Of a stretch of DNA of 64,000 nt, positions 1-64,000 are shown piece by piece; position 1 is the stretch's first letter; every line of letters begins with the position of its first letter. The notes under the pieces were generated by a model. That model made no database searches and had not been told where the DNA came from. It saw nothing but the letters and a program-made list of their open reading frames with translations. The position numbers and the translations under genes were made by a program. This DNA is from an uncultured Paracoccaceae bacterium (GTDB lineage Bacteria; Pseudomonadota; Alphaproteobacteria; Rhodobacterales; Rhodobacteraceae), in assembly GCA_947499715.1 (NCBI GenBank), contig CANMPL010000001.1, forward strand, positions 310,001 to 374,000, in the 5' to 3' direction.

Positions 1-39
1 TCGGGCCATTCGGCAGGAAATTAAGCCAAAACCATCCCA

Positions 40-70
40 AAAACGAAAACGCCCCGCACAATGGCGGGGC
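40..70 (-). terminator. Rho-independent terminator of the peptide ABC operon
   Basis: A perfect 7-bp GC stem (51-57 with 64-70, six-base loop) lies 27 bases past the stop codon of the solute-binding protein gene. On the minus strand it is followed by a T-rich run (complement of 39-50). It should end the leftward transcript of the importer operon. Nothing else is seen in bases 1-96. Confidence 0.8.
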
Positions 71-96
71 GCTTCCAGTGATTGTTTCGATTTGGT

Positions 97-1647
97 TTAC
101 GCGACGGACCAACGCTCTGCCATGCGGGCGTTATCCATCTGCCAGAGGTTACCGACCACGTCAGGTGACTGAATCCGGTTGTTCACGGCCTGCACGTAGT
201 TGGCGAACATTGGGATCAGGACGCCACCTTCATCCCGCAGGATCTCTTGCATCTCGAAATACTGGCTGCGGCGCTTGTCGCTGTCGAGTTCGGCACGTGC
301 TGACAACAGCAGTTCCTGGAAGCGGGCGCTGTCTTTGCTGTCCCACTGGCTGTCATTCCACGGCACGCCTTCTTCGTAGGCGGTCGAGAACATCCAGTCT
401 TCGGTCGCGCGACCGGACCAGTAGCAGGCACAGAACGATTTCTTCAGCCAAACGTTGGACCAGTAACCATCGGATGGCTCTTGCACCACGTTGATGTTGA
501 TCCCGGCCTGAGCCGCGGAGGCCTGATACAGCTGAGCTGCGTCAACAGCACCTTCGAACGCAGCGTTTGACGCGCTGAGGTCGATGGTCAGAGAATCCAT
601 GCCTGCCTCTTTGAGGTAGAACTTTGCCTTATCGGCGTCGAATTCAGTCTGTTCCATCTCAGAGTGGTAGTATTGGTTCGCAGGCCCGATGGGCGTGTCG
701 TTACCAACAGCACCGTGACCCAGCAGGATCTTGTCGACGAGTTCCTGACGGTTGATGCCATACTTGAGCGCGCGACGGACGTTGACGTCATTGTATGGCG
801 ACGTGTCGGTCAGCATCGGGAAAGTATACTGCTGGTTGCCGGTAACTTCCTGAATACGCAGGGCGGGGTTCGCCTTGAGCAGTGCTTCGGTCTTAAAGTC
901 GATGCGGTTGATGGTATCAACCTGACCGGTCATCAGCGCGTTCATGCGTGCAGTGTTGTCGTTGATCGCGATGAATTCGACCTCATCAAAGAAGCCGGCG
1001 CTGTCGCCTTTGTAGTGACCTTCAAAGCGCTTACCGACAAAGCGGACGCCCGGATCAAAGGCCACAACGCTGTAGAGGCCCGTACCGATGCCCTGCGCGA
1101 TGGCGTTTTCGATGTTGCCCGCTGGGAACATCAGGATGTGATAATCCGACATCAGATATGGGAAGTCGGCGTTGCCGGAGGCAAGCGTGAACTGCACCTG
1201 ATGGTCGCCCAACTTCTTCATTTCGGTGATGGCTTCGACGATTGGCTTGGCGGCAGACTTTGATTCCTCACCGACGTGCATTTGCAGCGATTCAATCACG
1301 TCGTCAGCGCCAAATGGCTTGCCGTCGTGGAAGGTCACGCCCTGGCGCAGGTTGAATGTCCAGGTCTTGGCGTCTGCGGAAGCTTCCCAGCTTTCAGCCA
1401 GTTCGCCAACAAGGCTACCGTCAGCAGCAACTTCCGTCAGACAGTCAAAGACTGTGCCGTGTGCAGCAGCGATCATGAAAATGTCAGAGTGCGTCCGGCC
1501 ATCCCAGCTATCGGACGTGTTTGCGCCACCCAGACCTGCGGTCAGTTTACCGCCACGGGTTTGCGCACGCAGGGGCAGGCCAGTCAGGCCAAGTACACCT
1601 GCAGCAACACCGGTCTTGAGTAGACCGCGTCTGCTAAATTGAGTCAT
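97..1647 (-). CDS. Peptide/opine-type ABC transporter substrate-binding protein
   Basis: Periplasmic solute receptor of the SBP_bac_5 (DppA/OppA) family, 516 aa, the usual family size. The N-terminus carries a twin-arginine motif (SRRGLLK, residues 5-11), a hydrophobic stretch and a likely cleavage site after Ala28, so export by Tat is expected. The body has the family hallmarks, such as LAESWEAS-like and FHDGKPF segments near residues 80-115. The ATG is preceded by GGGAGA. It is the last gene of a leftward operon after two permeases and a fused ATPase. Family membership is clear; the ligand (di-/oligopeptide, opine or similar) cannot be told from sequence. Confidence 0.92.
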   Translation of the reverse strand: MTQFSRRGLLKTGVAAGVLGLTGLPLRAQTRGGKLTAGLGGANTSDSWDGRTHSDIFMIAAAHGTVFDCLTEVAADGSLVGELAESWEASADAKTWTFNLRQGVTFHDGKPFGADDVIESLQMHVGEESKSAAKPIVEAITEMKKLGDHQVQFTLASGNADFPYLMSDYHILMFPAGNIENAIAQGIGTGLYSVVAFDPGVRFVGKRFEGHYKGDSAGFFDEVEFIAINDNTARMNALMTGQVDTINRIDFKTEALLKANPALRIQEVTGNQQYTFPMLTDTSPYNDVNVRRALKYGINRQELVDKILLGHGAVGNDTPIGPANQYYHSEMEQTEFDADKAKFYLKEAGMDSLTIDLSASNAAFEGAVDAAQLYQASAAQAGININVVQEPSDGYWSNVWLKKSFCACYWSGRATEDWMFSTAYEEGVPWNDSQWDSKDSARFQELLLSARAELDSDKRRSQYFEMQEILRDEGGVLIPMFANYVQAVNNRIQSPDVVGNLWQMDNARMAERWSVA

Positions 1648-1671
1648 CGTATTCTCCCTATTTTACGACTT

Positions 1672-1716
1672 GGGCGTTTCCCGCCCGTATTGATCATCCC
1701 GCGATGCGGGGGTGAT
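1672..1716 (-). promoter_or_regulatory. Paired intergenic hairpins between ABC ATPase and binding-protein genes
   Basis: The 74-bp gap holds two inverted repeats: GGGCG/CGCCC (1672-1676 with 1682-1686), and ATCA-CCCGC/GCGGG-TGAT (1693-1716, with small bulges). There is no T-run. Such structures between an ABC ATPase and its binding-protein gene often stabilise one segment of the mRNA and allow a different protein ratio. That role is inferred here. Confidence 0.4.
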
Positions 1717-1721
1717 TCGGA

Positions 1722-3365
1722 TTACATCTTACCAACGGCAGCGTCGCCAATGTTATCAACTCCGCGTTCTTGCAGCAGATTTGTGAGCCAATCGGGGTCC
1801 ATTTCGGGCACCGAGGACAACAATAGGTCGGTATAGGCGTGGTGCGGTGGGGTAAACATTGCCTTCTTTTCCCCCTGCTCCACGACGCGGCCATCTTTCA
1901 TCACCACAACTTCGTCCGCAATTGCGCGAACTGTCGCAAGGTCGTGGGTGATGAACATGTAGCTGAGTTTGAGCTCATCTTGCAGTTTCGCCAGCAGGCG
2001 CAGGATGCCTTCGGCGACGAGTTGGTCGAGGGCAGAGGTCACCTCATCGCAGATGATGAACTTCGGCTCTGCCGCCAGCGCACGGGCGATGCCGATGCGT
2101 TGCTTTTGGCCGCCCGAAAGCTCGCTGGGCAGGCGGTTGAAATACTGTGACGGCTCTAGCTCGATCTGGTCGAGCAATTTATCGACGCGGGCGCGCAGGT
2201 CCTTGCCAGTCAGGCCGGAATAGAATTGCACAGGACGGGCGATGATATTGCCGATCGACATGCGCGGGTTCAGCGCGGTGTCAGCCATCTGATAGATCAT
2301 CTGCGCCTGACGCAGCTGGTCCTTGTTGCGCTTGCGGTAGTCGGCGGGCAGGACATTGCCGTCAAAGGCGATCTCGCCTGCTTTGGGCGGCAAAAGCCCG
2401 GTGATGCAGCGCGCGGTGGTGGATTTACCGGACCCGGATTCGCCCACAACGGCGACGGTGCGGCCTTCGTGGATATCAAAGCTGACGTCATGCAGCACCG
2501 GCACGGTGCCATAGGCCGCATCGACGTTGCGCACAGAGACCACCGGCACGGCACCACCGATCACGGCAGGTTTGGTCGGGCGTTCAAAGCTGCGCACGGC
2601 CCAAAGGCTTTTGGTGTAGTCCTGCGTCGGGGCCGACAGCATGGTGCGGGTGTCGGCGGTTTCGACCTCGTCCCCCTTGAGCAGCACTTTGATTTGGTCG
2701 GCCATTTGCGCGACGACAGCCAGATCGTGGGTGATATAGATCGCGGCGGTGTCATACTCTTCCACGATCTCGCGAATGCTGGCGAGCACCTCGATCTGGG
2801 TGGTCACGTCCAGCGCGGTGGTCGGTTCGTCAAAGATAATCAGGTCAGGACGGCAGGCCATAGCCATCGCTGTCATCGCGCGCTGCAACTGGCCGCCCGA
2901 GACCTGGTGCGGGTAGCGAAAGCCGATCTCTTCGGGGTTGGGTAGCCGCAGCTTTTCGTAGAGTTCGACCCCGTCGGCGATGCTTTCGGCCTTGGACATC
3001 ACGCCGTGCTGGGTGGGGCCCTCAAAATGCTGTTCAATGATCCGGTGCGCGGGATTGAAAGAGGCGGCAGCCGATTGCGCGACATAGGCGATGCGTTTGC
3101 CCAGAAGACTGCGTTTGACCGCGGCAGAGGCGTTCACAAGGTCGATGCCATCAAATTCAACCGACCCGCTGCTGATGCGCACGCCGTCACGGGTGAACCC
3201 CATCGCGGCAAGGCCAAGCGTCGATTTACCAGCGCCAGATTCCCCGATCAGGCCCAGCACCTCGCCCTTTTGCAGGGTCAGGTCGACACCATTGATAATG
3301 GGGTTCCATTTTTCGTCAGAGCGCCCCTCAAGGCGGATATCGCGGATCTTGAGAAGTGTGCTCAT
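1722..3365 (-). CDS. Fused dipeptide-type ABC ATPase (DppD-DppF-like)
   Basis: Cytoplasmic ATPase of the peptide importer, 547 aa, with two complete ABC domains in one chain. The first has Walker A GESGAGKS at residues 41-48, signature VSGGQLQRA, and Walker B ending in DEPTTALD. The second has GESGSGKS near residue 308, LSGGQKQRI, and CDEVTSALD. Both sites look catalytically intact. In Dpp/Opp systems these are usually two genes; fused forms are common in Rhodobacterales. The start overlaps the permease stop by ATGA, so translation is coupled. It should drive substrate uptake with the two permeases upstream. Confidence 0.93.
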
Positions 3366-4564
3366 TCTTTCAGCCCCGATGATTTATGCAGCATCCAGTC
3401 GACCACAAAGTTGACGGCCACGGTCAAGAGCGCGATGGCGCCCGCCGCAAGAAGCGGCGTGACAGCGGCCAGTGGCGCGAATTGTGCAAAGTTGATGAAA
3501 GGTGCGAGGTCTTTCACCATGGTGCCCCAGTCCGACAGCGGCGGCTGGATACCGACACCAAGGAAGGACAGCGCGGCGATGGTCAGGAACACAAAGCAGA
3601 AGCGCAGACCAAATTCAGCCAGCAGCGGCGCAGTCGCGTTTGGCAGGATTTCACGGAAGACAAGGTAGGCAAGGCCTTCACCGCGCAGCTTGGCGGCTTC
3701 GATATAGTCCATCACCACGATGTTCAGCGCCACGGCGCGGGCAAGACGGTAGACGCGGGTGCTGTCGATCACGGCGATAATCACCACCATGAAATAGGTC
3801 AGCGGGATGCCAATGCGCGGCGCCCAAACCGACGCGATGGTCATCAAGAGCAGCGCAAAGATCAGCGACGGGATCGCCATCAAAACGTCAACGCCGCGCG
3901 ATAGCAGTTGGTCAAGCCACCCACCCAATGTGGCCGCAAGAAAGCCCAGCGTCACACCAATCACAAAGGCCAGCAAGGTCGTGATAAAGGCAATCCCAAC
4001 GGTATTCTGCGCGCCATAGATCAGGCGGCTCAGGATATCTCGGCCAATGTTGTCGGTGCCCAGCGGGTAATCAGGGTTGCCGCCCGTCGCCACGTCGCCA
4101 CCCGGCAAGACGTTGGCCGCGCCAAGGATCTCGGCCTGTCCATAGGGCGCGATGGCCCCGGCAAAAATCGCGAAGATCGCGTAGATGATGATGACGAGGA
4201 TCCCAAAGGCCGCCGTCAATGGCATCGAACGAAAGAGCTTCTTGCTCCACTCGGTTCCGACGAATTTGCCAAATTGCTTGAACGCAAAAGCGGCGATCAT
4301 GGCGATGATCAGCCCCTGAATGGCCCAGCGGAAGAAAATGACAGAGGCAACAGGCACCCCCTGTTCGTTCATGAGGGGCTGAAAATAGAACCGCACCGCC
4401 CAGATCAGCAGGACAACACCAAAGACATAGCCAAAGGCCACGCTGAGCGGCATGTCCCGGAAGCCCGGAGCATTGCTTGTGGCCATCTGCCCGGCCCAAC
4501 GGAACCCAAACGCCAACGCCAGGATGGCAAGAAGAACGCCAACAATCCAAAGAATAGTAATCAT
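3362..4564 (-). CDS. Peptide ABC transporter permease (DppC-like)
   Basis: Inner-membrane permease of the BPD_transp_1 family, 400 aa, longer than the usual ~300 aa DppC. The first ~110 residues add two or three hydrophobic segments before the typical DppC part, which begins near residue 120 and contains the GTDNIGRDILSRLIYGA signature. The EAA loop is visible as EAAKLRGEGLAYLVFREILPN-like sequence near residue 290. Its ATGA overlaps join it to both neighbours. The extended N-terminus is the odd feature and resembles the longer DppC subunits of some alphaproteobacterial opine/peptide systems. Confidence 0.9.
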   Translation of the reverse strand: MITILWIVGVLLAILALAFGFRWAGQMATSNAPGFRDMPLSVAFGYVFGVVLLIWAVRFYFQPLMNEQGVPVASVIFFRWAIQGLIIAMIAAFAFKQFGKFVGTEWSKKLFRSMPLTAAFGILVIIIYAIFAIFAGAIAPYGQAEILGAANVLPGGDVATGGNPDYPLGTDNIGRDILSRLIYGAQNTVGIAFITTLLAFVIGVTLGFLAATLGGWLDQLLSRGVDVLMAIPSLIFALLLMTIASVWAPRIGIPLTYFMVVIIAVIDSTRVYRLARAVALNIVVMDYIEAAKLRGEGLAYLVFREILPNATAPLLAEFGLRFCFVFLTIAALSFLGVGIQPPLSDWGTMVKDLAPFINFAQFAPLAAVTPLLAAGAIALLTVAVNFVVDWMLHKSSGLKE

Positions 4565-5550
4565 TTCGGATGCCTCAGACGCGGGTTACTTAGGATGGAT
4601 AATATATCTGCCGTCAGGTTCAGCAGAATGTAGGCTGCCGCAAAGATCAGGCAGCAGGCCTGCACCACGGGGATGTCACGGATCTTGACGCTGTCGACGA
4701 AGAGCTGGCCGATGCCGGGGTAGACAAAGACCACCTCGACCACGACGACGCCGGTGATCAGATAGGCAAGGTTCAGGGCAATCACGTTGATGATTGGGGC
4801 CAGCGCATTGGGCAGCGCGTGTTTGACGATCACGCGCATTGGCGACATGCCTTTCAGGCGCGCCATTTCAATATAGGGGCTGGCCAGCAGGTTGATGATC
4901 GCTGCACGGGTCATCCGCATCATATGTGCGGTCACCACAAGGGTCAGCGTCAGGGCCGGCAGCAGGCTTTTCTCGATCCGTTCGGCGAAGGGCATACCGT
5001 CGTAGATGTTCGACAGGCTGGGCAGGATCGGGTTGAGCACGGCCAGAAACAGGATCAGCACATAAGCCATAAAGAATTCAGGGCTGGAGATTGAGCTGAG
5101 CGTGGTAATGTTGGCGACCCGGTCAAAGACCGAATTGCGGAAAAGCGCGGCCAGAACACCCAGAGCAACAGCAATCGGCACCGCGATCATCGCCGTCACC
5201 AAGGCGAGGAACAACGTGTTGGACAAACGCGGCGCGATCTGGTCGATCACACCGACGTCGCCCGCCCCACCAAGGTTGGTCCGAAAGTTGAGCTGCGCGA
5301 AACTGATCCCAAGATCACCCCGCAGGATCCCGCTGAGCCAGCTAAAGTAGCGGACCACAAGCGGCTGATCCAATCCCAGATCCCGCCGGATCGTTGCGAT
5401 CGCGTCTGGCGTCGCACCTTGCCCCAGGATGGCTTCGGCGAAGTCACCCGGTAGTGCATTTACAGCTAAGAAAATGACAATAGAGACAACAAGCAATGTC
5501 AGCAGGCCCAATAGCAGGCGCTGAACGACGATCGTGAGTACGTTTCCCAA
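4561..5550 (-). CDS. Peptide ABC transporter permease (DppB-like)
   Basis: Inner-membrane permease, 329 aa, with an N-terminal membrane segment (residues ~9-30), the DppB-type periplasmic region with the motif LGLDQPLVVRYFSWL, and a C-terminal BPD_transp_1 domain with an EAA-like loop (EMARLKGMSPMRVIVKHALP) near residues 225-245. It is the first importer gene. The start used is TTG, four bases after GGGGAAG; no better start is seen. A conspicuous inverted repeat lies just upstream (5571-5608). It probably pairs with the DppC-like subunit to form the channel. Confidence 0.9.
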   Translation of the reverse strand: MGNVLTIVVQRLLLGLLTLLVVSIVIFLAVNALPGDFAEAILGQGATPDAIATIRRDLGLDQPLVVRYFSWLSGILRGDLGISFAQLNFRTNLGGAGDVGVIDQIAPRLSNTLFLALVTAMIAVPIAVALGVLAALFRNSVFDRVANITTLSSISSPEFFMAYVLILFLAVLNPILPSLSNIYDGMPFAERIEKSLLPALTLTLVVTAHMMRMTRAAIINLLASPYIEMARLKGMSPMRVIVKHALPNALAPIINVIALNLAYLITGVVVVEVVFVYPGIGQLFVDSVKIRDIPVVQACCLIFAAAYILLNLTADILSILSNPRLRHPK

Positions 5551-5570
5551 AAAGCTTCCCCAAGTGGCTT

Positions 5571-5608
5571 GCCTTTTACACTAACGACCAAACTGGTCCT
5601 GTAAAGGC
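5571..5608. promoter_or_regulatory. Nested inverted repeat between pip and the ABC permease gene
   Basis: Outer arms GCCTTTTACA (5571-5580) and TGTAAAGGC (5600-5608) pair with one bulged T. Inside them GACCA (5586-5590) and TGGTC (5594-5598) pair around AAC. No T-run follows on the minus strand, so a simple terminator is unlikely. It touches the pip stop codon and ends 20 bases before the permease start. It could be an operator or an mRNA attenuator for the importer genes. Confidence 0.45.
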
Positions 5609-6597
5609 TAAAGCCCGAGTACCTTGGGATTGCTGGCAAATCTGTCCATTGTGCGCACAAGTTCAGCACTGATGCCCGGTTCGGACAGCGCGTGCCCGGC
5701 CCGCCCGATCATGTGCAGGCGGGCATTTGGCCAGGCGGCCGCAAGCTTATGAGCAGAGACAGGCGGGCAGATCATGTCATAGCGTCCCTGCACGATCACG
5801 GCCGGGATATGCGTAATCCGGTCAAGGCAATCCATGATCTGGCGGTCCTTGCCCAGAAAGCCGCCATTGACGAAATAATGGTTTTCAAGTCGCGAAAAGG
5901 CGCGCGCGTAGTCCGCGGGGCTTTCGCCGGTCACGCCGTCGCTGCCCATTGCGGCCAGCGCATTTTCCCACGTGGCCCAGGCGCGGGCATAGCGGGTTTC
6001 CTGCGTCAGATCCCCGCTGAACAGCCGCCGGTGATAGGCGGCGATCATATCGTCACGCTCATCCTCTGGGATCAGTTTGACGAAGCGTTCCCACAGGTCC
6101 GGCCAGAACCGCCCAGCGCCGCCGCCGTAAAACCAGTCAAGCTCTGCCTTGGTCATCAGGAACACACCGCGCAGCACAAAGGCGGACGTCCGGTCAGGGT
6201 AGCTTTGGCCGTAGATCAACGAAAGGGTCGCACCCCAGCTGCCGCCAAAGACAATCCAGCGGTCGATGCCAAGGGTCGTGCGGATCAGTTCGATATCCGC
6301 CACCAGATGCCAAGTGGTGTTGTTTTCAACGCTGGCATGAGGGCGTGACCGCCCACAGCCGCGCTGATCAAACAGGATCACGCGATAGACGGATGGATCA
6401 AAGTAGCGCCGCATCGCAGGGCTGCACCCGCCGCCTGGACCACCGTGCAGGACGACAACCGGGATGCCATCAGGATTGCCGCATTGTTCCACGTAAATAC
6501 GATGCCCATCGCCCACGTCCAGCATCCGCTGATCGAACGGGTCAATCGGCGGGTATAAATACGCGGTTGCGCTCTTTTGGCTCAGGACCTTATCCAT
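5608..6597 (-). CDS. pip: Proline iminopeptidase
   Basis: Alpha/beta-hydrolase of peptidase family S33, 329 aa, which removes N-terminal proline from peptides. Visible are the oxyanion motif HGGPGGG near residue 52, FDQRGCGRS near 77, the nucleophile elbow GGSWGATL (Ser near residue 120), and a C-terminal catalytic His in GRAGHALSE. There is no signal peptide, so it should be cytoplasmic. It is read in the same direction as the peptide importer, 57 bases upstream, which suggests import and hydrolysis of proline-containing peptides. Co-transcription is inferred. Confidence 0.93.
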   Translation of the reverse strand: MDKVLSQKSATAYLYPPIDPFDQRMLDVGDGHRIYVEQCGNPDGIPVVVLHGGPGGGCSPAMRRYFDPSVYRVILFDQRGCGRSRPHASVENNTTWHLVADIELIRTTLGIDRWIVFGGSWGATLSLIYGQSYPDRTSAFVLRGVFLMTKAELDWFYGGGAGRFWPDLWERFVKLIPEDERDDMIAAYHRRLFSGDLTQETRYARAWATWENALAAMGSDGVTGESPADYARAFSRLENHYFVNGGFLGKDRQIMDCLDRITHIPAVIVQGRYDMICPPVSAHKLAAAWPNARLHMIGRAGHALSEPGISAELVRTMDRFASNPKVLGL

Positions 6598-6603
6598 GTC
6601 AGA

Positions 6604-6613
6604 CCTATATAGG
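6604..6613. promoter_or_regulatory. Palindromic -10-like element in the pip/ubiG divergent region
   Basis: CCTATATAGG is a perfect 10-bp palindrome in the 54-bp gap between divergent pip and ubiG. It offers a -10-like TATATA in both directions. The same palindrome occurs at 24510-24519 in another divergent gap. No good -35 partner is seen here, so promoter assignment is tentative. Confidence 0.4.
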
Positions 6614-6651
6614 GCTTACGTCCCGAAAATCATGACAGGCGATGGAACGCA

Positions 6652-7389
6652 ATGACCACCGACACAATCGACCCCGCAGAGATCGCAAAGTTCGAGGCTA
6701 TGGCCGCCGAATGGTGGGACCCGGCGGGCAAGTTCAAACCGCTGCACATGATGAACCCGGTGCGGCTGGACTATATCACACGTCAGGTCGCGGCAGAGTT
6801 TGATCGCGATCTGGGCACATCGAACCCGTTCAAGGGATTGCGGATTCTGGATATCGGCTGCGGTGGCGGGTTGCTGTGTGAACCCATGGCGCGGTTGGGC
6901 GCCACGATTGTTGGGGTGGATGCCGCCCCGCGCAACATTCCGGTGGCGCAAATTCATGCCGAACAATCCGGGTTAGAGATTGATTATCGCATCGGCACGG
7001 CAGAGGCGATGGCCGCAGCGGGCGAACAATTTGACGTGGTGCTGAACATGGAAGTGGTCGAACACGTCGCCGATCCGCAAGGATTTCTGACCGCCTGTCA
7101 GCAATTGCTGAAACCCGGCGGGCTGCACCTGTGTTCGACGATCAACCGCAACCCCAAGTCCTTTGCCATGGCGATTGTAGGTGCCGAATGGGTGATGCGC
7201 TGGCTGCCCAAGGGCACCCATGAATGGGACAAGTTCATCACCCCTGATGAACTTTTCGCGCTGCTGGAAAAGGCCGGTCTGACGCCGGTGGATCGCAAGG
7301 GCTATGTGTTCAATTTCCTGAACTTCAGCTGGTCAATCTCTGACCGGGATCTGTCGGTGAACTACGTCACCGCGGCGACAAAGCCTTAG
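6652..7389 (+). CDS. ubiG: Ubiquinone biosynthesis O-methyltransferase UbiG
   Basis: S-adenosylmethionine-dependent O-methyltransferase that carries out both O-methylations of ubiquinone synthesis, 245 aa (E. coli UbiG is 240). It begins with the family N-terminus ending in [14 protein letters not shown] motif I is [10 protein letters not shown] near residues 65-75, followed by GVDAA and the VEHVADP post-motif near 135. It ends in the UbiG-typical VTAATKP-like tail. It is transcribed divergently from pip, and its 3' end overlaps the convergent acetyltransferase gene by four bases. Confidence 0.95.
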
Positions 7390-8168
7390 TAGGCCTTGCG
7401 CAGGACCCCGACGATTGATTCCGTATGGGCAAACCCCATGCGTCGGTAAAGCCGCCCCGCAGCACCATCGGTTTCGGCGACGATCACCGGGGTCGCATCG
7501 GGCGCGCGATCCAGCACCCAAAGGCGGCAATGCCGCAAGAGCGCCGCACAGATGCCGCGCCGGCGGTGGCTTTTGCGGGTTTCCACATGCTGATAACGGG
7601 CGACGTCTGCGTCATGGAACATCCCCATTTGCGCCACAAGCAAATCGCCGTCAAACGCGCCAAACCATTGGCCCAGCCCGCGCGCGATTTGCTGGCGACG
7701 CCCGGTGTTGCGCCGTTGCAGATAGTGGACATGACTGTCGGCGGGGTGGCCTTCTTCTACGCCGATCTCGAGCGCGAGGGCGAGGGCCTGACCCCAATCC
7801 TGTTCAGTCTCTAACCTGCGTAAAGTGATGCCTTTTGGCACATCGGCCTGCGCGATTTCACCCGCAAGCGTCAGGGCATCACAAAGGTCGCGTTCGTAAC
7901 CCGCCGTCTCAAACGGGGGTGCAACGCGGTTGGCATCAAGGCCCGGTATATCCCAGACCATGGCGCGGTGCTTGGCACCCGGAAAGTGGGCTTGAAAGGC
8001 AACCTCCAGCGCGGCGAGGTCGAGATCATCACGTTTGAGGATCAATTGGTTGCCCATCCAGAAGTCAGGCTCTGCCGGGGTTTGCTGCACCCAGTAGTCG
8101 CCCATATCCGTCACATGGCTTAGCCCGTCCAGCACCAGAAGTTCACTGCGCAGCGAGAGCGATTTCAT
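7386..8168 (-). CDS. GNAT-family N-acetyltransferase
   Basis: 260 aa. The C-terminal half is a GNAT fold: the acetyl-CoA loop is seen as [16 protein letters not shown] near residues 195-210, followed by [16 protein letters not shown]. The N-terminal ~130 residues do not match a family I recognise and may be a degenerate second GNAT-like half. Its ATGA overlap with the upstream MarR gene implies one transcript. Substrate unknown. Confidence 0.8.
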
Positions 8169-8602
8169 TCCTGAAGCTTGGCCCGCAGCGCGCGCAGAAC
8201 CGGCAGGGTCGCCTTGACCCTTTCATCGCCAACGGTGCTGACCGCGTCAGAGATCAGCGGCGCGATGGCAGCAAGGGCGGCGTCACGGGCGGCAAGGCCA
8301 GAGGGGCTTAGCGATACCATTTTGCGCCGCGCATCATCCCAATCGGGGCGCACATGCACCCACCCGGCCCATTCCAGTTTCGCCAGCGTATTGGTCATCG
8401 CACCACGGGTCAGGTGGAACGAGCGTGCCAGCTGCGCGGGGGATTTTTCCGCCGTGCTATGGGCCAGATGGTTCAGCACCATGAAGTGCGACAGTTCCAT
8501 TCCCTTGGGCAAGACACGCGCAACAGACATCCGGGCCAGCTGATCCACGGCCAGAAGTTCAGAAAAGAGCGTCACAGCAAGGTTTTGGTTCTGGTCAGAC
8601 AT
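8165..8602 (-). CDS. MarR-family transcriptional regulator
   Basis: Winged-helix DNA-binding protein, 145 aa, standard MarR length. The recognition region is visible as SPAQLARSFHLTRGAMTNTL near residues 55-75, followed by a wing with RPDWDDARRKMVSLSPSG. It sits between a nitrilase-family gene (TGATG overlap) and a GNAT gene, so it is co-transcribed rather than divergent. Target genes and ligand cannot be read from the sequence. Confidence 0.88.
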   Translation of the reverse strand: MSDQNQNLAVTLFSELLAVDQLARMSVARVLPKGMELSHFMVLNHLAHSTAEKSPAQLARSFHLTRGAMTNTLAKLEWAGWVHVRPDWDDARRKMVSLSPSGLAARDAALAAIAPLISDAVSTVGDERVKATLPVLRALRAKLQE

Positions 8603-9420
8603 CAGGGTCCTGAAAAGGGGCGGTCATGCGACAGCGAGGGGATACGTTGCCGTGCTTGTGCCACTTCAGAGAGGTCCAGATCAACAGTTGCTGTGCCGGT
8701 GGTGGTGCCCATGTCCAAAATCACCTCTCCCCAAGGGTTCACCACCATGCTGTGACCATAGGTCATTCGAGGCTTGGGGTGCGTCACATGGGTGCCGGTC
8801 TGGGCGGCGGCGATAATGAAACATCCCGTCTCAATCGCGCGGGCACGCAGAAGCGGTTCCCAATGGGCCGCACCGGTGACGGGGGAAAAGGCAGAAGGGA
8901 TCAGGATGATATCTGCGCCCTGCTGCGCGAGTGTTCGGTAAAGGTGGGGAAAGCGCAGATCGTAGCAGATGGTAAGGCCGATCATGGCGTCCGGGGTCTG
9001 CGCCAGGACGGCCTGCGATCCGGGTCTGTAGCGGGCGCTTTCGCGGTATTTCTCTTTCTTGGACACTTCCACATCGAACATATGGATCTTGTCATAGCGG
9101 GCGGCGATCTGGCCTGCGGGGTCGATCAGAAAGGACCGATTGGCAAAGCGGTCATCGCCCGCCACAGCAAGCGACCCGATGGACAGCCAGCGGCCATGCT
9201 GCGCGGCGAGGGCGGACAGGTCGGCGAGCGTCGGATCCTGATCTTCGGGCTGCACAAGTGCCGTCTGCTGCGCGGCATCGGTGGTGATGAAACCGGTCAC
9301 CTCTGGCGTGCAGACAAGATCCGCGCCTGCGGCATAGCAGGTTTCAATCGCGGCCCGCGTGATGGGCAGGTTTTGCGCCGGGTCGTCGCCGACGCAAAGC
9401 TGGGTCAGCCCGACCTTCAC
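8602..9420 (-). CDS. Carbon-nitrogen hydrolase (Nit1/Nit2-type amidase)
   Basis: Nitrilase-superfamily amidase, 272 aa. The Glu-Lys-Cys triad is recognisable: Glu in CTPEVTGF near residue 39, Lys in YDKIHMFDVE near 111, Cys in TICYDLRFPHLY near 152. This pattern fits the Nit branch that hydrolyses deaminated glutathione or omega-amides. The start is GTG, overlapping the grxC stop as GTGA. The link to glutaredoxin fits a thiol-metabolism role, but that is inference. Confidence 0.9.
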   Translation of the reverse strand: MKVGLTQLCVGDDPAQNLPITRAAIETCYAAGADLVCTPEVTGFITTDAAQQTALVQPEDQDPTLADLSALAAQHGRWLSIGSLAVAGDDRFANRSFLIDPAGQIAARYDKIHMFDVEVSKKEKYRESARYRPGSQAVLAQTPDAMIGLTICYDLRFPHLYRTLAQQGADIILIPSAFSPVTGAAHWEPLLRARAIETGCFIIAAAQTGTHVTHPKPRMTYGHSMVVNPWGEVILDMGTTTGTATVDLDLSEVAQARQRIPSLSHDRPFSGP

Positions 9421-9674
9421 GCCGCCAGCAGCGCGTCCAGTTTCCCGGCACGGTCAAGGGCGGCCATGTCGTCATAGCCACCGACATGTGTCCCGCCGAT
9501 AAAAATCTGCGGCACGGTGCGCCCGCCGTTGGCGCGTTGCATCATCGCCGCGCGTTTGTCGGGGTCGCGGGCCACATCGATTTCCTGAAAGGAAACACCC
9601 TTGGCCATCAGCAGTCGCTTGGCCATGTGGCAATAGCCGCAAGTGGGCGAGGTGTAGATTTCGACGGTCTGCAT
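9417..9674 (-). CDS. grxC: Glutaredoxin 3
   Basis: Small cytoplasmic dithiol glutaredoxin, 85 aa. The active site is CGYC (residues 11-14) instead of the CPYC of E. coli Grx3; this variant is common in alphaproteobacteria. The cis-Pro TVPQIFIGG and the GGYDD motif that bind glutathione are present near residues 58-75. I chose the ATG at 9674 (MQTVEIYTSP); a longer frame upstream would add residues unlike the family. It is coupled to the downstream amidase gene. Confidence 0.93.
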   Translation of the reverse strand: MQTVEIYTSPTCGYCHMAKRLLMAKGVSFQEIDVARDPDKRAAMMQRANGGRTVPQIFIGGTHVGGYDDMAALDRAGKLDALLAA

Positions 9675-9709
9675 AACGAGCATCCTTGGACAATTGGGTT
9701 GCCCCATAC

Positions 9710-10432
9710 TTAGGCGTCCTTGGCCACCCGCGCCAGTGTCAGCACACAGACCTGTGAGGCGCCCACGGATAGCGCGGCACAACTTGCTGCCGCCAAGGTC
9801 GCGCCAGAGGTCATGACGTCATCGACCACGACGACTTTACGCCCCTTGAGCAGGATTGCGCGGCGGGGGTTATCGGTAATCGCCTCTGCCAGGGCGGCAA
9901 AGCGGGCGTCGCGGTTATGGCCATCAAGCGGCTTGGTTTTGACCGGGCGCAGCAAGGCATCGGCGCAATGAGTGGCGCCGGTCAATTTGGCAATCTGCTT
10001 GGAAAGAAGGGCGGCCTGATTGTAGCGCCGTTTCAAAAGCCGCGACCAATGCAGCGGCACTGGCACAATCACAGGATCGTCTTGGAAGATGTCGCTTGCC
10101 CGTTGCGCCATCCATTGCGCCGCCGGAATCGCCAGATCAGTGCGGTCACCATGTTTAAGCGCCAGCACCAGACGACGACCCTTGTCCTTATAGACCAGCG
10201 CCGCACGCCCTTTGGCCCAGGGCCGCGCAATGGTCATGCAGTCATCGCATTGCAAATCTTCGCCGCCATCATCGCCCAGCAATGGCACGCCGCAACTGTT
10301 GCAAACGGTGCCTTGGATAAACTGCGTATCGCGCCAGCACGCGGCGCAAAGGCCATGTTCGGATTCAACCGCCGCCTCGCATCCCACACATTGCGGCGGG
10401 TAGATTGCGCGGATCACGCTTTGCAATGCCAT
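9710..10432 (-). CDS. ComF-family phosphoribosyltransferase-like protein
   Basis: 240 aa, the usual size of ComF/GntX proteins linked to DNA uptake and phosphoribosyl chemistry. The N-terminus has zinc-type cysteine pairs (CVGC, CAAC, CNSC, CDDC, residues ~16-65). The C-terminus has the PRPP-binding signature VVVVDDVMTSGAT near residue 200. It lies just upstream of grxC on the same strand and divergent from a methyltransferase gene. Its molecular role in alphaproteobacteria is not settled. Confidence 0.88.
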   Translation of the reverse strand: MALQSVIRAIYPPQCVGCEAAVESEHGLCAACWRDTQFIQGTVCNSCGVPLLGDDGGEDLQCDDCMTIARPWAKGRAALVYKDKGRRLVLALKHGDRTDLAIPAAQWMAQRASDIFQDDPVIVPVPLHWSRLLKRRYNQAALLSKQIAKLTGATHCADALLRPVKTKPLDGHNRDARFAALAEAITDNPRRAILLKGRKVVVVDDVMTSGATLAAASCAALSVGASQVCVLTLARVAKDA

Positions 10433-10445
10433 CGAAGCCTCCTAC

Positions 10446-11264
10446 ATGGGGCGGATGAATACGCCGCCCCGCCTAAGTGATCGCGACGCCCTTGTGGCGC
10501 ACCGCGTCCGTGCAAGCGCCAGCCCCGCGCTGTTTCTGCACGCATGGGTGGCGGATGAGGTTCAGGAAAGACTGCAAGAGGTTAACAGACCCTTTACAGA
10601 CGTGGCGATTGTAACGGCCTGGCCGCAGGTTTGGGCGGACCGCTTTCCGGGTGCCACAGTGGTCCCCGATGAAGAGGCGCTGGCGCTCAAGACGCAAAGC
10701 TTTGATCTGGTGATCCACGCGCTGGCCCTGCATTGGGCGAATGATCTGGTCGGGCAGTTGGTGCAATGTCGCCGGGCGCTGCGGCCGGATGGGCTATTTC
10801 TTGGGACACTCTTTGGCGGGCAGACCTTGCAGGAATTGCGCACGGTTCTGGCGCAGGCAGAGGCAGCGGTGACCGGTGGGCTATCGCCCCGGATCGCCCC
10901 GATGGCGGAAATCCGGGACTTGGGCGGGTTGCTGCAACGGGCGGGTTTTGCCCTACCGGTGGCGGATGCGGCAACGGTGCCGGTGGAATACGACAGCGCG
11001 TTGCACCTGATGCGCGACCTGCGGGCGATGGGCGAAACCAACGCGCTGACCGGGCGGCTGCGGGGCTTTACCCGCCGCGCCGTCATCACGCAGGCCGCGG
11101 CACTTTACCCCGACGACGGCATTGCGACGTTTGAGATTGTGACGCTGACGGGTTGGGCCCCGGCGGAGAACCAGCAACAGCCGCTGCGCCCCGGATCAGC
11201 CAAAACCCGGCTATCAGAGGCGCTGGGTGTGCCCGAAATCAATCCAAATTCATCCAAATCCTGA
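10446..11264 (+). CDS. SAM-dependent methyltransferase (BioC/NDUFAF5-like)
   Basis: 272 aa, Methyltransf_11 type. The fold is recognisable from FDLVIHALALHWANDL near residues 88-103 and a RRALRPDGLFLGTLFGG post-motif near 112-130, as in BioC and the mitochondrial assembly factor NDUFAF5. The glycine-rich SAM motif I is poorly conserved. The start may be this ATG or the one nine bases later. It lies 13 bases from divergent comF and runs into the hemH leader. Substrate unknown. Confidence 0.8.
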   Translation: MGRMNTPPRLSDRDALVAHRVRASASPALFLHAWVADEVQERLQEVNRPFTDVAIVTAWPQVWADRFPGATVVPDEEALALKTQSFDLVIHALALHWANDLVGQLVQCRRALRPDGLFLGTLFGGQTLQELRTVLAQAEAAVTGGLSPRIAPMAEIRDLGGLLQRAGFALPVADAATVPVEYDSALHLMRDLRAMGETNALTGRLRGFTRRAVITQAAALYPDDGIATFEIVTLTGWAPAENQQQPLRPGSAKTRLSEALGVPEINPNSSKS

Positions 11265-11322
11265 TGGGCGGCGTAAAGACTACAACTCCCCCCTTTGTCG
11301 GGGTATGGAACGGAGCATGACC

Positions 11323-12399
11323 ATGTTTGACGCGACCCAGCAAGAGCGCCCGGCCGTTTGCCCAATGCACGCCCCCGCGGACCACCCAGAGGTGAAGCCG
11401 GCGCGGATTGGTATCCTTGTGGCCAACCTTGGCACACCCGATGGCACCGACTATTGGTCGATGCGGCGTTATCTGAATGAATTTCTTTCGGACAAGCGGG
11501 TCGTGGATTATTCCGCATGGCTTTGGCAGCCGCTTTTGCAGCTGATCATCCTGACAAAGCGGCCCTTTTCATCGGGTGCCGCCTATAAATCCATCTGGAA
11601 CGAAGAGGCCGACGAAAGCCCCCTGCTGACCATCACCAAAGCGCAGACAGCGGCGATCAAAGCCAAGATGGTCGAACGCTACGGCGATGATGTGCGGGTT
11701 GATTTCTGTATGCGTTATGGCAACCCATCAACAAAATCGAAGGTGCGCCAGATGGTCGAGGATGGCTGCCAGAAGATCCTGTTCTTCCCGCTGTATCCGC
11801 ATTACGCGGGTGCGACCTCTGCCACGGCGAACGACCAGTTTTTCCGCGCCCTGATGGAGGAAAAGTGGCAGCCGATTACCCGCACGGTCGAGCCATATTA
11901 TGCGGATCCCGCCTATATCGACGCATTGGCGCAATCAATTGAGCGGGCCTATGCGGCGGCAGAGACGAAGCCAGAGAAATTGATTTGCAGCTACCATGGT
12001 GTGCCAGAGCGTTATCTGCGCGAGGGCGATCCCTATCACTGTCAGTGCCAGAAAACGACGCGGCTGCTGAAAGAGCGGTTGGGTTGGGATGACACCCAGA
12101 TCGTGACCACCTTCCAAAGCCGCTTTGGCCCCGAAGAATGGCTCAAGCCCTATACGGTGCAAGAAGTCGCAAGGCTGGCCGAAGAAGACGGCATCAAGAA
12201 CATCGCCGTCTGCGCGCCTGCCTTCTCAGCCGATTGCATTGAGACGCTGGAAGAGATCAACGAAGAGATCAAAGAAAGCTTTGAAGAGGCGGGCGGCGAG
12301 CATTTCACCTATATCCCCTGCCTCAACGACGATCCCGCCCATATCGACGCGCTATGCGGCGTGATTGATCGTAATCTGGCCGGGTGGACCAAGGGCTAA
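11323..12399 (+). CDS. hemH: Ferrochelatase
   Basis: Inserts ferrous iron into protoporphyrin IX, the last step of protohaem synthesis; 358 aa with the chosen start. Family landmarks: GILVANLGTP near the N-terminus, FPLYPHYAGAT near residue 155, the catalytic His in SYHGVPERY near residue 223, and the signature DCIETLEEI near residue 305. The ATG at 11323 has GGAG seven bases upstream; the ATG at 11317 is too close to it. The 3' end overlaps the convergent DeoR gene by four bases. Two ATCCAAAT repeats precede it (11242-11259). Confidence 0.95.
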   Translation: MFDATQQERPAVCPMHAPADHPEVKPARIGILVANLGTPDGTDYWSMRRYLNEFLSDKRVVDYSAWLWQPLLQLIILTKRPFSSGAAYKSIWNEEADESPLLTITKAQTAAIKAKMVERYGDDVRVDFCMRYGNPSTKSKVRQMVEDGCQKILFFPLYPHYAGATSATANDQFFRALMEEKWQPITRTVEPYYADPAYIDALAQSIERAYAAAETKPEKLICSYHGVPERYLREGDPYHCQCQKTTRLLKERLGWDDTQIVTTFQSRFGPEEWLKPYTVQEVARLAEEDGIKNIAVCAPAFSADCIETLEEINEEIKESFEEAGGEHFTYIPCLNDDPAHIDALCGVIDRNLAGWTKG

Positions 12400-13139
12400 T
12401 CAGCCGCCAGAACCGACACGCCGCTGTCTACAAATGGGATAAGTTCCGGCTGGTCCAGCGCGATCAGCCTGTGCACACGGTCCAGCCGCAGGATTGGAAA
12501 TGGCGCTGTCGTGCCAAGCTTTTCACCCGTCACAGCAATCGCGGTGCGATCACTGAAGGCGGCCATTGTGGCTTTGACCTCAGCCTCGCCCGCGTCGAAA
12601 CCGGTCACGCCAACAGTTGGGTCGAGGCCACAAGTCCCCAAGAACAGCCAGTCAGCTTGCAGCGTCGCAGTGGCGGCCCGCGTTTCAGGGCCAAGACAGG
12701 CACCAAGGTCGGGGTGGTAATGCCCGCCCAGCACGATCAATCGCAGATCCGCCCGACCCGTCAGGATTTGCGCGATGTCAGGGGCATTGGTGGCGACGGT
12801 CAGGTTCATATTGACAGGCAAGGCACGGGCAATAGCGGTGTTGGTGCTACCTGCGTCGATCATCACGGTTTGCCCCGGTTGCAACAGGGTCACGGCAGCG
12901 CGCGCAAGGCGTTGCTTTTCGTCTGCCAGATGATCGTGCCGGTCCGTCAAACCCCCAGCAGAGGGGGCTACCGCGCCACCATAGACCCGTTGACACAGGC
13001 CCGCCGATGCCATCTGTCGCAGATCACGGCGGATCGTATCCTCTGACAAATCAAAGCGCTGCGCCAGATCGCGGGCCACCACGCGCCCGGCGCGGGACAA
13101 TTCGTTCTGGATGATCTGTTTGCGCTGGGCGGTCAGCAT
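12396..13139 (-). CDS. DeoR/GlpR-family transcriptional repressor
   Basis: 247 aa. The N-terminal winged helix is typical: QRKQIIQNEL, then VVARDLAQRFDLSEDTIRRDLRQM near residues 18-45. It is followed by a DeoRC sugar-phosphate sensor domain with the VMIDAGSTNTAIA motif near residue 95. The start at 13139 is preceded by AAAGGA; an upstream extension lacks one. Regulators of this family bind phosphorylated sugars or nucleosides. It is divergent from an MFS gene across an 83-bp gap with a clear palindrome, so it probably controls that gene and itself. Confidence 0.9.
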   Translation of the reverse strand: MLTAQRKQIIQNELSRAGRVVARDLAQRFDLSEDTIRRDLRQMASAGLCQRVYGGAVAPSAGGLTDRHDHLADEKQRLARAAVTLLQPGQTVMIDAGSTNTAIARALPVNMNLTVATNAPDIAQILTGRADLRLIVLGGHYHPDLGACLGPETRAATATLQADWLFLGTCGLDPTVGVTGFDAGEAEVKATMAAFSDRTAIAVTGEKLGTTAPFPILRLDRVHRLIALDQPELIPFVDSGVSVLAAD

Positions 13140-13169
13140 GTCGGGTCCTTTGTGATGCAGAAAGACTGT

Positions 13170-13197
13170 TGCACGTTTTGCACGTTTATGCAAGTTG
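13170..13197. promoter_or_regulatory. Candidate DeoR operator between regulator and MFS genes
   Basis: TGCACGTTT occurs twice in a row (13170-13178, 13179-13187), followed by TGCAAGTT at 13189. Within this, TTGCA (13178-13182) and TGCAA (13189-13193) form a 16-bp palindrome with a six-base centre. It lies in the middle of the divergent gap, where a repressor could shut off both genes. Assignment to the neighbouring DeoR protein is inferred. Confidence 0.5.
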
Positions 13198-13222
13198 TTA
13201 CATAATTACCAAGGATTCTTCC

Positions 13223-14380
13223 ATGTCGTTTTCATCCCGCCTTGCCCCGCACCAGCGCGTTTTCGCGTCCTTTGCCGTTTACGCCTTTGGGCTGGGACAG
13301 ATCTATCCGCGCCTGCCGGACGTCAAGGCGGCCATGGGGATCGAGGAAGGGGCCTTGGGGCTGGCGCTGATCGGTGCAGCGCTTGGGACATTGATTGCAC
13401 TGACCTTTGGCGCGCCCTTGGTTGAACGGTTGGGCCACCGCAAGACGGTGCTTTGGCTGACGCCGGCCCTATCGGTCTTTTTCGCCATCGCGATCTTTGC
13501 GTCAGGGCCTTTGGGGCTGTTCCTATTGCTGATCCCGGCGGGTCTGACCATCGGGGCGCTGGAAATTGTCATCAACGTGGAAGCGGACCGGACAGAGGCC
13601 TTACTGGGGCGTCGGATCATGAACCGGTCACATGCATTCTGGAGCATTGGGTTCTTTGGTGCAGGCATCTTTGGCGCGCTGATGATCCGGCTGGGCCTGT
13701 CGCCGCAAATGCATTTGGCCTTGGTTGTGCCGCTGGTCACCGCGGCCACATGGCTATGCCTGTCAGACTTTCAGCCCGCCGCCAAACGCGGGACCGACAC
13801 CAGCGACGACAGCCCGCTGTTTGCCCGCCCGTCGCTGGCCATTCTGGTGCTTGTCGGCATCTCAATCTCGGCCATGGTGATGGAGGGCGCGTCAATCGAC
13901 TGGTCCGCGATCTATATGATCGAGGTCTTTGCCACGGCCCCCTTTATGGGCGGCCTTGCGGTTGCGGCGGCGGCCCTTTCGCAAGCGATTGTGCGCTATT
14001 TCGCGGATGGTTTTGTGGACCGCTACAACCCGGTGCGCGTCGCGCGCGCTATGCAATCAATGATGGCGCTGGGCGTGATCATCGTGTTTTTCGCCACTGG
14101 CCCGCTGATGGCGCTGGTCGGGTTTGGATTTCTGGGCGCGGGCACCAGTGTGATGTTCCCGCTGACCATGTCGGCGGCGGCCCAGCGCGATGACCGGTCT
14201 GCCGCGATCAACGTGGCCGCCTTGGCGCAGTTTTCGTTCATCGCATTCCTGCTGGGGCCACCGCTGCTTGGCTTTGTGGCAGAGCATTTTGGATTGCGCT
14301 GGACCTTTGGTATCGGCCTGCCGCTGATCTTGATGAGCATGGCGCTGTCGGGCGCATTGGCCCCAAAGACGAAACCTTAG
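13223..14380 (+). CDS. MFS transporter (YbjJ-like)
   Basis: Inner-membrane carrier, 385 aa with about twelve hydrophobic segments. The family loop between segments 2 and 3 is GAPLVERLGHRKTV near residue 70, and MNRSHAFWSIGFFGAG near residue 135 resembles the YbjJ/fucose-permease branch. The ATG at 13223 has AAGGA seven bases upstream. It faces the DeoR repressor across a likely operator, so a sugar or nucleoside-related substrate is plausible but not shown. Its end overlaps the convergent L,D-transpeptidase gene by four bases. Confidence 0.87.
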   Translation: MSFSSRLAPHQRVFASFAVYAFGLGQIYPRLPDVKAAMGIEEGALGLALIGAALGTLIALTFGAPLVERLGHRKTVLWLTPALSVFFAIAIFASGPLGLFLLLIPAGLTIGALEIVINVEADRTEALLGRRIMNRSHAFWSIGFFGAGIFGALMIRLGLSPQMHLALVVPLVTAATWLCLSDFQPAAKRGTDTSDDSPLFARPSLAILVLVGISISAMVMEGASIDWSAIYMIEVFATAPFMGGLAVAAAALSQAIVRYFADGFVDRYNPVRVARAMQSMMALGVIIVFFATGPLMALVGFGFLGAGTSVMFPLTMSAAAQRDDRSAAINVAALAQFSFIAFLLGPPLLGFVAEHFGLRWTFGIGLPLILMSMALSGALAPKTKP

Positions 14381-14967
14381 ATCAACAGAACCTGCGTGCC
14401 GACGCCTGTCATCGCAAACAGCTCTGCGATGTGTTCGTTGTAAAGCCCGATGCAGCCGTTCGACGACCGCCGCCCGATCTTGCGCGTGTCATGCGTGCCG
14501 TGGATCCGGTAATACTGCCAAGATAGGTAAAGCGCGTGGGTTCCCAGGGGGTTATCTGGACCGGGGCCGATGAATTCAGGCCATTCAGGGTTGCGTTCGC
14601 GCATCGACGGGGTCGGCCGCCAAGACGGGCCTTCGACTTTGCGGACCACTTCGGTGCGCCCTTTGCGTGTCAGATCCTCGGTCAGCGGCACCGATGTTGG
14701 GTAAAGCTTGTAGATCGACTGATCAGCGGACCAAAAGTGCAAAGCGCGGCTTTGCAGATCGACCAAGACAGCACCGCCATTGAGGTTGTTGAAATAGGGC
14801 TGCCAATCCAGCGAACGAAAGCTGGACACATTGCGCTGCACCGCGCCAGAGATATCGCGTTCGACTTCGGTGCTATTTGCGGTTTGCGCCACGGCGCCAG
14901 TGCCCACAACAGCAGCAGAGGCCGCTAAAAAGCCGCGTCGCGACAGGTTTTTCTTTTGCTCGTTCAT
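14377..14967 (-). CDS. Tat-exported L,D-transpeptidase (YkuD family)
   Basis: Periplasmic peptidoglycan-modifying enzyme, 196 aa. It starts with a twin-arginine signal (LSRRGFLAAS near residues 8-17, then an Ala-rich stretch). The catalytic region is present: IHGTHD near residue 157 and the Cys motif RSSNGCIGLYNEHI near 173. Such enzymes make 3-3 cross-links or attach lipoproteins to murein. It lies close to a CAP-domain lipoprotein gene and a second YkuD gene, forming an envelope cluster. Confidence 0.9.
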   Translation of the reverse strand: MNEQKKNLSRRGFLAASAAVVGTGAVAQTANSTEVERDISGAVQRNVSSFRSLDWQPYFNNLNGGAVLVDLQSRALHFWSADQSIYKLYPTSVPLTEDLTRKGRTEVVRKVEGPSWRPTPSMRERNPEWPEFIGPGPDNPLGTHALYLSWQYYRIHGTHDTRKIGRRSSNGCIGLYNEHIAELFAMTGVGTQVLLI

Positions 14968-15132
14968 CTCTCAACCCTTTTTAAGCGGATTTCGGTTTTG
15001 CCGTTATCTAAGCACTTGCCCCGGCCCTCGCAAATCAAAGATACGTCAGAACGGCAGGCCATTGCCGATGTGTGTTTGATGTGCCGCGCCCAAAGGGCTA
15101 AGAAAAGCAAAACGTAAAGGTGGATTGAGGCA

Positions 15133-15708
15133 ATGTTGCGACGTCAGATGTTACTGAGTTTGGGTGCGCTGGGTTTGGCCGCTTGTTCAGGTGGGACAAC
15201 GGGCCGAATTGGTGCTGATGGTTTGCCCTTGCCGCAGGTCTACAACATTGGGCCCGAGGATACCGACGACATTCAGTTTCGGATGCTTGATAGCGTGAAC
15301 ACGCTACGCGGTGCGGCAGGTGTGCCACCGGTCGCGCTGGATAGTCAACTGAACGCTGCCGCCGCCACCCATTCCCGCGATATGTCGATCCAGAACCGGC
15401 CCTGGCTGTTTGGATCTGACGGGTCATCGCCGCTGGACCGTGCCCGCCGTGTCGGGTTCCAGGGCCGGGTGACGGGGGAAAACATCTCTGAAAGCTATGA
15501 GACAGAGCTTGAGACTTTGGCCGCATGGATGCGCCAACCCGATACCCGCGCCGTGGTGCTGGATGCCAACGCGCGCCGGATGGGCATCGCGTGGTTTCAG
15601 GAACCGGCGGGCAAACTGTGGTGGACGATGACGATGGGCAGCGACCCGGCGGCAATTCAGCCGATCCCCTCGGCCAGCCCGATCACAACGGCGGCGATCA
15701 CAAACTAG
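15133..15708 (+). CDS. CAP (SCP/PR1)-domain lipoprotein
   Basis: 191 aa. The N-terminus has an Arg pair, a hydrophobic stretch and a lipobox (LAAC, Cys19), so membrane attachment by lipid is expected. The rest is a bacterial CAP domain: LDSQLNAAAATHSRDM near residue 75, GENISESY near 117, and the C-terminal RRMGIAWF near 150. Bacterial CAP proteins are poorly understood. GAGG precedes the ATG. It is divergent from one YkuD gene and convergent with another (four-base overlap). Confidence 0.87.
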   Translation: MLRRQMLLSLGALGLAACSGGTTGRIGADGLPLPQVYNIGPEDTDDIQFRMLDSVNTLRGAAGVPPVALDSQLNAAAATHSRDMSIQNRPWLFGSDGSSPLDRARRVGFQGRVTGENISESYETELETLAAWMRQPDTRAVVLDANARRMGIAWFQEPAGKLWWTMTMGSDPAAIQPIPSASPITTAAITN

Positions 15709-16205
15709 GGGTAGATGTAGACGGGGGTGCCGTTTTTCACCATCGCATACATATCTTCCATCTCTTCATTGGTCACGGCGATGCAGCCCCATGTCCAGTC
15801 GCTTTCGCCGACGTATTCATCCGGCGTGCCATGAAAAAAGATGTCGCCACCGGGGCTCTTGCCCATGGCGCGAGCCTTGGCGATGTCATTGGCGTTTGGA
15901 TAGGAAATGCCCAGCGACAGATGGAACCGGCTGGCGGGATTGCGGCGATTGATCCGATAGGCCCCTTCGGGGGTGCGGCCATCGCCTTCGATTTCCTTGT
16001 GGCCCTCGGGGGCAAAACCTAGCTGGAATTCATACGCTTTCAGCTGTGTGTCATTGTGCAAAAGCTGCATGACGCGGGCATTCTTGAACACCTGAATGCG
16101 CGTGACCTCTGGCCCATTGTAGCGTTTGAATTTCGACGGTGTGCAGGCGGTAACAAGCGCCGCAAGAGCACCCATGATCGCTGTTCGTCTGGTTAGGATT
16201 TTCAC
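15705..16205 (-). CDS. L,D-transpeptidase lipoprotein (YkuD family)
   Basis: 166 aa. It has an N-terminal signal with Arg pair and lipobox (VTAC, Cys21), then a YkuD domain. Catalytic landmarks are FFHGTPDEYVG near residue 125 and the Cys motif DWTWGCIAVTNEEM near 140, of the YafK/ErfK-like type. The start is GTG. It is probably an envelope enzyme acting on peptidoglycan. It follows the RNA methyltransferase gene on the same strand after 72 bases; whether they share a transcript is unclear. Confidence 0.87.
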   Translation of the reverse strand: MKILTRRTAIMGALAALVTACTPSKFKRYNGPEVTRIQVFKNARVMQLLHNDTQLKAYEFQLGFAPEGHKEIEGDGRTPEGAYRINRRNPASRFHLSLGISYPNANDIAKARAMGKSPGGDIFFHGTPDEYVGESDWTWGCIAVTNEEMEDMYAMVKNGTPVYIYP

Positions 16206-16277
16206 TGCCCGGTCCCCGGTCTATTGCCGACTTTGACCGAGCCATACACTATTTTTTCTGACGCAGATAGCGGGGTC

Positions 16278-17477
16278 TCACGGACGCGTGAACTGTGCCG
16301 CAACCTCGACATGGGCGGACCAACGGAACTGGTCCACAACCTGCACCCAGTTCAGGTGATATCCCGCTGTTGTTAGCGCCGCGGCGTCGCGGGCAAAGGT
16401 GACGGGGTTACAGGACACCATAGCGATCGCCGGAACCTCGGACTGCGCCAAAGTGGCGGTCTGCGCTTCTGCCCCGGCGCGGGGCGGGTCGATCACGACA
16501 GCTTCAACATGCCGGAATTCATCCGGTTCAAGCGGGCGGCGGAACAGATCGCGCGTCTCGGTCGTGACCTTCTTAAGGCCCGTCGCCCCGCGCCAGCCCC
16601 GGTCGAGCGCGGTCATCATCGCGCTGTCACCTTCGACGCCATGCATTTCTGCCTGCGTGGCAAGCGGCAGGGTGAACGTCCCACAGCCTGCGAAAAGGTC
16701 GGTGATCCGGCTGGCCTTGCCCACGGCGTTCTTGACCGCCAGCAGCAATGCGGCTTCGCCGTCGGCGGTGGCTTGCAAGAAGGCGCCAGGCGGCGGTGTG
16801 ACCTGTGCTGTGCCAAAAGTCTGGAACGGCGGGTGCAGGGTCACGACCGGTTCGTCGGCCCATGTCAGACGCGCGATTGGCTTGCCTTGGGCAAATGCCG
16901 CCAGCTCAACGCGCAACTGCGGCGTCAGCGGTAGATCTGTGCCGATGTGAATATCCGCGCCTGCCGCACTTTCGGTGACGGTCAACGCGATCTCGGCCTT
17001 GCGCGAGGCTGCGATGACCGTCAGCTGTTCCAGCTGAGGGAAAAGCGCTGTCAGACCGGGCGTCAGCAATTGGCAATCAGGCACGGGGATCAGCGTATCC
17101 GACCCGCGCCCGTGAAAGCCCACCATCGCGCCCTTTTTGGTGCGCTTACCGGCCAGTTTTGCCCGACGGCGCGACTGCGGCGGGGAGGTGTGCAGCGGCA
17201 GAAAATCAGGTGTCAGCCCATGGGCGGACAATGCCTTTTGCACGATGCCCAGCTTCCATTCGGCCACGAAATCATCCGTCGCGTGCTGCATCGCGCAGCC
17301 ACCGCAGCTTTTGAAGTGGCGGCAGGGGGCCGCGACCCGGCTGGTCGACGGTGTCAAAACCCGCGCCCCGTCATCGGTCAGTTCAATCACCTCACCGGGC
17401 AGAACGCGCGGCACGAAATCGCCCGCATCGGTGCGGCCCACGCCAAGATGGGTCAGGCTTTCGACGGTCACAGACAT
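16278..17477 (-). CDS. 23S rRNA (uracil-C5)-methyltransferase-like (RlmD/TrmA family)
   Basis: 399 aa. Domains in order: an N-terminal TRAM-like segment (residues 1-45, shortened), an iron-sulfur cluster region with CRHFKSCGGC near 52-61 and a fourth Cys in PVPDCQLL, and a SAM-methyltransferase domain with DLFAGCGTFTLPLA near 265. The catalytic-Cys motif SCNPVTFARD lies near 352, with DPPRAGAE before it. The target (which uridine, rRNA or tRNA) cannot be fixed from sequence. It abuts the downstream end of two ABC exporter genes. Confidence 0.88.
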   Translation of the reverse strand: MSVTVESLTHLGVGRTDAGDFVPRVLPGEVIELTDDGARVLTPSTSRVAAPCRHFKSCGGCAMQHATDDFVAEWKLGIVQKALSAHGLTPDFLPLHTSPPQSRRRAKLAGKRTKKGAMVGFHGRGSDTLIPVPDCQLLTPGLTALFPQLEQLTVIAASRKAEIALTVTESAAGADIHIGTDLPLTPQLRVELAAFAQGKPIARLTWADEPVVTLHPPFQTFGTAQVTPPPGAFLQATADGEAALLLAVKNAVGKASRITDLFAGCGTFTLPLATQAEMHGVEGDSAMMTALDRGWRGATGLKKVTTETRDLFRRPLEPDEFRHVEAVVIDPPRAGAEAQTATLAQSEVPAIAMVSCNPVTFARDAAALTTAGYHLNWVQVVDQFRWSAHVEVAAQFTRP

Positions 17478-19313
17478 TTATTCAGCAGCGTCCTTGATAT
17501 TGATGAATCCACCCGATTGCCGGTTCCAATAGCGCGCATAAAGCCCGCCATGGGCCAGCAGTTCGGCATGTGTCCCCTGCTCTGCGATGCGGCCTTCGTC
17601 AAGCACAACGATGCGGTCCATCTGATTGAGCGTGGACAAGCGGTGCGCGATGGCAATCACGGTTTTACCCTCCATCACGCTATCAAGGGCGGTCTGGATG
17701 CTCGCCTCGACCTCGGAATCGAGGGCCGAAGTCGCCTCGTCCAGCACCAGAATGGGCGCGTCCTTCAGGATCGCGCGGGCAATGGCGATGCGCTGGCGCT
17801 GACCGCCCGAAAGCTTCACACCGCGTTCGCCCAGATGCGCGTCATAGCCCTCGCGACCGGCAAAATCGCGCAGATCGTGAATGAAACGATCCGCCTCGGC
17901 GCGGCGGGCGGCGTCGATGACTTCTGCCTCGGTCGCGTCGGGGCGACCGTAAAGGATGTTCTCACGCGCCGGGCGATTGAACATCGCGGTTTCCTGCGTG
18001 ACCATGCCGATCTGACGACGCAGGCTTTCTTGGGTGACGTTGGATACGTTCTGGCCGTCGATGGTAATCTGGCCCGCTTCGGTATCGTAAAGCCGCAGCA
18101 AGAGTGCGACGAGCGTGGATTTCCCGGCACCCGACGCCCCCACGATGCCCAGCTTTTCGCCAGAGGCGACGTTTAGCGTCACACCGTTCAACCCGCCCTT
18201 GCCGCCGCCATAGGTAAAGACCACCTCGTCCAGCTTGATCGCGCCATCGGTGACCTGCATTTCCTTGGCGTCAGGGTCATCGGTCAGGGAATGCGGCGGG
18301 GACAGCGTGCGGATCGCGTCCTCAAGCTCGCCCACGTTGGCATACATGCCCATCAGCGTGAAACTGACCCAGCCGGTCATCTGCGCCAGCCGCAGCCCGA
18401 TCGTGCCTGCGACGGCAATATCGCCTGCGCTGGCGGCACCCTGCGTCCAGAAATAAAGCGTCGCCCCTGTCAGGATCAGCGGCAAAGCCCCGGCGAGCGT
18501 CATTAGGCAAAACCGGAACGACGCCGCCATCCAGCCGAATTTGACCGAAACCTGCCGCATGTCATCAAGGGCGCGCAGGGCGGCCTGATCTTCGTATTTG
18601 GCGTGGGCAAACAGTTTGACGGTCTTGATATTGGTGATCGTGTCGACGATCTGGCCTGTGACCATCGCCCGTTTGGCGGCGCGCGCCTTGGACCGGGCGC
18701 GAATGCGCGGCATGAAAACCCGGATCATCGCGATATAGGCCACAACCCAAACCGCCAGCAGCAGGGCAGAGCGGGCATCAAGGGTGAACATCAGCAGAAC
18801 CGAACCGATCAGCGAGGCGAGCGCGAAGAACACGGTATGGATCATTTCGACCACCAGATCGGTGCCCGCGCGGGCCGCCTGCCCCTGCTTGGTGGCAATA
18901 CGGCCTGCAAAATCGTCATCAAAGAAGGTGACCGATTGGCCCAGCGTGTGGCGGTGCAACCGGGTCATGATCTGGTTCATCAAGGCAGGCGCCACGACAA
19001 CCGACTGTAAGATGCCAGAGGCCCCAAGGATGACCGGGCGGGCCAGCATGAAAAAGGCCGTAACGCCCAACAATAGACCCACATTTTGGCTAAAAAACGC
19101 GGATGGATCACCGGCAAGGGCGGCGTCGATCACAAGGCCGAGGATCAGGGCCGATGCGACCTCTATCGCGCCACCAAAGATTGAAAAGACAGCACCGACG
19201 CCGATGTATTTGAATGAGCCTGAGAACGCCCAGCGCATGAACGGCATCAGCCGCCCCGGTGGCGGGCCATCGGCAGGGGCGAAGGAATCGATAAGTTCGG
19301 AAAGCGGCTTCAT
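17478..19313 (-). CDS. ABC exporter, fused membrane and ATPase domains (second of a pair)
   Basis: 611 aa, one six-helix ABC_membrane domain (residues ~35-320) plus an ABC ATPase. Walker A is GASGAGKS near 393, the signature is LSGGQRQRI, Walker B with catalytic Glu is LDEATSALD, and the H-loop is IAHRLS. All sites look active. Its ATGA overlap with a very similar exporter upstream suggests the two form a heterodimer, as in other paired half-transporters. Substrate unknown; lipids, drugs or peptides are possible. Confidence 0.9.
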   Translation of the reverse strand: MKPLSELIDSFAPADGPPPGRLMPFMRWAFSGSFKYIGVGAVFSIFGGAIEVASALILGLVIDAALAGDPSAFFSQNVGLLLGVTAFFMLARPVILGASGILQSVVVAPALMNQIMTRLHRHTLGQSVTFFDDDFAGRIATKQGQAARAGTDLVVEMIHTVFFALASLIGSVLLMFTLDARSALLLAVWVVAYIAMIRVFMPRIRARSKARAAKRAMVTGQIVDTITNIKTVKLFAHAKYEDQAALRALDDMRQVSVKFGWMAASFRFCLMTLAGALPLILTGATLYFWTQGAASAGDIAVAGTIGLRLAQMTGWVSFTLMGMYANVGELEDAIRTLSPPHSLTDDPDAKEMQVTDGAIKLDEVVFTYGGGKGGLNGVTLNVASGEKLGIVGASGAGKSTLVALLLRLYDTEAGQITIDGQNVSNVTQESLRRQIGMVTQETAMFNRPARENILYGRPDATEAEVIDAARRAEADRFIHDLRDFAGREGYDAHLGERGVKLSGGQRQRIAIARAILKDAPILVLDEATSALDSEVEASIQTALDSVMEGKTVIAIAHRLSTLNQMDRIVVLDEGRIAEQGTHAELLAHGGLYARYWNRQSGGFINIKDAAE

Positions 19314-21184
19314 TTTGCGCGTGCCTCGTGGCCCAGAAACCCACCTGACTGCCGCGCCCAGAACCGGGCATATTGCCCATCAGCGGCCAACAGGCTGTCG
19401 TGCGTGCCGTCTTCGATAATCCGGCCCTGTTCCATCACGATGATCCGATCCATCTGCGCAATGGTAGAGAGCCGGTGCGCAATCGCAATGACCGTCTTGC
19501 CGTCCATCATGCCGCGCAAGGTGGTCTGGATCGCCGCCTCCACTTCGGAATCCAGCGCTGATGTCGCTTCGTCCAGGATCAGGATCGGCGCGTCTTTCAG
19601 GATCACCCGCGCGAGCGAGATCCGCTGCCGCTGACCGCCAGACAGTTTCACGCCCCGTTCGCCGACCTTGGCGTCGTAGCCTTTGCGCCCTTCGTTGTCT
19701 TCCAGATCAAGGATGAAGTCATGCGCTTCGGCCTGTTTGGCGGCGGCGATCATCTGATCCTCTGACGCGTTTGGATTGCCGTAAATAATGTTGTCGCGGA
19801 CGGACCGGTGCAGCAAGGCGCTGTCTTGTTGCACCATGCCGATGGCACTGCGCAGACTGTCTTGCGTCACGCCTGCGACGTCCTGCCCATCAACTTTGAT
19901 CTGACCGCTTTCGGCATCATAAAATCGCAAAATAAGCTTGATTAGGGTCGATTTTCCGGCACCGGAGGTCCCCACCAAACCGACCTTTTGGCCCGGTTCA
20001 ATCGTCAGATTGATCTTGTCCAACCCACCCGCTTCGCGGCCGTAGTGGTGCGACAGATCGCAAATGTCGATCTGGCCCATTCCGACATCAAGGGTCTGCG
20101 CTTTGGTTTCATCAACAAGGGTGATCGGCTGGGCAATCGTTTCCATGCCCTCTGACACGATGCCAAGGTTTTGGTAGAAGTTTGAGACTGCCCACATGAT
20201 CCAACCGCTCATCCCGTTCAGACGCAGGGTCATCGCGGCGGCGGTGGCCACGATCCCAACGGTCGCAGCATCAGCGGACCACAGCCAGATCGCCCAGCCG
20301 ACGACACCCAGAACAAGTACACCGTTGAGGATAATCAGCGCGATATCCATGATCGAATAAAGCCGCATTTCCTTTTGGAATGTGGTGCGCACCGTCTCAA
20401 TCGCCTCCTTGGCATAGGCGACTTCGCGATCATGATGCGCAAACATCTTGACCGCATGAATGTTGGTGTAGCTGTCCACAATGCGGCCCGTCACGGCGCT
20501 GCGCGCGTCAGAGGCGGATTTGGACGCAGGCGCAATCCGGCGGATCACCCAGCGCAACAGGAACAGGTAAGGCACCAGCCAAAACAGCATCGGCAGCAAA
20601 AGCCGTGGGTCGGCGCTGGAAAGCAGGATCGCCGCGCCAACCAAATAAGCGAGCGCAAAGGTGATCGCGTCGAACACCTGATAGATCGCCTCGGCCGCGG
20701 CGCCGGGGGTTTGGGTGACACGGTTTGCGATGCGCCCGGCAAAGTCATTTTCAAACCAGCCAACAGATTGCCGCAACACCTGACGGTGGGACCGCCAACG
20801 CACAATCGTGCCAAAGTTCGGCAGGACAGCATTGTTCAAAAGTGCGACCTGAACCGCCTGCACCAAAGGGCGCAGCGTCAGCAAAAACAGCGCGACCAGC
20901 GAAAGTTCAATCCAGTTGTCAGCCCAAAAAGTTTCGCGACTGGCCGTCGCAAGGCGATCAACCAGCGTGCCCAGATAGGAAAACAACCAGATCTCAATCG
21001 CGGCAATTAGGATGGACGTCAGCGCCGTGAGCGCAAAGACCTTATGAAACGGCCGCGCAAAATCGCGCAGAAACGGCGAGAGCCGCTGCGGCGGGTGGTC
21101 GGTCTCCTCATACTCCGTATAGGGATCGACGAGGCTTTCGAAATAACGAAACAAGGGAGGGCCTCTGCCTTTCAGACACCTCAT
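19310..21184 (-). CDS. ABC exporter, fused membrane and ATPase domains (first of a pair)
   Basis: Up to 624 aa with the same architecture as the next gene: membrane domain to about residue 350, Walker A GTSGAGKS near 408, LSGGQRQRI, LDEATSALD, and IAHRLS. The start is uncertain. The ATG at 21184 has little ribosome-binding sequence; a TTG at 21154 (LFRYFES) would give 614 aa and fits the family better. Because neither ATPase of the pair is degenerate, a homodimer is also possible. Confidence 0.88.
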   Translation of the reverse strand: MRCLKGRGPPLFRYFESLVDPYTEYEETDHPPQRLSPFLRDFARPFHKVFALTALTSILIAAIEIWLFSYLGTLVDRLATASRETFWADNWIELSLVALFLLTLRPLVQAVQVALLNNAVLPNFGTIVRWRSHRQVLRQSVGWFENDFAGRIANRVTQTPGAAAEAIYQVFDAITFALAYLVGAAILLSSADPRLLLPMLFWLVPYLFLLRWVIRRIAPASKSASDARSAVTGRIVDSYTNIHAVKMFAHHDREVAYAKEAIETVRTTFQKEMRLYSIMDIALIILNGVLVLGVVGWAIWLWSADAATVGIVATAAAMTLRLNGMSGWIMWAVSNFYQNLGIVSEGMETIAQPITLVDETKAQTLDVGMGQIDICDLSHHYGREAGGLDKINLTIEPGQKVGLVGTSGAGKSTLIKLILRFYDAESGQIKVDGQDVAGVTQDSLRSAIGMVQQDSALLHRSVRDNIIYGNPNASEDQMIAAAKQAEAHDFILDLEDNEGRKGYDAKVGERGVKLSGGQRQRISLARVILKDAPILILDEATSALDSEVEAAIQTTLRGMMDGKTVIAIAHRLSTIAQMDRIIVMEQGRIIEDGTHDSLLAADGQYARFWARQSGGFLGHEARAK

Positions 21185-21199
21185 ATAGCGCGGATCAGG

Positions 21200-21778
21200 T
21201 CAGAGGAAAACCAGAGTTGAGAAAACAACCAAAGCGGCGGCCATGATCCGCATGAACCCACGCCAAAGCCGGGCATTCCTGAGCAGCTTTGACAGGAGAT
21301 GACCGGCACTTGTCCAAAAAGTGCAGACAGCCAGATTGAGGGCTGCAAACGTCATGGCAAGCGTCTGCGCCTGCGCGGCGGGCGGCAGGTCGGTGATATA
21401 GGCCATGGCAGACAGGGCAACAGCCCAGACCTTGGGGTTCACCCATTGAAACAGGACCGCTTCGACAAGGGTGAAGGGCCTGTCGTTGTCATCAACCTTT
21501 GCCGGTTCCGCGTGCCAAAGACGGTAGGCCATCAGCAGGATCCAAAGGCTTGCTGCAATCTTCAGGATCAGCGTCAGGACAGGCGCGGTTTGCAACAGCG
21601 CCCCAACGCCCAGCCCGGTCACCCCGGCGGTGATTCCCACGCCAAGCGCCACCCCGATGATATGCGGGATCGTGGCCCGGAACCCGAACCGCGCACCTGA
21701 GGCGGTCAAAAGGATGACGTTGGGGCCGGGCGAAAACAGGCCAAAAAAGACAAACCCAATAAGCGCGAGATCAGGCAA
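21200..21778 (-). CDS. LysE-family amino-acid exporter
   Basis: Inner-membrane protein, 192 aa, with about six hydrophobic segments. The N-terminal LysE/RhtB signature is clear (FFGLFSPGPNVILLTASG near residues 11-28), and QWVNPKVWAVALS near 110 is the second family motif. The start is TTG and overlaps the end of the CCA enzyme gene by eight bases. Probably exports an amino acid or small metabolite; which one is not visible. Confidence 0.88.
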   Translation of the reverse strand: MPDLALIGFVFFGLFSPGPNVILLTASGARFGFRATIPHIIGVALGVGITAGVTGLGVGALLQTAPVLTLILKIAASLWILLMAYRLWHAEPAKVDDNDRPFTLVEAVLFQWVNPKVWAVALSAMAYITDLPPAAQAQTLAMTFAALNLAVCTFWTSAGHLLSKLLRNARLWRGFMRIMAAALVVFSTLVFL

Positions 21779-22904
21779 GCAGGTCGTCCTTGGTGAGGGT
21801 AAAGCCAGAGGCGATCCAGCGCGCCTCTGCCGCCTTCAGCGCCTGGCCCAAAGCGGGGCCTTGCAGCGCGGGCATCAGGTCAGTTGCTGTCAGCGGAAAG
21901 GTCTGGCTGGCGGCGTGAACGACCGTGGCCACATCGCCGGGGTCAACCATCTGGCCCAAACTGGCAGAGAGCACCATAAGCCGATCAAGTCCCAGATCCG
22001 CGCCGTGGCGATAAGACAGTTCGGGCGCGGGCATGTCGCTTTGCAACAGGTCCCGGCGGGTCAATTGCTGTTTTGACAAACGCAACCGGTCGACCGTTCC
22101 GCCAAGTGCTGCAAGGCGGCGGATCGGGTCGGGGACCGCGTGCAGGGCGTCCTCGACATGGATCAGCACGGGCAAGATATCGGGCGCGGCACCGGGCAGA
22201 ACGCGCAGCAATGCACCACTCGCCGCCATCGCGGCAACAGCGGGCGCGGGGTCTGCTGCCGTCAGAAGCTTTAGCATTTCCTGACCGATGCGCTCCGCCG
22301 ACAGGGTATCAATGCCATCCACGCCAGCCGCACAGGCGGCAAGGCCATCGGCGTCCATGCCCAGCGCGGGATCGCCGTAAAAGGCGGTGAACCGAAAGAA
22401 CCGCAGGATGCGCAGATAATCCTCTGCGATGCGCTGATCCGCGTCTTCGATGAACCGCACGCGCCGGGCCCGCAGGTCCGGCAGTCCGCCAAGCGGGTCG
22501 ATCACCACGCCGTCGGCACCAGCATAAAGCGCGTTCATCGTAAAATCGCGACGGCGGGCATCATCTTGGATGTTGTTTGAAAAGGCGACGACAGCACGCC
22601 TGCCATCGGTTTCGACATCGCGGCGGAACGTCGTGATCTCATACGGGACTTCGTCGCAGATGACTGTCACCGTGCCATGGTCGATCCCTGTTGGCACCGC
22701 GCGCAAGCCCGCACCCTCGGCCAGTTGCATCACGGTTTCAGGCCGCGCATCGGTCGAGATATCGAGGTCATTCACCGCAGCACCCAGCAAGGCATTACGC
22801 ACACAACCGCCCACAAAAAGCGCCTGATAACCAGCATCCGTCAGCATTGCGCAGACCCTTTGCGAGGCGTCATCCGTCAACCAGTGCGCATTTATCAGCG
22901 TCAT
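21771..22904 (-). CDS. cca: CCA tRNA nucleotidyltransferase
   Basis: Adds or repairs the 3' CCA end of tRNAs, 377 aa with the chosen start. The head domain shows FVGGCVRNALLG near residue 26, the metal-binding pair in DLDISTDA near 43, and RRDFTMNALY near 108, the class II CCA/poly(A) polymerase pattern. The ATG at 22904 overlaps the upstream Nudix stop (ATGA); a longer frame exists but its extra residues are unlike the family. Part of a compact leftward run with Nudix and lysE. Confidence 0.93.
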   Translation of the reverse strand: MTLINAHWLTDDASQRVCAMLTDAGYQALFVGGCVRNALLGAAVNDLDISTDARPETVMQLAEGAGLRAVPTGIDHGTVTVICDEVPYEITTFRRDVETDGRRAVVAFSNNIQDDARRRDFTMNALYAGADGVVIDPLGGLPDLRARRVRFIEDADQRIAEDYLRILRFFRFTAFYGDPALGMDADGLAACAAGVDGIDTLSAERIGQEMLKLLTAADPAPAVAAMAASGALLRVLPGAAPDILPVLIHVEDALHAVPDPIRRLAALGGTVDRLRLSKQQLTRRDLLQSDMPAPELSYRHGADLGLDRLMVLSASLGQMVDPGDVATVVHAASQTFPLTATDLMPALQGPALGQALKAAEARWIASGFTLTKDDLLA

Positions 22905-23494
22905 GTCATCCGGTCCGCAAGGCTGCGCAAGATCCGCGCGGTGGCGCCCCAGATGTAATAGGGGCCGTATGGGACGGTGTAATAATAGCGCGCCCTGCCC
23001 TGCCAATGGCGCGACTGGATCAGGAAATGCGCTGGGTCCGTGACATGATCCAGCGGCACCTCGAACACTTCGCTAACCTCACCCACCTCTGGCACCGGGT
23101 CAAAACCACCCTCGATCAACGCAAGCACAGGCGTCACCCGGTAGCGGGTCACGGTTTCATGCGGTGGAAGAGTGCCAAGGACATCGACCTGTGACGGATC
23201 AAGGCCGATTTCCTCTTGCGCCTCGCGCAGCGCGGCGGCGACCGCATCAGCGTCTTCGGGATCCTGCCGTCCCCCGGCAAAGGCGATCTGTCCGGGGTGA
23301 TGTTTCAACCGTGCCGACCGTTTCGTCAGCACAACGCGCCCGGTTTCCGCCCGCACGGCAATCAGGACAGAGGCAGGCGTCAGTACACGGCCTTCGGGCA
23401 GTGCGACATCGCTATTGAGGTCATAGTCAGAAGAGGCGCGGCCCGTCATGGACAGCGCCTCTTGCAAGCGTTGGGTCAGATCAGACCGCGTCAC
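22901..23494 (-). CDS. Nudix hydrolase, CoA pyrophosphatase type
   Basis: 197 aa. The Nudix box is complete: GG at residues ~69-70, then Glu and REAQEEIG near 88-95. Upstream, LTKRSARLKHHPGQIAFAGG is the UPF0035 signature of CoA pyrophosphatases (NudL/CoAse). The reaction would split CoA or its oxidised forms into 4'-phosphopantetheine and ADP. The start is GTG and lies inside the end of the Hsp33 gene (14-base overlap), so translation may be coupled. Confidence 0.9.
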   Translation of the reverse strand: MTRSDLTQRLQEALSMTGRASSDYDLNSDVALPEGRVLTPASVLIAVRAETGRVVLTKRSARLKHHPGQIAFAGGRQDPEDADAVAAALREAQEEIGLDPSQVDVLGTLPPHETVTRYRVTPVLALIEGGFDPVPEVGEVSEVFEVPLDHVTDPAHFLIQSRHWQGRARYYYTVPYGPYYIWGATARILRSLADRMT

Positions 23495-24473
23495 CTGTCG
23501 CCTCGAACCCCAGTGTCTCGGGCGCGAATTCGTAGTGCGACCCGCAGAACTGGCAATCCGCCGTGACGATGCCCGCCTCGGTGGTCATATGGGCGATGTC
23601 CTTGGCCGAATAGATCGACATGGACTGCCTGACCTTTTCATCCGAACAGCTGCACCCGAATGTGATCGGCTGCGCGTCATAGACACGCGGCTTTTCCTCG
23701 TGGAACAGACGCACCAACAGATCCGTTGGCTGCACGGTTGGGCCAATCAGCTCTATCTCTTCGACCGTATCCAGCAGCATGTTGGCGCGGGTCCAGTTTT
23801 CACCTTCATCCGCATCCAGCAGATCCGACGCCGTCAAAAGACCGTCTTCGTCTGTCGCGTCGTCCTTGGCCATCAGCGGCGAGGCCTTGGGCATATGCTG
23901 CAACATCACACCACCGGCGCGCCAATGCTCGCCTTCACCCGGCAGGGTGCTGCGGCCATAGGTCAGCGAGAACCGGGTCGGGATCTGTTCTGACTGGGCA
24001 AAGTAAGTCTCTGCACAAGCGGACAGCGATCCACCGGCAATCGGCGTGATCCCCTGATAGGGAGCGGTCCCTTCACCCTGATCGATCAGAATGGCAAAGT
24101 AGCCATCACCGATCTGACTGAAGGGGTCAGCGTCATGATCCAGACGGTCCGCATCAAAACTGGCATAGGCCCGTAGGCGCGCAGGCTGCCCGTCTTCGGT
24201 GGGACCATAGTAATCGGTCGCAATGATCCGGGCCGCGCCACTGCCGCGCACCTGCAACGACAGCTTCCAGCGCAGCTTGACCGTTTGACCGATCAACGCC
24301 GTCAGCAACGCCATCTCTGCGACAAGCGCTTCGATCACGGGCGGATAGTTATGTTGTTCCAATACGTCTTCCAACACCCCGTCGAGACGCGCAACGCGCC
24401 CCCGGATGTCAGAGGCATCCAGTTGGAAAGGCAGGACTGTATCGTCCCAAGCGATTTGAGAACCAATGCTCAT
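23481..24473 (-). CDS. hslO: Redox-regulated chaperone Hsp33
   Basis: Holdase chaperone switched on by oxidation and unfolding, 330 aa (E. coli 292). The C-terminal zinc centre is intact: CSCSDEKV (CxC near residue 266) and CQFC (near 304). The ATG at 24473 has AGGAAA upstream; longer in-frame starts would add unrelated residues. A promoter with TTGGAC at 24534-24539 and TATATA at 24512-24517 (minus strand, 16-bp spacer) fits this gene. Divergent from a Nudix gene. Confidence 0.93.
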   Translation of the reverse strand: MSIGSQIAWDDTVLPFQLDASDIRGRVARLDGVLEDVLEQHNYPPVIEALVAEMALLTALIGQTVKLRWKLSLQVRGSGAARIIATDYYGPTEDGQPARLRAYASFDADRLDHDADPFSQIGDGYFAILIDQGEGTAPYQGITPIAGGSLSACAETYFAQSEQIPTRFSLTYGRSTLPGEGEHWRAGGVMLQHMPKASPLMAKDDATDEDGLLTASDLLDADEGENWTRANMLLDTVEEIELIGPTVQPTDLLVRLFHEEKPRVYDAQPITFGCSCSDEKVRQSMSIYSAKDIAHMTTEAGIVTADCQFCGSHYEFAPETLGFEATGDAV

Positions 24474-24509
24474 GGGGTTTCCTAACGTGTCGGGAGTTGG
24501 CATATCGCG

Positions 24510-24539
24510 CCTATATAGGCAGAGCAAGGCAGCGTCCAA
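24510..24539 (-). promoter_or_regulatory. hslO promoter with palindromic CCTATATAGG core
   Basis: On the minus strand TTGGAC (24539-24534) and TATATA (24517-24512) are 16 bases apart, a reasonable housekeeping sigma-factor promoter about 35 bases before hslO. The -10 sits in the palindrome CCTATATAGG (24510-24519), so the divergent Nudix gene could use the same core from the other strand. Confidence 0.5.
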
Positions 24540-24550
24540 GGGGGCAAGCT

Positions 24551-24982
24551 ATGATCAGACGGTATGGCAGCGCCCCGGTTTCCGGGCAGCGGTATAAGGT
24601 GCGGGCCGGGGCCTATGCGATTTTGCCGCGCGATGGGCAGTTCCTGATGACCTGGCAAGACGCGCCCCACTATGAATTGCAACTGCCCGGTGGCGGCATT
24701 GACCCCGGCGAAGGCGCGATTGCCGCCCTGCACCGCGAAGTGTTCGAAGAAACAGGCTGGCGCATCGCGCAGCCCCACCGACTGGGCGTGTTCCGGCGAT
24801 TCACCTTCATGCCGGAATACGACATGTGGGCAGAAAAAATCTGCCACATCTTCACCGCCCGCCCCGTATTACGCCTTGGTCCGCCGTCAGAGGATGGCCA
24901 CACAGCTCTATGGGTCACCAAAGAGGTTGCGGTGGCGCATTTGTATAATGACGGCGACGCCGATTTCGTGGCGCGGTTCTAG
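24551..24982 (+). CDS. Nudix hydrolase
   Basis: 143 aa with the ATG at 24551. The Nudix box is present: LPGGGIDPGEG near residues 44-54 then REVFEETGW near 62-70. It probably hydrolyses a nucleoside diphosphate derivative; the specificity is not visible. It is divergent from hslO and overlaps the convergent membrane-protein gene by four bases. Confidence 0.88.
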   Translation: MIRRYGSAPVSGQRYKVRAGAYAILPRDGQFLMTWQDAPHYELQLPGGGIDPGEGAIAALHREVFEETGWRIAQPHRLGVFRRFTFMPEYDMWAEKICHIFTARPVLRLGPPSEDGHTALWVTKEVAVAHLYNDGDADFVARF

Positions 24983-25740
24983 GTCGGCAGATCGCGACCT
25001 TCGACAAGGTGGCCGTAGAGGGTGGTGAGAATGCTGATACCGACCATCAGGGACAACCATTGAACCGCAAGTCCAACGACGAACCCCATAATACTCCCGC
25101 TTCCGAAAAGAAACGTCGCAACAAACCCGACGACCGCATTGAAGGCAGCGATGAGGACAGCAACGCCGACAATATTCCAACCGATTGACATGGTATACTG
25201 CCGGCTCTCTTTGAAAGTCATCGGCGTTTCCAATGCCGACGCGGGCAGAACAAGCGCATACATAAGAAAGATAGCGCCGAACGCCGCGCCGAACACAATT
25301 TCAAAAACAGCGTCTTCCATCCCGTAGTCTGTTGCGCCTGAACCGATTGCACCATCCGCGCCCAAGAGTGAAAAACCCACAAGTCCCATCACGATCAGGA
25401 TTGGGATGCAAAGCAACACAACCCATAAGGTCAGCAGGATCGATTTTCCGACATAGGGAAATGCGCGATCACTTGCGGGGCCATTTAAGCGAGGTTCTTC
25501 TTCGAGCAAAATATAGCGATGCCAGCCGCAGGCGACAAAACCAAGCACGAAGACAAATACCAATCCAGCAGCTGCAATCAGAATAAAGGTCAGCAGCCCG
25601 CTGCCTGATTGCCCAGCGAAATATGCGGCAAAGGTCAGCAGTAACAATGCCCCAAACAATGGAAGGACTGATAACTTACGGGCCTGCTTGAAATTGCCAA
25701 AAATCGTCTGAAACGCGTGAATGAAAAGTCTGAGTGCCAT
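24979..25740 (-). CDS. Predicted integral membrane protein
   Basis: 253 aa, not assigned to a family. About six hydrophobic segments are visible, near residues 25-45, 48-70, 98-125, 145-170, 185-210 and 212-240. The second ends in CGWHRYILLEEEP, a short charged motif at the membrane edge. No catalytic motif is seen. The gene is convergent with a Nudix gene and divergent from argG across 124 bases. Composition is like its neighbours. Confidence 0.75.
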   Translation of the reverse strand: MALRLFIHAFQTIFGNFKQARKLSVLPLFGALLLLTFAAYFAGQSGSGLLTFILIAAAGLVFVFVLGFVACGWHRYILLEEEPRLNGPASDRAFPYVGKSILLTLWVVLLCIPILIVMGLVGFSLLGADGAIGSGATDYGMEDAVFEIVFGAAFGAIFLMYALVLPASALETPMTFKESRQYTMSIGWNIVGVAVLIAAFNAVVGFVATFLFGSGSIMGFVVGLAVQWLSLMVGISILTTLYGHLVEGRDLPT

Positions 25741-25864
25741 TATATTCGTCCTTATTTCGACTTAGGTCTCATGTGCGATCAACAACGTCAACGCCACGAA
25801 CCTTGCCCTTGTTTGGGAATCCCGATATCGCGCCGGGCAATAGATTTGCGAAAGGCCCTGCCCC

Positions 25865-27082
25865 ATGTCCGCTCCGAAAAAAGTCGTGCTTGCCTATTCT
25901 GGTGGCCTCGATACCTCGATCATCCTCAAGTGGTTGCAGACTGAGTATAACTGCGAAGTCGTGACCTTTACCGCTGACCTTGGTCAGGGCGAAGAGCTTG
26001 AGCCCGCCCGCAAAAAGGCAGAGATGATGGGCGCGTCGAAGATCTATGTCGAAGATATCCGCGAAGAATTTGTGCGCGATTTTGTCTTTCCGATGTTCCG
26101 CGCCAATGCGCATTATGAGGGGCTGTATCTGCTGGGCACCTCGATTGCGCGGCCACTGATTTCCAAGCGGTTGGTTGAAATTGCCGCCGCCGAAGGGGCC
26201 GATGCGGTATCCCACGGGGCGACCGGCAAGGGCAACGATCAGGTGCGGTTTGAACTGGCGGCCTATGCGCTGAACCCTGATATCAAGGTGATCGCACCTT
26301 GGCGCGAATGGGATTTGTCCAGCCGGACCAAACTGTTAGAGTTTGCAGAGGCGCACCAGATCCCCGTTGCCAAAGACAAACGCGGCGAGGCCCCGTTTAG
26401 CGTGGATGCCAACCTGCTGCACACCTCGTCCGAAGGCAAAGTGCTGGAAGATCCCGCCGATGAGGCGCCCGATTACGTCTATCAGCGCACCGTCAACCCA
26501 GAGGACGCGCCCGATACACCGCAAATGGTCGAGATCGGGTTTGAGCGTGGCGACGCGGTATCCATAGACGGAGAGCGGATGTCGCCAGCCACGATCCTGA
26601 CCAAGCTGAATGAGCTGGGCGGCAAACACGGCGTAGGACGGTTGGACCTTGTTGAAAACCGCTTTGTCGGCATGAAATCCCGCGGGATCTATGAGACCCC
26701 CGGCGGCACTGTTTTGCTGGAAGCGCATCGCGGGATCGAACAAATTACGCTCGATTCCGGGGCTGGGCATCTGAAAGATTCGATCATGCCGCGCTACGCA
26801 GAGCTGATTTACAACGGTTTCTGGTTCTCGCCCGAGCGCGAGATGTTGCAGGCCTTGATCGACAAGAGCCAGGAACATGTGACCGGAACGGTGCGGGTGA
26901 AACTGTATAAAGGGTCTGTGCAAACCGTCGCCCGCTGGTCGGATCATTCGCTATATTCCGAGGCGCATGTGACATTTGAAGACGATGCAGGTGCCTATGA
27001 TCAGACCGATGCGCAGGGGTTCATCCAGTTAAATGCCCTGCGGCTGAAACTGCTGGCCGCACGCGACCGCCGTTTAAAGTGA
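25865..27082 (+). CDS. argG: Argininosuccinate synthase
   Basis: Joins citrulline and aspartate using ATP in arginine synthesis, 405 aa, the family length. The PP-loop AYSGGLDTS is at residues ~9-17, the second signature [13 protein letters not shown] near 118-130, and the C-terminal APWREWDL and ARDRRLK-like ends are typical. The gene stands alone, away from other arg genes. A strong hairpin without T-run follows the stop codon (27084-27110). Confidence 0.97.
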
Positions 27083-27083
27083 T

Positions 27084-27110
27084 GATCCCCGGGGCGCAGG
27101 CCCCGGGATC
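27084..27110 (+). terminator. GC-rich hairpin after argG
   Basis: GATCCCCGGGGC (27084-27095) pairs with GCCCCGGGATC (27100-27110) with one bulge and a four-base loop, directly after the argG stop codon. There is no T-run, so it is either a weak terminator or an mRNA 3'-end stabiliser. Confidence 0.45.
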
Positions 27111-27194
27111 GAACAGACCACCGTTTACCAAACCAAGCTTTCCTGCGTGCTTGGGACAGTTACGGTTTTAACGGCAAATAGTTTCCAGAATTCT

Positions 27195-27899
27195 TTACGG
27201 CCGCAGGCGAAGTGCTTGCAATTTATCGTAATATGGCATCGCTTCGTTAAGGAGTGTTCTGTGCGCCGGATCGGTGTCGGGCAAGGGGCCCTCTGGTCCG
27301 GCGAAACCTGTGCTGGCGTGGATCGCGCCGTACCAATGCCGCGCCCAGATGCCATCTTCGACACGACCCCCGGCAGGCCAGGTCAGCATCGCGGGATCAT
27401 AGGGTAACCCTATGGCATTGCAGAGTTTTTCCAACATCGCGGCAGGATTTTGCCGAATATCAAAACTATCGACGACAATGCCGCCAAGCTGGTCGTAGAC
27501 CTGCGCCTGCTGACGAAAACCGATGTCATCAGCCGTGATCGTACTGCGCTTTGCACCATAGCTTGCGATGACCCGCGCGGGGTGGCGGATCAGGTGGACG
27601 TTGACGCACGACCGCGCCCAGCCCATCGGGAAACCGGCAACCATGTGGTGCGGCATGTGTTTCATATAGAAATGAGGCTTTTGCCCCGTGTTAGGGTCTA
27701 AAATAGCCGCAACAATGGCGTCAGGTTTGCTGTCATGCGCTGCCAAAATCTGATCGCGCATCGGGTGGTCCTGACCAGTGGCAGCCAGGTAGGCGGCGTA
27801 GAACGGCTCATCCCAGATGGCGCAATCAGACCGCGCGCCAAAGCTATACATCATCGCCGTTGAAAGGTTCCGAGGACCGGACCACATCGCAATTTTCAT
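27195..27899 (-). CDS. Sulfotransferase-like protein
   Basis: 234 aa. It resembles the sulfotransferase-like proteins found in marine bacteria: an N-terminal phosphosulfate-type loop WSGPRNLSTAMM near residues 6-17 and the second nucleotide-binding motif LIRHPARVIASYG near 112-124. The ATG at 27899 is the likely start although it has no Shine-Dalgarno sequence; it sits directly against an 11-bp tandem-repeat array (27899-27942). Acceptor substrate unknown. Convergent with argG. Confidence 0.78.
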   Translation of the reverse strand: MKIAMWSGPRNLSTAMMYSFGARSDCAIWDEPFYAAYLAATGQDHPMRDQILAAHDSKPDAIVAAILDPNTGQKPHFYMKHMPHHMVAGFPMGWARSCVNVHLIRHPARVIASYGAKRSTITADDIGFRQQAQVYDQLGGIVVDSFDIRQNPAAMLEKLCNAIGLPYDPAMLTWPAGGRVEDGIWARHWYGAIHASTGFAGPEGPLPDTDPAHRTLLNEAMPYYDKLQALRLRP

Positions 27900-27942
27900 G
27901 ATACACATTCCATACACAAACCATGCGCAACCCATGCACAAA
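27899..27942 (-). repeat. 11-bp tandem repeat array A
   Basis: Four consecutive 11-base units read on the plus strand with consensus CCATrCACAAA: 27899-27909 (degenerate), 27910-27920, 27921-27931 and 27932-27942. The array ends at the start codon of the sulfotransferase-like gene. A second array with the same unit lies at 53861-53893. The 11-base period is close to one helical turn. Confidence 0.7.
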
Positions 27943-28035
27943 GTACATGCATGAAAGTCCTAACCGGCGTTAACCGTACGGTGCAAGCAGGCTGCCGCGC
28001 AAAATATTCCAATCAGTAAACTGCCCGTGACATCA

Positions 28036-28069
28036 CGCGGCGGTGAATTGATTGACACCCCCCGCCGCG
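28036..28069 (+). promoter_or_regulatory. Hairpin in the msrA leader
   Basis: CGCGGCGG (28036-28043) and CCGCCGCG (28062-28069) form a perfect 8-bp stem with an 18-base AT-richer loop, ending 29 bases before the msrA start. It could be an mRNA leader structure or an operator. The rest of the 27943-28098 gap shows no gene. Confidence 0.4.
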
Positions 28070-28098
28070 CCAAGACTGACCGCCAAAGGAGATCCGCC

Positions 28099-28761
28099 AT
28101 GTGCATGAAAACGCAAACCTTGAAATCCCTGTTGCTGGCGCTGGCCATCGGTGTCGGTTTCATCCTGCAATCGACCCCGGCCCAGGCGCGGGACATGCAG
28201 GTCGCGACCTTTGCGGGTGGCTGTTTCTGGTGCATCGAATCTGATTTCGAACGGGTGCAGGGCGTCAGCGAAGTCGTGTCCGGCTACACCGGTGGCACAA
28301 CGGCCAACCCGACCTATGCGACGCTAAAGGGATCGGGCCATTATGAGGCGGTGCAGATCCGATATGACGCGGATCAGGTCAGTTATGCCCAGCTGCTGAA
28401 CCTGTTTTTCCGGTCGGTTGATCCAACGGATGCCGGTGGCCAGTTCTGTGACCGTGGGCCCAGCTATCGCACAGCGATTTTCGCGGCCAACGCAGCAGAG
28501 CGTCAGGCGGCCGAGGCCGCCAAGGCGCAGGCCCAGCGCGATTTGGGGCAAACCATTGTAACGCCGATCCTGAATGCGAGCGCATTCACGGACGCCGAGG
28601 CGATCCACCAGGATTATTACAAAGGCGACAAAATCATCCTGACCCGGCGCGGACCAAAGAGCCAGGCAGAGGCCTATAAGTTCTACCGCAATGCCTGCGG
28701 TCGCGATCAGCGGGTATTGGAATTGTGGGGTGCAGCGGCACCATTTGCAAAGTCGTCATAA
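28099..28761 (+). CDS. msrA: Exported peptide-methionine (S)-S-oxide reductase
   Basis: Repairs oxidised methionine, 220 aa with the chosen ATG, which has AAAGGAG seven bases upstream. Residues 1-30 form a Sec signal peptide (hydrophobic core [11 protein letters not shown], cleavage after AQA), so the enzyme should act in the periplasm. The catalytic motif [14 protein letters not shown] follows at about residue 40, and [12 protein letters not shown] near 117 and HQDYY near 170 complete the family pattern. It stands alone, without msrB beside it. Confidence 0.93.
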
Positions 28762-28767
28762 TGTGGC

Positions 28768-28786
28768 GGTGGGCATTTTGCCCACC
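28768..28786. terminator. Bidirectional hairpin between convergent msrA and sugar kinase genes
   Basis: GGTGGGCA (28768-28775) and TGCCCACC (28779-28786) form a perfect 8-bp stem with a TTT loop that fills the 25-base gap between the two stop codons. There is no long T-run. Similar GTGGGCA stems are frequent between convergent genes of Rhodobacteraceae, from my general knowledge. Confidence 0.5.
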
Positions 28787-29653
28787 CTAGGGGCGAAAAC
28801 CCTGCACCTCTGACAGATCAGGGATCACATCAGCGGTGCCGTGGCGCGTGACCATCAACGCCCCGGCACGGGTAGCAAGACCAATCGCCTGCGCCATCGG
28901 CATCCCGCGATCAAGGCCCGCCAGAACGTAACCGGTAAAGGTGTCCCCTGCCCCGGTTGTATCCACGGGATCGACTTTGATGGCGTCAAAATGCTGAACG
29001 CCACTATCGCCAAACCAATCAGCACCCTCCGCGCCCAAGGTGACGATCACATCTTCGACGCCGAGTTGATCAGGCCCCTTGCCTGTCGCCTCTTTCAGCT
29101 GGGCGGCTTCAACTTCGTTCAGGATCAGAAAATCAAGGAACGGTAGCACGGCCTGCACGCGTTCGGGATCAAAGGGCGCGGCAGCATAAGCGACGCGCAG
29201 GCCCATATCGTGGCCAAGCTTGGCGGCGGTGCGCTGCAAATTGGTTTCATTCTGGATGATAAGCCAATCCTCTGTCTCTGCTTCGGACAAGGCGGATTGC
29301 AGGATTGCTTGCGGGATCTCTCCGTTCGCGCCGGGGGCGAGCACGATCATGTTTTCCCCGTGTGTGTCGACAAAGATCAGCGCTTGACTGGTGGGCGCGT
29401 CGACGGTGGTGATAAAGCGGGTATCAACACCATATTCCATCAACCGATGGATCGCCCAAGCACCATCCGGCCCGACCGCACCAATGTGGTGCACGGTGGC
29501 GGCAGCACGCGCGGCGGCGACAGACATATTGGAACCCTTGCCGCCAAGGAAGGTTTCAAACCCGGTGGCTGATAGCGTTTCACCGGGTTGTGGAATATGC
29601 GGCACCGCGTAAACCAGATCTGCGTTGATCGAGCCGAGATTCCAGATGGGCAT
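28787..29653 (-). CDS. Ribokinase-like PfkB sugar kinase
   Basis: 288 aa cytoplasmic kinase. The N-terminal PfkB signature is GGKGSNMSVAAARA near residues 37-50 and the C-terminal ATP/anion-hole signature is DTTGAGDTFTGYV near 235-247, with catalytic Asp in GAGD. The N-terminus IWNLGSINADLVY is ribokinase-like. It follows the malic enzyme gene by three bases on the same strand. The sugar or nucleoside phosphorylated is not certain. Confidence 0.87.
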   Translation of the reverse strand: MPIWNLGSINADLVYAVPHIPQPGETLSATGFETFLGGKGSNMSVAAARAAATVHHIGAVGPDGAWAIHRLMEYGVDTRFITTVDAPTSQALIFVDTHGENMIVLAPGANGEIPQAILQSALSEAETEDWLIIQNETNLQRTAAKLGHDMGLRVAYAAAPFDPERVQAVLPFLDFLILNEVEAAQLKEATGKGPDQLGVEDVIVTLGAEGADWFGDSGVQHFDAIKVDPVDTTGAGDTFTGYVLAGLDRGMPMAQAIGLATRAGALMVTRHGTADVIPDLSEVQGFRP

Positions 29654-29656
29654 GGG

Positions 29657-31915
29657 TCAACCCACCTTGCAGGCGGCAATCACCGCCATGTTCAGAATGT
29701 CGTTCACCGTTGAAACCGTGGAACAAATCTGGATCGGCTTATCAACGCCCGACAGGATTGGGCCAATCACAGTCGCCCCAGCCATTTCCTGCATCAGCTT
29801 GACGCTGATCGAGGCAGAGTGCCGCGCCGGCACGACAAGCACATTGGCCGGCCCGGTCAGTCGCTGGAACGGATAATTGGCCTGCGCCGCTGGGTTCAGG
29901 GCGACATCGACGGTCATTTCGCCTTCGTATTCGAAATCGACATTGCGGCCATCCAGAACCTTGGGCGCCTGATGCATCTTTTCGGCCCGCTCCGACACCG
30001 GATAGCCAAAGGTCGAGAACGACAGGAAGGCGACCCGCGGATCAAGGCCCAGATCGCGGGCAACAGAGGCACCCGCGGTGGCGATGTCGGCAAGGTCTTC
30101 GTCGTCGGGCCATTCATGAACAAGCGTATCCGCGATCAGCACGATTTTGCCATTGTGAAGCACGGCGGAAACACCAACAGCGCCATGCGCTGCATCCGCG
30201 TCAAAGACGTGGTTGATCAGTTCCAGCACATGCGCCGATTTGCGCGTGGCCCCGGTGACCATGCCATCAACATTCCCATGCGCGAGCATCAGCGAGGCAA
30301 AGACGTGCCGGTCCCGCGCGGCCATGCGATGCACGTCTTGCATGTCATAGCCCTTGCGGTTCAGACGGTCGTAAAGGAAGGCCTTATAAGTGTCTAAATT
30401 GGGAGTATTGGCGGCATTTATCACCTCAAGCTCTGCCACGGCGTCGGCCAGACCTTCGGTTGTCAGGGTCTCTGCCACCTCGGATTCGCGACCAACGACC
30501 AGCGCTTTGCCAAGGCCAGAGCGTTGATACATGACGGCAGCACGCAGCACGCGGGGATCATCGCCTTCGGCAAATAGCACGGTGGATTGCGCTTGCCGCG
30601 CGCGCGCGTTGAGGCTGCGCAGGATCGACTGGGTCGGATCCATGCGGGATTTGAGCGCCTCTTCATAGGCTTCCATATCGACGATAGGGCGACGGGCGAC
30701 GCCGGTTTTCATGCCAGCCTGCGCCACCGCCGTGGGGATCCGGTGGATCAGGCGGGGGTCAAAGGGGGTTGGGATGATGTAGTCACGGCCAAAGGTCAGT
30801 TTCTTGCCGTAGGCCATGGCGACTTCATCGGGCACATCTTCGCGGGCGAGGTTGGCGAGCGCGTGGGCGCAGGCGATCTTCATCTCGTCATTGATGGCGC
30901 GGGCGTGGATATCGAGCGCGCCGCGAAAGAGGTAGGGAAAGCCCAGCACGTTGTTGACCTGATTGGGGTAGTCGGAGCGCCCGGTGGCGACGATCGCATC
31001 GGGCCGCACGGCCTGGGCATCCTCTGGCGTAATCTCTGGGTCTGGGTTGGCCATGGCGAAAATAACAGGGTCTTTCGCCATGTTAGACACCATTTCCTGT
31101 GTCACGGCCCCCTTGGCAGAGACGCCCAGAAAGACGTCGCAGCCCTTCATCGCGTCATCAAGCGTCCGGGCCTTGGTGTTGGCGGCGTGGGCCGATTTCC
31201 ACTGATTCATGCCCTCGGTGCGGCCCTGATAGATCACGCCCTTGGTGTCGCACATGATGCAGTTGTCGTGCGCCGCACCCATGGATTTGACAAGTTCCAG
31301 ACAGGCAATCCCGGCGGCCCCTGCCCCGTTGAGGACGATCTTGACCTCTTCGATTTTTTTGCCGGTCATGTGCAGCGCGTTGATCAGGCCCGCCGCGCAG
31401 ATCACGGCGGTGCCGTGCTGGTCGTCATGGAAGACCGGGATGTCCATTTCTTCCTTGAGGCGCTGTTCGATGATGAAACACTCTGGCGCTTTGATATCTT
31501 CAAGGTTGATGCCGCCAAAGGTTGGGCCCATCAGGCGCACGGCGTTGCAAAAAGCGTCGGTGTCTTCGGTGTCGAGTTCGATATCGATGGAGTTCACGTC
31601 AGCGAACCGTTTGAATAGGACCGATTTCCCTTCCATCACCGGTTTAGAAGCCAGCGCACCGAGATTTCCGAGGCCCAACACGGCTGACCCGTTCGAGATA
31701 ACAGCAACGAGGTTACCTTTGTTCGTGTAGTCGTAAGCAGTCGACGGATCGGCGGCGATTTCTTCACACGGAATCGCGACGCCAGGGGAATAGGCCAGCG
31801 ACAGATCGCGCTGGGTCGTCATTGGCACAGTCGCCGCAATTTCCCACTTTCCCGGAGTAGGGTTGAGGTGGAACGCAAGCGCGTCTTCGCGCGAATGTTT
31901 TGTAGTGCCGGCCAT
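29657..31915 (-). CDS. maeB: NADP-dependent malic enzyme with phosphotransacetylase-like domain
   Basis: Oxidative decarboxylation of malate to pyruvate; 752 aa, the length of bacterial MaeB. The N-terminal malic-enzyme half shows SPGVAIPCEEIA near residue 40, the HDDQHGTA metal/substrate motif near 165 and an NADP fold with LNGAGAAGIACL near 195. The C-terminal half (from ~430) is a phosphate acetyltransferase-like regulatory domain. The ATG at 31915 is preceded by GGGAGGA. It is divergent from mutS. Confidence 0.94.
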   Translation of the reverse strand: MAGTTKHSREDALAFHLNPTPGKWEIAATVPMTTQRDLSLAYSPGVAIPCEEIAADPSTAYDYTNKGNLVAVISNGSAVLGLGNLGALASKPVMEGKSVLFKRFADVNSIDIELDTEDTDAFCNAVRLMGPTFGGINLEDIKAPECFIIEQRLKEEMDIPVFHDDQHGTAVICAAGLINALHMTGKKIEEVKIVLNGAGAAGIACLELVKSMGAAHDNCIMCDTKGVIYQGRTEGMNQWKSAHAANTKARTLDDAMKGCDVFLGVSAKGAVTQEMVSNMAKDPVIFAMANPDPEITPEDAQAVRPDAIVATGRSDYPNQVNNVLGFPYLFRGALDIHARAINDEMKIACAHALANLAREDVPDEVAMAYGKKLTFGRDYIIPTPFDPRLIHRIPTAVAQAGMKTGVARRPIVDMEAYEEALKSRMDPTQSILRSLNARARQAQSTVLFAEGDDPRVLRAAVMYQRSGLGKALVVGRESEVAETLTTEGLADAVAELEVINAANTPNLDTYKAFLYDRLNRKGYDMQDVHRMAARDRHVFASLMLAHGNVDGMVTGATRKSAHVLELINHVFDADAAHGAVGVSAVLHNGKIVLIADTLVHEWPDDEDLADIATAGASVARDLGLDPRVAFLSFSTFGYPVSERAEKMHQAPKVLDGRNVDFEYEGEMTVDVALNPAAQANYPFQRLTGPANVLVVPARHSASISVKLMQEMAGATVIGPILSGVDKPIQICSTVSTVNDILNMAVIAACKVG

Positions 31916-32040
31916 TTTCGTCCTCCCTGACGTGACGGTCAGAATGCGCGATGGGGCGCAAGGCTGCAACGGGTTCGTTTTCGACTTTCGTCGCTAACAT
32001 GGCCCGGTTAGGTTTGCCCGGCGCAATCCGGGGGGATTTG

Positions 32041-34677
32041 ATGAACGCTGTGACGCCGATGATGGCGCAATATCTTGAGTTGAAAGCCGGGTACCCGGAC
32101 GCCCTTTTGTTTTATCGGATGGGCGATTTCTACGAGATGTTCTTTGACGATGCGGTTGCGGCCTCTGCTGCGTTGGATATCGCGCTGACCAAACGCGGCA
32201 AGCATGACGGCAATGATATCCCGATGTGCGGTGTGCCAATTCATGCAGCCGAAGGGTATTTGCTGACGCTGATCCGTAAAGGATTCCGCGTCGCCGTCTG
32301 CGAGCAGATGGAAAGCCCGGCAGAGGCGAAAAAGCGCGGTTCAAAGTCCGTGGTAAAACGCGATGTGGTGCGGTTGGTCACACCCGGCACATTGACCGAA
32401 GATTCCCTGCTGGACGCACGGCGGCACAACTTTCTGGCGGCTTTCGCGCAAGTGCGCGATGACAGCGCCTTGGCTTGGGTCGATATCTCAACCGGGGCGT
32501 TTCACGTGATGACCTGTCCACGCGTGGCGCTGGCGCCGGAATTGGCGCGGTTGGCCCCGAAAGAAGTGATCGTTGCAGATGGAGAAGAGGGCGAATTCGC
32601 CGTGTTAGTGTCTGAATCGGGGGCCGCACTGTCGACTTTGGGTCGGGCAGCGTTTGACAGCACGGCGGGTGAAAAGCGGCTTTGTGCGCTGTATAAAGTC
32701 GGGTCGCTGGATGCGTTTGGGGCGTTCAGCCGGGCCGAGGTTGCCGCCCTTTCGGCGGTGGCCGAGTATCTGGATATCACCCAAAAGGGCAACCTGCCGC
32801 TGTTGCGACCGCCCGTGCAGGAAGGCCAACGCGCGGCGATGCAAATTGATGCGGCGACGCGGCGATCGCTTGAGCTGACACATGCGATGGCGGGGGCTCG
32901 GGCAGGGTCGTTATTGGCGGCTGTGGATCAGACTGTAACGGCGGGCGGTGCGCGATTGCTGGAAAGGCGGCTGTCGTCGCCATCTTGCGACCGCGCGACG
33001 GTGCAGGCGCGGCAAGATGCGGTGAGTTTTGCGTTTGAGCAGAGCCGTTGGACCGATGATTTGCGCGACTATCTGCGCGGCGTACATGATCTGGATCGCG
33101 CATTGTCCCGACTGGCGCTTGATCGCGGGGGTCCGCGCGACATGGCGGCGATCCGCAATTCGATTGAAGAAGCCTCGCGCATTTTCAGCGCACTGCCGGA
33201 GGAGTTACCAGAGGTCTTGGCAGAGGCAGGCAGTGCATTAACCGGGCACGATGAGCTGCTGACGCTTTTGGATGCGGCGTTGGTTGCCGAGCCGCCGCTG
33301 CTGGCGCGGGACGGCGGATTTATTGCCCCCGGATACGATGCGGACCTGGATGAGGCCCGGCAATTGCGCGACGAAGGGCGCGGCGTCATCGCCAGGATGC
33401 AGGCAGAGTTTGTGGAGCTGTCCGGTGTGTCGAGCCTGAAGATCAAGCATAATAATGTGCTGGGCTATTTTATCGAAACCACGGCAACCCATGCGGACAA
33501 AATGATGGCCCCGCCGCTGAACGAGACGTTCATTCATCGACAGACCACCGCCAATCAGGTGCGGTTCACGACGGTGGAGTTGAGCGAGATCGAAACGCGG
33601 ATATTGAACGCCGGGGGCAGGGCGCTTGAGATCGAAAAGAGGCTCTATTCCAGCCTAACTGGCGCGATTTTGGATCAAGCGGGACCGCTGGGTGCCCTGG
33701 CGCGGGGGCTGGCGGAGTTTGATTTGGCGACCGGTTTGGCGACTGTCGCACGGCGGGATGATTGGACCAAACCGGTGATCGACGACAGCCGCGCGTTTGA
33801 TATTCGCGGCGGGCGGCATCCGGTTGTTGAAGCGGCGCTGCAAAAGGACGGCGCACCGTTCGTTGCGAACGATTGCGACCTGTCGGAACAGTCCATTTGG
33901 CTGCTGACCGGTCCGAACATGGCGGGTAAATCGACGTTTCTGCGACAGAACGCGCTGATCGCGGTTTTGGCGCAGATGGGGGCCTGGGTGCCGGCAAAAG
34001 AGGCGCAGATCGGGATTGTGAGCCAGATCTTCAGCCGGGTTGGCGCGTCAGACGATCTGGCCCGTGGCCGGTCGACGTTCATGGTCGAAATGGTCGAAAC
34101 GGCGGCGATCTTGAACCAAGCGGACGACCGCGCGTTGGTGATTTTGGATGAAATCGGGCGCGGCACAGCGACATATGACGGTTTGTCGATTGCCTGGGCC
34201 ACGTTGGAACATTTGCACGATGTGAACCGGTGTCGCGCGCTGTTTGCCACGCATTATCACGAGATGGCGCAATTGGCGGGCAAGTTGGACGGCGTCGATA
34301 ACGCCACTGTCGCCGTCAAGGAATGGGACGGCGACGTGATTTTCCTGCATGAGGTGCGCAAAGGCACGGCAGACCGGAGCTATGGCGTACAAGTCGCGCG
34401 GCTGGCGGGGTTGCCGGACATGGTGGTCGAACGGGCCAAGGTTGTGTTGGATGCATTGGAAAAAGGCGAACGAGAAGGCGGGGCAGGGCGCAAGGCAGTC
34501 ATCGACGATTTGCCACTGTTTGCCGCAACGCCAGCGCCGCCGCCTGTGGCGACCAAACCATCGCAGGTCGAGGACGCCCTGAAGGACGTTTTGCCGGACG
34601 AATTGACGCCAAAACAGGCTCTAACACTGGTATATGAGCTACGCGCGCTGCTGGAGACGTCAGGCAACGGATCGTAG
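32041..34677 (+). CDS. mutS: DNA mismatch repair protein MutS
   Basis: Recognises mismatches and starts repair; 878 aa with the ATG at 32041, just after GGGGGG. The mismatch-probing motif GDFYEMF is near residue 29, and the ATPase has Walker [10 protein letters not shown] near 620, [12 protein letters not shown] near 698 and TATHYHE-like ATHYHEMA near 730. The C-terminal ~70 residues carry the MutS dimer/tetramer helix ([12 protein letters not shown]). Convergent with the YdcH-like gene (18-base overlap). Confidence 0.96.
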
Positions 34678-34902
34678 AATTGCGCTGATCTGATCCTTGA
34701 GCGTCATGCGGGTTTTGCGCATCTGTGCCATATGCAGATCGTCGGTTGGTTCAATGTCCGTTTCCGCACGGTGGATGGCGCGATTGATGCTGTGATATTC
34801 CTCTGCCAAGTTCGCGAAGTGCGGATTTGACTGCTTTAAGCCTTGCAGACGGTCGACCTGATCGGGAAATTCTTCGTGCAGTTCATGTGGAACGTGAGAC
34901 AT
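34660..34902 (-). CDS. YdcH-family (DUF465) small protein
   Basis: 80 aa, charged and helical, predicted coiled coil. The pattern [19 protein letters not shown]-like in the middle (here [12 protein letters not shown] near residue 27) and [10 protein letters not shown] near the end match the YdcH/DUF465 family, of unknown function. It follows the PPK2 gene by 13 bases. The ATG at 34902 gives the family length. Confidence 0.82.
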
Positions 34903-34915
34903 GGGGGATCCTTTG

Positions 34916-35767
34916 CTATTGGCCCGCTTTGCGGGTTTTTGGATGGAGAGAGGCGGCAAGAATGTGGTCCGATCCGTGAACGACCGTTTCGGCCTGATGG
35001 ACGATCAGGGGATCCGGGGGTTGGACGACGTCGGTATCCTTGTCGGGGTAGTCGAGTTGCGACAAAAAGTGACGCATCGCATTCAGCCGGGCGCGCTTTT
35101 TGTCGTTTGAGCGGATGACGGTCCAAGGGGCATCGGCGGTGTCTGTATAGAAGAACATCGCTTCTTTTGCCTCGGTGTAGTCGTCCCATTTATCCAAGCT
35201 GGCGCGGTCAATGGGCGAAAGCTTCCACCGCTTGAGCGGGTCTGTTTCACGAGATGCAAAGCGGCGACGCTGTTCGTCGCGCGTAACCGAAAACCAGTAT
35301 TTGAACAGTTTGATGCCGGACCGGGTGAGCATGCGCTCAAATTCCGGCGTTTGGCGCATGAATTCGAGGTATTCGGTGGGCTCGCAAAACCCCATCACCC
35401 GTTCCACACCGGCGCGATTGTACCAAGAACGGTCATAAAGGACGATTTCGCCAGCGGTGGGCAGGTGGCGGACATACCGCTGAAAGAACCACTGCCCGCG
35501 TTCTTCGTCGTTGGGTTTGTTGAGGGCAACCACCCGGGCGGCGCGGGGGTTGAGGTGTTCCATGAACCGCTTGATCGTGCCACCCTTGCCTGCGGCATCG
35601 CGACCTTCAAAGAGCAGTACGAATTTCTGCTCGGTTTCCTGCACCCAATGCTGCACCTTGAGCAGTTCGACCTGTAGGGCTGCTTTCTCGGCTTCGTACT
35701 CCGCTTTCTTCAGCTTGTCGGCGTAGGGGTAGTCGCCTTGATCGAAGGCGTGAGTCGGCTCGGTCAT
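34916..35767 (-). CDS. ppk2: Polyphosphate kinase 2 (PPK2 class I-like)
   Basis: Transfers phosphate between polyphosphate and nucleotides, 283 aa. The P-loop-type Walker A is FEGRDAAGKGGTIKRF near residues 53-68, Walker B is LYDRSWYNRAGVE near 108-120, and the lid Arg-rich region follows with RFASRETDPLKRWKLSP near 175-190. It is a single-domain enzyme. It leads a short operon with the YdcH-like gene. Donor and acceptor preference (ADP or GDP/AMP) is not certain. Confidence 0.92.
   Translation of the reverse strand: MTEPTHAFDQGDYPYADKLKKAEYEAEKAALQVELLKVQHWVQETEQKFVLLFEGRDAAGKGGTIKRFMEHLNPRAARVVALNKPNDEERGQWFFQRYVRHLPTAGEIVLYDRSWYNRAGVERVMGFCEPTEYLEFMRQTPEFERMLTRSGIKLFKYWFSVTRDEQRRRFASRETDPLKRWKLSPIDRASLDKWDDYTEAKEAMFFYTDTADAPWTVIRSNDKKRARLNAMRHFLSQLDYPDKDTDVVQPPDPLIVHQAETVVHGSDHILAASLHPKTRKAGQ
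34922..34940 (+). terminator. Possible plus-strand terminator inside the PPK2 3' end
   Basis: CCCGC (34923-34927) and GCGGG (34931-34935) pair around TTT and are followed by TTTTT on the plus strand. It lies 245 bases past mutS and within the last codons of the opposite-strand PPK2 gene. The stem is short; it may stop mutS read-through. Confidence 0.3.
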
Positions 35768-35842
35768 TGCGAAGCTCCTTTGGTTGAAAGGAGTCTCGCA
35801 GGGTGTGACGATTACCGCGTTGATTTAGGTCAAGTTTGCCTG

Positions 35843-36403
35843 TCAGGACGCAGGCATGGAGCTGACGCCGACCTGCGCGGGGCGCAGAAGGCGATCGTGC
35901 AACATGAAGCCTTCGGCCATCACTTCGAGGATGTGCCCTGATTTGGTGCCGGGCACGGGGGCCTCAAACATCGCCTGATGCAGCTGCGGATCAAATTTGT
36001 CGCCGACCTCTGGCACGATGGGGTCGATGCCGTGCTTTTTGAAGACGGTGATGAGTTCGCGCATCGTCAGCTCAATCCCTTCGAGAAGGGCGGCGTTTGC
36101 ATCGCCTTCCGCCTCGTGCGTGGATTTCAGCGCACGGCGCAGGTTGTCATAGACGGGCAGCAGATCGCGGGCGAGTTTTGAGCCGCCATAGTTTTCAGCC
36201 TCGCGCCGATCACGGTCCGCACGCTTGCGCACGTTTTCAGCATCTGCCAGCGCACGCATCCATTTGTCGCGAAACTCATCCCGCGCGGCCTCAATATCGG
36301 CGATCTGGGCCAGAACACCTTCTTCGCCAGCGGCCTCCATCTCGTCGCCTTCGGCAGCAAGTTCATCAAGGCTAAGCGGTTCGTCGAGTGGCTTGTCGGA
36401 CAT
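35843..36403 (-). CDS. grpE: Nucleotide exchange factor GrpE
   Basis: Co-chaperone that releases ADP from DnaK, 186 aa. The N-terminal acidic, coiled-coil region (residues ~10-75, DKWMRALADAENVRKRADRD) leads to the GrpE head with LARDLLPVYDNLRRAL near 85-100 and the C-terminal family signature (FDPQLHQAMFE, then LHDRLLRPAQVGVSS). The ATG at 36403 follows AGGAAG. It is downstream of hrcA by 13 bases, the standard heat-shock pair. Confidence 0.95.
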   Translation of the reverse strand: MSDKPLDEPLSLDELAAEGDEMEAAGEEGVLAQIADIEAARDEFRDKWMRALADAENVRKRADRDRREAENYGGSKLARDLLPVYDNLRRALKSTHEAEGDANAALLEGIELTMRELITVFKKHGIDPIVPEVGDKFDPQLHQAMFEAPVPGTKSGHILEVMAEGFMLHDRLLRPAQVGVSSMPAS

Positions 36404-36416
36404 GTACGTCTTCCTG

Positions 36417-37475
36417 TCAGGAGCGGTCGGCAATCATCTGGCCAACCCGCTGGGCGGTGTAATTCACGATGGGCACAATGCGCCCGTAGTTCAGGCGGGT
36501 GGGGCCAATGACACCAACCGCGCCGATAATCTTCTGGTCGGCGTTCATATAAGGAGAAACCACCAGAGAGGAACCCGAAAGTGAGAACAATTTGTTCTCG
36601 GACCCAATAAAAATGCGCACGCCTTCGCCCTGATCGGCCAGTTCAAGGAAACTGGCGATGTCCCGCTTGCGTTCGAGGTCATCAAAGAGGTTGCGGATGC
36701 GGTCCAGATCGCCTTCGGATTCGGGCAACAGGTTGCCGCGGCCGCGCACGATCAGGCGTTCATCCGCCGTGCCTTCATCGGCCCAAAGCGCGGCACCGGA
36801 TTGCACCAGTTCGGCCGCGAGCGTGTCGATTTCCTGACGACGCGATGCGATCTCACGCTCAATGATGGAACCAAGATCAGAGAGCGTCTGGCCTTCGGCG
36901 ATGGCGTTGAGGAAATTCGCAGCTTCGCGCATGGAAGACGGTGTCTGGCCAAGTGGTGGCGTGAAGATGCGGTTTTCGACGTGACCATCGGCAAAGACCA
37001 GCACAACAAGGGCGCGATCCGGGGCGAGAGACACAAACTCGATATGTTTGATAGGCGCTTCATGCTTGGGCGTCAGCACGAGGCTGGCACCATGTGTCAC
37101 GCCAGAGAGGGCGGAACCGACACGGTCGAGCAGGGTGGTGACGTCGTCTGAGTTGGAATCGAGCGTCTGGTCAATGCGGCTGCGATCCTCTCCTGACAGG
37201 TCATCAACTTCGAGCAGGCCATCAACAAACATACGCAGGCCCATCTGCGTCGGCATCCGCCCGGCAGAGGTGTGCGGAGAGCCGAGAAGGCCAAGATATT
37301 CGAGATCCTGCATCGTGTTGCGGATCGTCGCGGCACTGACCTGTTCGGACAGGGTACGGGTCAGCGTCCGACTGCCGACGGGCGCGCCGGTATCAAGATA
37401 GCCTTCGACCACGCGGCGAAAGACCTCGCGCGTGCGTGCATTCATGGCGTCAAGTTGCGGCGTTTCGTCTGTCAT
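36417..37475 (-). CDS. hrcA: Heat-inducible transcription repressor HrcA
   Basis: Repressor of class I heat-shock genes, 352 aa. The N-terminal winged helix spans residues ~10-80 (SRTLTRTLSEQVSAATIRNTMQDLE region), followed by the GAF-like and dimerisation domains and a C-terminal GVIGPTRLNYGRIVPIV motif typical of the family. No CIRCE inverted repeat (TTAGCACTC type) is visible upstream, so this operon may not be autoregulated by that element. It precedes grpE and is divergent from rph. Confidence 0.95.
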   Translation of the reverse strand: MTDETPQLDAMNARTREVFRRVVEGYLDTGAPVGSRTLTRTLSEQVSAATIRNTMQDLEYLGLLGSPHTSAGRMPTQMGLRMFVDGLLEVDDLSGEDRSRIDQTLDSNSDDVTTLLDRVGSALSGVTHGASLVLTPKHEAPIKHIEFVSLAPDRALVVLVFADGHVENRIFTPPLGQTPSSMREAANFLNAIAEGQTLSDLGSIIEREIASRRQEIDTLAAELVQSGAALWADEGTADERLIVRGRGNLLPESEGDLDRIRNLFDDLERKRDIASFLELADQGEGVRIFIGSENKLFSLSGSSLVVSPYMNADQKIIGAVGVIGPTRLNYGRIVPIVNYTAQRVGQMIADRS

Positions 37476-37498
37476 GGGTCACCTGATAGGGGCGAGGC

Positions 37499-37527
37499 AA
37501 TTAAAACCACCCGACCGGGAAGGTCAA
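37499..37527 (-). promoter_or_regulatory. Promoter of hrcA-grpE
   Basis: On the minus strand TTGACC (37527-37522) and TTAATT (37504-37499) are separated by 17 bases, a good sigma-70-type promoter 24 bases before the hrcA start codon. No heat-shock sigma-32 or CIRCE pattern was recognised. Confidence 0.55.
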
Positions 37528-37591
37528 TCGGGGTTGGCAAGTGAAGTTGGGGCGCGTAAGCCCAATGCAAATTTAGCCTTAGGAGTTTCCC

Positions 37592-38299
37592 ATGCGCCCA
37601 TCCGGCAGAGCGATTGACCAAATGCGTGACGTATCCATCGAAGTGGGCGTGACACGCCATGCCGAAGGGTCCTGCATGATCCGCATGGGCGATACGCATG
37701 TGTTGTGCACGGCGTCTGTCGACGAAAAGGTGCCGCCATTCATGCGCAATTCCGGGCTGGGCTGGGTGACGGCGGAATACGGGATGCTGCCACGGGCAAC
37801 GCATACCCGGATGCGGCGCGAAGCGAAGAATGGCCAAAGCGGACGGACGCAGGAAATTCAGCGGTTGATCGGGCGGTCATTGCGGGCTGGCGTGGACCGG
37901 GTGGCCCTGGGCGAGCGGCAGATCCAGATTGATTGCGACGTTATTCAGGCCGATGGCGGGACGCGTTGTGCGGCGATTACCGGCGGCTGGGTCGCGCTGA
38001 AACTGGCGGTGAACCAACTGATGAAGGCGGGCATTGTGACGAGCGACCCGCTTGTGGACCCGGTTGCCGCGATTTCCTGCGGGATCTACGCGGGCCAAGA
38101 GGTGCTGGATCTTGATTATCCAGAGGATTCCGAAGCTGGCGTCGATGGCAATTTCATCATGACCGGCGGCAAGCTGGTTGAGGTGCAGATGAGTGCCGAA
38201 GGCCAGACCTTTACCCGCGATCAGATGAATGGCCTTCTGGATTTGGCTGAAAAGGGCATAGGCGAGTTGAACGCCGTGCAAATGGCGGCTGTTGGCTGA
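37592..38299 (+). CDS. rph: Ribonuclease PH
   Basis: Phosphorolytic 3'-5' exoribonuclease that trims tRNA 3' ends, 235 aa (family ~238). Visible are [17 protein letters not shown] near residues 28-44, the phosphate-binding [15 protein letters not shown] near 93-107, and the catalytic-site [19 protein letters not shown] near 116-134. AGGAG precedes the ATG. First gene of rph-rdgB-hemW, each overlapping the next. Confidence 0.97.
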
Positions 38300-38907
38300 T
38301 GCGGCGGTTTGATGGGGATCAGCTGGTCGTTGCGACGCATAATCAGGGCAAGTTGGAAGAGATTGCCGACTTGCTGGCACCCTATGGCGTAAAGATCACG
38401 TCAAACACCGATCATGGGCTGCCGGAACCGGAAGAAACCGAGGATAATTTCGTCGGGAATGCGCGGATTAAGGCACATGCCGCGGCCAAGGCCACCGGGT
38501 TACCTGCATTGGCGGATGACAGCGGGATTGAGGTGGACGCATTGGGCGGAGCGCCCGGTGTGTACACCGCGGATTGGTCAGAAACGCCCAATGGCCGCGA
38601 CTTTGTAATGGCGATGACGCGGACATGGAACGAGCTGGAGGCGGTGAATGCGCCTTTTCCCCGGACCGCTCGGTTTTGCAGCACCTTGGTGCTGGCTTGG
38701 CCGGATGGGCATGATGAAGTGTTTCCCGGCGTGATGGATGGTCAGGTGGTGTGGCCAATGCGCGGCGACCAAGGACACGGCTATGATCCGATGTTTCAGC
38801 CCGATGGATATGACATCACCTGCGGCGAAATGGACCGCTGGGAAAAGAACAAGATCTCTCATCGGGCGGATGCCTTTGCCAAGTTGGTAAAGGGTTGTTT
38901 TGCCTGA
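38299..38907 (+). CDS. rdgB: XTP/dITP diphosphatase (HAM1 family)
   Basis: House-cleaning enzyme that hydrolyses non-canonical purine triphosphates, 202 aa. The substrate loop THNQGKLEEI is at residues ~13-22, the metal site in ADDSGIEVDALGG near 72-84, and the C-terminal GYDPMFQPDGY and SHRADAFAKL patterns complete the family. Its start overlaps the rph stop (TGATG). Confidence 0.95.
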   Translation: MRRFDGDQLVVATHNQGKLEEIADLLAPYGVKITSNTDHGLPEPEETEDNFVGNARIKAHAAAKATGLPALADDSGIEVDALGGAPGVYTADWSETPNGRDFVMAMTRTWNELEAVNAPFPRTARFCSTLVLAWPDGHDEVFPGVMDGQVVWPMRGDQGHGYDPMFQPDGYDITCGEMDRWEKNKISHRADAFAKLVKGCFA

Positions 38908-40057
38908 GGATTGGCAGGTCGCGGGCTTTGGCCTTTATCTGCATTGGCCGTTTTGTCAGGCCAAATGTCCCTATTGCGATTTTAACAGCCATGTCGTGAG
39001 TGCCATTGATCAAGATCGCTGGCAGCACGCTTATTTATCCGAGATTGCGCGCGTTGGCCGTGAAACCGAAGGACGCGTGCTGCGGTCGGTATTCTTTGGC
39101 GGTGGCACGCCAAGTCTGATGGAGCCAGAACTGGTCGCGACGGTTTTGGATCAGGTCCGTGCAACCTGGACCGTTGCGAATGACTGCGAAATCACGCTGG
39201 AGGCCAATCCGACGTCGGCAGAGGCCGGCCGGTTTACCGGTTACCGCGATGCCGGAGTAAACAGGGTATCTTTGGGTGTGCAGGCCCTGAATGATACGGA
39301 TTTGAGGGCCTTGGGGCGGCTGCATACGGCCAAAGAGGCGATGAACGCATTCGATCTGGCCCGTTCCGTGTTCGAACGGGTGTCGTTTGACCTGATCTAT
39401 GCGCGCCAAGGCCAAACGCTGGAGGCGTGGCGAGCAGAGCTTGGGCAGGCGTTGCATTTGGCGGTTGATCATCTGTCGCTATACCAACTGACCATCGAAG
39501 AGGGGACCGCATTTGGCGATCGGTTCGCTGCCGGAAAGCTGCGCGGCCTGCCGGATGATGATGTCGCGGCTGATATGTATTTTGCGACGCAAGAGATGTG
39601 CGAAGACGCGGGGTTTGGGGCCTACGAGGTGTCGAACCATGCGCGCCCGGGTCAGGAAAGCCGCCACAATCTGATTTACTGGCAATCAGGGGATTACGCC
39701 GGGATTGGTCCCGGTGCGCATGGCCGATTGACCTTGGGCGGAACACGGTGGGGGACTGACACGCCCCTTGGGCCAATGGCGTGGCTGCGTCAGGTCGAAA
39801 CGACGGGCTCGGGTGAGGGCGCACGGACCGTGATTGACCCGTTGGACCGCGTGACAGAATTTCTATTGATGGGTTTGCGCCTTGTTGACGGGGTATCAAT
39901 GGCGCGCTTGAGTGGTCTTGGTGGCGACATATTTATGAATAATATCAATGGTTTGATTGATAGCGGGCAATTGGTTATTGATGATGGCCGACTACAGGTA
40001 TCAAGTGACTACCGTCCTGTCTTGAACGCTGTTCTACGGGGCATCCTTGCCGATTAA
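38900..40057 (+). CDS. hemW: Radical SAM haem chaperone HemW
   Basis: 385 aa, HemN-like radical SAM protein thought to deliver haem, formerly annotated as coproporphyrinogen oxidase. The cluster motif is CQAKCPYCDFN (CxxxCxxC, residues ~18-28); GGGTPSLM follows near 63. The extra N-terminal Cys that true HemN oxidases carry is absent. The start is TTG and overlaps rdgB by eight bases. The 3' end overlaps convergent parB by four bases. Confidence 0.92.
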   Translation: MPEDWQVAGFGLYLHWPFCQAKCPYCDFNSHVVSAIDQDRWQHAYLSEIARVGRETEGRVLRSVFFGGGTPSLMEPELVATVLDQVRATWTVANDCEITLEANPTSAEAGRFTGYRDAGVNRVSLGVQALNDTDLRALGRLHTAKEAMNAFDLARSVFERVSFDLIYARQGQTLEAWRAELGQALHLAVDHLSLYQLTIEEGTAFGDRFAAGKLRGLPDDDVAADMYFATQEMCEDAGFGAYEVSNHARPGQESRHNLIYWQSGDYAGIGPGAHGRLTLGGTRWGTDTPLGPMAWLRQVETTGSGEGARTVIDPLDRVTEFLLMGLRLVDGVSMARLSGLGGDIFMNNINGLIDSGQLVIDDGRLQVSSDYRPVLNAVLRGILAD

Positions 40058-40941
40058 TCGCCGCTGAGCGTGCGGAGCAAATCATCAAGCTGTTCAAACG
40101 ATTTGTAGTTGATCGAAAGCTTGCCGCCCTCTTGCCCCGGCTTGTGGTCGATTGAGACTTTCATCTTGAGATGGGCGGACAGCTCATTTTCGATCTGGAC
40201 GGTATCGGCGTCTTTTGATCCGCCGCCTGCGGGGCTTCTTTTGGTGCCGGGCTGGGGCAGGCCGGTTTTTGCCAGTCGCTCGGCGTCCCGCACGCTGAGT
40301 TGCTTTTGGATGATGTGCTGGGCCAGCTTGGTGGCGTCGTCGTGACCAACAAGGGCGCGGGCGTGTCCGGCTGTTAGCTTGCCTTCGGTCAGCCACCCGA
40401 GGACGGGATCTGGCAGGTTGAGAAGCCGCAACAGGTTTGCGATATGGCTGCGGCTTTTGCCCAAGGCCTGCGCCATCTGGTCTTGAGTATGGCCAAAACG
40501 ATCCATCAGTTGGCGGTAGCCGGTCGCCTCGTCCACTGGGTTCAGGTCGGCACGCTGGATGTTTTCAATGATCGCAATTTCAAGGACTTCTGTGTCGTCG
40601 AAATCGCGGACCAGAACCGGCAGTTCGTGAAGCTGGGCCATTTGCGAAGCCCGCCAGCGGCGTTCGCCTGCGACGATTTGATAGAGATCGGCATCATTTG
40701 GATCGCGACGGACGATCAGGGGCTGGATGACCCCCTTTTCTTTGATCGACGCGGCGAGTTCCTTGAGCGCGTCATCATCAAAGGTGCGGCGCGGCTGATC
40801 GGGATTCGGTCGTATGCTGTCGATTGGAACGGTCAGATCCGCACGGCGCGGCGCAGTGTTTTCCGGTGCATCCGTCTGCACATCAGCCATCAGAGCAGAG
40901 AGACCACGGCCCAAACCACGGGGTTTTGTCGGTTTTGCCAT
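40054..40941 (-). CDS. parB: Chromosome partitioning protein ParB
   Basis: CTP-dependent clamp that loads at parS, 295 aa. The N-terminus KPRGLGRGLSAL is typical; the CTPase/ParB-N region contains VAGERRWRASQMA near residue 85; the central helix-turn-helix is HTQDQMAQALGKSRSHIANLLRLL-like near 150-172; a C-terminal dimerisation domain follows. It overlaps parA by one base. Two perfect parS sites lie 1.4 and 3.3 kb to the right of its start. Confidence 0.97.
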   Translation of the reverse strand: MAKPTKPRGLGRGLSALMADVQTDAPENTAPRRADLTVPIDSIRPNPDQPRRTFDDDALKELAASIKEKGVIQPLIVRRDPNDADLYQIVAGERRWRASQMAQLHELPVLVRDFDDTEVLEIAIIENIQRADLNPVDEATGYRQLMDRFGHTQDQMAQALGKSRSHIANLLRLLNLPDPVLGWLTEGKLTAGHARALVGHDDATKLAQHIIQKQLSVRDAERLAKTGLPQPGTKRSPAGGGSKDADTVQIENELSAHLKMKVSIDHKPGQEGGKLSINYKSFEQLDDLLRTLSGD

Positions 40942-41759
40942 TAGCTGACCTTTCTGATCGGTGTGGTGGATTTCTTGAGGATTTCTTGCGCCAAGGATCG
41001 ATAGGCCTGCGCGCCAGATGACGTTGGATCGTATGACAGCACGGGCATAGCAAAAGATGGCGCTTCGCTAAGGCGCACGTTGCGCGGAATCAGCGTCTGA
41101 AAGACCAAATCGCCCAGATTATCGCGGGCGTCCGCCTCAACTTGCTGCGATAGATTGTTGCGTTTGTCATACATGGTCAGCACGACGCCTTCGATCCGCA
41201 ACGCGGTGTTGGCGGATTGCCGGATCTCTCTGATCGTCAGCATAAGTTGCGAGAGACCTTCGAGGGCGAAGAACTCTGACTGGAGTGGGACAAGAACAGA
41301 ATCGGACGCCACCATGGCGTTAACCGTCAATATGTTGAGGGATGGTGGGCAATCTATCAATATGTAGTCTAGCTGATAGGTATCCATCGACAATTGCCGC
41401 AGAGCATCGTGCAAAAGGAAGCTGCGTTTTTCGTTCGAAATCAGCTCAATATCAGCGGAGCTCAGATCCGTTGTCGCCGGAATGATCAGCAGGTCATCGA
41501 CGTTTGAGGTTTGGATTGCATCGTCTGGTGTGGCGTCGCCAACGAGAAGGTCATAGGTGGTGACCTGACGCTTGCTGTGGTCAATGCCAAGTCCGGTCGA
41601 TGCGTTCCCCTGTGGGTCAAGATCGATCAAAAGCACGCGCGCGCCCGCTTCGGCCAAGGCAGCACCAAGGTTAATTGTGGTCGTGGTCTTACCGACGCCG
41701 CCCTTTTGGTTCGCAACCGCAATGATTTTGGCCCGATTTAAGCTAGTTTGCGGCGGCAC
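40941..41759 (-). CDS. parA: Chromosome partitioning ATPase ParA (Soj)
   Basis: Deviant Walker-type ATPase that moves origins apart, 272 aa. The P-loop is KGGVGKTTT at residues ~19-27, the switch/Walker B regions are LLIDLDPQGNAS near 45-56 and ILIDCPPS near 132. The start is GTG, preceded by AGGA nine bases upstream; the gene overlaps the rsmG end by 17 bases. Pairs with ParB and the two parS sites. Confidence 0.97.
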   Translation of the reverse strand: MPPQTSLNRAKIIAVANQKGGVGKTTTTINLGAALAEAGARVLLIDLDPQGNASTGLGIDHSKRQVTTYDLLVGDATPDDAIQTSNVDDLLIIPATTDLSSADIELISNEKRSFLLHDALRQLSMDTYQLDYILIDCPPSLNILTVNAMVASDSVLVPLQSEFFALEGLSQLMLTIREIRQSANTALRIEGVVLTMYDKRNNLSQQVEADARDNLGDLVFQTLIPRNVRLSEAPSFAMPVLSYDPTSSGAQAYRSLAQEILKKSTTPIRKVS

Positions 41760-42366
41760 GTTGGATATTCCTTAGCTCAAGAATGGCGCTATCGTTCGCC
41801 GTCAGACTTGTATGGGTGACAACATCAAACGACCATTTTGTTCGCGCGATGTCCAGTTCCTGATTATAGTTTCGGCCCTTATGCAGCAATGCAATCCCGT
41901 TTTCGTTCAAATGCCTATCGGCGTATTCCAGCAGGTCGGATACCGGCGCCAGGGCCCTCGCCGTCAGGGTGATGGCATCATATGAGGGGATATCTTCGAT
42001 CCGCTTTGCGATGACCTTGCCGGACACACCACAGTCCCGCAGTGCAGTCCGCAAAAAGGTCGCTTTGCGCTGATCACTTTCAATCATGACGATTTCAGCT
42101 TGGGGCTGAACCTCTGCCAGAATGATGGCGGCGACGATTCCCGGAAATCCACCGCCGCTTCCTATGTCGAGCCAAGTTCCTGCGCCGGGTGTGATGAATT
42201 GAAAAATCTGTGCAGAATCAAGAATGTGACGCTGCCAAAGATTGGAAAGGGCATCGCGAGAGACGAGGTTGATTTTGGGCGACCACTTTTGAACCAGCGT
42301 CTCAAACGCCTTCAACCTCTCAAATGTTTCACGTGAAACATCGACCGCGCCAGTCAAGTTCACCAT
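41743..42366 (-). CDS. rsmG: 16S rRNA m7G527 methyltransferase RsmG
   Basis: 207 aa. The SAM motif is WLDIGSGGGFPGIV near residues 65-78, and AEIVMIESDQRKATFLR near 92-108 and SYDAITLTARALAPV near 130-144 fit GidB/RsmG. The N-terminus contains a perfect parS within its codons (42325-42340). It is directly downstream of mnmG in the classic gid operon. Confidence 0.95.
   Translation of the reverse strand: MVNLTGAVDVSRETFERLKAFETLVQKWSPKINLVSRDALSNLWQRHILDSAQIFQFITPGAGTWLDIGSGGGFPGIVAAIILAEVQPQAEIVMIESDQRKATFLRTALRDCGVSGKVIAKRIEDIPSYDAITLTARALAPVSDLLEYADRHLNENGIALLHKGRNYNQELDIARTKWSFDVVTHTSLTANDSAILELRNIQRAAAN
42325..42340. other. parS: parS centromere site 1
   Basis: TGTTTCACGTGAAACA, a perfect 16-bp palindrome and exact match to the bacterial parS consensus. 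It lies in the 5' coding part of rsmG, 1.4 kb from the parB start and about 5.0 kb left of the candidate origin. It should be a ParB loading site. Confidence 0.95.
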
Positions 42367-44237
42367 CAGCTGACCTGCCTGCTATCAAGCCTTTTCAAGT
42401 ACCCGGAAAGGACCAAGAGTGCGGCGGGCGTCATGCCGTCAATACGGCGCGCTTGCGCCAGTGATTCCGGGCGCGCCGCGTTGAGCTTTTGAACAAGCTC
42501 TGCCGATAGGCCACCAATTTCAGCGTAATTCGTAGAGAAAGGTATGACCGTTGCTTCATCCTTAGCCATCGCGGCAATATCTTTCTCCTGACGGCGAATG
42601 TAATGCGCATAAAGAGCATCGTTTTTGATCTGTTCTGCAATTTTACGATCAATATCAGGGAGTTCAGGTCGAATCTGATAGAGCGCATCAAAACCAAAGT
42701 CGTTCAAGGTCAGCGCATCCAACGCTGTCCGTTTTGGGCCATCAACATTGAGTTTCGCCCCGGTCCCGGCAATTTCCCGCGCAGTCAGATCCACCTTAGC
42801 AAGAACTTCGTTTCCCTTTTTGATTTGCTCAGACTTCCGATTAAACGCAGCCCATCTGGCGTCATTCACGGTGCCAATGTCACGGCCCAGTGTCGTCAAC
42901 CGTTGGTCAGCGTTGTCTGCACGCAAAAGAAGCCGGAATTCTGCACGCGATGTGAACATGCGATAGGGTTCTGCCACGCCACGACCGACAAGGTCGTCAA
43001 CCATCACGCCAATGTAGCTGTCTTTTCGGCTGAACGTCACGCTGTCTTGGTCCCGGGCACGACGCACCGCGTTCACCGCGGCAACAAGCCCTTGGGCCGC
43101 GGCCTCTTCATACCCCGTTGTTCCATTGATTTGACCGGCAAGAAATAACCCGGGGCAAGACTTCAACTCCAACGACAGACGGAGTGCACGCGGATCAACG
43201 TAGTCATATTCGATCGCATATCCCATCTGCTCAATCTCAACGTTTTCAAGGCCATACATCGATCTGACATAGCGCTCTTGCACATCGGCCGGTAACGACG
43301 TTGAGATCCCGTTCGGATAGACCGTGTCTGTTGTCAGCCCCTCCGGCTCCAGAAAGACTTGATGCGAGTCCTTGTCAGCAAAGCGGACAACCTTATCCTC
43401 GATCGAAGGACAATACCGCGGTCCAACCCCGTCGATATGGCCACCATACATCGCAGAACGAGAGAGGTTTTCGCGAATGATATCATGCGTTTCGGCGTTT
43501 GTATGGGTGATCCCGCAAGAGATCTGATGCGCCATCGCGCCATCAGACATGAAGGAAAAGAGGCTGGGGTCAGTATCCCCCGGCTGCATTTCAAGCTTTG
43601 ACCAATCAATCGTGCGCCCATTTAAGCGAGGGGGCGTTCCCGTTTTCAATCGGCCCAGCGGTAGATCGAAACCTTCAAGCCGCTCTGCCATCGCAACGGA
43701 CGCTGCATCACCAACGCGCCCACCGGGGCGAGAGACGTCGCCGATATGAATGACACCTCGCAGAAACGTCCCCGTGGTCAGAACAACATTCCGTGTCGCA
43801 ATCTCTGATCCGTCGGCAAGGATCAGCCCTGTGACTTCATCATTCTCAACCCGGAGATCAGTCGCCTCGCCTTCGATGATTGAGAGGTTTTCCAGCTCAC
43901 TCAGCGCATTCTGAACATAATCGCGATACAAGACCCGGTCGGATTGCGCCCGAGGCCCACGAACAGCCGGTCCCTTCGTGCGGTTCAAAAGGCGAAACTG
44001 GATACCAGCTGCATCCGCCGCAAGCCCCATTAGCCCGCCTAATGCATCAATCTCGCGCACCAAGTGGCCCTTGCCCAGTCCGCCAATCGCCGGATTGCAA
44101 GACATGATCCCAATCGCTTCGCGTCGCAGCGTCACCAATGCAACAGACGCACCCATCTGCGCCGCAGCCCAGGCAGCTTCCGAGCCTGCATGCCCTCCGC
44201 CAACGATGACAACGTCAAAGTGTTTCACGTGAAACAT
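42366..44237 (-). CDS. mnmG: tRNA uridine-34 carboxymethylaminomethyl synthase subunit MnmG
   Basis: FAD-dependent partner of MnmE in wobble-uridine modification, 623 aa. The dinucleotide motif [10 protein letters not shown] is at residues ~13-22, the two MnmG signatures ([11 protein letters not shown] near 275, [16 protein letters not shown] near 370) are clear. The first codons are a parS site: the start codon and residues MFHVKH are written by the palindrome at 44221-44236. It lies two bases after mnmE. Confidence 0.97.
44221..44236. other. parS: parS centromere site 2, overlapping the mnmG start
   Basis: A second perfect TGTTTCACGTGAAACA. It spans the mnmG start codon (44235-44237) and the first codons, about 3.1 kb left of the candidate origin and 1.9 kb from site 1. 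ParB bound here would cover the translation start region of mnmG on the DNA. Confidence 0.95.
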
Positions 44238-44239
44238 CC

Positions 44240-45520
44240 CTATTTACCGATGCAAAAGCTGGAGAAAATCTCATCCAGAAGATCCTCTACATCAACGCGA
44301 CCAACGACCATGTCAACCGCACGGATGGCATGACGAATATCCTCCGCCAAAAGATCTGCGGGAACATCATCATGCAATGCCGCCAAAACGGCAGAGATCT
44401 GCTCTGACGCCTGCTCCATCGCACTGCGATGCCGCGCACGGATCGCCACACCAGCAAGCCCCGCCCGAGCCTGCAATTCTGTCGTTATCTTGCCCACCAA
44501 CGCATCAATCCCAAGACCGGTAAGTCCCGACACGCCAAACTCCTCGTTACCAGCAAGATCAGCCTTGCCAACAACGACCAGATCACCCGCGACGGGCTTC
44601 ATGGCAGGTGCCGCACCTTTGGCGACCAAAAACACACGCAGATCAGCATGGTTTGCCCGGTCGATAGCCCTCGAAACACCAATTTCCTCAACAATATCAG
44701 TGGTTTGTCTTATTCCCGCAGTATCCAATAGCGTCACAGCAAGTCCGCCAAGATCCATCTGAACTTCGATCACATCGCGGGTCGTCCCCGCGACTTCTGA
44801 TGTGATCGCCGCATCACGCCCCGCCAACCTATTTAGCAACGTCGATTTGCCGATATTCGGGGCACCAACGATTGCGACCTCAAACCCGTCTCTGATCCGT
44901 TCAGCCGCCGCCACGCCGTCAATCTGCGTTGACATCCCATCGCGCACTGCGGTCAAGAGCGCTGACACCTCAGGCGTCACATCGACAGGCACATCCTCAT
45001 CAACAAAATCGATTGTGGCTTCAATCAGCGCCGCAGCCCGGATCAATTGGCGGCGCCATTCTTCGGCCAAGGCACCCAGACCACCCGCAAAAACCCGGAG
45101 GGCCTGACGCCGTTGCGCCTCTGTCTCTGCGTCAATCAGATCGGCAAGCCCTTCGACCTGTGCCAAATCGAGCTTTCCGTTTTCAAGCGCACGGCGCGTA
45201 AATTCACCGGCCTCCGCGGGCCGCCCGCCGTGACCCTCTAAGGCGAATAGGACGCTCCGCACGATTGCAGGGCTGCCATGAAGATGAAGCTCTATAACCG
45301 GCTCACCGGTAAAGCTGGCATCACCGACAAACGACAGCACCAGCGCCTGATCTAGGATAACACCATCACTGCTGCGCAATTCACGCAATCCCCGCCCCAC
45401 AGGGACGGACGACATAAGCTGTCCGGCCAACGCGCTCGCATCCCGACCAGAGATCCGCACAATCGCCACACCCGCCCGACCAGCAGCCGTGGCAAGCGCA
45501 AATATCGTGTCACCTGCCAT
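44240..45520 (-). CDS. mnmE: tRNA modification GTPase MnmE
   Basis: Works with MnmG in wobble-uridine modification, 426 aa. The N-terminal folate-binding domain (residues 1-115) is followed by a helical domain and a GTPase with G1 GAPNIGKST near 220, G3 DTAG near 266, and a C-terminal FCIGK with the conserved Cys. Compared with E. coli (454 aa) it is slightly short, as in other alphaproteobacteria. Between rho and mnmG. Confidence 0.96.
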
Positions 45521-45526
45521 GACGGC

Positions 45527-46801
45527 TTAGGTATTCATGGAATCGAAGAAATCCGCGTTGGTCTTCGTCTGCTTCAGTTTCCCAAGCAGGAATTCAATCG
45601 CATCTGTGGTCCCCATGGGGTTCAGAATCCGACGCAGCACATAGGTCTTGGCCAGGTCGTTCTTTTCAACCAAAAGCTCTTCTTTCCGGGTGCCGGACTT
45701 GAGGATATCCATCGCAGGGAACACGCGCTTATCCGCAACTTTACGGTCCAGCACAATTTCAGAGTTACCGGTGCCTTTGAATTCTTCAAAGATCACTTCA
45801 TCCATCCGGCTGCCCGTGTCGATCAATGCGGTCGCGATGATCGTCAGCGACCCACCTTCTTCGATATTCCGCGCCGCACCAAAGAAACGCTTGGGACGTT
45901 GCAATGCGTTGGCATCAACACCACCGGTCAGAACTTTACCCGAGGACGGGACAGTCGTGTTAAACGCACGGCCCAAACGCGTGATTGAATCCAGCAGGAT
46001 CACAACGTCGCGCTTATGTTCCACCAGCCGCTTGGCTTTCTCAATGACCATTTCAGACACAGCTACGTGGCGATCAGCAGGTTCGTCAAAGGTCGAGGAC
46101 ACAACCTCACCCTTCACCGACCGCTGCATGTCGGTCACTTCTTCAGGACGCTCATCGATCAAAAGAACGATCAGATAGCACTCTGGGTGGTTCTTCTCGA
46201 TTGAGTTGGCGATGTTCTGCAACAGCACCGTCTTACCTGTCCGTGGCGGCGCAACGATTAGCGAACGCTGGCCCTTCCCAATCGGTGAGACCAGATCAAT
46301 GATCCGGGCCGACCGGTCCTTCTTCTGGTTCTCATCATCGACTTCCATCTTCAGCCGCTCATCAGGATAAAGCGGCGTCAGGTTGTCAAAGGCAACCTTG
46401 TGCTTGGTCTTTTCTGGATCTTCAAAGTTGATCTGCTCAACCGTATTCAGCGCAAAGTAACGCTCATTATCGTTTGGTTCCTTGATCAACCCTTCGACGG
46501 TGTCACCGGTGCGCAACGAATGCTGGCGGATCATCTCGGGCGAGACATAGATATCATCGGGGCCGGGCAGATAGTTCGCCTCGGGCGAGCGCAGGAAGCC
46601 AAAACCATCCTTGACGACCTCAAGCACACCGTCGCCACCAATCAGCCATTCTTCATCCGCGCGTTCGCGCAGAATGGCGAACATCATGTCGCCCTTGCGC
46701 ATGGTCGAGGCATTTTCGATTTCAAGCTCTTCAGCCAGCGACAACAGATCCTTAGGGCTTTGCGCCTTTAGGTCGGCAAGATTCAAACGGTGTTGGGACA
46801 T
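45527..46801 (-). CDS. rho: Transcription termination factor Rho
   Basis: Hexameric RNA helicase that ends transcription, 422 aa. The N-terminal Rho_N region starts [15 protein letters not shown]; the cold-shock-like RNA-binding domain has [14 protein letters not shown] near residue 62; the ATPase has [11 protein letters not shown] near 180 and [13 protein letters not shown] near 215. The ATG at 46801 has GGA seven bases upstream; the longer frame is not family-like. Positioned between hemJ and mnmE. Confidence 0.97.
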
Positions 46802-46922
46802 ATCACATTCCATCGGCACACCATTCGGCGCGCACATATCAATTTCGGGTCGGAAAACGCATAACGCCCGGACGGGCTGCGCAATTCATCTAAGCAAGCA
46901 AACGCGATGAGTCAACCAGCCC

Positions 46923-47369
46923 CTAGAAAGGGCGCACGATCACCGCAATCACGATCACAAACATCAGCACGGTTGGCACTTCGTTCATCAACCGGTACGT
47001 CCGCCCACTGCGCGTATTGGTCCCGGCTGCGAACTCTTTGCGCCGTGCTCCCAGCCAGCCATGCGCCGCTGTCATTGCTACAACGGCAATAATCTTTGAC
47101 CAGCTCCAAACCGCGCCAAAATCAAAGGCACCCATCGCGATCAGCAACAGGCCACAGACCCAAGACACGATCATCGCCGGGTTCATGATCACCCGCAGCA
47201 GCTTCTCTTCCATGATCTGAAACGTCTGATCCAGCTCTGACCCGACTGTCGCCCGCTCTGCGTGGTAGACAAAAAGCCGGGGCAGATAAAACATACCAGC
47301 CATCCAAGATATCACCGCAATGATATGAAGCGCCTTGATCCATTCATAGTAAGGAAGCAGCCAGCCCAT
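46923..47369 (-). CDS. hemJ: Protoporphyrinogen IX oxidase HemJ
   Basis: Membrane oxidase of haem synthesis, 148 aa, four predicted membrane helices. The family features are the N-terminal WIKALHIIAVISWMAGMFYLPRLFVYH (His and Arg likely haem/substrate contacts, residues ~11-37), the Met-rich middle, and GWLGARRKEFAAG near 105. It replaces HemG/HemY in most alphaproteobacteria. It flanks the candidate origin and is read away from it. Confidence 0.93.
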   Translation of the reverse strand: MGWLLPYYEWIKALHIIAVISWMAGMFYLPRLFVYHAERATVGSELDQTFQIMEEKLLRVIMNPAMIVSWVCGLLLIAMGAFDFGAVWSWSKIIAVVAMTAAHGWLGARRKEFAAGTNTRSGRTYRLMNEVPTVLMFVIVIAVIVRPF

Positions 47370-47773
47370 GTGATCCTCTCATCCGACGTCTCGTTCTTCC
47401 TTAATAAAGAAAGAAAGAAAAGAGAGATGATGATGATTATGGGTCGCCCGAATCTGGGGATTATCATTTCATACGCAGGTTTATCCCCAGCAGGAGGGGT
47501 ACCTATGCGCAGCTAGAATATTTTTGCCAAACCGTGGAACCTATAAAAAACAAAGACTTACCGGTAAACTGCAAAAACTATTTTTGCTCGCCGCATCTTG
47601 ACCTGCGAAAACGTCCAAAGTTCTACACAGCCTCACTTATCCTTATCCCAAGTTCATAACTTGTTAAGGAATCACCCGAGGCATGTGGCTTATACCCCTC
47701 GCTTGCAATCGGCCCCGGTTCATCCCAAACCTGTCCCGCGTCCACACCCAAGGTTATCCCGGGAACTATCCAC
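47370..47773. other. oriC: Candidate chromosomal replication origin (oriC)
   Basis: The only gene-free stretch above 300 bases (404 bp), between divergent hemJ and maf. DnaA-box-like 9-mers: TTATCCCCA (47481-47489, 8/9), CTATCCACA (47766-47774, 8/9), TTATCCTTA (47637-47645, 7/9), TTATCCCAA (47643-47651, 7/9) and, inverted, TGGGGATTA (47455-47463, 7/9) and TGTGGCTTA (47684-47692, 7/9). AT-rich direct repeats TATTTTTGC occur near 47519 and 47579. A purine run spans 47407-47440, and GANTC sites lie at 47450 and 47669. The neighbouring maf-aroE-coaE-dnaQ block flanks oriC in many alphaproteobacteria. Confidence 0.7.
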
Positions 47774-48373
47774 ATGGCAGAACCGATTATCCTGGCCTCT
47801 GGCTCTGAAATCCGCGCAACGCTTTTGCGCAATGCGGCGATTGAATTCACCACGCGGGTGGCGCGCGTTGACGAAGAAGCGATGAAATCTGCCCTTCAGG
47901 CCGAATCTGCCAGCCCCCGCGATATTGCCGATGCTTTGGCCGAGATGAAAGCGATGCGCGTTGCCGCGAAACACCCAGAAGCGCTCGTGATTGGCTGCGA
48001 TCAGGTGCTCGCACGTGACAAGGACATCCTGTCAAAACCGCAAAACCAGCAAGAGGCGTTTGACCAGCTCACTACCCTGCGTGGACGTCCGCATCAGTTG
48101 CTCTCCGCTGCCGTGATCTTTGGTGAAGGCAAACCGCTGTGGCGGCATGTCGGCGTTGTCCGGCTCCATATGCGCGATGCCTCGGATACCTATCTGACCG
48201 ACTATGTCGCCCGCAATTGGGATGAAATCCGCCATTGCGTCGGCGCTTATCAGCTTGAAGGCGAGGGCGCGCGACTTTTTCACCGTATTGAAGGAGATTA
48301 TTTCAATGTCCTCGGACTGCCACTATTAGAGATCTTGTCATATCTAACCTTGCGCGGAACACTGGCAGGATGA
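47774..48373 (+). CDS. maf: Maf-like nucleoside triphosphate pyrophosphatase
   Basis: 199 aa, Maf/Ham1-type house-cleaning enzyme. The N-terminal signature ASGSEIRATLLRN is at residues ~7-19, followed by RVDEEAMK near 33 and the IGCDQVLARD motif near 73-82 with the catalytic Asp. The sequence class (YhdE/YceF) and preferred nucleotide cannot be told. A DnaA-like box ends at its first base. First of maf-aroE-coaE-dnaQ, all overlapping. Confidence 0.92.
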   Translation: MAEPIILASGSEIRATLLRNAAIEFTTRVARVDEEAMKSALQAESASPRDIADALAEMKAMRVAAKHPEALVIGCDQVLARDKDILSKPQNQQEAFDQLTTLRGRPHQLLSAAVIFGEGKPLWRHVGVVRLHMRDASDTYLTDYVARNWDEIRHCVGAYQLEGEGARLFHRIEGDYFNVLGLPLLEILSYLTLRGTLAG

Positions 48374-49200
48374 GCAATTCAACACCCCTCGCTGGCGTCA
48401 TCGGAAATCCGATCAGCCAATCGAAATCTCCCAAGGTCCACGGGCATTGGCTTCGCCGCTACGGAATCCGCGGGCAGTATTTGCCGCTTCATGTGCAGGA
48501 TAACGATCTGGCCGAGGTGATCCGCGCCATGCCCAAGATGGGATTTGTCGGTGCCAACGTGACGCTTCCGCACAAAGTTGCGGTGATGCAACTGGCAGAT
48601 CACATCAGCGACCGTGCGATCCTGATCGGGGCCGCGAACACGTTGATCTTTCGCGAAGACGGCAAGGTTCATGCCGACAATACCGATGGCTATGGTTTCA
48701 TTGCGAACCTCAAACAGGGCGCGCCACATTGGAACCCCAAGTCCGGCCCCACGGCGGTTTTTGGCGCAGGCGGCGCGGCACGCGCGATCATCTGTGCCTT
48801 GGCCGACGCTGGCGTGCCAGAGATTTTGCTGTCCAATCGCACCCGCCCCAAGGCTGATGCCCTGCGGGCAGAGTTCGGCACAAGGATCAATGTTGTTGAC
48901 TGGGTGCAGGCGGGCAACATGCTCGAGGACGCGACAACGGTGGTGAACACCACGTCTCTTGGGATGACGGGTCAGCCGGAATTGCGCGTCCCACTTGACG
49001 GTCTGCGTCCCGATGCAGTTGTCACCGATATCGTCTATGCCCCTTTGCGGACGCAACTTTTGGCAGAGGCTGAAAGGCGCGGTTGTACCGTTGTCGATGG
49101 CCTCGGCATGTTGTTGCATCAGGCCGTCCCCGGCTTTGAACGCTGGTTCGGCGTGCGTCCCGAAGTTGACGACACCCTGCGCCGGGCTGTCATTGGATGA
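48370..49200 (+). CDS. aroE: Shikimate dehydrogenase
   Basis: NADPH-dependent reduction of 3-dehydroshikimate, 276 aa. Substrate-binding GNPISQSKSPKVHG near residues 11-24, the catalytic Lys in NVTLPHKV near 65, the NADP loop VFGAGGAARAI near 133, and SNRTRPKADAL near 156 are all present. Start overlaps maf by four bases. Confidence 0.95.
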   Translation: MSNSTPLAGVIGNPISQSKSPKVHGHWLRRYGIRGQYLPLHVQDNDLAEVIRAMPKMGFVGANVTLPHKVAVMQLADHISDRAILIGAANTLIFREDGKVHADNTDGYGFIANLKQGAPHWNPKSGPTAVFGAGGAARAIICALADAGVPEILLSNRTRPKADALRAEFGTRINVVDWVQAGNMLEDATTVVNTTSLGMTGQPELRVPLDGLRPDAVVTDIVYAPLRTQLLAEAERRGCTVVDGLGMLLHQAVPGFERWFGVRPEVDDTLRRAVIG

Positions 49201-49784
49201 GCTTTCTGCTGGGTCTGACCGGGTCCATCGGCATGGGCAAAAGCACCACCGCGGCGATGTTTGCTGATGCTGGCGTCCCGGTTTGGGACGCGGATGCAGC
49301 GGTGCATCAGCTTTATGACGGCGGCGCAGCCGTTGGCCCAATGACAAAGCACTTCCCGACTGCGGTGCAAAACGGCGTGGTATCGCGTGACGCACTGAAA
49401 TCGATCATCGCGCAGGACGACACCGCGCTGAAAGCCATCGAAACCATCGTGCACCCGCTGGTCGCGGCGAACCGGCAGGCTTTTATCGACGAACACGACG
49501 ATCCAATCCTGCTTTTTGATCTGCCGCTCTTGTTTGAAACGGGGGCAGAGGCTTGGCTTGATGCGGTGGTGGTTGTGACCGCCCCGGAAGATGTGCAGCG
49601 ACAAAGGGTTCTTAACCGTCCCGGTATGACCGAGGACCAATTCCGGATGATCCTGTCGCGACAGACACCAGACGCCGAAAAGCGCAAAAAAGCAGATTAT
49701 CTGATTGAGACGCTGACGCTGGACGCCGCCCGTCGCGCGGTTGATACTGTGATCAGCCAGATCAGGGACCAGATTGATGCGTGA
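49197..49784 (+). CDS. coaE: Dephospho-CoA kinase
   Basis: Last step of CoA synthesis, 195 aa. The P-loop is GLTGSIGMGKSTTA near residues 6-19, DADAAVHQLY near 33, and LLFDLPLLFETGAE near 101-114; the lid region holds R(x)nRxxxQ-type arginines. Start overlaps aroE by four bases, and the end overlaps dnaQ by eight. Confidence 0.95.
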   Translation: MSFLLGLTGSIGMGKSTTAAMFADAGVPVWDADAAVHQLYDGGAAVGPMTKHFPTAVQNGVVSRDALKSIIAQDDTALKAIETIVHPLVAANRQAFIDEHDDPILLFDLPLLFETGAEAWLDAVVVVTAPEDVQRQRVLNRPGMTEDQFRMILSRQTPDAEKRKKADYLIETLTLDAARRAVDTVISQIRDQIDA

Positions 49785-50469
49785 AATCGTACTCGACACC
49801 GAAACCACCGGCTTTGAGCCAGGAGAGGGTGACCGCATCGTGGAAATCGGTGCGGTGGAGCTGATGGGGCATGTGCCAACGGGGCGCACCTATCACCAAT
49901 ATATCAACCCGCAGCGGTCGATGCCCGCAGAGGCGTTTGCCGTGCATGGATTGGGCGACGAATTTTTGGCGGACAAGCCCGTCTTTAAAGATATCGCGCA
50001 AGATTTCGTGGATTTTATCGGCGACGCAAAACTGGTCATCCACAACGCCGCCTTTGATATGAAATTCCTCAATGCCGAGCTTGGTTGGCTTAACCGCCCC
50101 TTGCTCCCGATGGATCAGGCGCTGGATACGCTGGCAATTGCGCGTCGCCGTTTTCCGGGCTCGCCCGCGTCACTTGATGCGTTGTGCCGCCGTTTCGGCA
50201 TCGACAATTCAAGCCGGACGCTGCACGGCGCGTTGCTGGACAGTGAAATTCTGGCAGAGGTCTATCTGGAGCTGATCGGCGGTAGACAGCCGGACTTTGC
50301 CCTGTCGGCGCAAAGCGCACAGAAATCCTCTGACACATCTGATGAAGAATGGCGCCCCGGTGCGCGCCCCGCTGCATTGCCATCGCGGCTGACCGAGGAA
50401 GAGGCCGCCGCCCATGCCACATTCGTGGAAAATCTGGGCGACGGCGCTGTTTGGAAGCGGTTTAGTTAA
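49777..50469 (+). CDS. dnaQ: DNA polymerase III epsilon subunit (proofreading exonuclease)
   Basis: 3'-5' exonuclease of the DEDDh type, 230 aa. ExoI is LDTETTGFEPGEGD near residues 6-19, ExoII HNAAFDMKFLNAEL near 89-102, and ExoIII HGALLDSEILAEVY near 150-163. I chose the ATG at 49777; a TTG one codon earlier is in frame. The end overlaps convergent secB by eight bases. It closes the rightward run away from the candidate origin. Confidence 0.95.
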   Translation: MREIVLDTETTGFEPGEGDRIVEIGAVELMGHVPTGRTYHQYINPQRSMPAEAFAVHGLGDEFLADKPVFKDIAQDFVDFIGDAKLVIHNAAFDMKFLNAELGWLNRPLLPMDQALDTLAIARRRFPGSPASLDALCRRFGIDNSSRTLHGALLDSEILAEVYLELIGGRQPDFALSAQSAQKSSDTSDEEWRPGARPAALPSRLTEEEAAAHATFVENLGDGAVWKRFS

Positions 50470-50962
50470 CCTTTGCCGTGTCTTGCTGGCGGCGGGCCAG
50501 TTCGGCACGGTACAAGGCCATAAAGTCGATCTGTTCAAGGTTCAGCGGCGGGAAACCACCGTCACGCGATACATCTGACACGATACGGCGCACAAACGGG
50601 AATGTGATGCGCGGGCATTCGATCAGCAGATAAGGGTGCATCTGGTCTTCTGGCACGCCTTCGATCTGGAAAACGCCTGCATATTCCAGCTCCAACACGA
50701 AAAGAGGCTCGCCCTTTTCCTTGGTCTTGGAGGTGATGTTCAGCTTGGTGATCACTTCGTACTGGTTTTCAGTGCCGCGCTTGCGGGCATCCAGATTGAC
50801 CTGCACCTGAATTTCAGGTTGCGCATCTCCGCCCACACCTTTTTGGGCCAGGATGTTTTCGAAAGACAGATCGCGGACATATTGCGCCAGCACTTTGCTG
50901 GTGATCTGAACAGGTTGCGCTGGTGCGGCCGCACCGGCGTCTGGTTGGGCTTCATCGGCCAT
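50462..50962 (-). CDS. secB: Protein-export chaperone SecB
   Basis: Tetrameric chaperone that passes precursors to SecA, 166 aa. The family stretch ISVQYVRDLSFENILAQ-type is seen as LAQYVRDLSFENILA near residues 25-39, followed by VQVNLDARKRG, ECPRITFPFVRRIVSDVSRDGGFPPL near 112-137 and IDFMALYRAE at the end. Located at its usual place beside dnaQ and fxsA. Confidence 0.96.
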   Translation of the reverse strand: MADEAQPDAGAAAPAQPVQITSKVLAQYVRDLSFENILAQKGVGGDAQPEIQVQVNLDARKRGTENQYEVITKLNITSKTKEKGEPLFVLELEYAGVFQIEGVPEDQMHPYLLIECPRITFPFVRRIVSDVSRDGGFPPLNLEQIDFMALYRAELARRQQDTAKVN

Positions 50963-51023
50963 GAAAATTCTCCGTCATGCTAAGTTGGCCCGGTCTTAAC
51001 AGGCGGGGCGACAAGCCTCAATG

Positions 51024-51506
51024 CTAATGGCGCGTCCATCCCGAAGGATCCTGTGGCGGCGATTGGCGAGGGTCCACTTCTTCGAACTCGCCATCGATAA
51101 CCCGGTCTTGTGGGCCGCGCGGTTGTTGGGTCGGACCGGGGCCCATCTGAAAACTTGTGACATTCACGCGAGCGCGCAAATATTGATAGACCCGCGCCCG
51201 CACGGGTGGGATCAACAGGGCAAACCCAACAAAATCGGTGAAAAACCCCGGCGTCAGAAGCAATGCGCCGGAAAACAGGATCATCGCACCGTTCGCCAAA
51301 GACTCTGACGGGTCGCGTAATTCGCTAAAGCTGGACCGTAACTGCGCAAGTTCCCGCGCGCCTTGTTGTCGCACCAGATATGACCCGATAATTGCGGTCA
51401 CGACGACGATCAAAAGCGTCGGCCAAAGGCCAAGCCATCCGCCGATTTGAATGAACAAAGCGATCTCGATCAGCGGAATCGCGATAAAGAGGACCAAAAG
51501 CGGCAT
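51024..51506 (-). CDS. fxsA: FxsA-family membrane protein
   Basis: 160 aa with hydrophobic segments near residues 1-20, 25-45 and 75-100, the FxsA (YtzA) arrangement. The motif PLIEIALFIQIGGWLGLWPTLL opens the protein, and LLLTPGFFTDFVGFALLIPPVR near 80-100 is typical. In E. coli, FxsA suppresses F exclusion of phage T7; its general role is unclear. The C-terminal tail is charged and probably cytoplasmic. Confidence 0.88.
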   Translation of the reverse strand: MPLLVLFIAIPLIEIALFIQIGGWLGLWPTLLIVVVTAIIGSYLVRQQGARELAQLRSSFSELRDPSESLANGAMILFSGALLLTPGFFTDFVGFALLIPPVRARVYQYLRARVNVTSFQMGPGPTQQPRGPQDRVIDGEFEEVDPRQSPPQDPSGWTRH

Positions 51507-51611
51507 GGGCTTTCCTTATTGTGACGGGCGGGGCAGTGGACTTGGCCCCCTTGCCACCCTACATAAGGATCGAATGAGGCGGTTTCCATGCCGCGACAGA
51601 AAGAGGCCACG

Positions 51612-52271
51612 ATGAACGCACCTATCCTTCAGCTTTTGGTCCTAGCGGCAATCGCGATTTTCCTGATCGTGCGCTTGCGGTCCGTGCTTGGCACCCGCGA
51701 GGGTTTTGAAAAGCCGCCGATCCCCAAGCAATCGGGTGGCGCGGTGGATCGTCGCGGGCTTGAGGTCATTGAAGGTGGCGTTGATCACGACATCGCAGAC
51801 CACGCACCTGAAGGCAGCGATATCGCTAAGGCCTTGGCAGAGATGAAGCGGATTGACCCGTCCTTCAACGTCACAGAATTTCTGCAAGGTGCCCGCGGCG
51901 CCTATGAAATGATCTTGATGGCGTTCGAGCGCGGTGACCTGTCAGAAGTGACGCCGTTCATGTCCGAAGACGTATTTGAGGCATTCAGCAGTGTTGTTGA
52001 TCAGCGCCAAGCCGAAGGTCTGACGATTGAAGCACAGTTCGTTGGCATCAGCGATCTGGGCCTGAACGATGCCACTCTTGATTCCGCCACCAAAGAGGCC
52101 GAGTTGACCGTGCGTTTCACCGGCGAAATGACATGGCAGGTGCGCGACAACGCAGGCGATGTGATCGAAGGCAACGATACAGAGATCAAGCGGCAAAAGG
52201 ACGTCTGGACCTTTGCACGCGTCATGGGCAGCGACAACCCCAACTGGCGGCTGGTTGCAACGGACGCATGA
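51612..52271 (+). CDS. timA: Tim44/TimA-family membrane-associated protein
   Basis: 219 aa. An N-terminal membrane segment (residues ~4-20, LLVLAAIAIFLIVRLR) is followed by RSVLGTREGFEKPP and a C-terminal Tim44-like domain (residues ~75-215) with FLQGARGAYEMI. Alphaproteobacterial TimA is the relative of mitochondrial Tim44. The ATG at 51612 follows AGAGG; an earlier ATG at 51588 is less likely. It overlaps mltA as ATGA. Confidence 0.9.
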   Translation: MNAPILQLLVLAAIAIFLIVRLRSVLGTREGFEKPPIPKQSGGAVDRRGLEVIEGGVDHDIADHAPEGSDIAKALAEMKRIDPSFNVTEFLQGARGAYEMILMAFERGDLSEVTPFMSEDVFEAFSSVVDQRQAEGLTIEAQFVGISDLGLNDATLDSATKEAELTVRFTGEMTWQVRDNAGDVIEGNDTEIKRQKDVWTFARVMGSDNPNWRLVATDA

Positions 52272-53290
52272 TCCGGGCGCTAGCGGCAAGCTTGGCGTTA
52301 ACGGGGGCAGCCGTGGCGGAACCGACCTACACCTTTCTAAGCTACGATGATTTGGATGGCTGGGCTGCGGATGATCATTCCGCAGCCCTTGCTGCATTCA
52401 CCGAAACCTGCGGTGACATCCCGCGGACGGATTGGCAGCGCCTGTGTGCCTATGCAAAAGACGGCCCCGCGGCGCGGGACTTCTTTGAGACATTCTTTAC
52501 GCCCGTGCTGATCGAGGACGGCGAACCGATGTTGTTCACAGGGTATTATGAGCCTGAAATCGCCGGTGATTTGGCCCCATCCGATGCCTTTCCCCATCCG
52601 ATCTATCGCCTGCCCGATGATCTGGTCGAGGGCCAACCCTATCTGACCCGCCGCGAGATCGAAGAGACCGACGCGCTGGGCGAGCGCGGTTTGGAAATCG
52701 CGTGGCTTGCTGATCCGGTAGAGCTGTTTTTTCTGCAAGTTCAAGGCTCTGGCCGGGTGCGATTGCCAGATGGCGGCGTGATCCGGGTGGGCTATGCTGG
52801 CAAGAACGGGCGGGATTATACCTCTGTCGGGCAACGGCTTATTTCTGCTGGGATCTTTGAGCCGCATCAGGTTTCTGCCGATACGATCAAGGGTTGGGTC
52901 AAGGACAACCCGGACGTCGGGAAAGAACTTTTGTGGCAAAACGATTCCTACGTTTTCTTTCGTGAAGTCAACGAGGTGCCCGCCGAGAAGGGGCCGCTTG
53001 GTGCGATGAACCGGTCGATCACGACGCTGCGGTCGATCGCGGTTGACCCGTCGGTGACGCTGTTGGGTGCGCCGGTCTGGATTGAAAAGAACGGTGATGA
53101 TCCAATGCGGCGATTGATGATCGCGCAAGACACAGGGTCTGCGATCAAGGGTGCGCAACGGGCGGATATCTTCTTTGGCACCGGACCAGAGGCTGGCAGA
53201 AAAGCGGGCAATATCAAAGACAACGGTCGCATGGTTGTGCTGATGCCGGTGGAATATGCCCTGTCCAAGGTGACAGAGCCGCTGGAATGA
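52268..53290 (+). CDS. mltA: Membrane-bound lytic murein transglycosylase A
   Basis: Cuts glycan strands of peptidoglycan, 340 aa. A signal peptide covers residues 1-18 (ending AVAE). The MltA domain shows FTGYYEPEIAGD near 97-108 and FFLQVQGSGRVRLPDGGVIRVGYAGKNG near 155-182, then the 3D domain with RLMIAQDTGSAIKGAQRADIFFG near 280-302 and its catalytic Asp. ATGA overlaps couple it to timA and to the smr gene. Confidence 0.95.
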   Translation: MIRALAASLALTGAAVAEPTYTFLSYDDLDGWAADDHSAALAAFTETCGDIPRTDWQRLCAYAKDGPAARDFFETFFTPVLIEDGEPMLFTGYYEPEIAGDLAPSDAFPHPIYRLPDDLVEGQPYLTRREIEETDALGERGLEIAWLADPVELFFLQVQGSGRVRLPDGGVIRVGYAGKNGRDYTSVGQRLISAGIFEPHQVSADTIKGWVKDNPDVGKELLWQNDSYVFFREVNEVPAEKGPLGAMNRSITTLRSIAVDPSVTLLGAPVWIEKNGDDPMRRLMIAQDTGSAIKGAQRADIFFGTGPEAGRKAGNIKDNGRMVVLMPVEYALSKVTEPLE

Positions 53291-53856
53291 GAAAGCCACG
53301 ACATTTATCGCCAGAAGACCGCGCGATTTGGGATCAGGTCGCCCGCCGGGTGGAACCGATGCACCCCAAATTGCAGGAACCAAAAGCCGAACCTGCGCTG
53401 GTGAAACAACCGGCTAAACCAAAGGAATCCCTGCCATTTTTTGAGGTTGGGTCAAAGGCTGACCCCAAACGCCAGAACGATGTCTTGCCCGGTCTGGGGC
53501 AAGCTTTGCGGCAGGCCCCGGTGCAGATGGATCACAAAGCCTATCGCAATATGTCGCGCGGTAAGCTGAAGCCCGAGGGCAAGATCGACTTGCACGGGAT
53601 GACGCTGGACGAAGCACACCCGGCGCTGATGCAGTTCATTTACAACGCTTTTGATGATGGCAAACGGCTGGTGCTGGTGATTACGGGCAAGGGCAATATG
53701 CAGGCGCAACCGGGCCAGCGCGGGGTTCTACGCCGCTATGTGCCGCAATGGTTAAGACTGCCGCCGCTGGGTGCGAAAATTCTGGAAATTCGGCCCGCCC
53801 ATATCCGCCATGGCGGCGACGGCGCGTTCTACGTTTACCTAAAGCGGACGCGGTAA
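53287..53856 (+). CDS. Smr-domain protein
   Basis: 189 aa. The first ~85 residues are polar and Pro/Lys-rich, probably disordered. The C-terminal Smr domain shows the DLHGMTLDEA motif near residue 98 and VLVITGKGN near 127. Smr domains are related to the MutS2 C-terminus and can have endonuclease activity; the role here is not known. The 3' end overlaps the convergent MFS gene by 18 bases, next to the repeat array B. Confidence 0.88.
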   Translation: MRKPRHLSPEDRAIWDQVARRVEPMHPKLQEPKAEPALVKQPAKPKESLPFFEVGSKADPKRQNDVLPGLGQALRQAPVQMDHKAYRNMSRGKLKPEGKIDLHGMTLDEAHPALMQFIYNAFDDGKRLVLVITGKGNMQAQPGQRGVLRRYVPQWLRLPPLGAKILEIRPAHIRHGGDGAFYVYLKRTR

Positions 53857-55062
53857 ACGGGGATGCACAATCCGTACACAAACCATGCACAAAGTGGCTG
53901 CAAACAGGAAGTATAAAGTCAGCCAGATCATTTGCGTCGGATAGTTAACGCCCAGGTCGATGAATATACCAGAGATCCCCGGTCCGATCGCAGAACCAAA
54001 GACCATGATGGCCCCGGCGGCGGCCTTGATCGCGCCAAGGTGACGGGTGCCGAAAAACTCGGCCCAGAACGCGCTGGAAAGCGTGGATTGCATCCCCTGA
54101 CCAATCCCGAAAATCGCAAGGCCCACGGCGGCCATACCGATGGTCGCAGCAGAGCCGGTGATAAAGAACGCGAGTGCAAAAGGCAGCATGTAGAACGGCA
54201 GGATCCGCGCAGACCCAAAACGATCAATCGCCCAGCCACAGCCAAATGTTGCCGCCACCGTCACAGCAGTGGACAGCGGGAAAAGGGCGACAAAGGCAAC
54301 GTGGCTCCATCCTTTGACGTCGGCGATATGGACCTGTTGAAACCAAAGCGCCGTGCCCCAGGCTGGTGGCCCCAAAAGGGTCGGAACCAGAAGCCAAAAA
54401 ACCGGATGGCGCAGGACTTCGGCACGAGTCCAGTGGCGGGCGTCCATGCCCAAGGCTTCGGATTCTTCGGCCATGGATTGCGGTGTGCGTTCTTGCCGCA
54501 ACAGCTGGGTGACCACGGGGATGGTCAGCAAGAGCACCACCGCACAGGCGACCCATAGCAGACGCCAGTCCATCGTGATCAACAAGGCCGCAAAGATGAT
54601 TGGCAAAAAGGCGGTGCCAATCGAAAACCCAACAGATGCAATCGACAACGCCTTGCCGCGTGTCGCCACAAACCAGCGGGCCATTGCCACAACGGCCAGA
54701 TGGGACAACATGCCCTGACCCATGAGGCGCAGCAGGAATACGGTCAGGACCAGCCACCAGACTGCAAAGCTTTGCGTCATCATCAGGCAGGCCACTGCAA
54801 GGCCGATCATGACCCAGACCGCCAAGGCGCGAATGCGGAACCGATCCGTCAACGCGCCCGCCCAAACCATCACAATCGCAGAGGCGGTGGTGGCAACGGT
54901 GTAGGACAACCCCCAGCCGCCATCGGTCAGGCCGTGGGCCGCTTTGATCTGGTCGGCAAAGATCGAGATGAAAAAGGTCTGCCCGTAGGACGACGATACC
55001 GTCAGGATGACCCCGGCAAGCAGGAACGACCAGTTGTCGCGCAAGAAATTGAGGTAGGACAT
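53839..55062 (-). CDS. MFS transporter
   Basis: 407 aa carrier with about twelve hydrophobic segments; the interior loops WAGALTDRFRIRAL near residue 55 and GCGWAIDRFGSARI near 275 are the MFS A-motif positions. Substrate unknown; the pattern is reminiscent of the oxalate/formate-like or monocarboxylate branch. I chose the ATG at 55062; one ten codons earlier is possible. The last ~15 codons are written by repeat array B (53861-53893), so its C-terminus looks recently altered. Confidence 0.8.
   Translation of the reverse strand: MSYLNFLRDNWSFLLAGVILTVSSSYGQTFFISIFADQIKAAHGLTDGGWGLSYTVATTASAIVMVWAGALTDRFRIRALAVWVMIGLAVACLMMTQSFAVWWLVLTVFLLRLMGQGMLSHLAVVAMARWFVATRGKALSIASVGFSIGTAFLPIIFAALLITMDWRLLWVACAVVLLLTIPVVTQLLRQERTPQSMAEESEALGMDARHWTRAEVLRHPVFWLLVPTLLGPPAWGTALWFQQVHIADVKGWSHVAFVALFPLSTAVTVAATFGCGWAIDRFGSARILPFYMLPFALAFFITGSAATIGMAAVGLAIFGIGQGMQSTLSSAFWAEFFGTRHLGAIKAAAGAIMVFGSAIGPGISGIFIDLGVNYPTQMIWLTLYFLFAATLCMVCVRIVHPRLPRPL
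53861..53893 (-). repeat. 11-bp tandem repeat array B
   Basis: Three consecutive 11-base units (53861-53871, 53872-53882, 53883-53893), plus strand, consensus CCrTrCACAAA, followed by a degenerate copy. The last unit and the next two bases (CCATGCACAAAGT) are identical to the end of array A at 27932-27944. Here the array lies inside the 3' coding end of the MFS gene. Confidence 0.7.
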
Positions 55063-55197
55063 CAAAAAGAATCCACGAATAGGCGCGGTCACGCCTGGTG
55101 CCGCACGTTAAGCAAAGTCAGACCACGCCAGACACGCGGGCGCAATCTGGTGAATGTTCTTTGGGGAAATGTTTGGATGCCGTTGGTCGGCACGTCA

Positions 55198-55223
55198 GGG
55201 GGAGCGTTTGCCGCTTACCCCCC
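55198..55223 (-). terminator. Possible hairpin downstream of hslU
   Basis: GGGG-AGCG and CGCT-CCCC pair with a small internal loop about 30 bases past the hslU stop codon. There is no T-run on the minus strand, so it is at best a Rho-dependent or 3'-end structure. The rest of the 188-base gap to the MFS gene shows nothing I can name. Confidence 0.3.
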
Positions 55224-55250
55224 AACTATGGGCCGATCAATCTGGCAATG

Positions 55251-56558
55251 TCAAAGCACGTAACGCGACACGTCGGTGGACCTGGCCAGTTCGCCCAGAT
55301 GTTCCTCGACGAAGTCGGCGTCGATGGTGATTTCATCGCCAGCGCGGTCGGGGGCGGTAAAGGAAAGATCCTCGAATACGCGTTCGATCACAGTATAAAG
55401 GCGGCGAGCGCCTATGTTTTCAACGCTTTCGTTGACCTCTGCCGCGATCTTGGCGAGGGCGGCGATGCCTTCGGGGGCGAAGGTCACGGTGACCTCTTCC
55501 GTGGCCATCAGGGCGGAATATTGCAGCGTCAGGGCGTTGTCGGTTTCCGTCAGGATGCGAACAAAGTCGTCTTCGGTCAGCGCGCGGAGTTCAACGCGAA
55601 TTGGCAGGCGGCCCTGCAATTCGGGCAGCAGGTCAGACGGCTTGGCCACGTGAAACGCGCCGGACGCGATGAACAGGATATGGTCGGTTTTGATGGACCC
55701 ATGTTTGGTGCTGACGGTGGTGCCTTCGATCAGGGGGAGCAAATCGCGCTGCACGCCTTCGCGTGAAACGTCGGCGCCGCGGGCGTCAGCACGGGCGCAG
55801 ACCTTGTCGATCTCGTCAAGAAAGACGATGCCGTTCTGTTCAACCGCTTCCAAAGCGGCCTTGGTCACGGTTTCGTCGTCCAGCAGTTTATCTGCCTCAT
55901 CCGCGACAAGCGCCTCGTAGCTATCCGCGACGGTCATGCGTTTCTTGATTGTGCGACCACCCATTTTGCCGAACAGATCGCCAAGGTTCATCATGCCGCC
56001 CATGCCACCTCCCGGCTGGCCGGGGATTTCCATACCGCCAAAGGGGTTGGAGGTGTCAGCGAGTTCGAGTTCGATCACGGTATTATCCAGATCACCGGCC
56101 TTGAGTTTTTTGCGGAACATTTCGCGCGTGCTGTCGCGGGCATCGGTGCCGGCGACGGCGGTGATCACGCGATCCTCTGCCTGTTCAAGCGCCTTGGCTT
56201 TGACGTCTTCGCGCATGTGTTCGCGGGTGTCGATGATTGCGGCTTCGATCAGGTCGCGGATGATCTGTTCCACGTCACGGCCGACATAGCCAACTTCGGT
56301 GAATTTGGTCGCTTCGACCTTGATGAACGGCGCGCGGGCCAGTTTGGCCAGACGGCGCGAGATTTCGGTTTTGCCAACGCCGGTGGGCCCGATCATCAGG
56401 ATGTTCTTGGGATAGACCTCGTCCCGCAGATCATCGCCCAATTGTTTGCGCCGCCAACGGTTGCGCAGGGCAACAGCGACGGCGCGTTTGGCGTCGTTCT
56501 GGCCGATGATAAAGCGGTCGAGTTCGCTGACGATTTCGCGGGGGGTGAGGTCTGTCAT
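55251..56558 (-). CDS. hslU: ATP-dependent protease ATPase subunit HslU
   Basis: Unfoldase that feeds the HslV peptidase, 435 aa. Walker A is [10 protein letters not shown] near residue 60, Walker [18 protein letters not shown] near 248, and the I-domain carries a Gly/Met-rich stretch near 165-180. The C-terminal [18 protein letters not shown] and the end in SRYVL, needed to activate HslV, are present. The ATG at 56558 starts with [15 protein letters not shown]. It is separated from hslV by two genes. Confidence 0.96.
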
Positions 56559-56559
56559 A

Positions 56560-57636
56560 TCAGTCCCTTGAGAAAGAGGAGGGGGGAAGCCGGTGCAGCG
56601 GCACAAAGCCGGGCATCAGGCGCAAAAGGCTGGCACGGATGCGTTCCCAGAACGCGCCGAGCAGAAGAAGGATGATCCCGAGGATCAGGATGGTCCAAGC
56701 CGCCCCTGCGCCATCAAAGACAGTCGCGGCGATGGCCACGATATAACCGATGGCGGCAATCAGGAACGACCGGCGGTCGATGACGATTGCGACAAGGGCG
56801 AAGATGGAAAGGATGACCAGCAGGATCAAATTTGCGGTTTGGGTTTCCTGTTCCAGCAGGGTCAGGGCCATGGTGTTTACCAGCGCGGGTGCGGCGACAA
56901 CGTGCAACCAAAAGCCATTGGCGCTGCGCCGCGTGACGCGGTGCGGGTCGGACATATCGAACGCCATCGCGACGGCGAAAACGGCAAGCCCCAGAACCAA
57001 GGTGATGAAGGCAAAGGGACCACCGGCGGACAAAAGAAAGAGGTCCGAGATGTCTTGCGGTGTCCCAGACGTCGTAGCCGCCATCAGCATGGCCACGATG
57101 AAAAGACCCACCGCTATCATCGCCATCGCAAAGGGCACGCGAAAGCGCATCCAATAGATCAAAAGCGCAAAGGTGCCGAGCGCGAAGGGCAGGGGCAGGC
57201 TGCTGAAATCTTCTTGTGCCACCATAAAGGGCTGCGCGAAATAGACCGTCAGCGCCAATGCCGCGTTGCCTGCAAACAGAACAGACAGGGCGATGGCAGG
57301 GGCAACCATACGGCGGCGGCGGACGAAATATTCTGACAGACCCCACAGTACCGCGGCACCAAGCAGGCCGAACAAAACCGCCTCTTGCTGCGGGTTTGAG
57401 ATTTCGGCGACGTAGATGGAGCCAACAACAAGGCCCCACCCTGTGGCGAGGATCATCAGGCCAACGACGATGAAAATCTCGTTGAACCCTTTGAACAGCT
57501 CAAACGGTTCATCCCCCGGCGTGAGGTTTTCGCGTGCGCCTTTGCGGCTATGTGCAAGGGCCGCCATAGAGGCGGCTTGCGCCTCTGTGATCAGGCCAGC
57601 GGCGACAGAGGCTTTGATGTCAGCGGGGTCAAGCAT
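56560..57636 (-). CDS. Predicted multi-spanning membrane protein
   Basis: 358 aa with about ten hydrophobic segments, beginning near residue 52. The cytoplasmic N-terminus ([16 protein letters not shown]) is reminiscent of the short leading domain of DUF2157-like membrane proteins, but I cannot confirm the family. No catalytic motif is visible. It lies one base upstream of hslU and on the same strand, so hslU is probably co-transcribed with it; hslV is further upstream, interrupted by an opposite-strand gene. Confidence 0.75.
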
Positions 57637-57715
57637 GGATCACAAATCCGTGGGGGGCATAGGGTGCGGGGTGCTGCACGGGTAGGGTCACAGCGTCAGC
57701 AACAGGAGAAACGCT

Positions 57716-58081
57716 ATGCATCGTCGCCATTTTATCGTGACCGGATTGTCTTTGATCGCGGCCCCTGCCTTCGCGGGTGGGCACGGCCGCCTTGGAAAGT
57801 TCGAGGGGCGTTCCACGCACACATCCTCTGGCACAGCTGAGATCGCGGGCGACATGGTGCAGCTGCTGGACGATTTTGTATTGGATAACGCGCCCGACCC
57901 GGTTGTCGGCTTGGGCAAAGATGGCACCTACGACCCTAACACCTTTATGGGAGAGCTTGCTGCGATGCGCGGTGCCTCGACCTACAAGGTGCCTGCCGGG
58001 ATCAACAGCGCCGACTACAACGAGGTTTACGTCTGGTGCCGGGCGGCCAATGTTCCGCTGTCGGTGGCGCGGGTTAACTGA
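57716..58081 (+). CDS. Exported DM13-domain protein
   Basis: 121 aa. A signal with Arg pair ([20 protein letters not shown], residues 1-20) precedes a domain matching DM13: [17 protein letters not shown] near residue 27-43, [17 protein letters not shown] near 50-66, and the conserved Cys in [12 protein letters not shown] near 106-115. DM13 domains are predicted to act in electron transfer or hydroxylation in the envelope. AGGAG precedes the ATG. The 3' end overlaps convergent hslV by eight bases. Confidence 0.78.
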
Positions 58082-58628
58082 TTTTTTCAACGGTCAGGTT
58101 CCCGTTGGTGTAAACGCAGATGTCGGCGGCGATGGCCATCGCCTTACGGGCGATGGTTTCGGCGTCATGGTCGCTGTCCATCAGGGCGCGCCCGGCGGCG
58201 AGGGCAAAGTTGCCACCCGACCCGATGGCTGCAATATCATGTTCGGGTTCCAGCACGTCACCGGCACCAGTGATGACAAACAGGTCCTTGCCGTCAGAGA
58301 CGATCAACATAGCCTCTAGCTTTTGCAGGTATTTGTCGGTGCGCCAATCCTTGGCAAGTTCAACGCTTGCGCGGGCAAGCTGGCCGGGTGTCGCCTCTAG
58401 CTTCTTTTCTAGCCGTTCCAGCAGGGTAAAAGCGTCGGCGGTGGATCCGGCAAAGCCGCAGATCACATCGTCGCCACCCGGCGACAGGCGGCGGACCTTA
58501 CGGGCGGTGCCTTTGATGACGGTTTGGCCAAGGCTGACCTGACCGTCGCCGGCAATGACGACCTGCCCGCCCTTGCGCACACCGATAATCGTGGTGCCGT
58601 GCCAACCGGGGAATTCATTCTCAGCCAT
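58074..58628 (-). CDS. hslV: ATP-dependent protease peptidase subunit HslV
   Basis: Threonine peptidase of the HslUV complex, 184 aa. After a short propeptide (residues ~1-11) the catalytic Thr begins [38 protein letters not shown] near 58-74 and [17 protein letters not shown] near 133-149 are family landmarks. Normally it sits directly before hslU; here a DM13 gene and a membrane-protein gene lie between them. Confidence 0.95.
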
Positions 58629-58730
58629 GTCGCGCCCTTTTTGCCTTTGTCCGGTTTATATGGACGCAAGATTTGCAGCAAACAAGTGCGGGGCTTGATC
58701 GTTGTGGGCCTGCCGCCTAGCGTGCGGCAC

Positions 58731-59645
58731 ATGGATCAGCCTGACGACGTGACCTTTTACCTAGAACCAACGCTGCTTGAGAGCGCCCAAAGGGGAGAGC
58801 ACAATTTTATCGGCCTGGTTGTCGGTGTTCTGCAAGACGCGGGGCTGACGGTTCATTTTACCCCCAACACTGGTGTTGCAAGGCTGCGGGCAGAGGCACG
58901 GCCGGGCTATGCGATGTATCACATGGACCAGCCCAATCATGACCGGGCGCTGACGATGCGCAGGGCGTATTTCTATCCGTTTTGGCAGATCGAAGCCTCG
59001 GCCAAGCGATGGGAATGGGATGTGGCACTGACGGATTTTGATCCGCAAGCCGTTGATCGCGGAGAGGCAGACAGGTTCTTTAGCTTCTGGGGTCGGCGGC
59101 TTTATCAACAAAAGCCAGTCAATGCGGTTCGTAACAAGATGATATACGTGCCGCTACAAGGTTTGATCCGGCAAGCCAGGTCGTTTCAGGCGTGCTCTCC
59201 GGTAGAGATGTTAGAGCGCACGGCGCAAAGGTATCCCCAGCACCAGATCATCGCGACGCTGCACCCGAACGAAGATTACACCTCTGCTGACAGGATGGCC
59301 CTGGCCAAAGTGATTGGGCGATATCCAAGGGTCGAGATTGTCGAACGGGCGATGGAGTTATGTCTGCGCGATTGCGATTTTGTTGTGACGATGAATTCCA
59401 GTGCGGCCTTCAGCGGGTTCCTGTTCCGGAAACCCGCTGTGTTGTTTGGCCAGATTGATTTCCACCATATCGCTGGCAGCGTGATGCGGGATGGCGAAGA
59501 CGCAGCCTTTGAGGCGGTGACCCAAGAACCGGATTACGCCGGATATATGTGGTGGTTCCTACAACAGATGTCGATCAATGCAGGCAAGGACAACGCCAAG
59601 GGGCGGATCCAAAGCGTGCTGCGCGGGCATGGCTGGCCGGTCTAG
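58731..59645 (+). CDS. Capsule-polysaccharide-synthesis-like protein (KpsS/KpsC-type)
   Basis: 304 aa with the ATG at 58731; no strong ribosome-binding site. The central part resembles the capsule polysaccharide biosynthesis family: YVPLQGLIRQARSF near residue 141, ATLHPNEDYTSADR near 183 (the HPNE region as in Kdo transferases of KpsC/S), and VVTMNSSAAFSGFLFRKPAVLFGQ near 222-245. There is no signal peptide. No other capsule genes are nearby, so its job is open; it could add a sugar to a lipid or envelope molecule. Confidence 0.72.
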   Translation: MDQPDDVTFYLEPTLLESAQRGEHNFIGLVVGVLQDAGLTVHFTPNTGVARLRAEARPGYAMYHMDQPNHDRALTMRRAYFYPFWQIEASAKRWEWDVALTDFDPQAVDRGEADRFFSFWGRRLYQQKPVNAVRNKMIYVPLQGLIRQARSFQACSPVEMLERTAQRYPQHQIIATLHPNEDYTSADRMALAKVIGRYPRVEIVERAMELCLRDCDFVVTMNSSAAFSGFLFRKPAVLFGQIDFHHIAGSVMRDGEDAAFEAVTQEPDYAGYMWWFLQQMSINAGKDNAKGRIQSVLRGHGWPV

Positions 59646-60034
59646 AACAGCGGCGCGATTGCTGGGCCCGGCATGAACATCGACCAGATCAGTGCGGCAA
59701 AGATAAAGCCGAAGATCGGGGCAAAGACGCGCTTTGCCAAAGCGGTATCGCCGCGCAACAGAATGAATGTTGCCCCGCCATTCGAAATTGCACCCATGAT
59801 CGCGACAGCCCACGGAAATTGTCCGTTCAGCAAAAGTGGGAAAGCAGACCCGTAGCCCACCAAGAGTGCGAGAATTGCGATACCGTAAAGCCGAAAGAAA
59901 GTATCTGATTGGGCTTTGACGCCTGCAATCAGTTCGAGTTTATCTTTTTTCAGAAGCAAAAATGGCAGACCCACAAGGATGAGTGAGACGACGATCTTGA
60001 ATCCAATGACCAGAAACAGGGGTGAGATTTGCAT
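59642..60034 (-). CDS. Small predicted membrane protein
   Basis: 130 aa with four hydrophobic segments (near residues 5-27, 45-70, 75-98 and 105-128). No family recognised. The ATG at 60034 has AAAGG seven bases upstream; one five codons earlier is also possible. It is divergent from an HxlR regulator gene across 63 bases, so it is a likely target of that regulator. Convergent with the capsule-like gene (four-base overlap). Confidence 0.72.
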   Translation of the reverse strand: MQISPLFLVIGFKIVVSLILVGLPFLLLKKDKLELIAGVKAQSDTFFRLYGIAILALLVGYGSAFPLLLNGQFPWAVAIMGAISNGGATFILLRGDTALAKRVFAPIFGFIFAALIWSMFMPGPAIAPLF

Positions 60035-60065
60035 GAGCTTGCCTTTCATCTAAATTCGAATATCA

Positions 60066-60075
60066 TACTTAGGTA
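60066..60075. promoter_or_regulatory. Possible HxlR operator
   Basis: TACTTAGGTA is an imperfect palindrome in the 63-bp divergent gap. Some HxlR regulators (for example Bacillus YodB) bind TACT/AGTA-type palindromes, so this is a candidate operator for the neighbouring regulator. The evidence is thin. Confidence 0.25.
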
Positions 60076-60097
60076 GCGATAGAGAGGCTAAGTTCGT

Positions 60098-60604
60098 TTG
60101 TCAAACTCAAATAATTCACTGATTGAACCCAAGAATACTCCGGTACCGCTGGACAAATGCGGCATGGCGCTGGCGGCGCAGCATTTGATGGAGAAATGGA
60201 ACATGCTGATCATCCGCGAGGCATTTTATGGCGTCGCACGGTTTGAGGATATTCTGGAAGATTTGCAGATCCCTAGATCCGTTTTGACCACACGACTCAA
60301 ACAGCTTGTGGCGCTTGGTATTCTGGATCGCACGCCGTACCAGCCTGAAGGATCACGGACCCGAAATGGCTACGTTCTGACGAAAAAGGGCTGGGATCTG
60401 GGGCTGACAATTCTGGCGTTGATGCAATGGGGTGATACCCATCTGAACGGTGGAGAAAGCCAGATTTCCGTTGTCGACAAACGCAACGGTGACCCATTGC
60501 GGGTGGGTCTGGTACCGATGGATCAGAACGGCCCAAGCCTGACGGACCTGGAGATCGTATTTAAGCATCCCAACAAAAAGGGCGTCCCGAATGGAACGCC
60601 CTGA
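60098..60604 (+). CDS. HxlR-family transcriptional regulator
   Basis: 168 aa winged-helix regulator. The family signature appears as CGMALAAQHLMEKWNMLIIREAF near residues 22-44 with one Cys at 22, then the recognition region LQIPRSVLTTRLKQLVALGILDR near 56-78 and the wing RTRNGYVLTKKGWDL. The start is TTG preceded by GAGAGG. HxlR proteins often sense electrophiles or oxidants through the Cys. Its last codons also encode the trxA terminator on the other strand. Confidence 0.87.
   Translation: MSNSNNSLIEPKNTPVPLDKCGMALAAQHLMEKWNMLIIREAFYGVARFEDILEDLQIPRSVLTTRLKQLVALGILDRTPYQPEGSRTRNGYVLTKKGWDLGLTILALMQWGDTHLNGGESQISVVDKRNGDPLRVGLVPMDQNGPSLTDLEIVFKHPNKKGVPNGTP
60575..60602 (-). terminator. Rho-independent terminator of trxA, inside the HxlR gene end
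   Basis: AGGGCGT (60579-60585) pairs with ACGCCCT (60596-60602) around a ten-base loop. On the minus strand the stem is followed by TTTTT (complement of 60575-60579). It lies 22 bases past the trxA stop and overlaps the HxlR stop codon (60602-60604). Confidence 0.8.
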
Positions 60605-60624
60605 ATGAGTGTAAGTCGACGGGT

Positions 60625-60945
60625 TTAGATCGAGTCTTCGATCCAGCCTTGCAGTGCCGCCTTCGGGGCCGCGCCTGCCTTGTTGGCAATCACTTCGCCA
60701 CCTTTGAAGACGAACAGCGCCGGGATGCCGCGCACGCCCATCTGGGCCGGAGAATTGGGGTTTTCGTCAACATTCACTTTGACGATTTTGACTTTGCCTT
60801 CCATTTCTGCGGAAAGTTCTTCCAATGCCGGGCCGATCTGTTTGCAGGGGCCGCACCATTCGGCCCAGAAATCGACGACGACGGGGATGTCAGACTGGCG
60901 CACTTCTGCGTCGAATGTGGCATCGGTGACAGCTACGGTGGCCAT
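60625..60945 (-). CDS. trxA: Thioredoxin
   Basis: Cytoplasmic disulfide reductase, 106 aa. The active site is WCGPCK near residues 30-35 in [16 protein letters not shown], the cis-Pro loop [11 protein letters not shown] near 73-83 and the C-terminal LQGWIEDSI are standard. It follows addA by 58 bases on the same strand, an arrangement common in Rhodobacteraceae. Confidence 0.97.
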
Positions 60946-61003
60946 GAGTGTTCTCCAATGGGTCAGGGTCAGGTGGGGAACCTAAGGACCGCTAGGGCCG
61001 GGG

Positions 61004-64000
61004 TCAAGATGTCGTCACGCGGGCGAGAGCATCTGCAACAATTTGTGTCGGAAGCGGCATAAGCGTGGCTGACCGGGTCCAAAGGATTGCCGTCTCAATC
61101 TGGTGGTTTGGGTAAATCTGAGCCAAAGCAAAGGCATAGGCGCCCATCTGACGCAAAAGACCTTCGGGGGTATCTTGCGCTGTGTCGGGCACGATGCGGT
61201 TGGTCTTGAAATCAACGGCGAGGATATGGGTGTCGCTGATCAGCAGGCGGTCGATTGTGCCATGAATGCGGGCGTTACCAAGGGTTGCGGTGATTCCGAC
61301 CTCTGCCCGGGCATCAGGGGCAAAGACATGGGCAAGGTCAGGTGCCTCAAGGACGCGAATGGCATCAGCGACCAGTGCAGATGCCACATCTGTTGGATGC
61401 ACATCGGGCGCACTGGCCAGCACGTTTGCCGCCAGCCGCTGCCGTTGATCAGGCGCAGCAGTGGGGAGGTGTTCCAACAGCAGATGCAGGGTGCGGCCAA
61501 TGGCCAGCGCGTCGTCAGGGTCTTCACCGGCAGGGTCGCCTGGCACAATTTTGGCACCGCCCAGATCGGATGGTGACAGGGTTTCGGTGCGGATCACCGG
61601 GGGGAGGGCGTCAAACGTCAGTGGGGGCAGATCGGGTCCTGTTTCCGTTTGGCGCGTTTCCAGCGCGCCAGCCGTCCAGTCGCCATTTTCATGGCGCAGG
61701 AATTCAAGATCGCCCACTTTAACCGGCGTCGCGCCCAGATGGCCAAGGCCATGGGCGACCGCCTCGTGCCACGTCTCTCCATCTTTGCCCAGATCGCCTG
61801 CGGCACCGACGATCAACCAGTTTTCCGCGCGAGTCATGGCGACGTAAAGCAGCCGCAGGCGTTCGTTCTTTTGTGCCGCGATCTTGGCAGCACGCAATTC
61901 GGCCATGGCGGGCGGATCCTTGGGGGCGGTGGTTTTCCATAGGGCCGTATTACCGGTTGTCAGGATTTCGTCTTTGACGTCGGTTTTGCGCGCGGCGCAA
62001 TCAGGCAGGATGACAATCGGCGCTTCCAACCCCTTGGAGCCGTGCACCGACATGACGCGGATCTGGTCGCCTTGGTTATCCATTTGCCGTTTGATTTCCA
62101 GATCGTCAGTATCCATCCATGACAGGAACCCGGTCAGACTGGGTGTGCCCATGCTTTCGTAGGATAGTGCTTGCGACAAAAGCGCATCGATCCCGTCTTC
62201 CGCCTCTGCCCCCAGCCGCGCAAGCAAATTGCGGCGCCCATCGTGGCGCAACAGGATGCGATCAATCAGGTCGAACGGCCGTAGAAAATCGGCCTGCTTC
62301 AGCAGGTCCTGAATCATTGCGAGGGTTTTGGGATGGTCGGAATTGCGCAAGGCCTCCCACAGAACCCCGTGCTTTGGCCGGTGGTGGGCGAGCGTGAAAA
62401 GATCCTGTTCGGACCAGCCGAAAAGCGGAGAGCGCAAAGTCGCGGCAAGGCTTAGGTCGTCCTCTGGCAAGGCCAGAAAATTCAACAGCGCTGCAATATC
62501 GCGCACCGCAAGAACGGCCCCGACGCGGAAACGGTCAGCACCGGCGACGCGTAACCCGCTGGCTTTGCAGGCACGGATGATCTCTGAAAACAGGGTGCTG
62601 CGACGTTGCACGAGGATCAGGAAATCGCCTTCGGTGATGGCGCGCCGCCCGGTCGGCGTGGGCAGCGTTTCCTGCGCAATCATCCGTTTGATCTGGCCCG
62701 CGATCCTGTCGGCCATTCGAACGTCGTGGTGACTGTCCGCCATTTTGTCGACCGGATCAAACCAGTCGCCGTCCTGTGCGGCTTCTTCGGTTTTGTCGAT
62801 GACCGGCCAAAGATCCACGCGGCCGGGCATGTCTGGATGAAAAGGTTCGTGCAGTTCATCTTGCCCAATTGCCGCCCGGCTTTCGGGGTCCGCAAAGGTG
62901 GCATCAACAGTGTTCAGGATCGCGGTGGACGACCGGAACGAATGGCGCAGGTCGGTCGAATGCAAGCCGGGGCCGGGTGGGGCAAGCGCCGCATCGTAAA
63001 AGTCGCGCATATGATCAAATTCGCGCGGATCGGCCCCCTGAAATGAATAGATGGATTGCTTTTTGTCACCCACGACAAAGATGGTGCGGGCCGTACCACC
63101 GCGTTCGGATACACCTGATGTCAGCTCTTGGGTGAGGTTCTTGATGACGGTCCATTGCGCGGGGCTGGTGTCTTGGGCTTCGTCCACCAGCACATGATCG
63201 ATCCCGCCATCCAGCCGGTACAGCACCCATTGCGCGACGTTTGGATCGGTCAAAAGCGTCGCGGCCTTTTCGATCAGGTCGTCAAAATCAAGCATCCCCA
63301 TCGCGGTCTTGCGATCGGCATATGCCGCCAGAAACGGGCGGGCGAAGGCATGCAATGCCAAGGTGCGGTGATAGGCATCAAACGACTTGAGGAATTGATG
63401 CGCGGCCTCTGTCCGGTCCATCCAGTCATGAAGGTCGTCGGCAATGGGTGCCGCCGCATCGACCGCCTTTTTGTGATTGGACTGCGGGAAGTTGAACGAT
63501 TTTGAGGTCTGATCCTTGGCGTAGAGGAAAAGTTTGCTGATGATCGCAAAGTCATCCCAGCCGGGCGTTTCAAAGTTCAGGCCCGAAAGCGTCGCGGCGA
63601 AAGTTTGATAGGTCTTTGATTGGTCGGCGAACACCTGCTGAATGTCGCGGGTCAGATCCGCCTCACCACCATGAAACGCAATTTGGAGCGCGTGATCGCG
63701 ATGGGCGTTGCGCGGCAGATCAAAGATTTCGGAAAGGGCGGCGGTATCCGCCGGATCTGCAAAGAACCGGCGACGGCCCGCGATTTCGGCCAGAAGCTTA
63801 TCAAGTTCAGCGCCGGAAAAGTGCCGCATCAGATCGTGCACGACCTCGCGTTGCGGACCCTGGGCCATCGCATCGACGACTTCGGTCCGCAACAAGACGG
63901 CGGCGCGATCCTCCATCTCTTTGAACTGGGGGCTGACGCGTGCCTCTAGCGGGAAGCGGCGCAGGATGCTGGCGCAAAAGGAGTGGATCGTCTGGATTTT
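61004..64000 (-). CDS. addA: Double-strand break repair helicase-nuclease AddA (partial)
   Basis: Runs off the right edge: the frame stays open to 64000, reading TIHSFCASILRRFPLEARV upstream of 63916, so the N-terminus and Walker A are outside. Present: the UvrD-type VDEAQDTSPAQW motif, VGDKKQSIYSFQGADP, MSVHGSKGLEAPIVILPD and LLYVAMTRAENWL, then a C-terminal RecB-like nuclease with GTIDRLL and AVDFKTNR. It works with AddB at double-strand ends. About 998 codons are visible. Confidence 0.95.
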   Translation of the reverse strand, partial: KIQTIHSFCASILRRFPLEARVSPQFKEMEDRAAVLLRTEVVDAMAQGPQREVVHDLMRHFSGAELDKLLAEIAGRRRFFADPADTAALSEIFDLPRNAHRDHALQIAFHGGEADLTRDIQQVFADQSKTYQTFAATLSGLNFETPGWDDFAIISKLFLYAKDQTSKSFNFPQSNHKKAVDAAAPIADDLHDWMDRTEAAHQFLKSFDAYHRTLALHAFARPFLAAYADRKTAMGMLDFDDLIEKAATLLTDPNVAQWVLYRLDGGIDHVLVDEAQDTSPAQWTVIKNLTQELTSGVSERGGTARTIFVVGDKKQSIYSFQGADPREFDHMRDFYDAALAPPGPGLHSTDLRHSFRSSTAILNTVDATFADPESRAAIGQDELHEPFHPDMPGRVDLWPVIDKTEEAAQDGDWFDPVDKMADSHHDVRMADRIAGQIKRMIAQETLPTPTGRRAITEGDFLILVQRRSTLFSEIIRACKASGLRVAGADRFRVGAVLAVRDIAALLNFLALPEDDLSLAATLRSPLFGWSEQDLFTLAHHRPKHGVLWEALRNSDHPKTLAMIQDLLKQADFLRPFDLIDRILLRHDGRRNLLARLGAEAEDGIDALLSQALSYESMGTPSLTGFLSWMDTDDLEIKRQMDNQGDQIRVMSVHGSKGLEAPIVILPDCAARKTDVKDEILTTGNTALWKTTAPKDPPAMAELRAAKIAAQKNERLRLLYVAMTRAENWLIVGAAGDLGKDGETWHEAVAHGLGHLGATPVKVGDLEFLRHENGDWTAGALETRQTETGPDLPPLTFDALPPVIRTETLSPSDLGGAKIVPGDPAGEDPDDALAIGRTLHLLLEHLPTAAPDQRQRLAANVLASAPDVHPTDVASALVADAIRVLEAPDLAHVFAPDARAEVGITATLGNARIHGTIDRLLISDTHILAVDFKTNRIVPDTAQDTPEGLLRQMGAYAFALAQIYPNHQIETAILWTRSATLMPLPTQIVADALARVTTS

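Follow-up and report, generated by a model that had tools for sequence, protein, structure and literature searches.

Where does this chromosome begin to replicate? The DNA analysed here (the window) is a 64-kb stretch of contig C1 of a Rhodobacteraceae draft genome, and its preliminary description had singled out the gap between hemJ and maf as a candidate origin. According to DoriC, as cited in a paper on Ketogulonicigenium vulgare, the Rhodobacteraceae conserve an oriC that adjoins maf (PMC4793288); a narrow open-literature search combining oriC, 'maf gene' and DnaA returned that paper alone. Ori-Finder has been used to predict oriC in 101 genomes of the family, with a manual choice by the GC-disparity minimum, the local G+C minimum and the proximity of parAB, and in eight strains oriC was not placed unambiguously (PMC6699656).

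We predict, with a probability of about 95%, that the hemJ–maf gap is the chromosomal oriC of this genome. This reading of the preliminary description is supported by a DnaA-box cluster, a conserved architecture, a single profile match per genome, parAB and parS, the maf flank and the rule published for the family. Because such a maf-adjacent oriC is already in print for the Rhodobacteraceae, the present gap is another case of this known origin type: it directly precedes maf, and parAB is nearby.

The hemJ–maf gap and its conservation

The gap and its immediate neighbours are as follows.
46923 to 47369, minus strand: hemJ, left neighbour (UPF0093, PF03653 by Pfam)
47370 to 47773, no strand assigned: predicted oriC, the hemJ–maf gap (from the DnaA-box cluster, conservation and profile match)
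47774 to 48373, plus strand: maf, right neighbour (PF02545 by Pfam)

The intergenic region spans 404 bp between divergently read genes, and the boundaries first given for it were exact: the minus-strand gene hemJ starts at 47369 and the plus-strand gene maf at 47774. Its G+C content is 47%, compared with 58.6% for the whole window. Pfam confirms HemJ, Maf, ParB and Rho among the neighbours of the gap; the remaining gene names, including aroE, coaE and dnaQ, were assigned by eye from translations. A crude open reading frame (ORF) caller returned two longer gaps (51507-52132 and 23007-23480), both mostly covered by long ORFs that the caller had omitted for overlap (51588-52271 and 22901-23494), so the hemJ–maf gap is still the longest gene-free stretch in the window, as originally claimed.

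We fetched 80 loci with a Maf relative, nearly all carrying Rhodobacteraceae-type names; two Sphingomonas and several more are the exceptions. In 75 relatives the positions of both genes could be assigned. The hemJ–maf gap measured 391-455 bp in 71 of them, and these 71 were aligned with the window to give 72 gaps (median length 408 bp; 60 of 72 within 400-415 bp). No hemJ–maf distance was obtained in five of the 80 loci: in L026, L055 and L067 maf lies near a contig end and hemJ was unmatched, and in L036 and L063 rho is present, hemJ was unmatched and boxes are kept between rho and maf. Four further relatives (L075, L077, L079 and L080; Oceanicella, Neomegalonema and two Sphingomonas) were left out of the alignment; in them hemJ and maf stand 2.1-2.5 kb apart, hemE adjoins hemJ, and the box cluster follows hemE. 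Elsewhere the order rho-hemJ-gap-maf-aroE-coaE-dnaQ holds wherever a relative's locus is long enough.

The preliminary description had remarked that hemE, the usual neighbour, is missing here. This is true, and it is explained by the position of hemE on contig C2 in this genome and between hemJ and the box cluster in the four more distant relatives. The absence of hemE beside the gap is common to the close relatives.

A sequence-only profile was built from the left 95 positions of the gap in the 71 relatives, with the window excluded. Searching the window's own genome at a cut-off of E 10 gave one match, C1:357399-357490 (E 1.5e-16; 150 of 302 candidates scored). In a survey of 149 other family genomes, which may include suppliers of profile sequences, 112 had one match each, and 37 were unmatched at E 0.001 under a stricter filter, with 27 candidates scored per genome throughout. 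Thirty matches, among them the window's own, were inspected for position: each adjoins maf, and in 24 hemJ is there as well. An oriC should occur once per chromosome, and one copy is what was found among the candidates scored; because these were part of the first-look candidates in each genome, a single match is not full proof of a single copy.

DnaA boxes, candidate unwinding tract and IHF-type site

Alignment of the 72 gaps gave the following elements; for the conserved boxes the counts are relatives out of 71, and the opposite-strand control was 0 at these sites.
47396 to 47446, plus strand: candidate DNA unwinding element, an AT/purine-rich tract that holds GATGATGATGAT and the conserved core GATGATG (from stability, AT content and alignment)
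47455 to 47463, minus strand: DnaA box beside the tract, TAATCCCCA (family TAATCCACA); at most one mismatch in 37, at most two in 50
47469 to 47477, plus strand: decayed DnaA box, TCATACGCA (family TTATCCnCA); at most one in 6, at most two in 31
47481 to 47489, plus strand: DnaA box TTATCCCCA, itself with one mismatch; at most one in 26, at most two in 55
47548 to 47560, plus strand: IHF-type site AAACAAAGACTTA, one mismatch to WATCAANNNNTTR, a conserved core in the AT-rich middle
47621 to 47629, plus strand: weak DnaA box TTCTACACA; at most one in 8, at most two in 43
47637 to 47651, plus strand: two overlapping weak boxes, TTATCCTTA and TTATCCCAA; at most two in 18 and 19, respectively
47754 to 47762, plus strand: decayed DnaA box TTATCCCGG (family TTnTCCACA); at most one in 9, at most two in 23
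47766 to 47774, plus strand: DnaA box CTATCCACA, whose final base is the A of the maf ATG; at most one in 57, at most two in 59

Seven 9-mers in the gap lie within two mismatches of TTATCCACA. All six DnaA-like sites named at the outset are present, and the seventh, the two-mismatch box at 47621-47629, was absent from that list. One listed site, at 47684, aligns with a box in none of the 71 relatives. Seven is the top count among the 404-bp stretches of the window (20-bp steps), where 0.8 would be expected from the window's density; 2,000 dinucleotide shuffles of the gap had a mean of 1.2 sites, with one shuffle reaching seven, and its two one-mismatch sites were reached by 5 of the 2,000. Across the 771 kb of C1 the gap is likewise the top 400-bp window for boxes with up to two mismatches (7; next 6 and 6). 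With up to one mismatch its two boxes only put it level with two further 400-bp windows, and all five of the perfect boxes on C1 lie outside it. Perfect boxes are absent from the gaps of the window and of 29 of the 71 relatives, and at least one occurs in the other 42. This resembles the family origins surveyed previously, in which DnaA boxes often need two mismatches to be found (PMC6699656).

A DnaA-box matrix trained on 207 boxes (at most one mismatch) from relatives, with the window excluded, gave the gap the top score on C1 (78.2; next 57.0). In three relatives the same matrix also ranked the gap first within 400 kb (200 kb to either side), although the gaps of these three had fed the matrix. 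Two further 400-bp windows of C1 hold six DnaA-box-like sites. One, at C1:525.85 kb, lies ∼4.5 kb from dnaA and may serve in DnaA titration or regulation; the second, at C1:590 kb, has the higher matrix score (57.0).

An easily melted, AT-rich element should adjoin the boxes of an oriC, and at the level of duplex stability the gap appears to contain one. No 40-bp segment of the 64-kb window is less stable than the one starting at 47400, and with 60-, 100- and 200-bp windows the gap is third, third and second least stable. Across the 72 gaps the AT fraction is 0.85 in the bin at 47400. The aligned TTAATAAATA/purine tract ends in GATGATG, kept in 51 of 72, and the purine run noticed earlier (47407-47440) is present. 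In L025, L056 and L081 (Paradonghicola and Marivivens) the gap lacks ∼14 bp between its GAT tract and the first box, which therefore nearly abuts the tract.

The core of the IHF-type site, CA[AG]N4TT[AG] (47551-47560), occurs at the aligned place in 52 of the 72 gaps. Random windows as controls gave a mean of 4.8 and a maximum of 11, and shuffles at the same place a mean of 2.8 and a maximum of 6. In the oriC of Escherichia coli the unwinding tract is followed by a first box, then by the IHF site and more boxes. The gap shares this order of elements; its flanking genes and its sequence differ.

Other motifs of the gap fared less well. Copies of TATTTTTGC, described earlier as direct repeats, are present at 47519 and 47579, but they are conserved in none of the 71 aligned relatives and we rejected them as functional repeats. 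The two GANTC sites pointed out in the same account (47450 and 47669) are also present, but without enrichment: the 72 aligned gaps average 1.40 GANTC per gap compared with 1.71 in shuffles, and a role for CcrM at these sites was dropped. The window is also consistent with the search rule for the basal unwinding system with DnaA-trios (PMC8287927), with the box TAATCCCCA, a spacer of 14 and five NAN triplets. Under the rule given for that system (a box, a spacer of up to 16 and at least three NAN triplets; PMC8287927), the family has a mean of 3.54 triplets compared with 3.30 in tract shuffles (s.d. 0.10; 24 of the 72 gaps, eight shuffles), and the best match uses the left box in 14 of 72 gaps. 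As the family is only slightly above the shuffles, we do not claim a DnaA-trio.

Could the gap be only the divergent promoter region of hemJ and maf, placed under DnaA control, and no origin? The two genes do diverge from it, and most relatives (57 of 71) have a box with at most one mismatch across the start codon of maf. We consider this extremely unlikely, given that the near-fixed length of 408 bp, the IHF core and one profile match per genome are not expected of a promoter, and that the site persists beside rho without a hemJ match (6 of the 30 inspected loci; L036 and L063).

parS sites, GC skew and competing positions

A chromosomal origin at the gap was also expected, in the preliminary description, to have parAB and parS close by. 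The window contains the following.
40054 to 41759, minus strand: parB and parA (ParB domains by Pfam; parA by eye from its translation)
42325 to 42340, no strand assigned: parS 1, a perfect TGTTTCACGTGAAACA, inside the start of rsmG (named by eye)
44221 to 44236, no strand assigned: parS 2, perfect, inside the start of mnmG (named by eye)

Both perfect parS thus stand beside the gap, at 5.0 kb (42325) and 3.1 kb (44221), and parAB is in the window as expected. Beyond these two, the genome (4.02 Mb) has no further match to the 14-base parS core with up to one mismatch. The reversed core, used as a control, gave four places with up to one mismatch in the same genome, and for this reason only perfect matches carry weight. 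All nine relatives searched, chosen for long contigs, have 2-3 perfect parS each, all within ∼8 kb of maf by coordinate. The proximity of parAB was a criterion in earlier origin predictions for the family (PMC6699656), and another study places parAB near ori in nearly every alphaproteobacterial genome it analysed, with some exceptions that include Rhodobacterales (PMC8116508). OriC1 of Rhodobacter sphaeroides has been imaged via ParB (PMC6315104).

Each parS falls within a coding sequence, among the first codons of what we read as rsmG or mnmG, and so constrains the start of that protein.

GC skew was computed for C1 (771 kb, containing 5,000 N), one of the 44 contigs of the draft, and for 400 kb around the gap in five relatives. 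The expectation that the skew minimum would fall near 47.6 kb of the window held only roughly, as the C1 minimum lies 49 kb to the left of maf. Could the origin instead be close to C1:297-310 kb, which is 0-13 kb to the left of where the window begins, with the hemJ–maf gap simply in its vicinity? The cumulative minimum at 309,142 points that way, as does a strand-corrected regression on third codon positions (crude ORF calls), which places the switch at 297-310 kb and strongly disfavours 357.6 kb. Yet this interval holds none of the listed top DnaA-box windows, and both parS adjoin the hemJ–maf gap instead. In five relatives with the same gap the minima fall at +14.0, +54.5, +53.2, −0.4 and +20.7 kb relative to maf. 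Three of these relatives are largely collinear with the region out to −60 kb, and all three have their minima on the opposite side of the gap; a fourth has its minimum inside the gap, 379 bp before maf. An origin at C1:297-310 kb is therefore very unlikely. Since the relatives' minima occur on both sides of a largely collinear region, the C1 offset looks like scatter, not like a consistent second site. The simplest account would be a single origin with noise around it caused by gene orientation and turnover.

Within the window, positions 31000-41000 have a positive GC skew on the side where a negative one is expected, and rph, rdgB and hemW (named by eye) in this segment run toward the predicted origin; the direction of rph and hemW is kept in relatives. 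One relative carries the −60 to −79 kb block at +102 to +123 kb, in reversed orientation. This exchange across the predicted origin is of the kind expected for replication-linked inversions.

In many other bacteria the origin lies near dnaA, and dnaA is on the same contig here, at C1:521 kb. With 50-kb arms, C1 has its strongest skew switch at 560 kb, which is 39 kb from dnaA, and the cluster of six sites at C1:525.85 kb is also near. With arms of 100-300 kb, by contrast, the best split moves to 300-320 kb; the dnaA-side cluster is the weaker one, with a matrix score of 48.3 against 78.2 for the hemJ–maf gap; and the dnaA region is without parS. We regard an origin near dnaA as barely conceivable. 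Within 150 kb (crude ORFs), genes co-directional with the assumed forks number 149 of 254 when forks start from the gap; the corresponding figures are 123 of 242 for a start at 309 kb and 134 of 268 for one at dnaA.

Proposed mechanism and the box at the maf start codon

In our model the hemJ–maf gap would serve as a DnaA-dependent chromosomal origin. DnaA would bind the boxes that flank the tract (47455, 47469 and 47481) and the right array (47621-47651, 47754 and 47766), and an IHF-type protein could bend the AT-rich middle at 47548-47560 and so bring both groups of boxes together. The resulting complex would melt the tract at ∼47396-47446, after which the helicase would be loaded. Two forks would then depart, one via hemJ, rho, mnmE, mnmG and parAB and the other via maf, aroE, coaE and dnaQ, and ParB would capture the new copies at the two parS sites 3-5 kb away. 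We infer DnaA binding, IHF bending, melting and firing at the gap from the arrangement of sequence elements.

The gap boxes at 47455 and 47481 carry TCCCCA, which we take to be the W-box core of Caulobacter Cori. The CtrA motif is TTAAN7TTAA. Unlike Cori, the window's gap has no perfect match to this motif, the best being a site with one mismatch at 47653, and we do not claim CtrA control of this origin. It also differs in that hemE is not adjacent (it is on contig C2) and in that the family's boxes follow TTATCCACA, not the G-box. What the gap shares with Cori of Caulobacter crescentus is an alphaproteobacterial origin built from weak DnaA boxes (PMC4468827).

Perfect TTAAN7TTAA sites do occur in relatives, anywhere in the gap in 14 of the 72 (shuffles average 1.4). 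In 10 of the 72 such a CtrA-like site lies at the same aligned place, 36-37 bp before maf (L020, L038, L040, L047, L049, L050, L057, L058, L066 and L070). These records carry the names Roseobacter, Sulfitobacter or Ascidiaceihabitans, and as several are near-identical the ten cases are not independent.

As the preliminary description had it, a DnaA-like box (47766-47774) ends on the first base of the maf start codon. Eleven of the 72 aligned rows have a maf start that was placed by extrapolating the protein match and that is no ATG; when ATG rows only are considered, the box is present with at most one mismatch in 56 of 60 relatives. An SD-like triplet stands upstream of maf in 52 of 61 ATG rows, so the box may fill the spacer before the maf ATG. 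It may be an origin box that the maf start simply tolerates. More tentatively, and with considerable doubt on our part, the last oriC box might in this family be fixed in the spacer between the ribosome-binding site and the start codon of maf (TTATCCAC followed by ATG), such that its filling by DnaA would directly switch maf, with the CtrA-like site 36-37 bp before maf adding cell-cycle control in the Roseobacter/Sulfitobacter-like subset. If true, geometry would couple the start of replication to the maf-aroE-coaE-dnaQ run, whose final gene is of a proofreading type, and the CtrA-like subset would contrast with a review that describes such origins as lacking CtrA sites.

The gap resembles the predicted oriC of other Rhodobacteraceae in family, maf flank (PMC4793288) and the use of parAB proximity as a criterion. 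It differs from the published predictions, as far as the available text of these sources goes, in that a box map, an IHF site, an unwinding tract and a start-codon box are given here, and for another strain. A narrow open-literature search for a maf start-codon box or a conserved IHF site in Rhodobacteraceae found none.

For this organism, the gap fixes the likely zero point of replication in a draft genome. For the family, the profile marks the corresponding place without recourse to skew in about three quarters of the sampled genomes (112 of the 149 others), which is useful because skew is unreliable there, with offsets of up to 54 kb and eight strains left unplaced in an earlier survey (PMC6699656). 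The conserved IHF-type site, the GATGATG tract and the start-codon box add specific parts to an origin family that, in the sources available, is known mainly from predictions.
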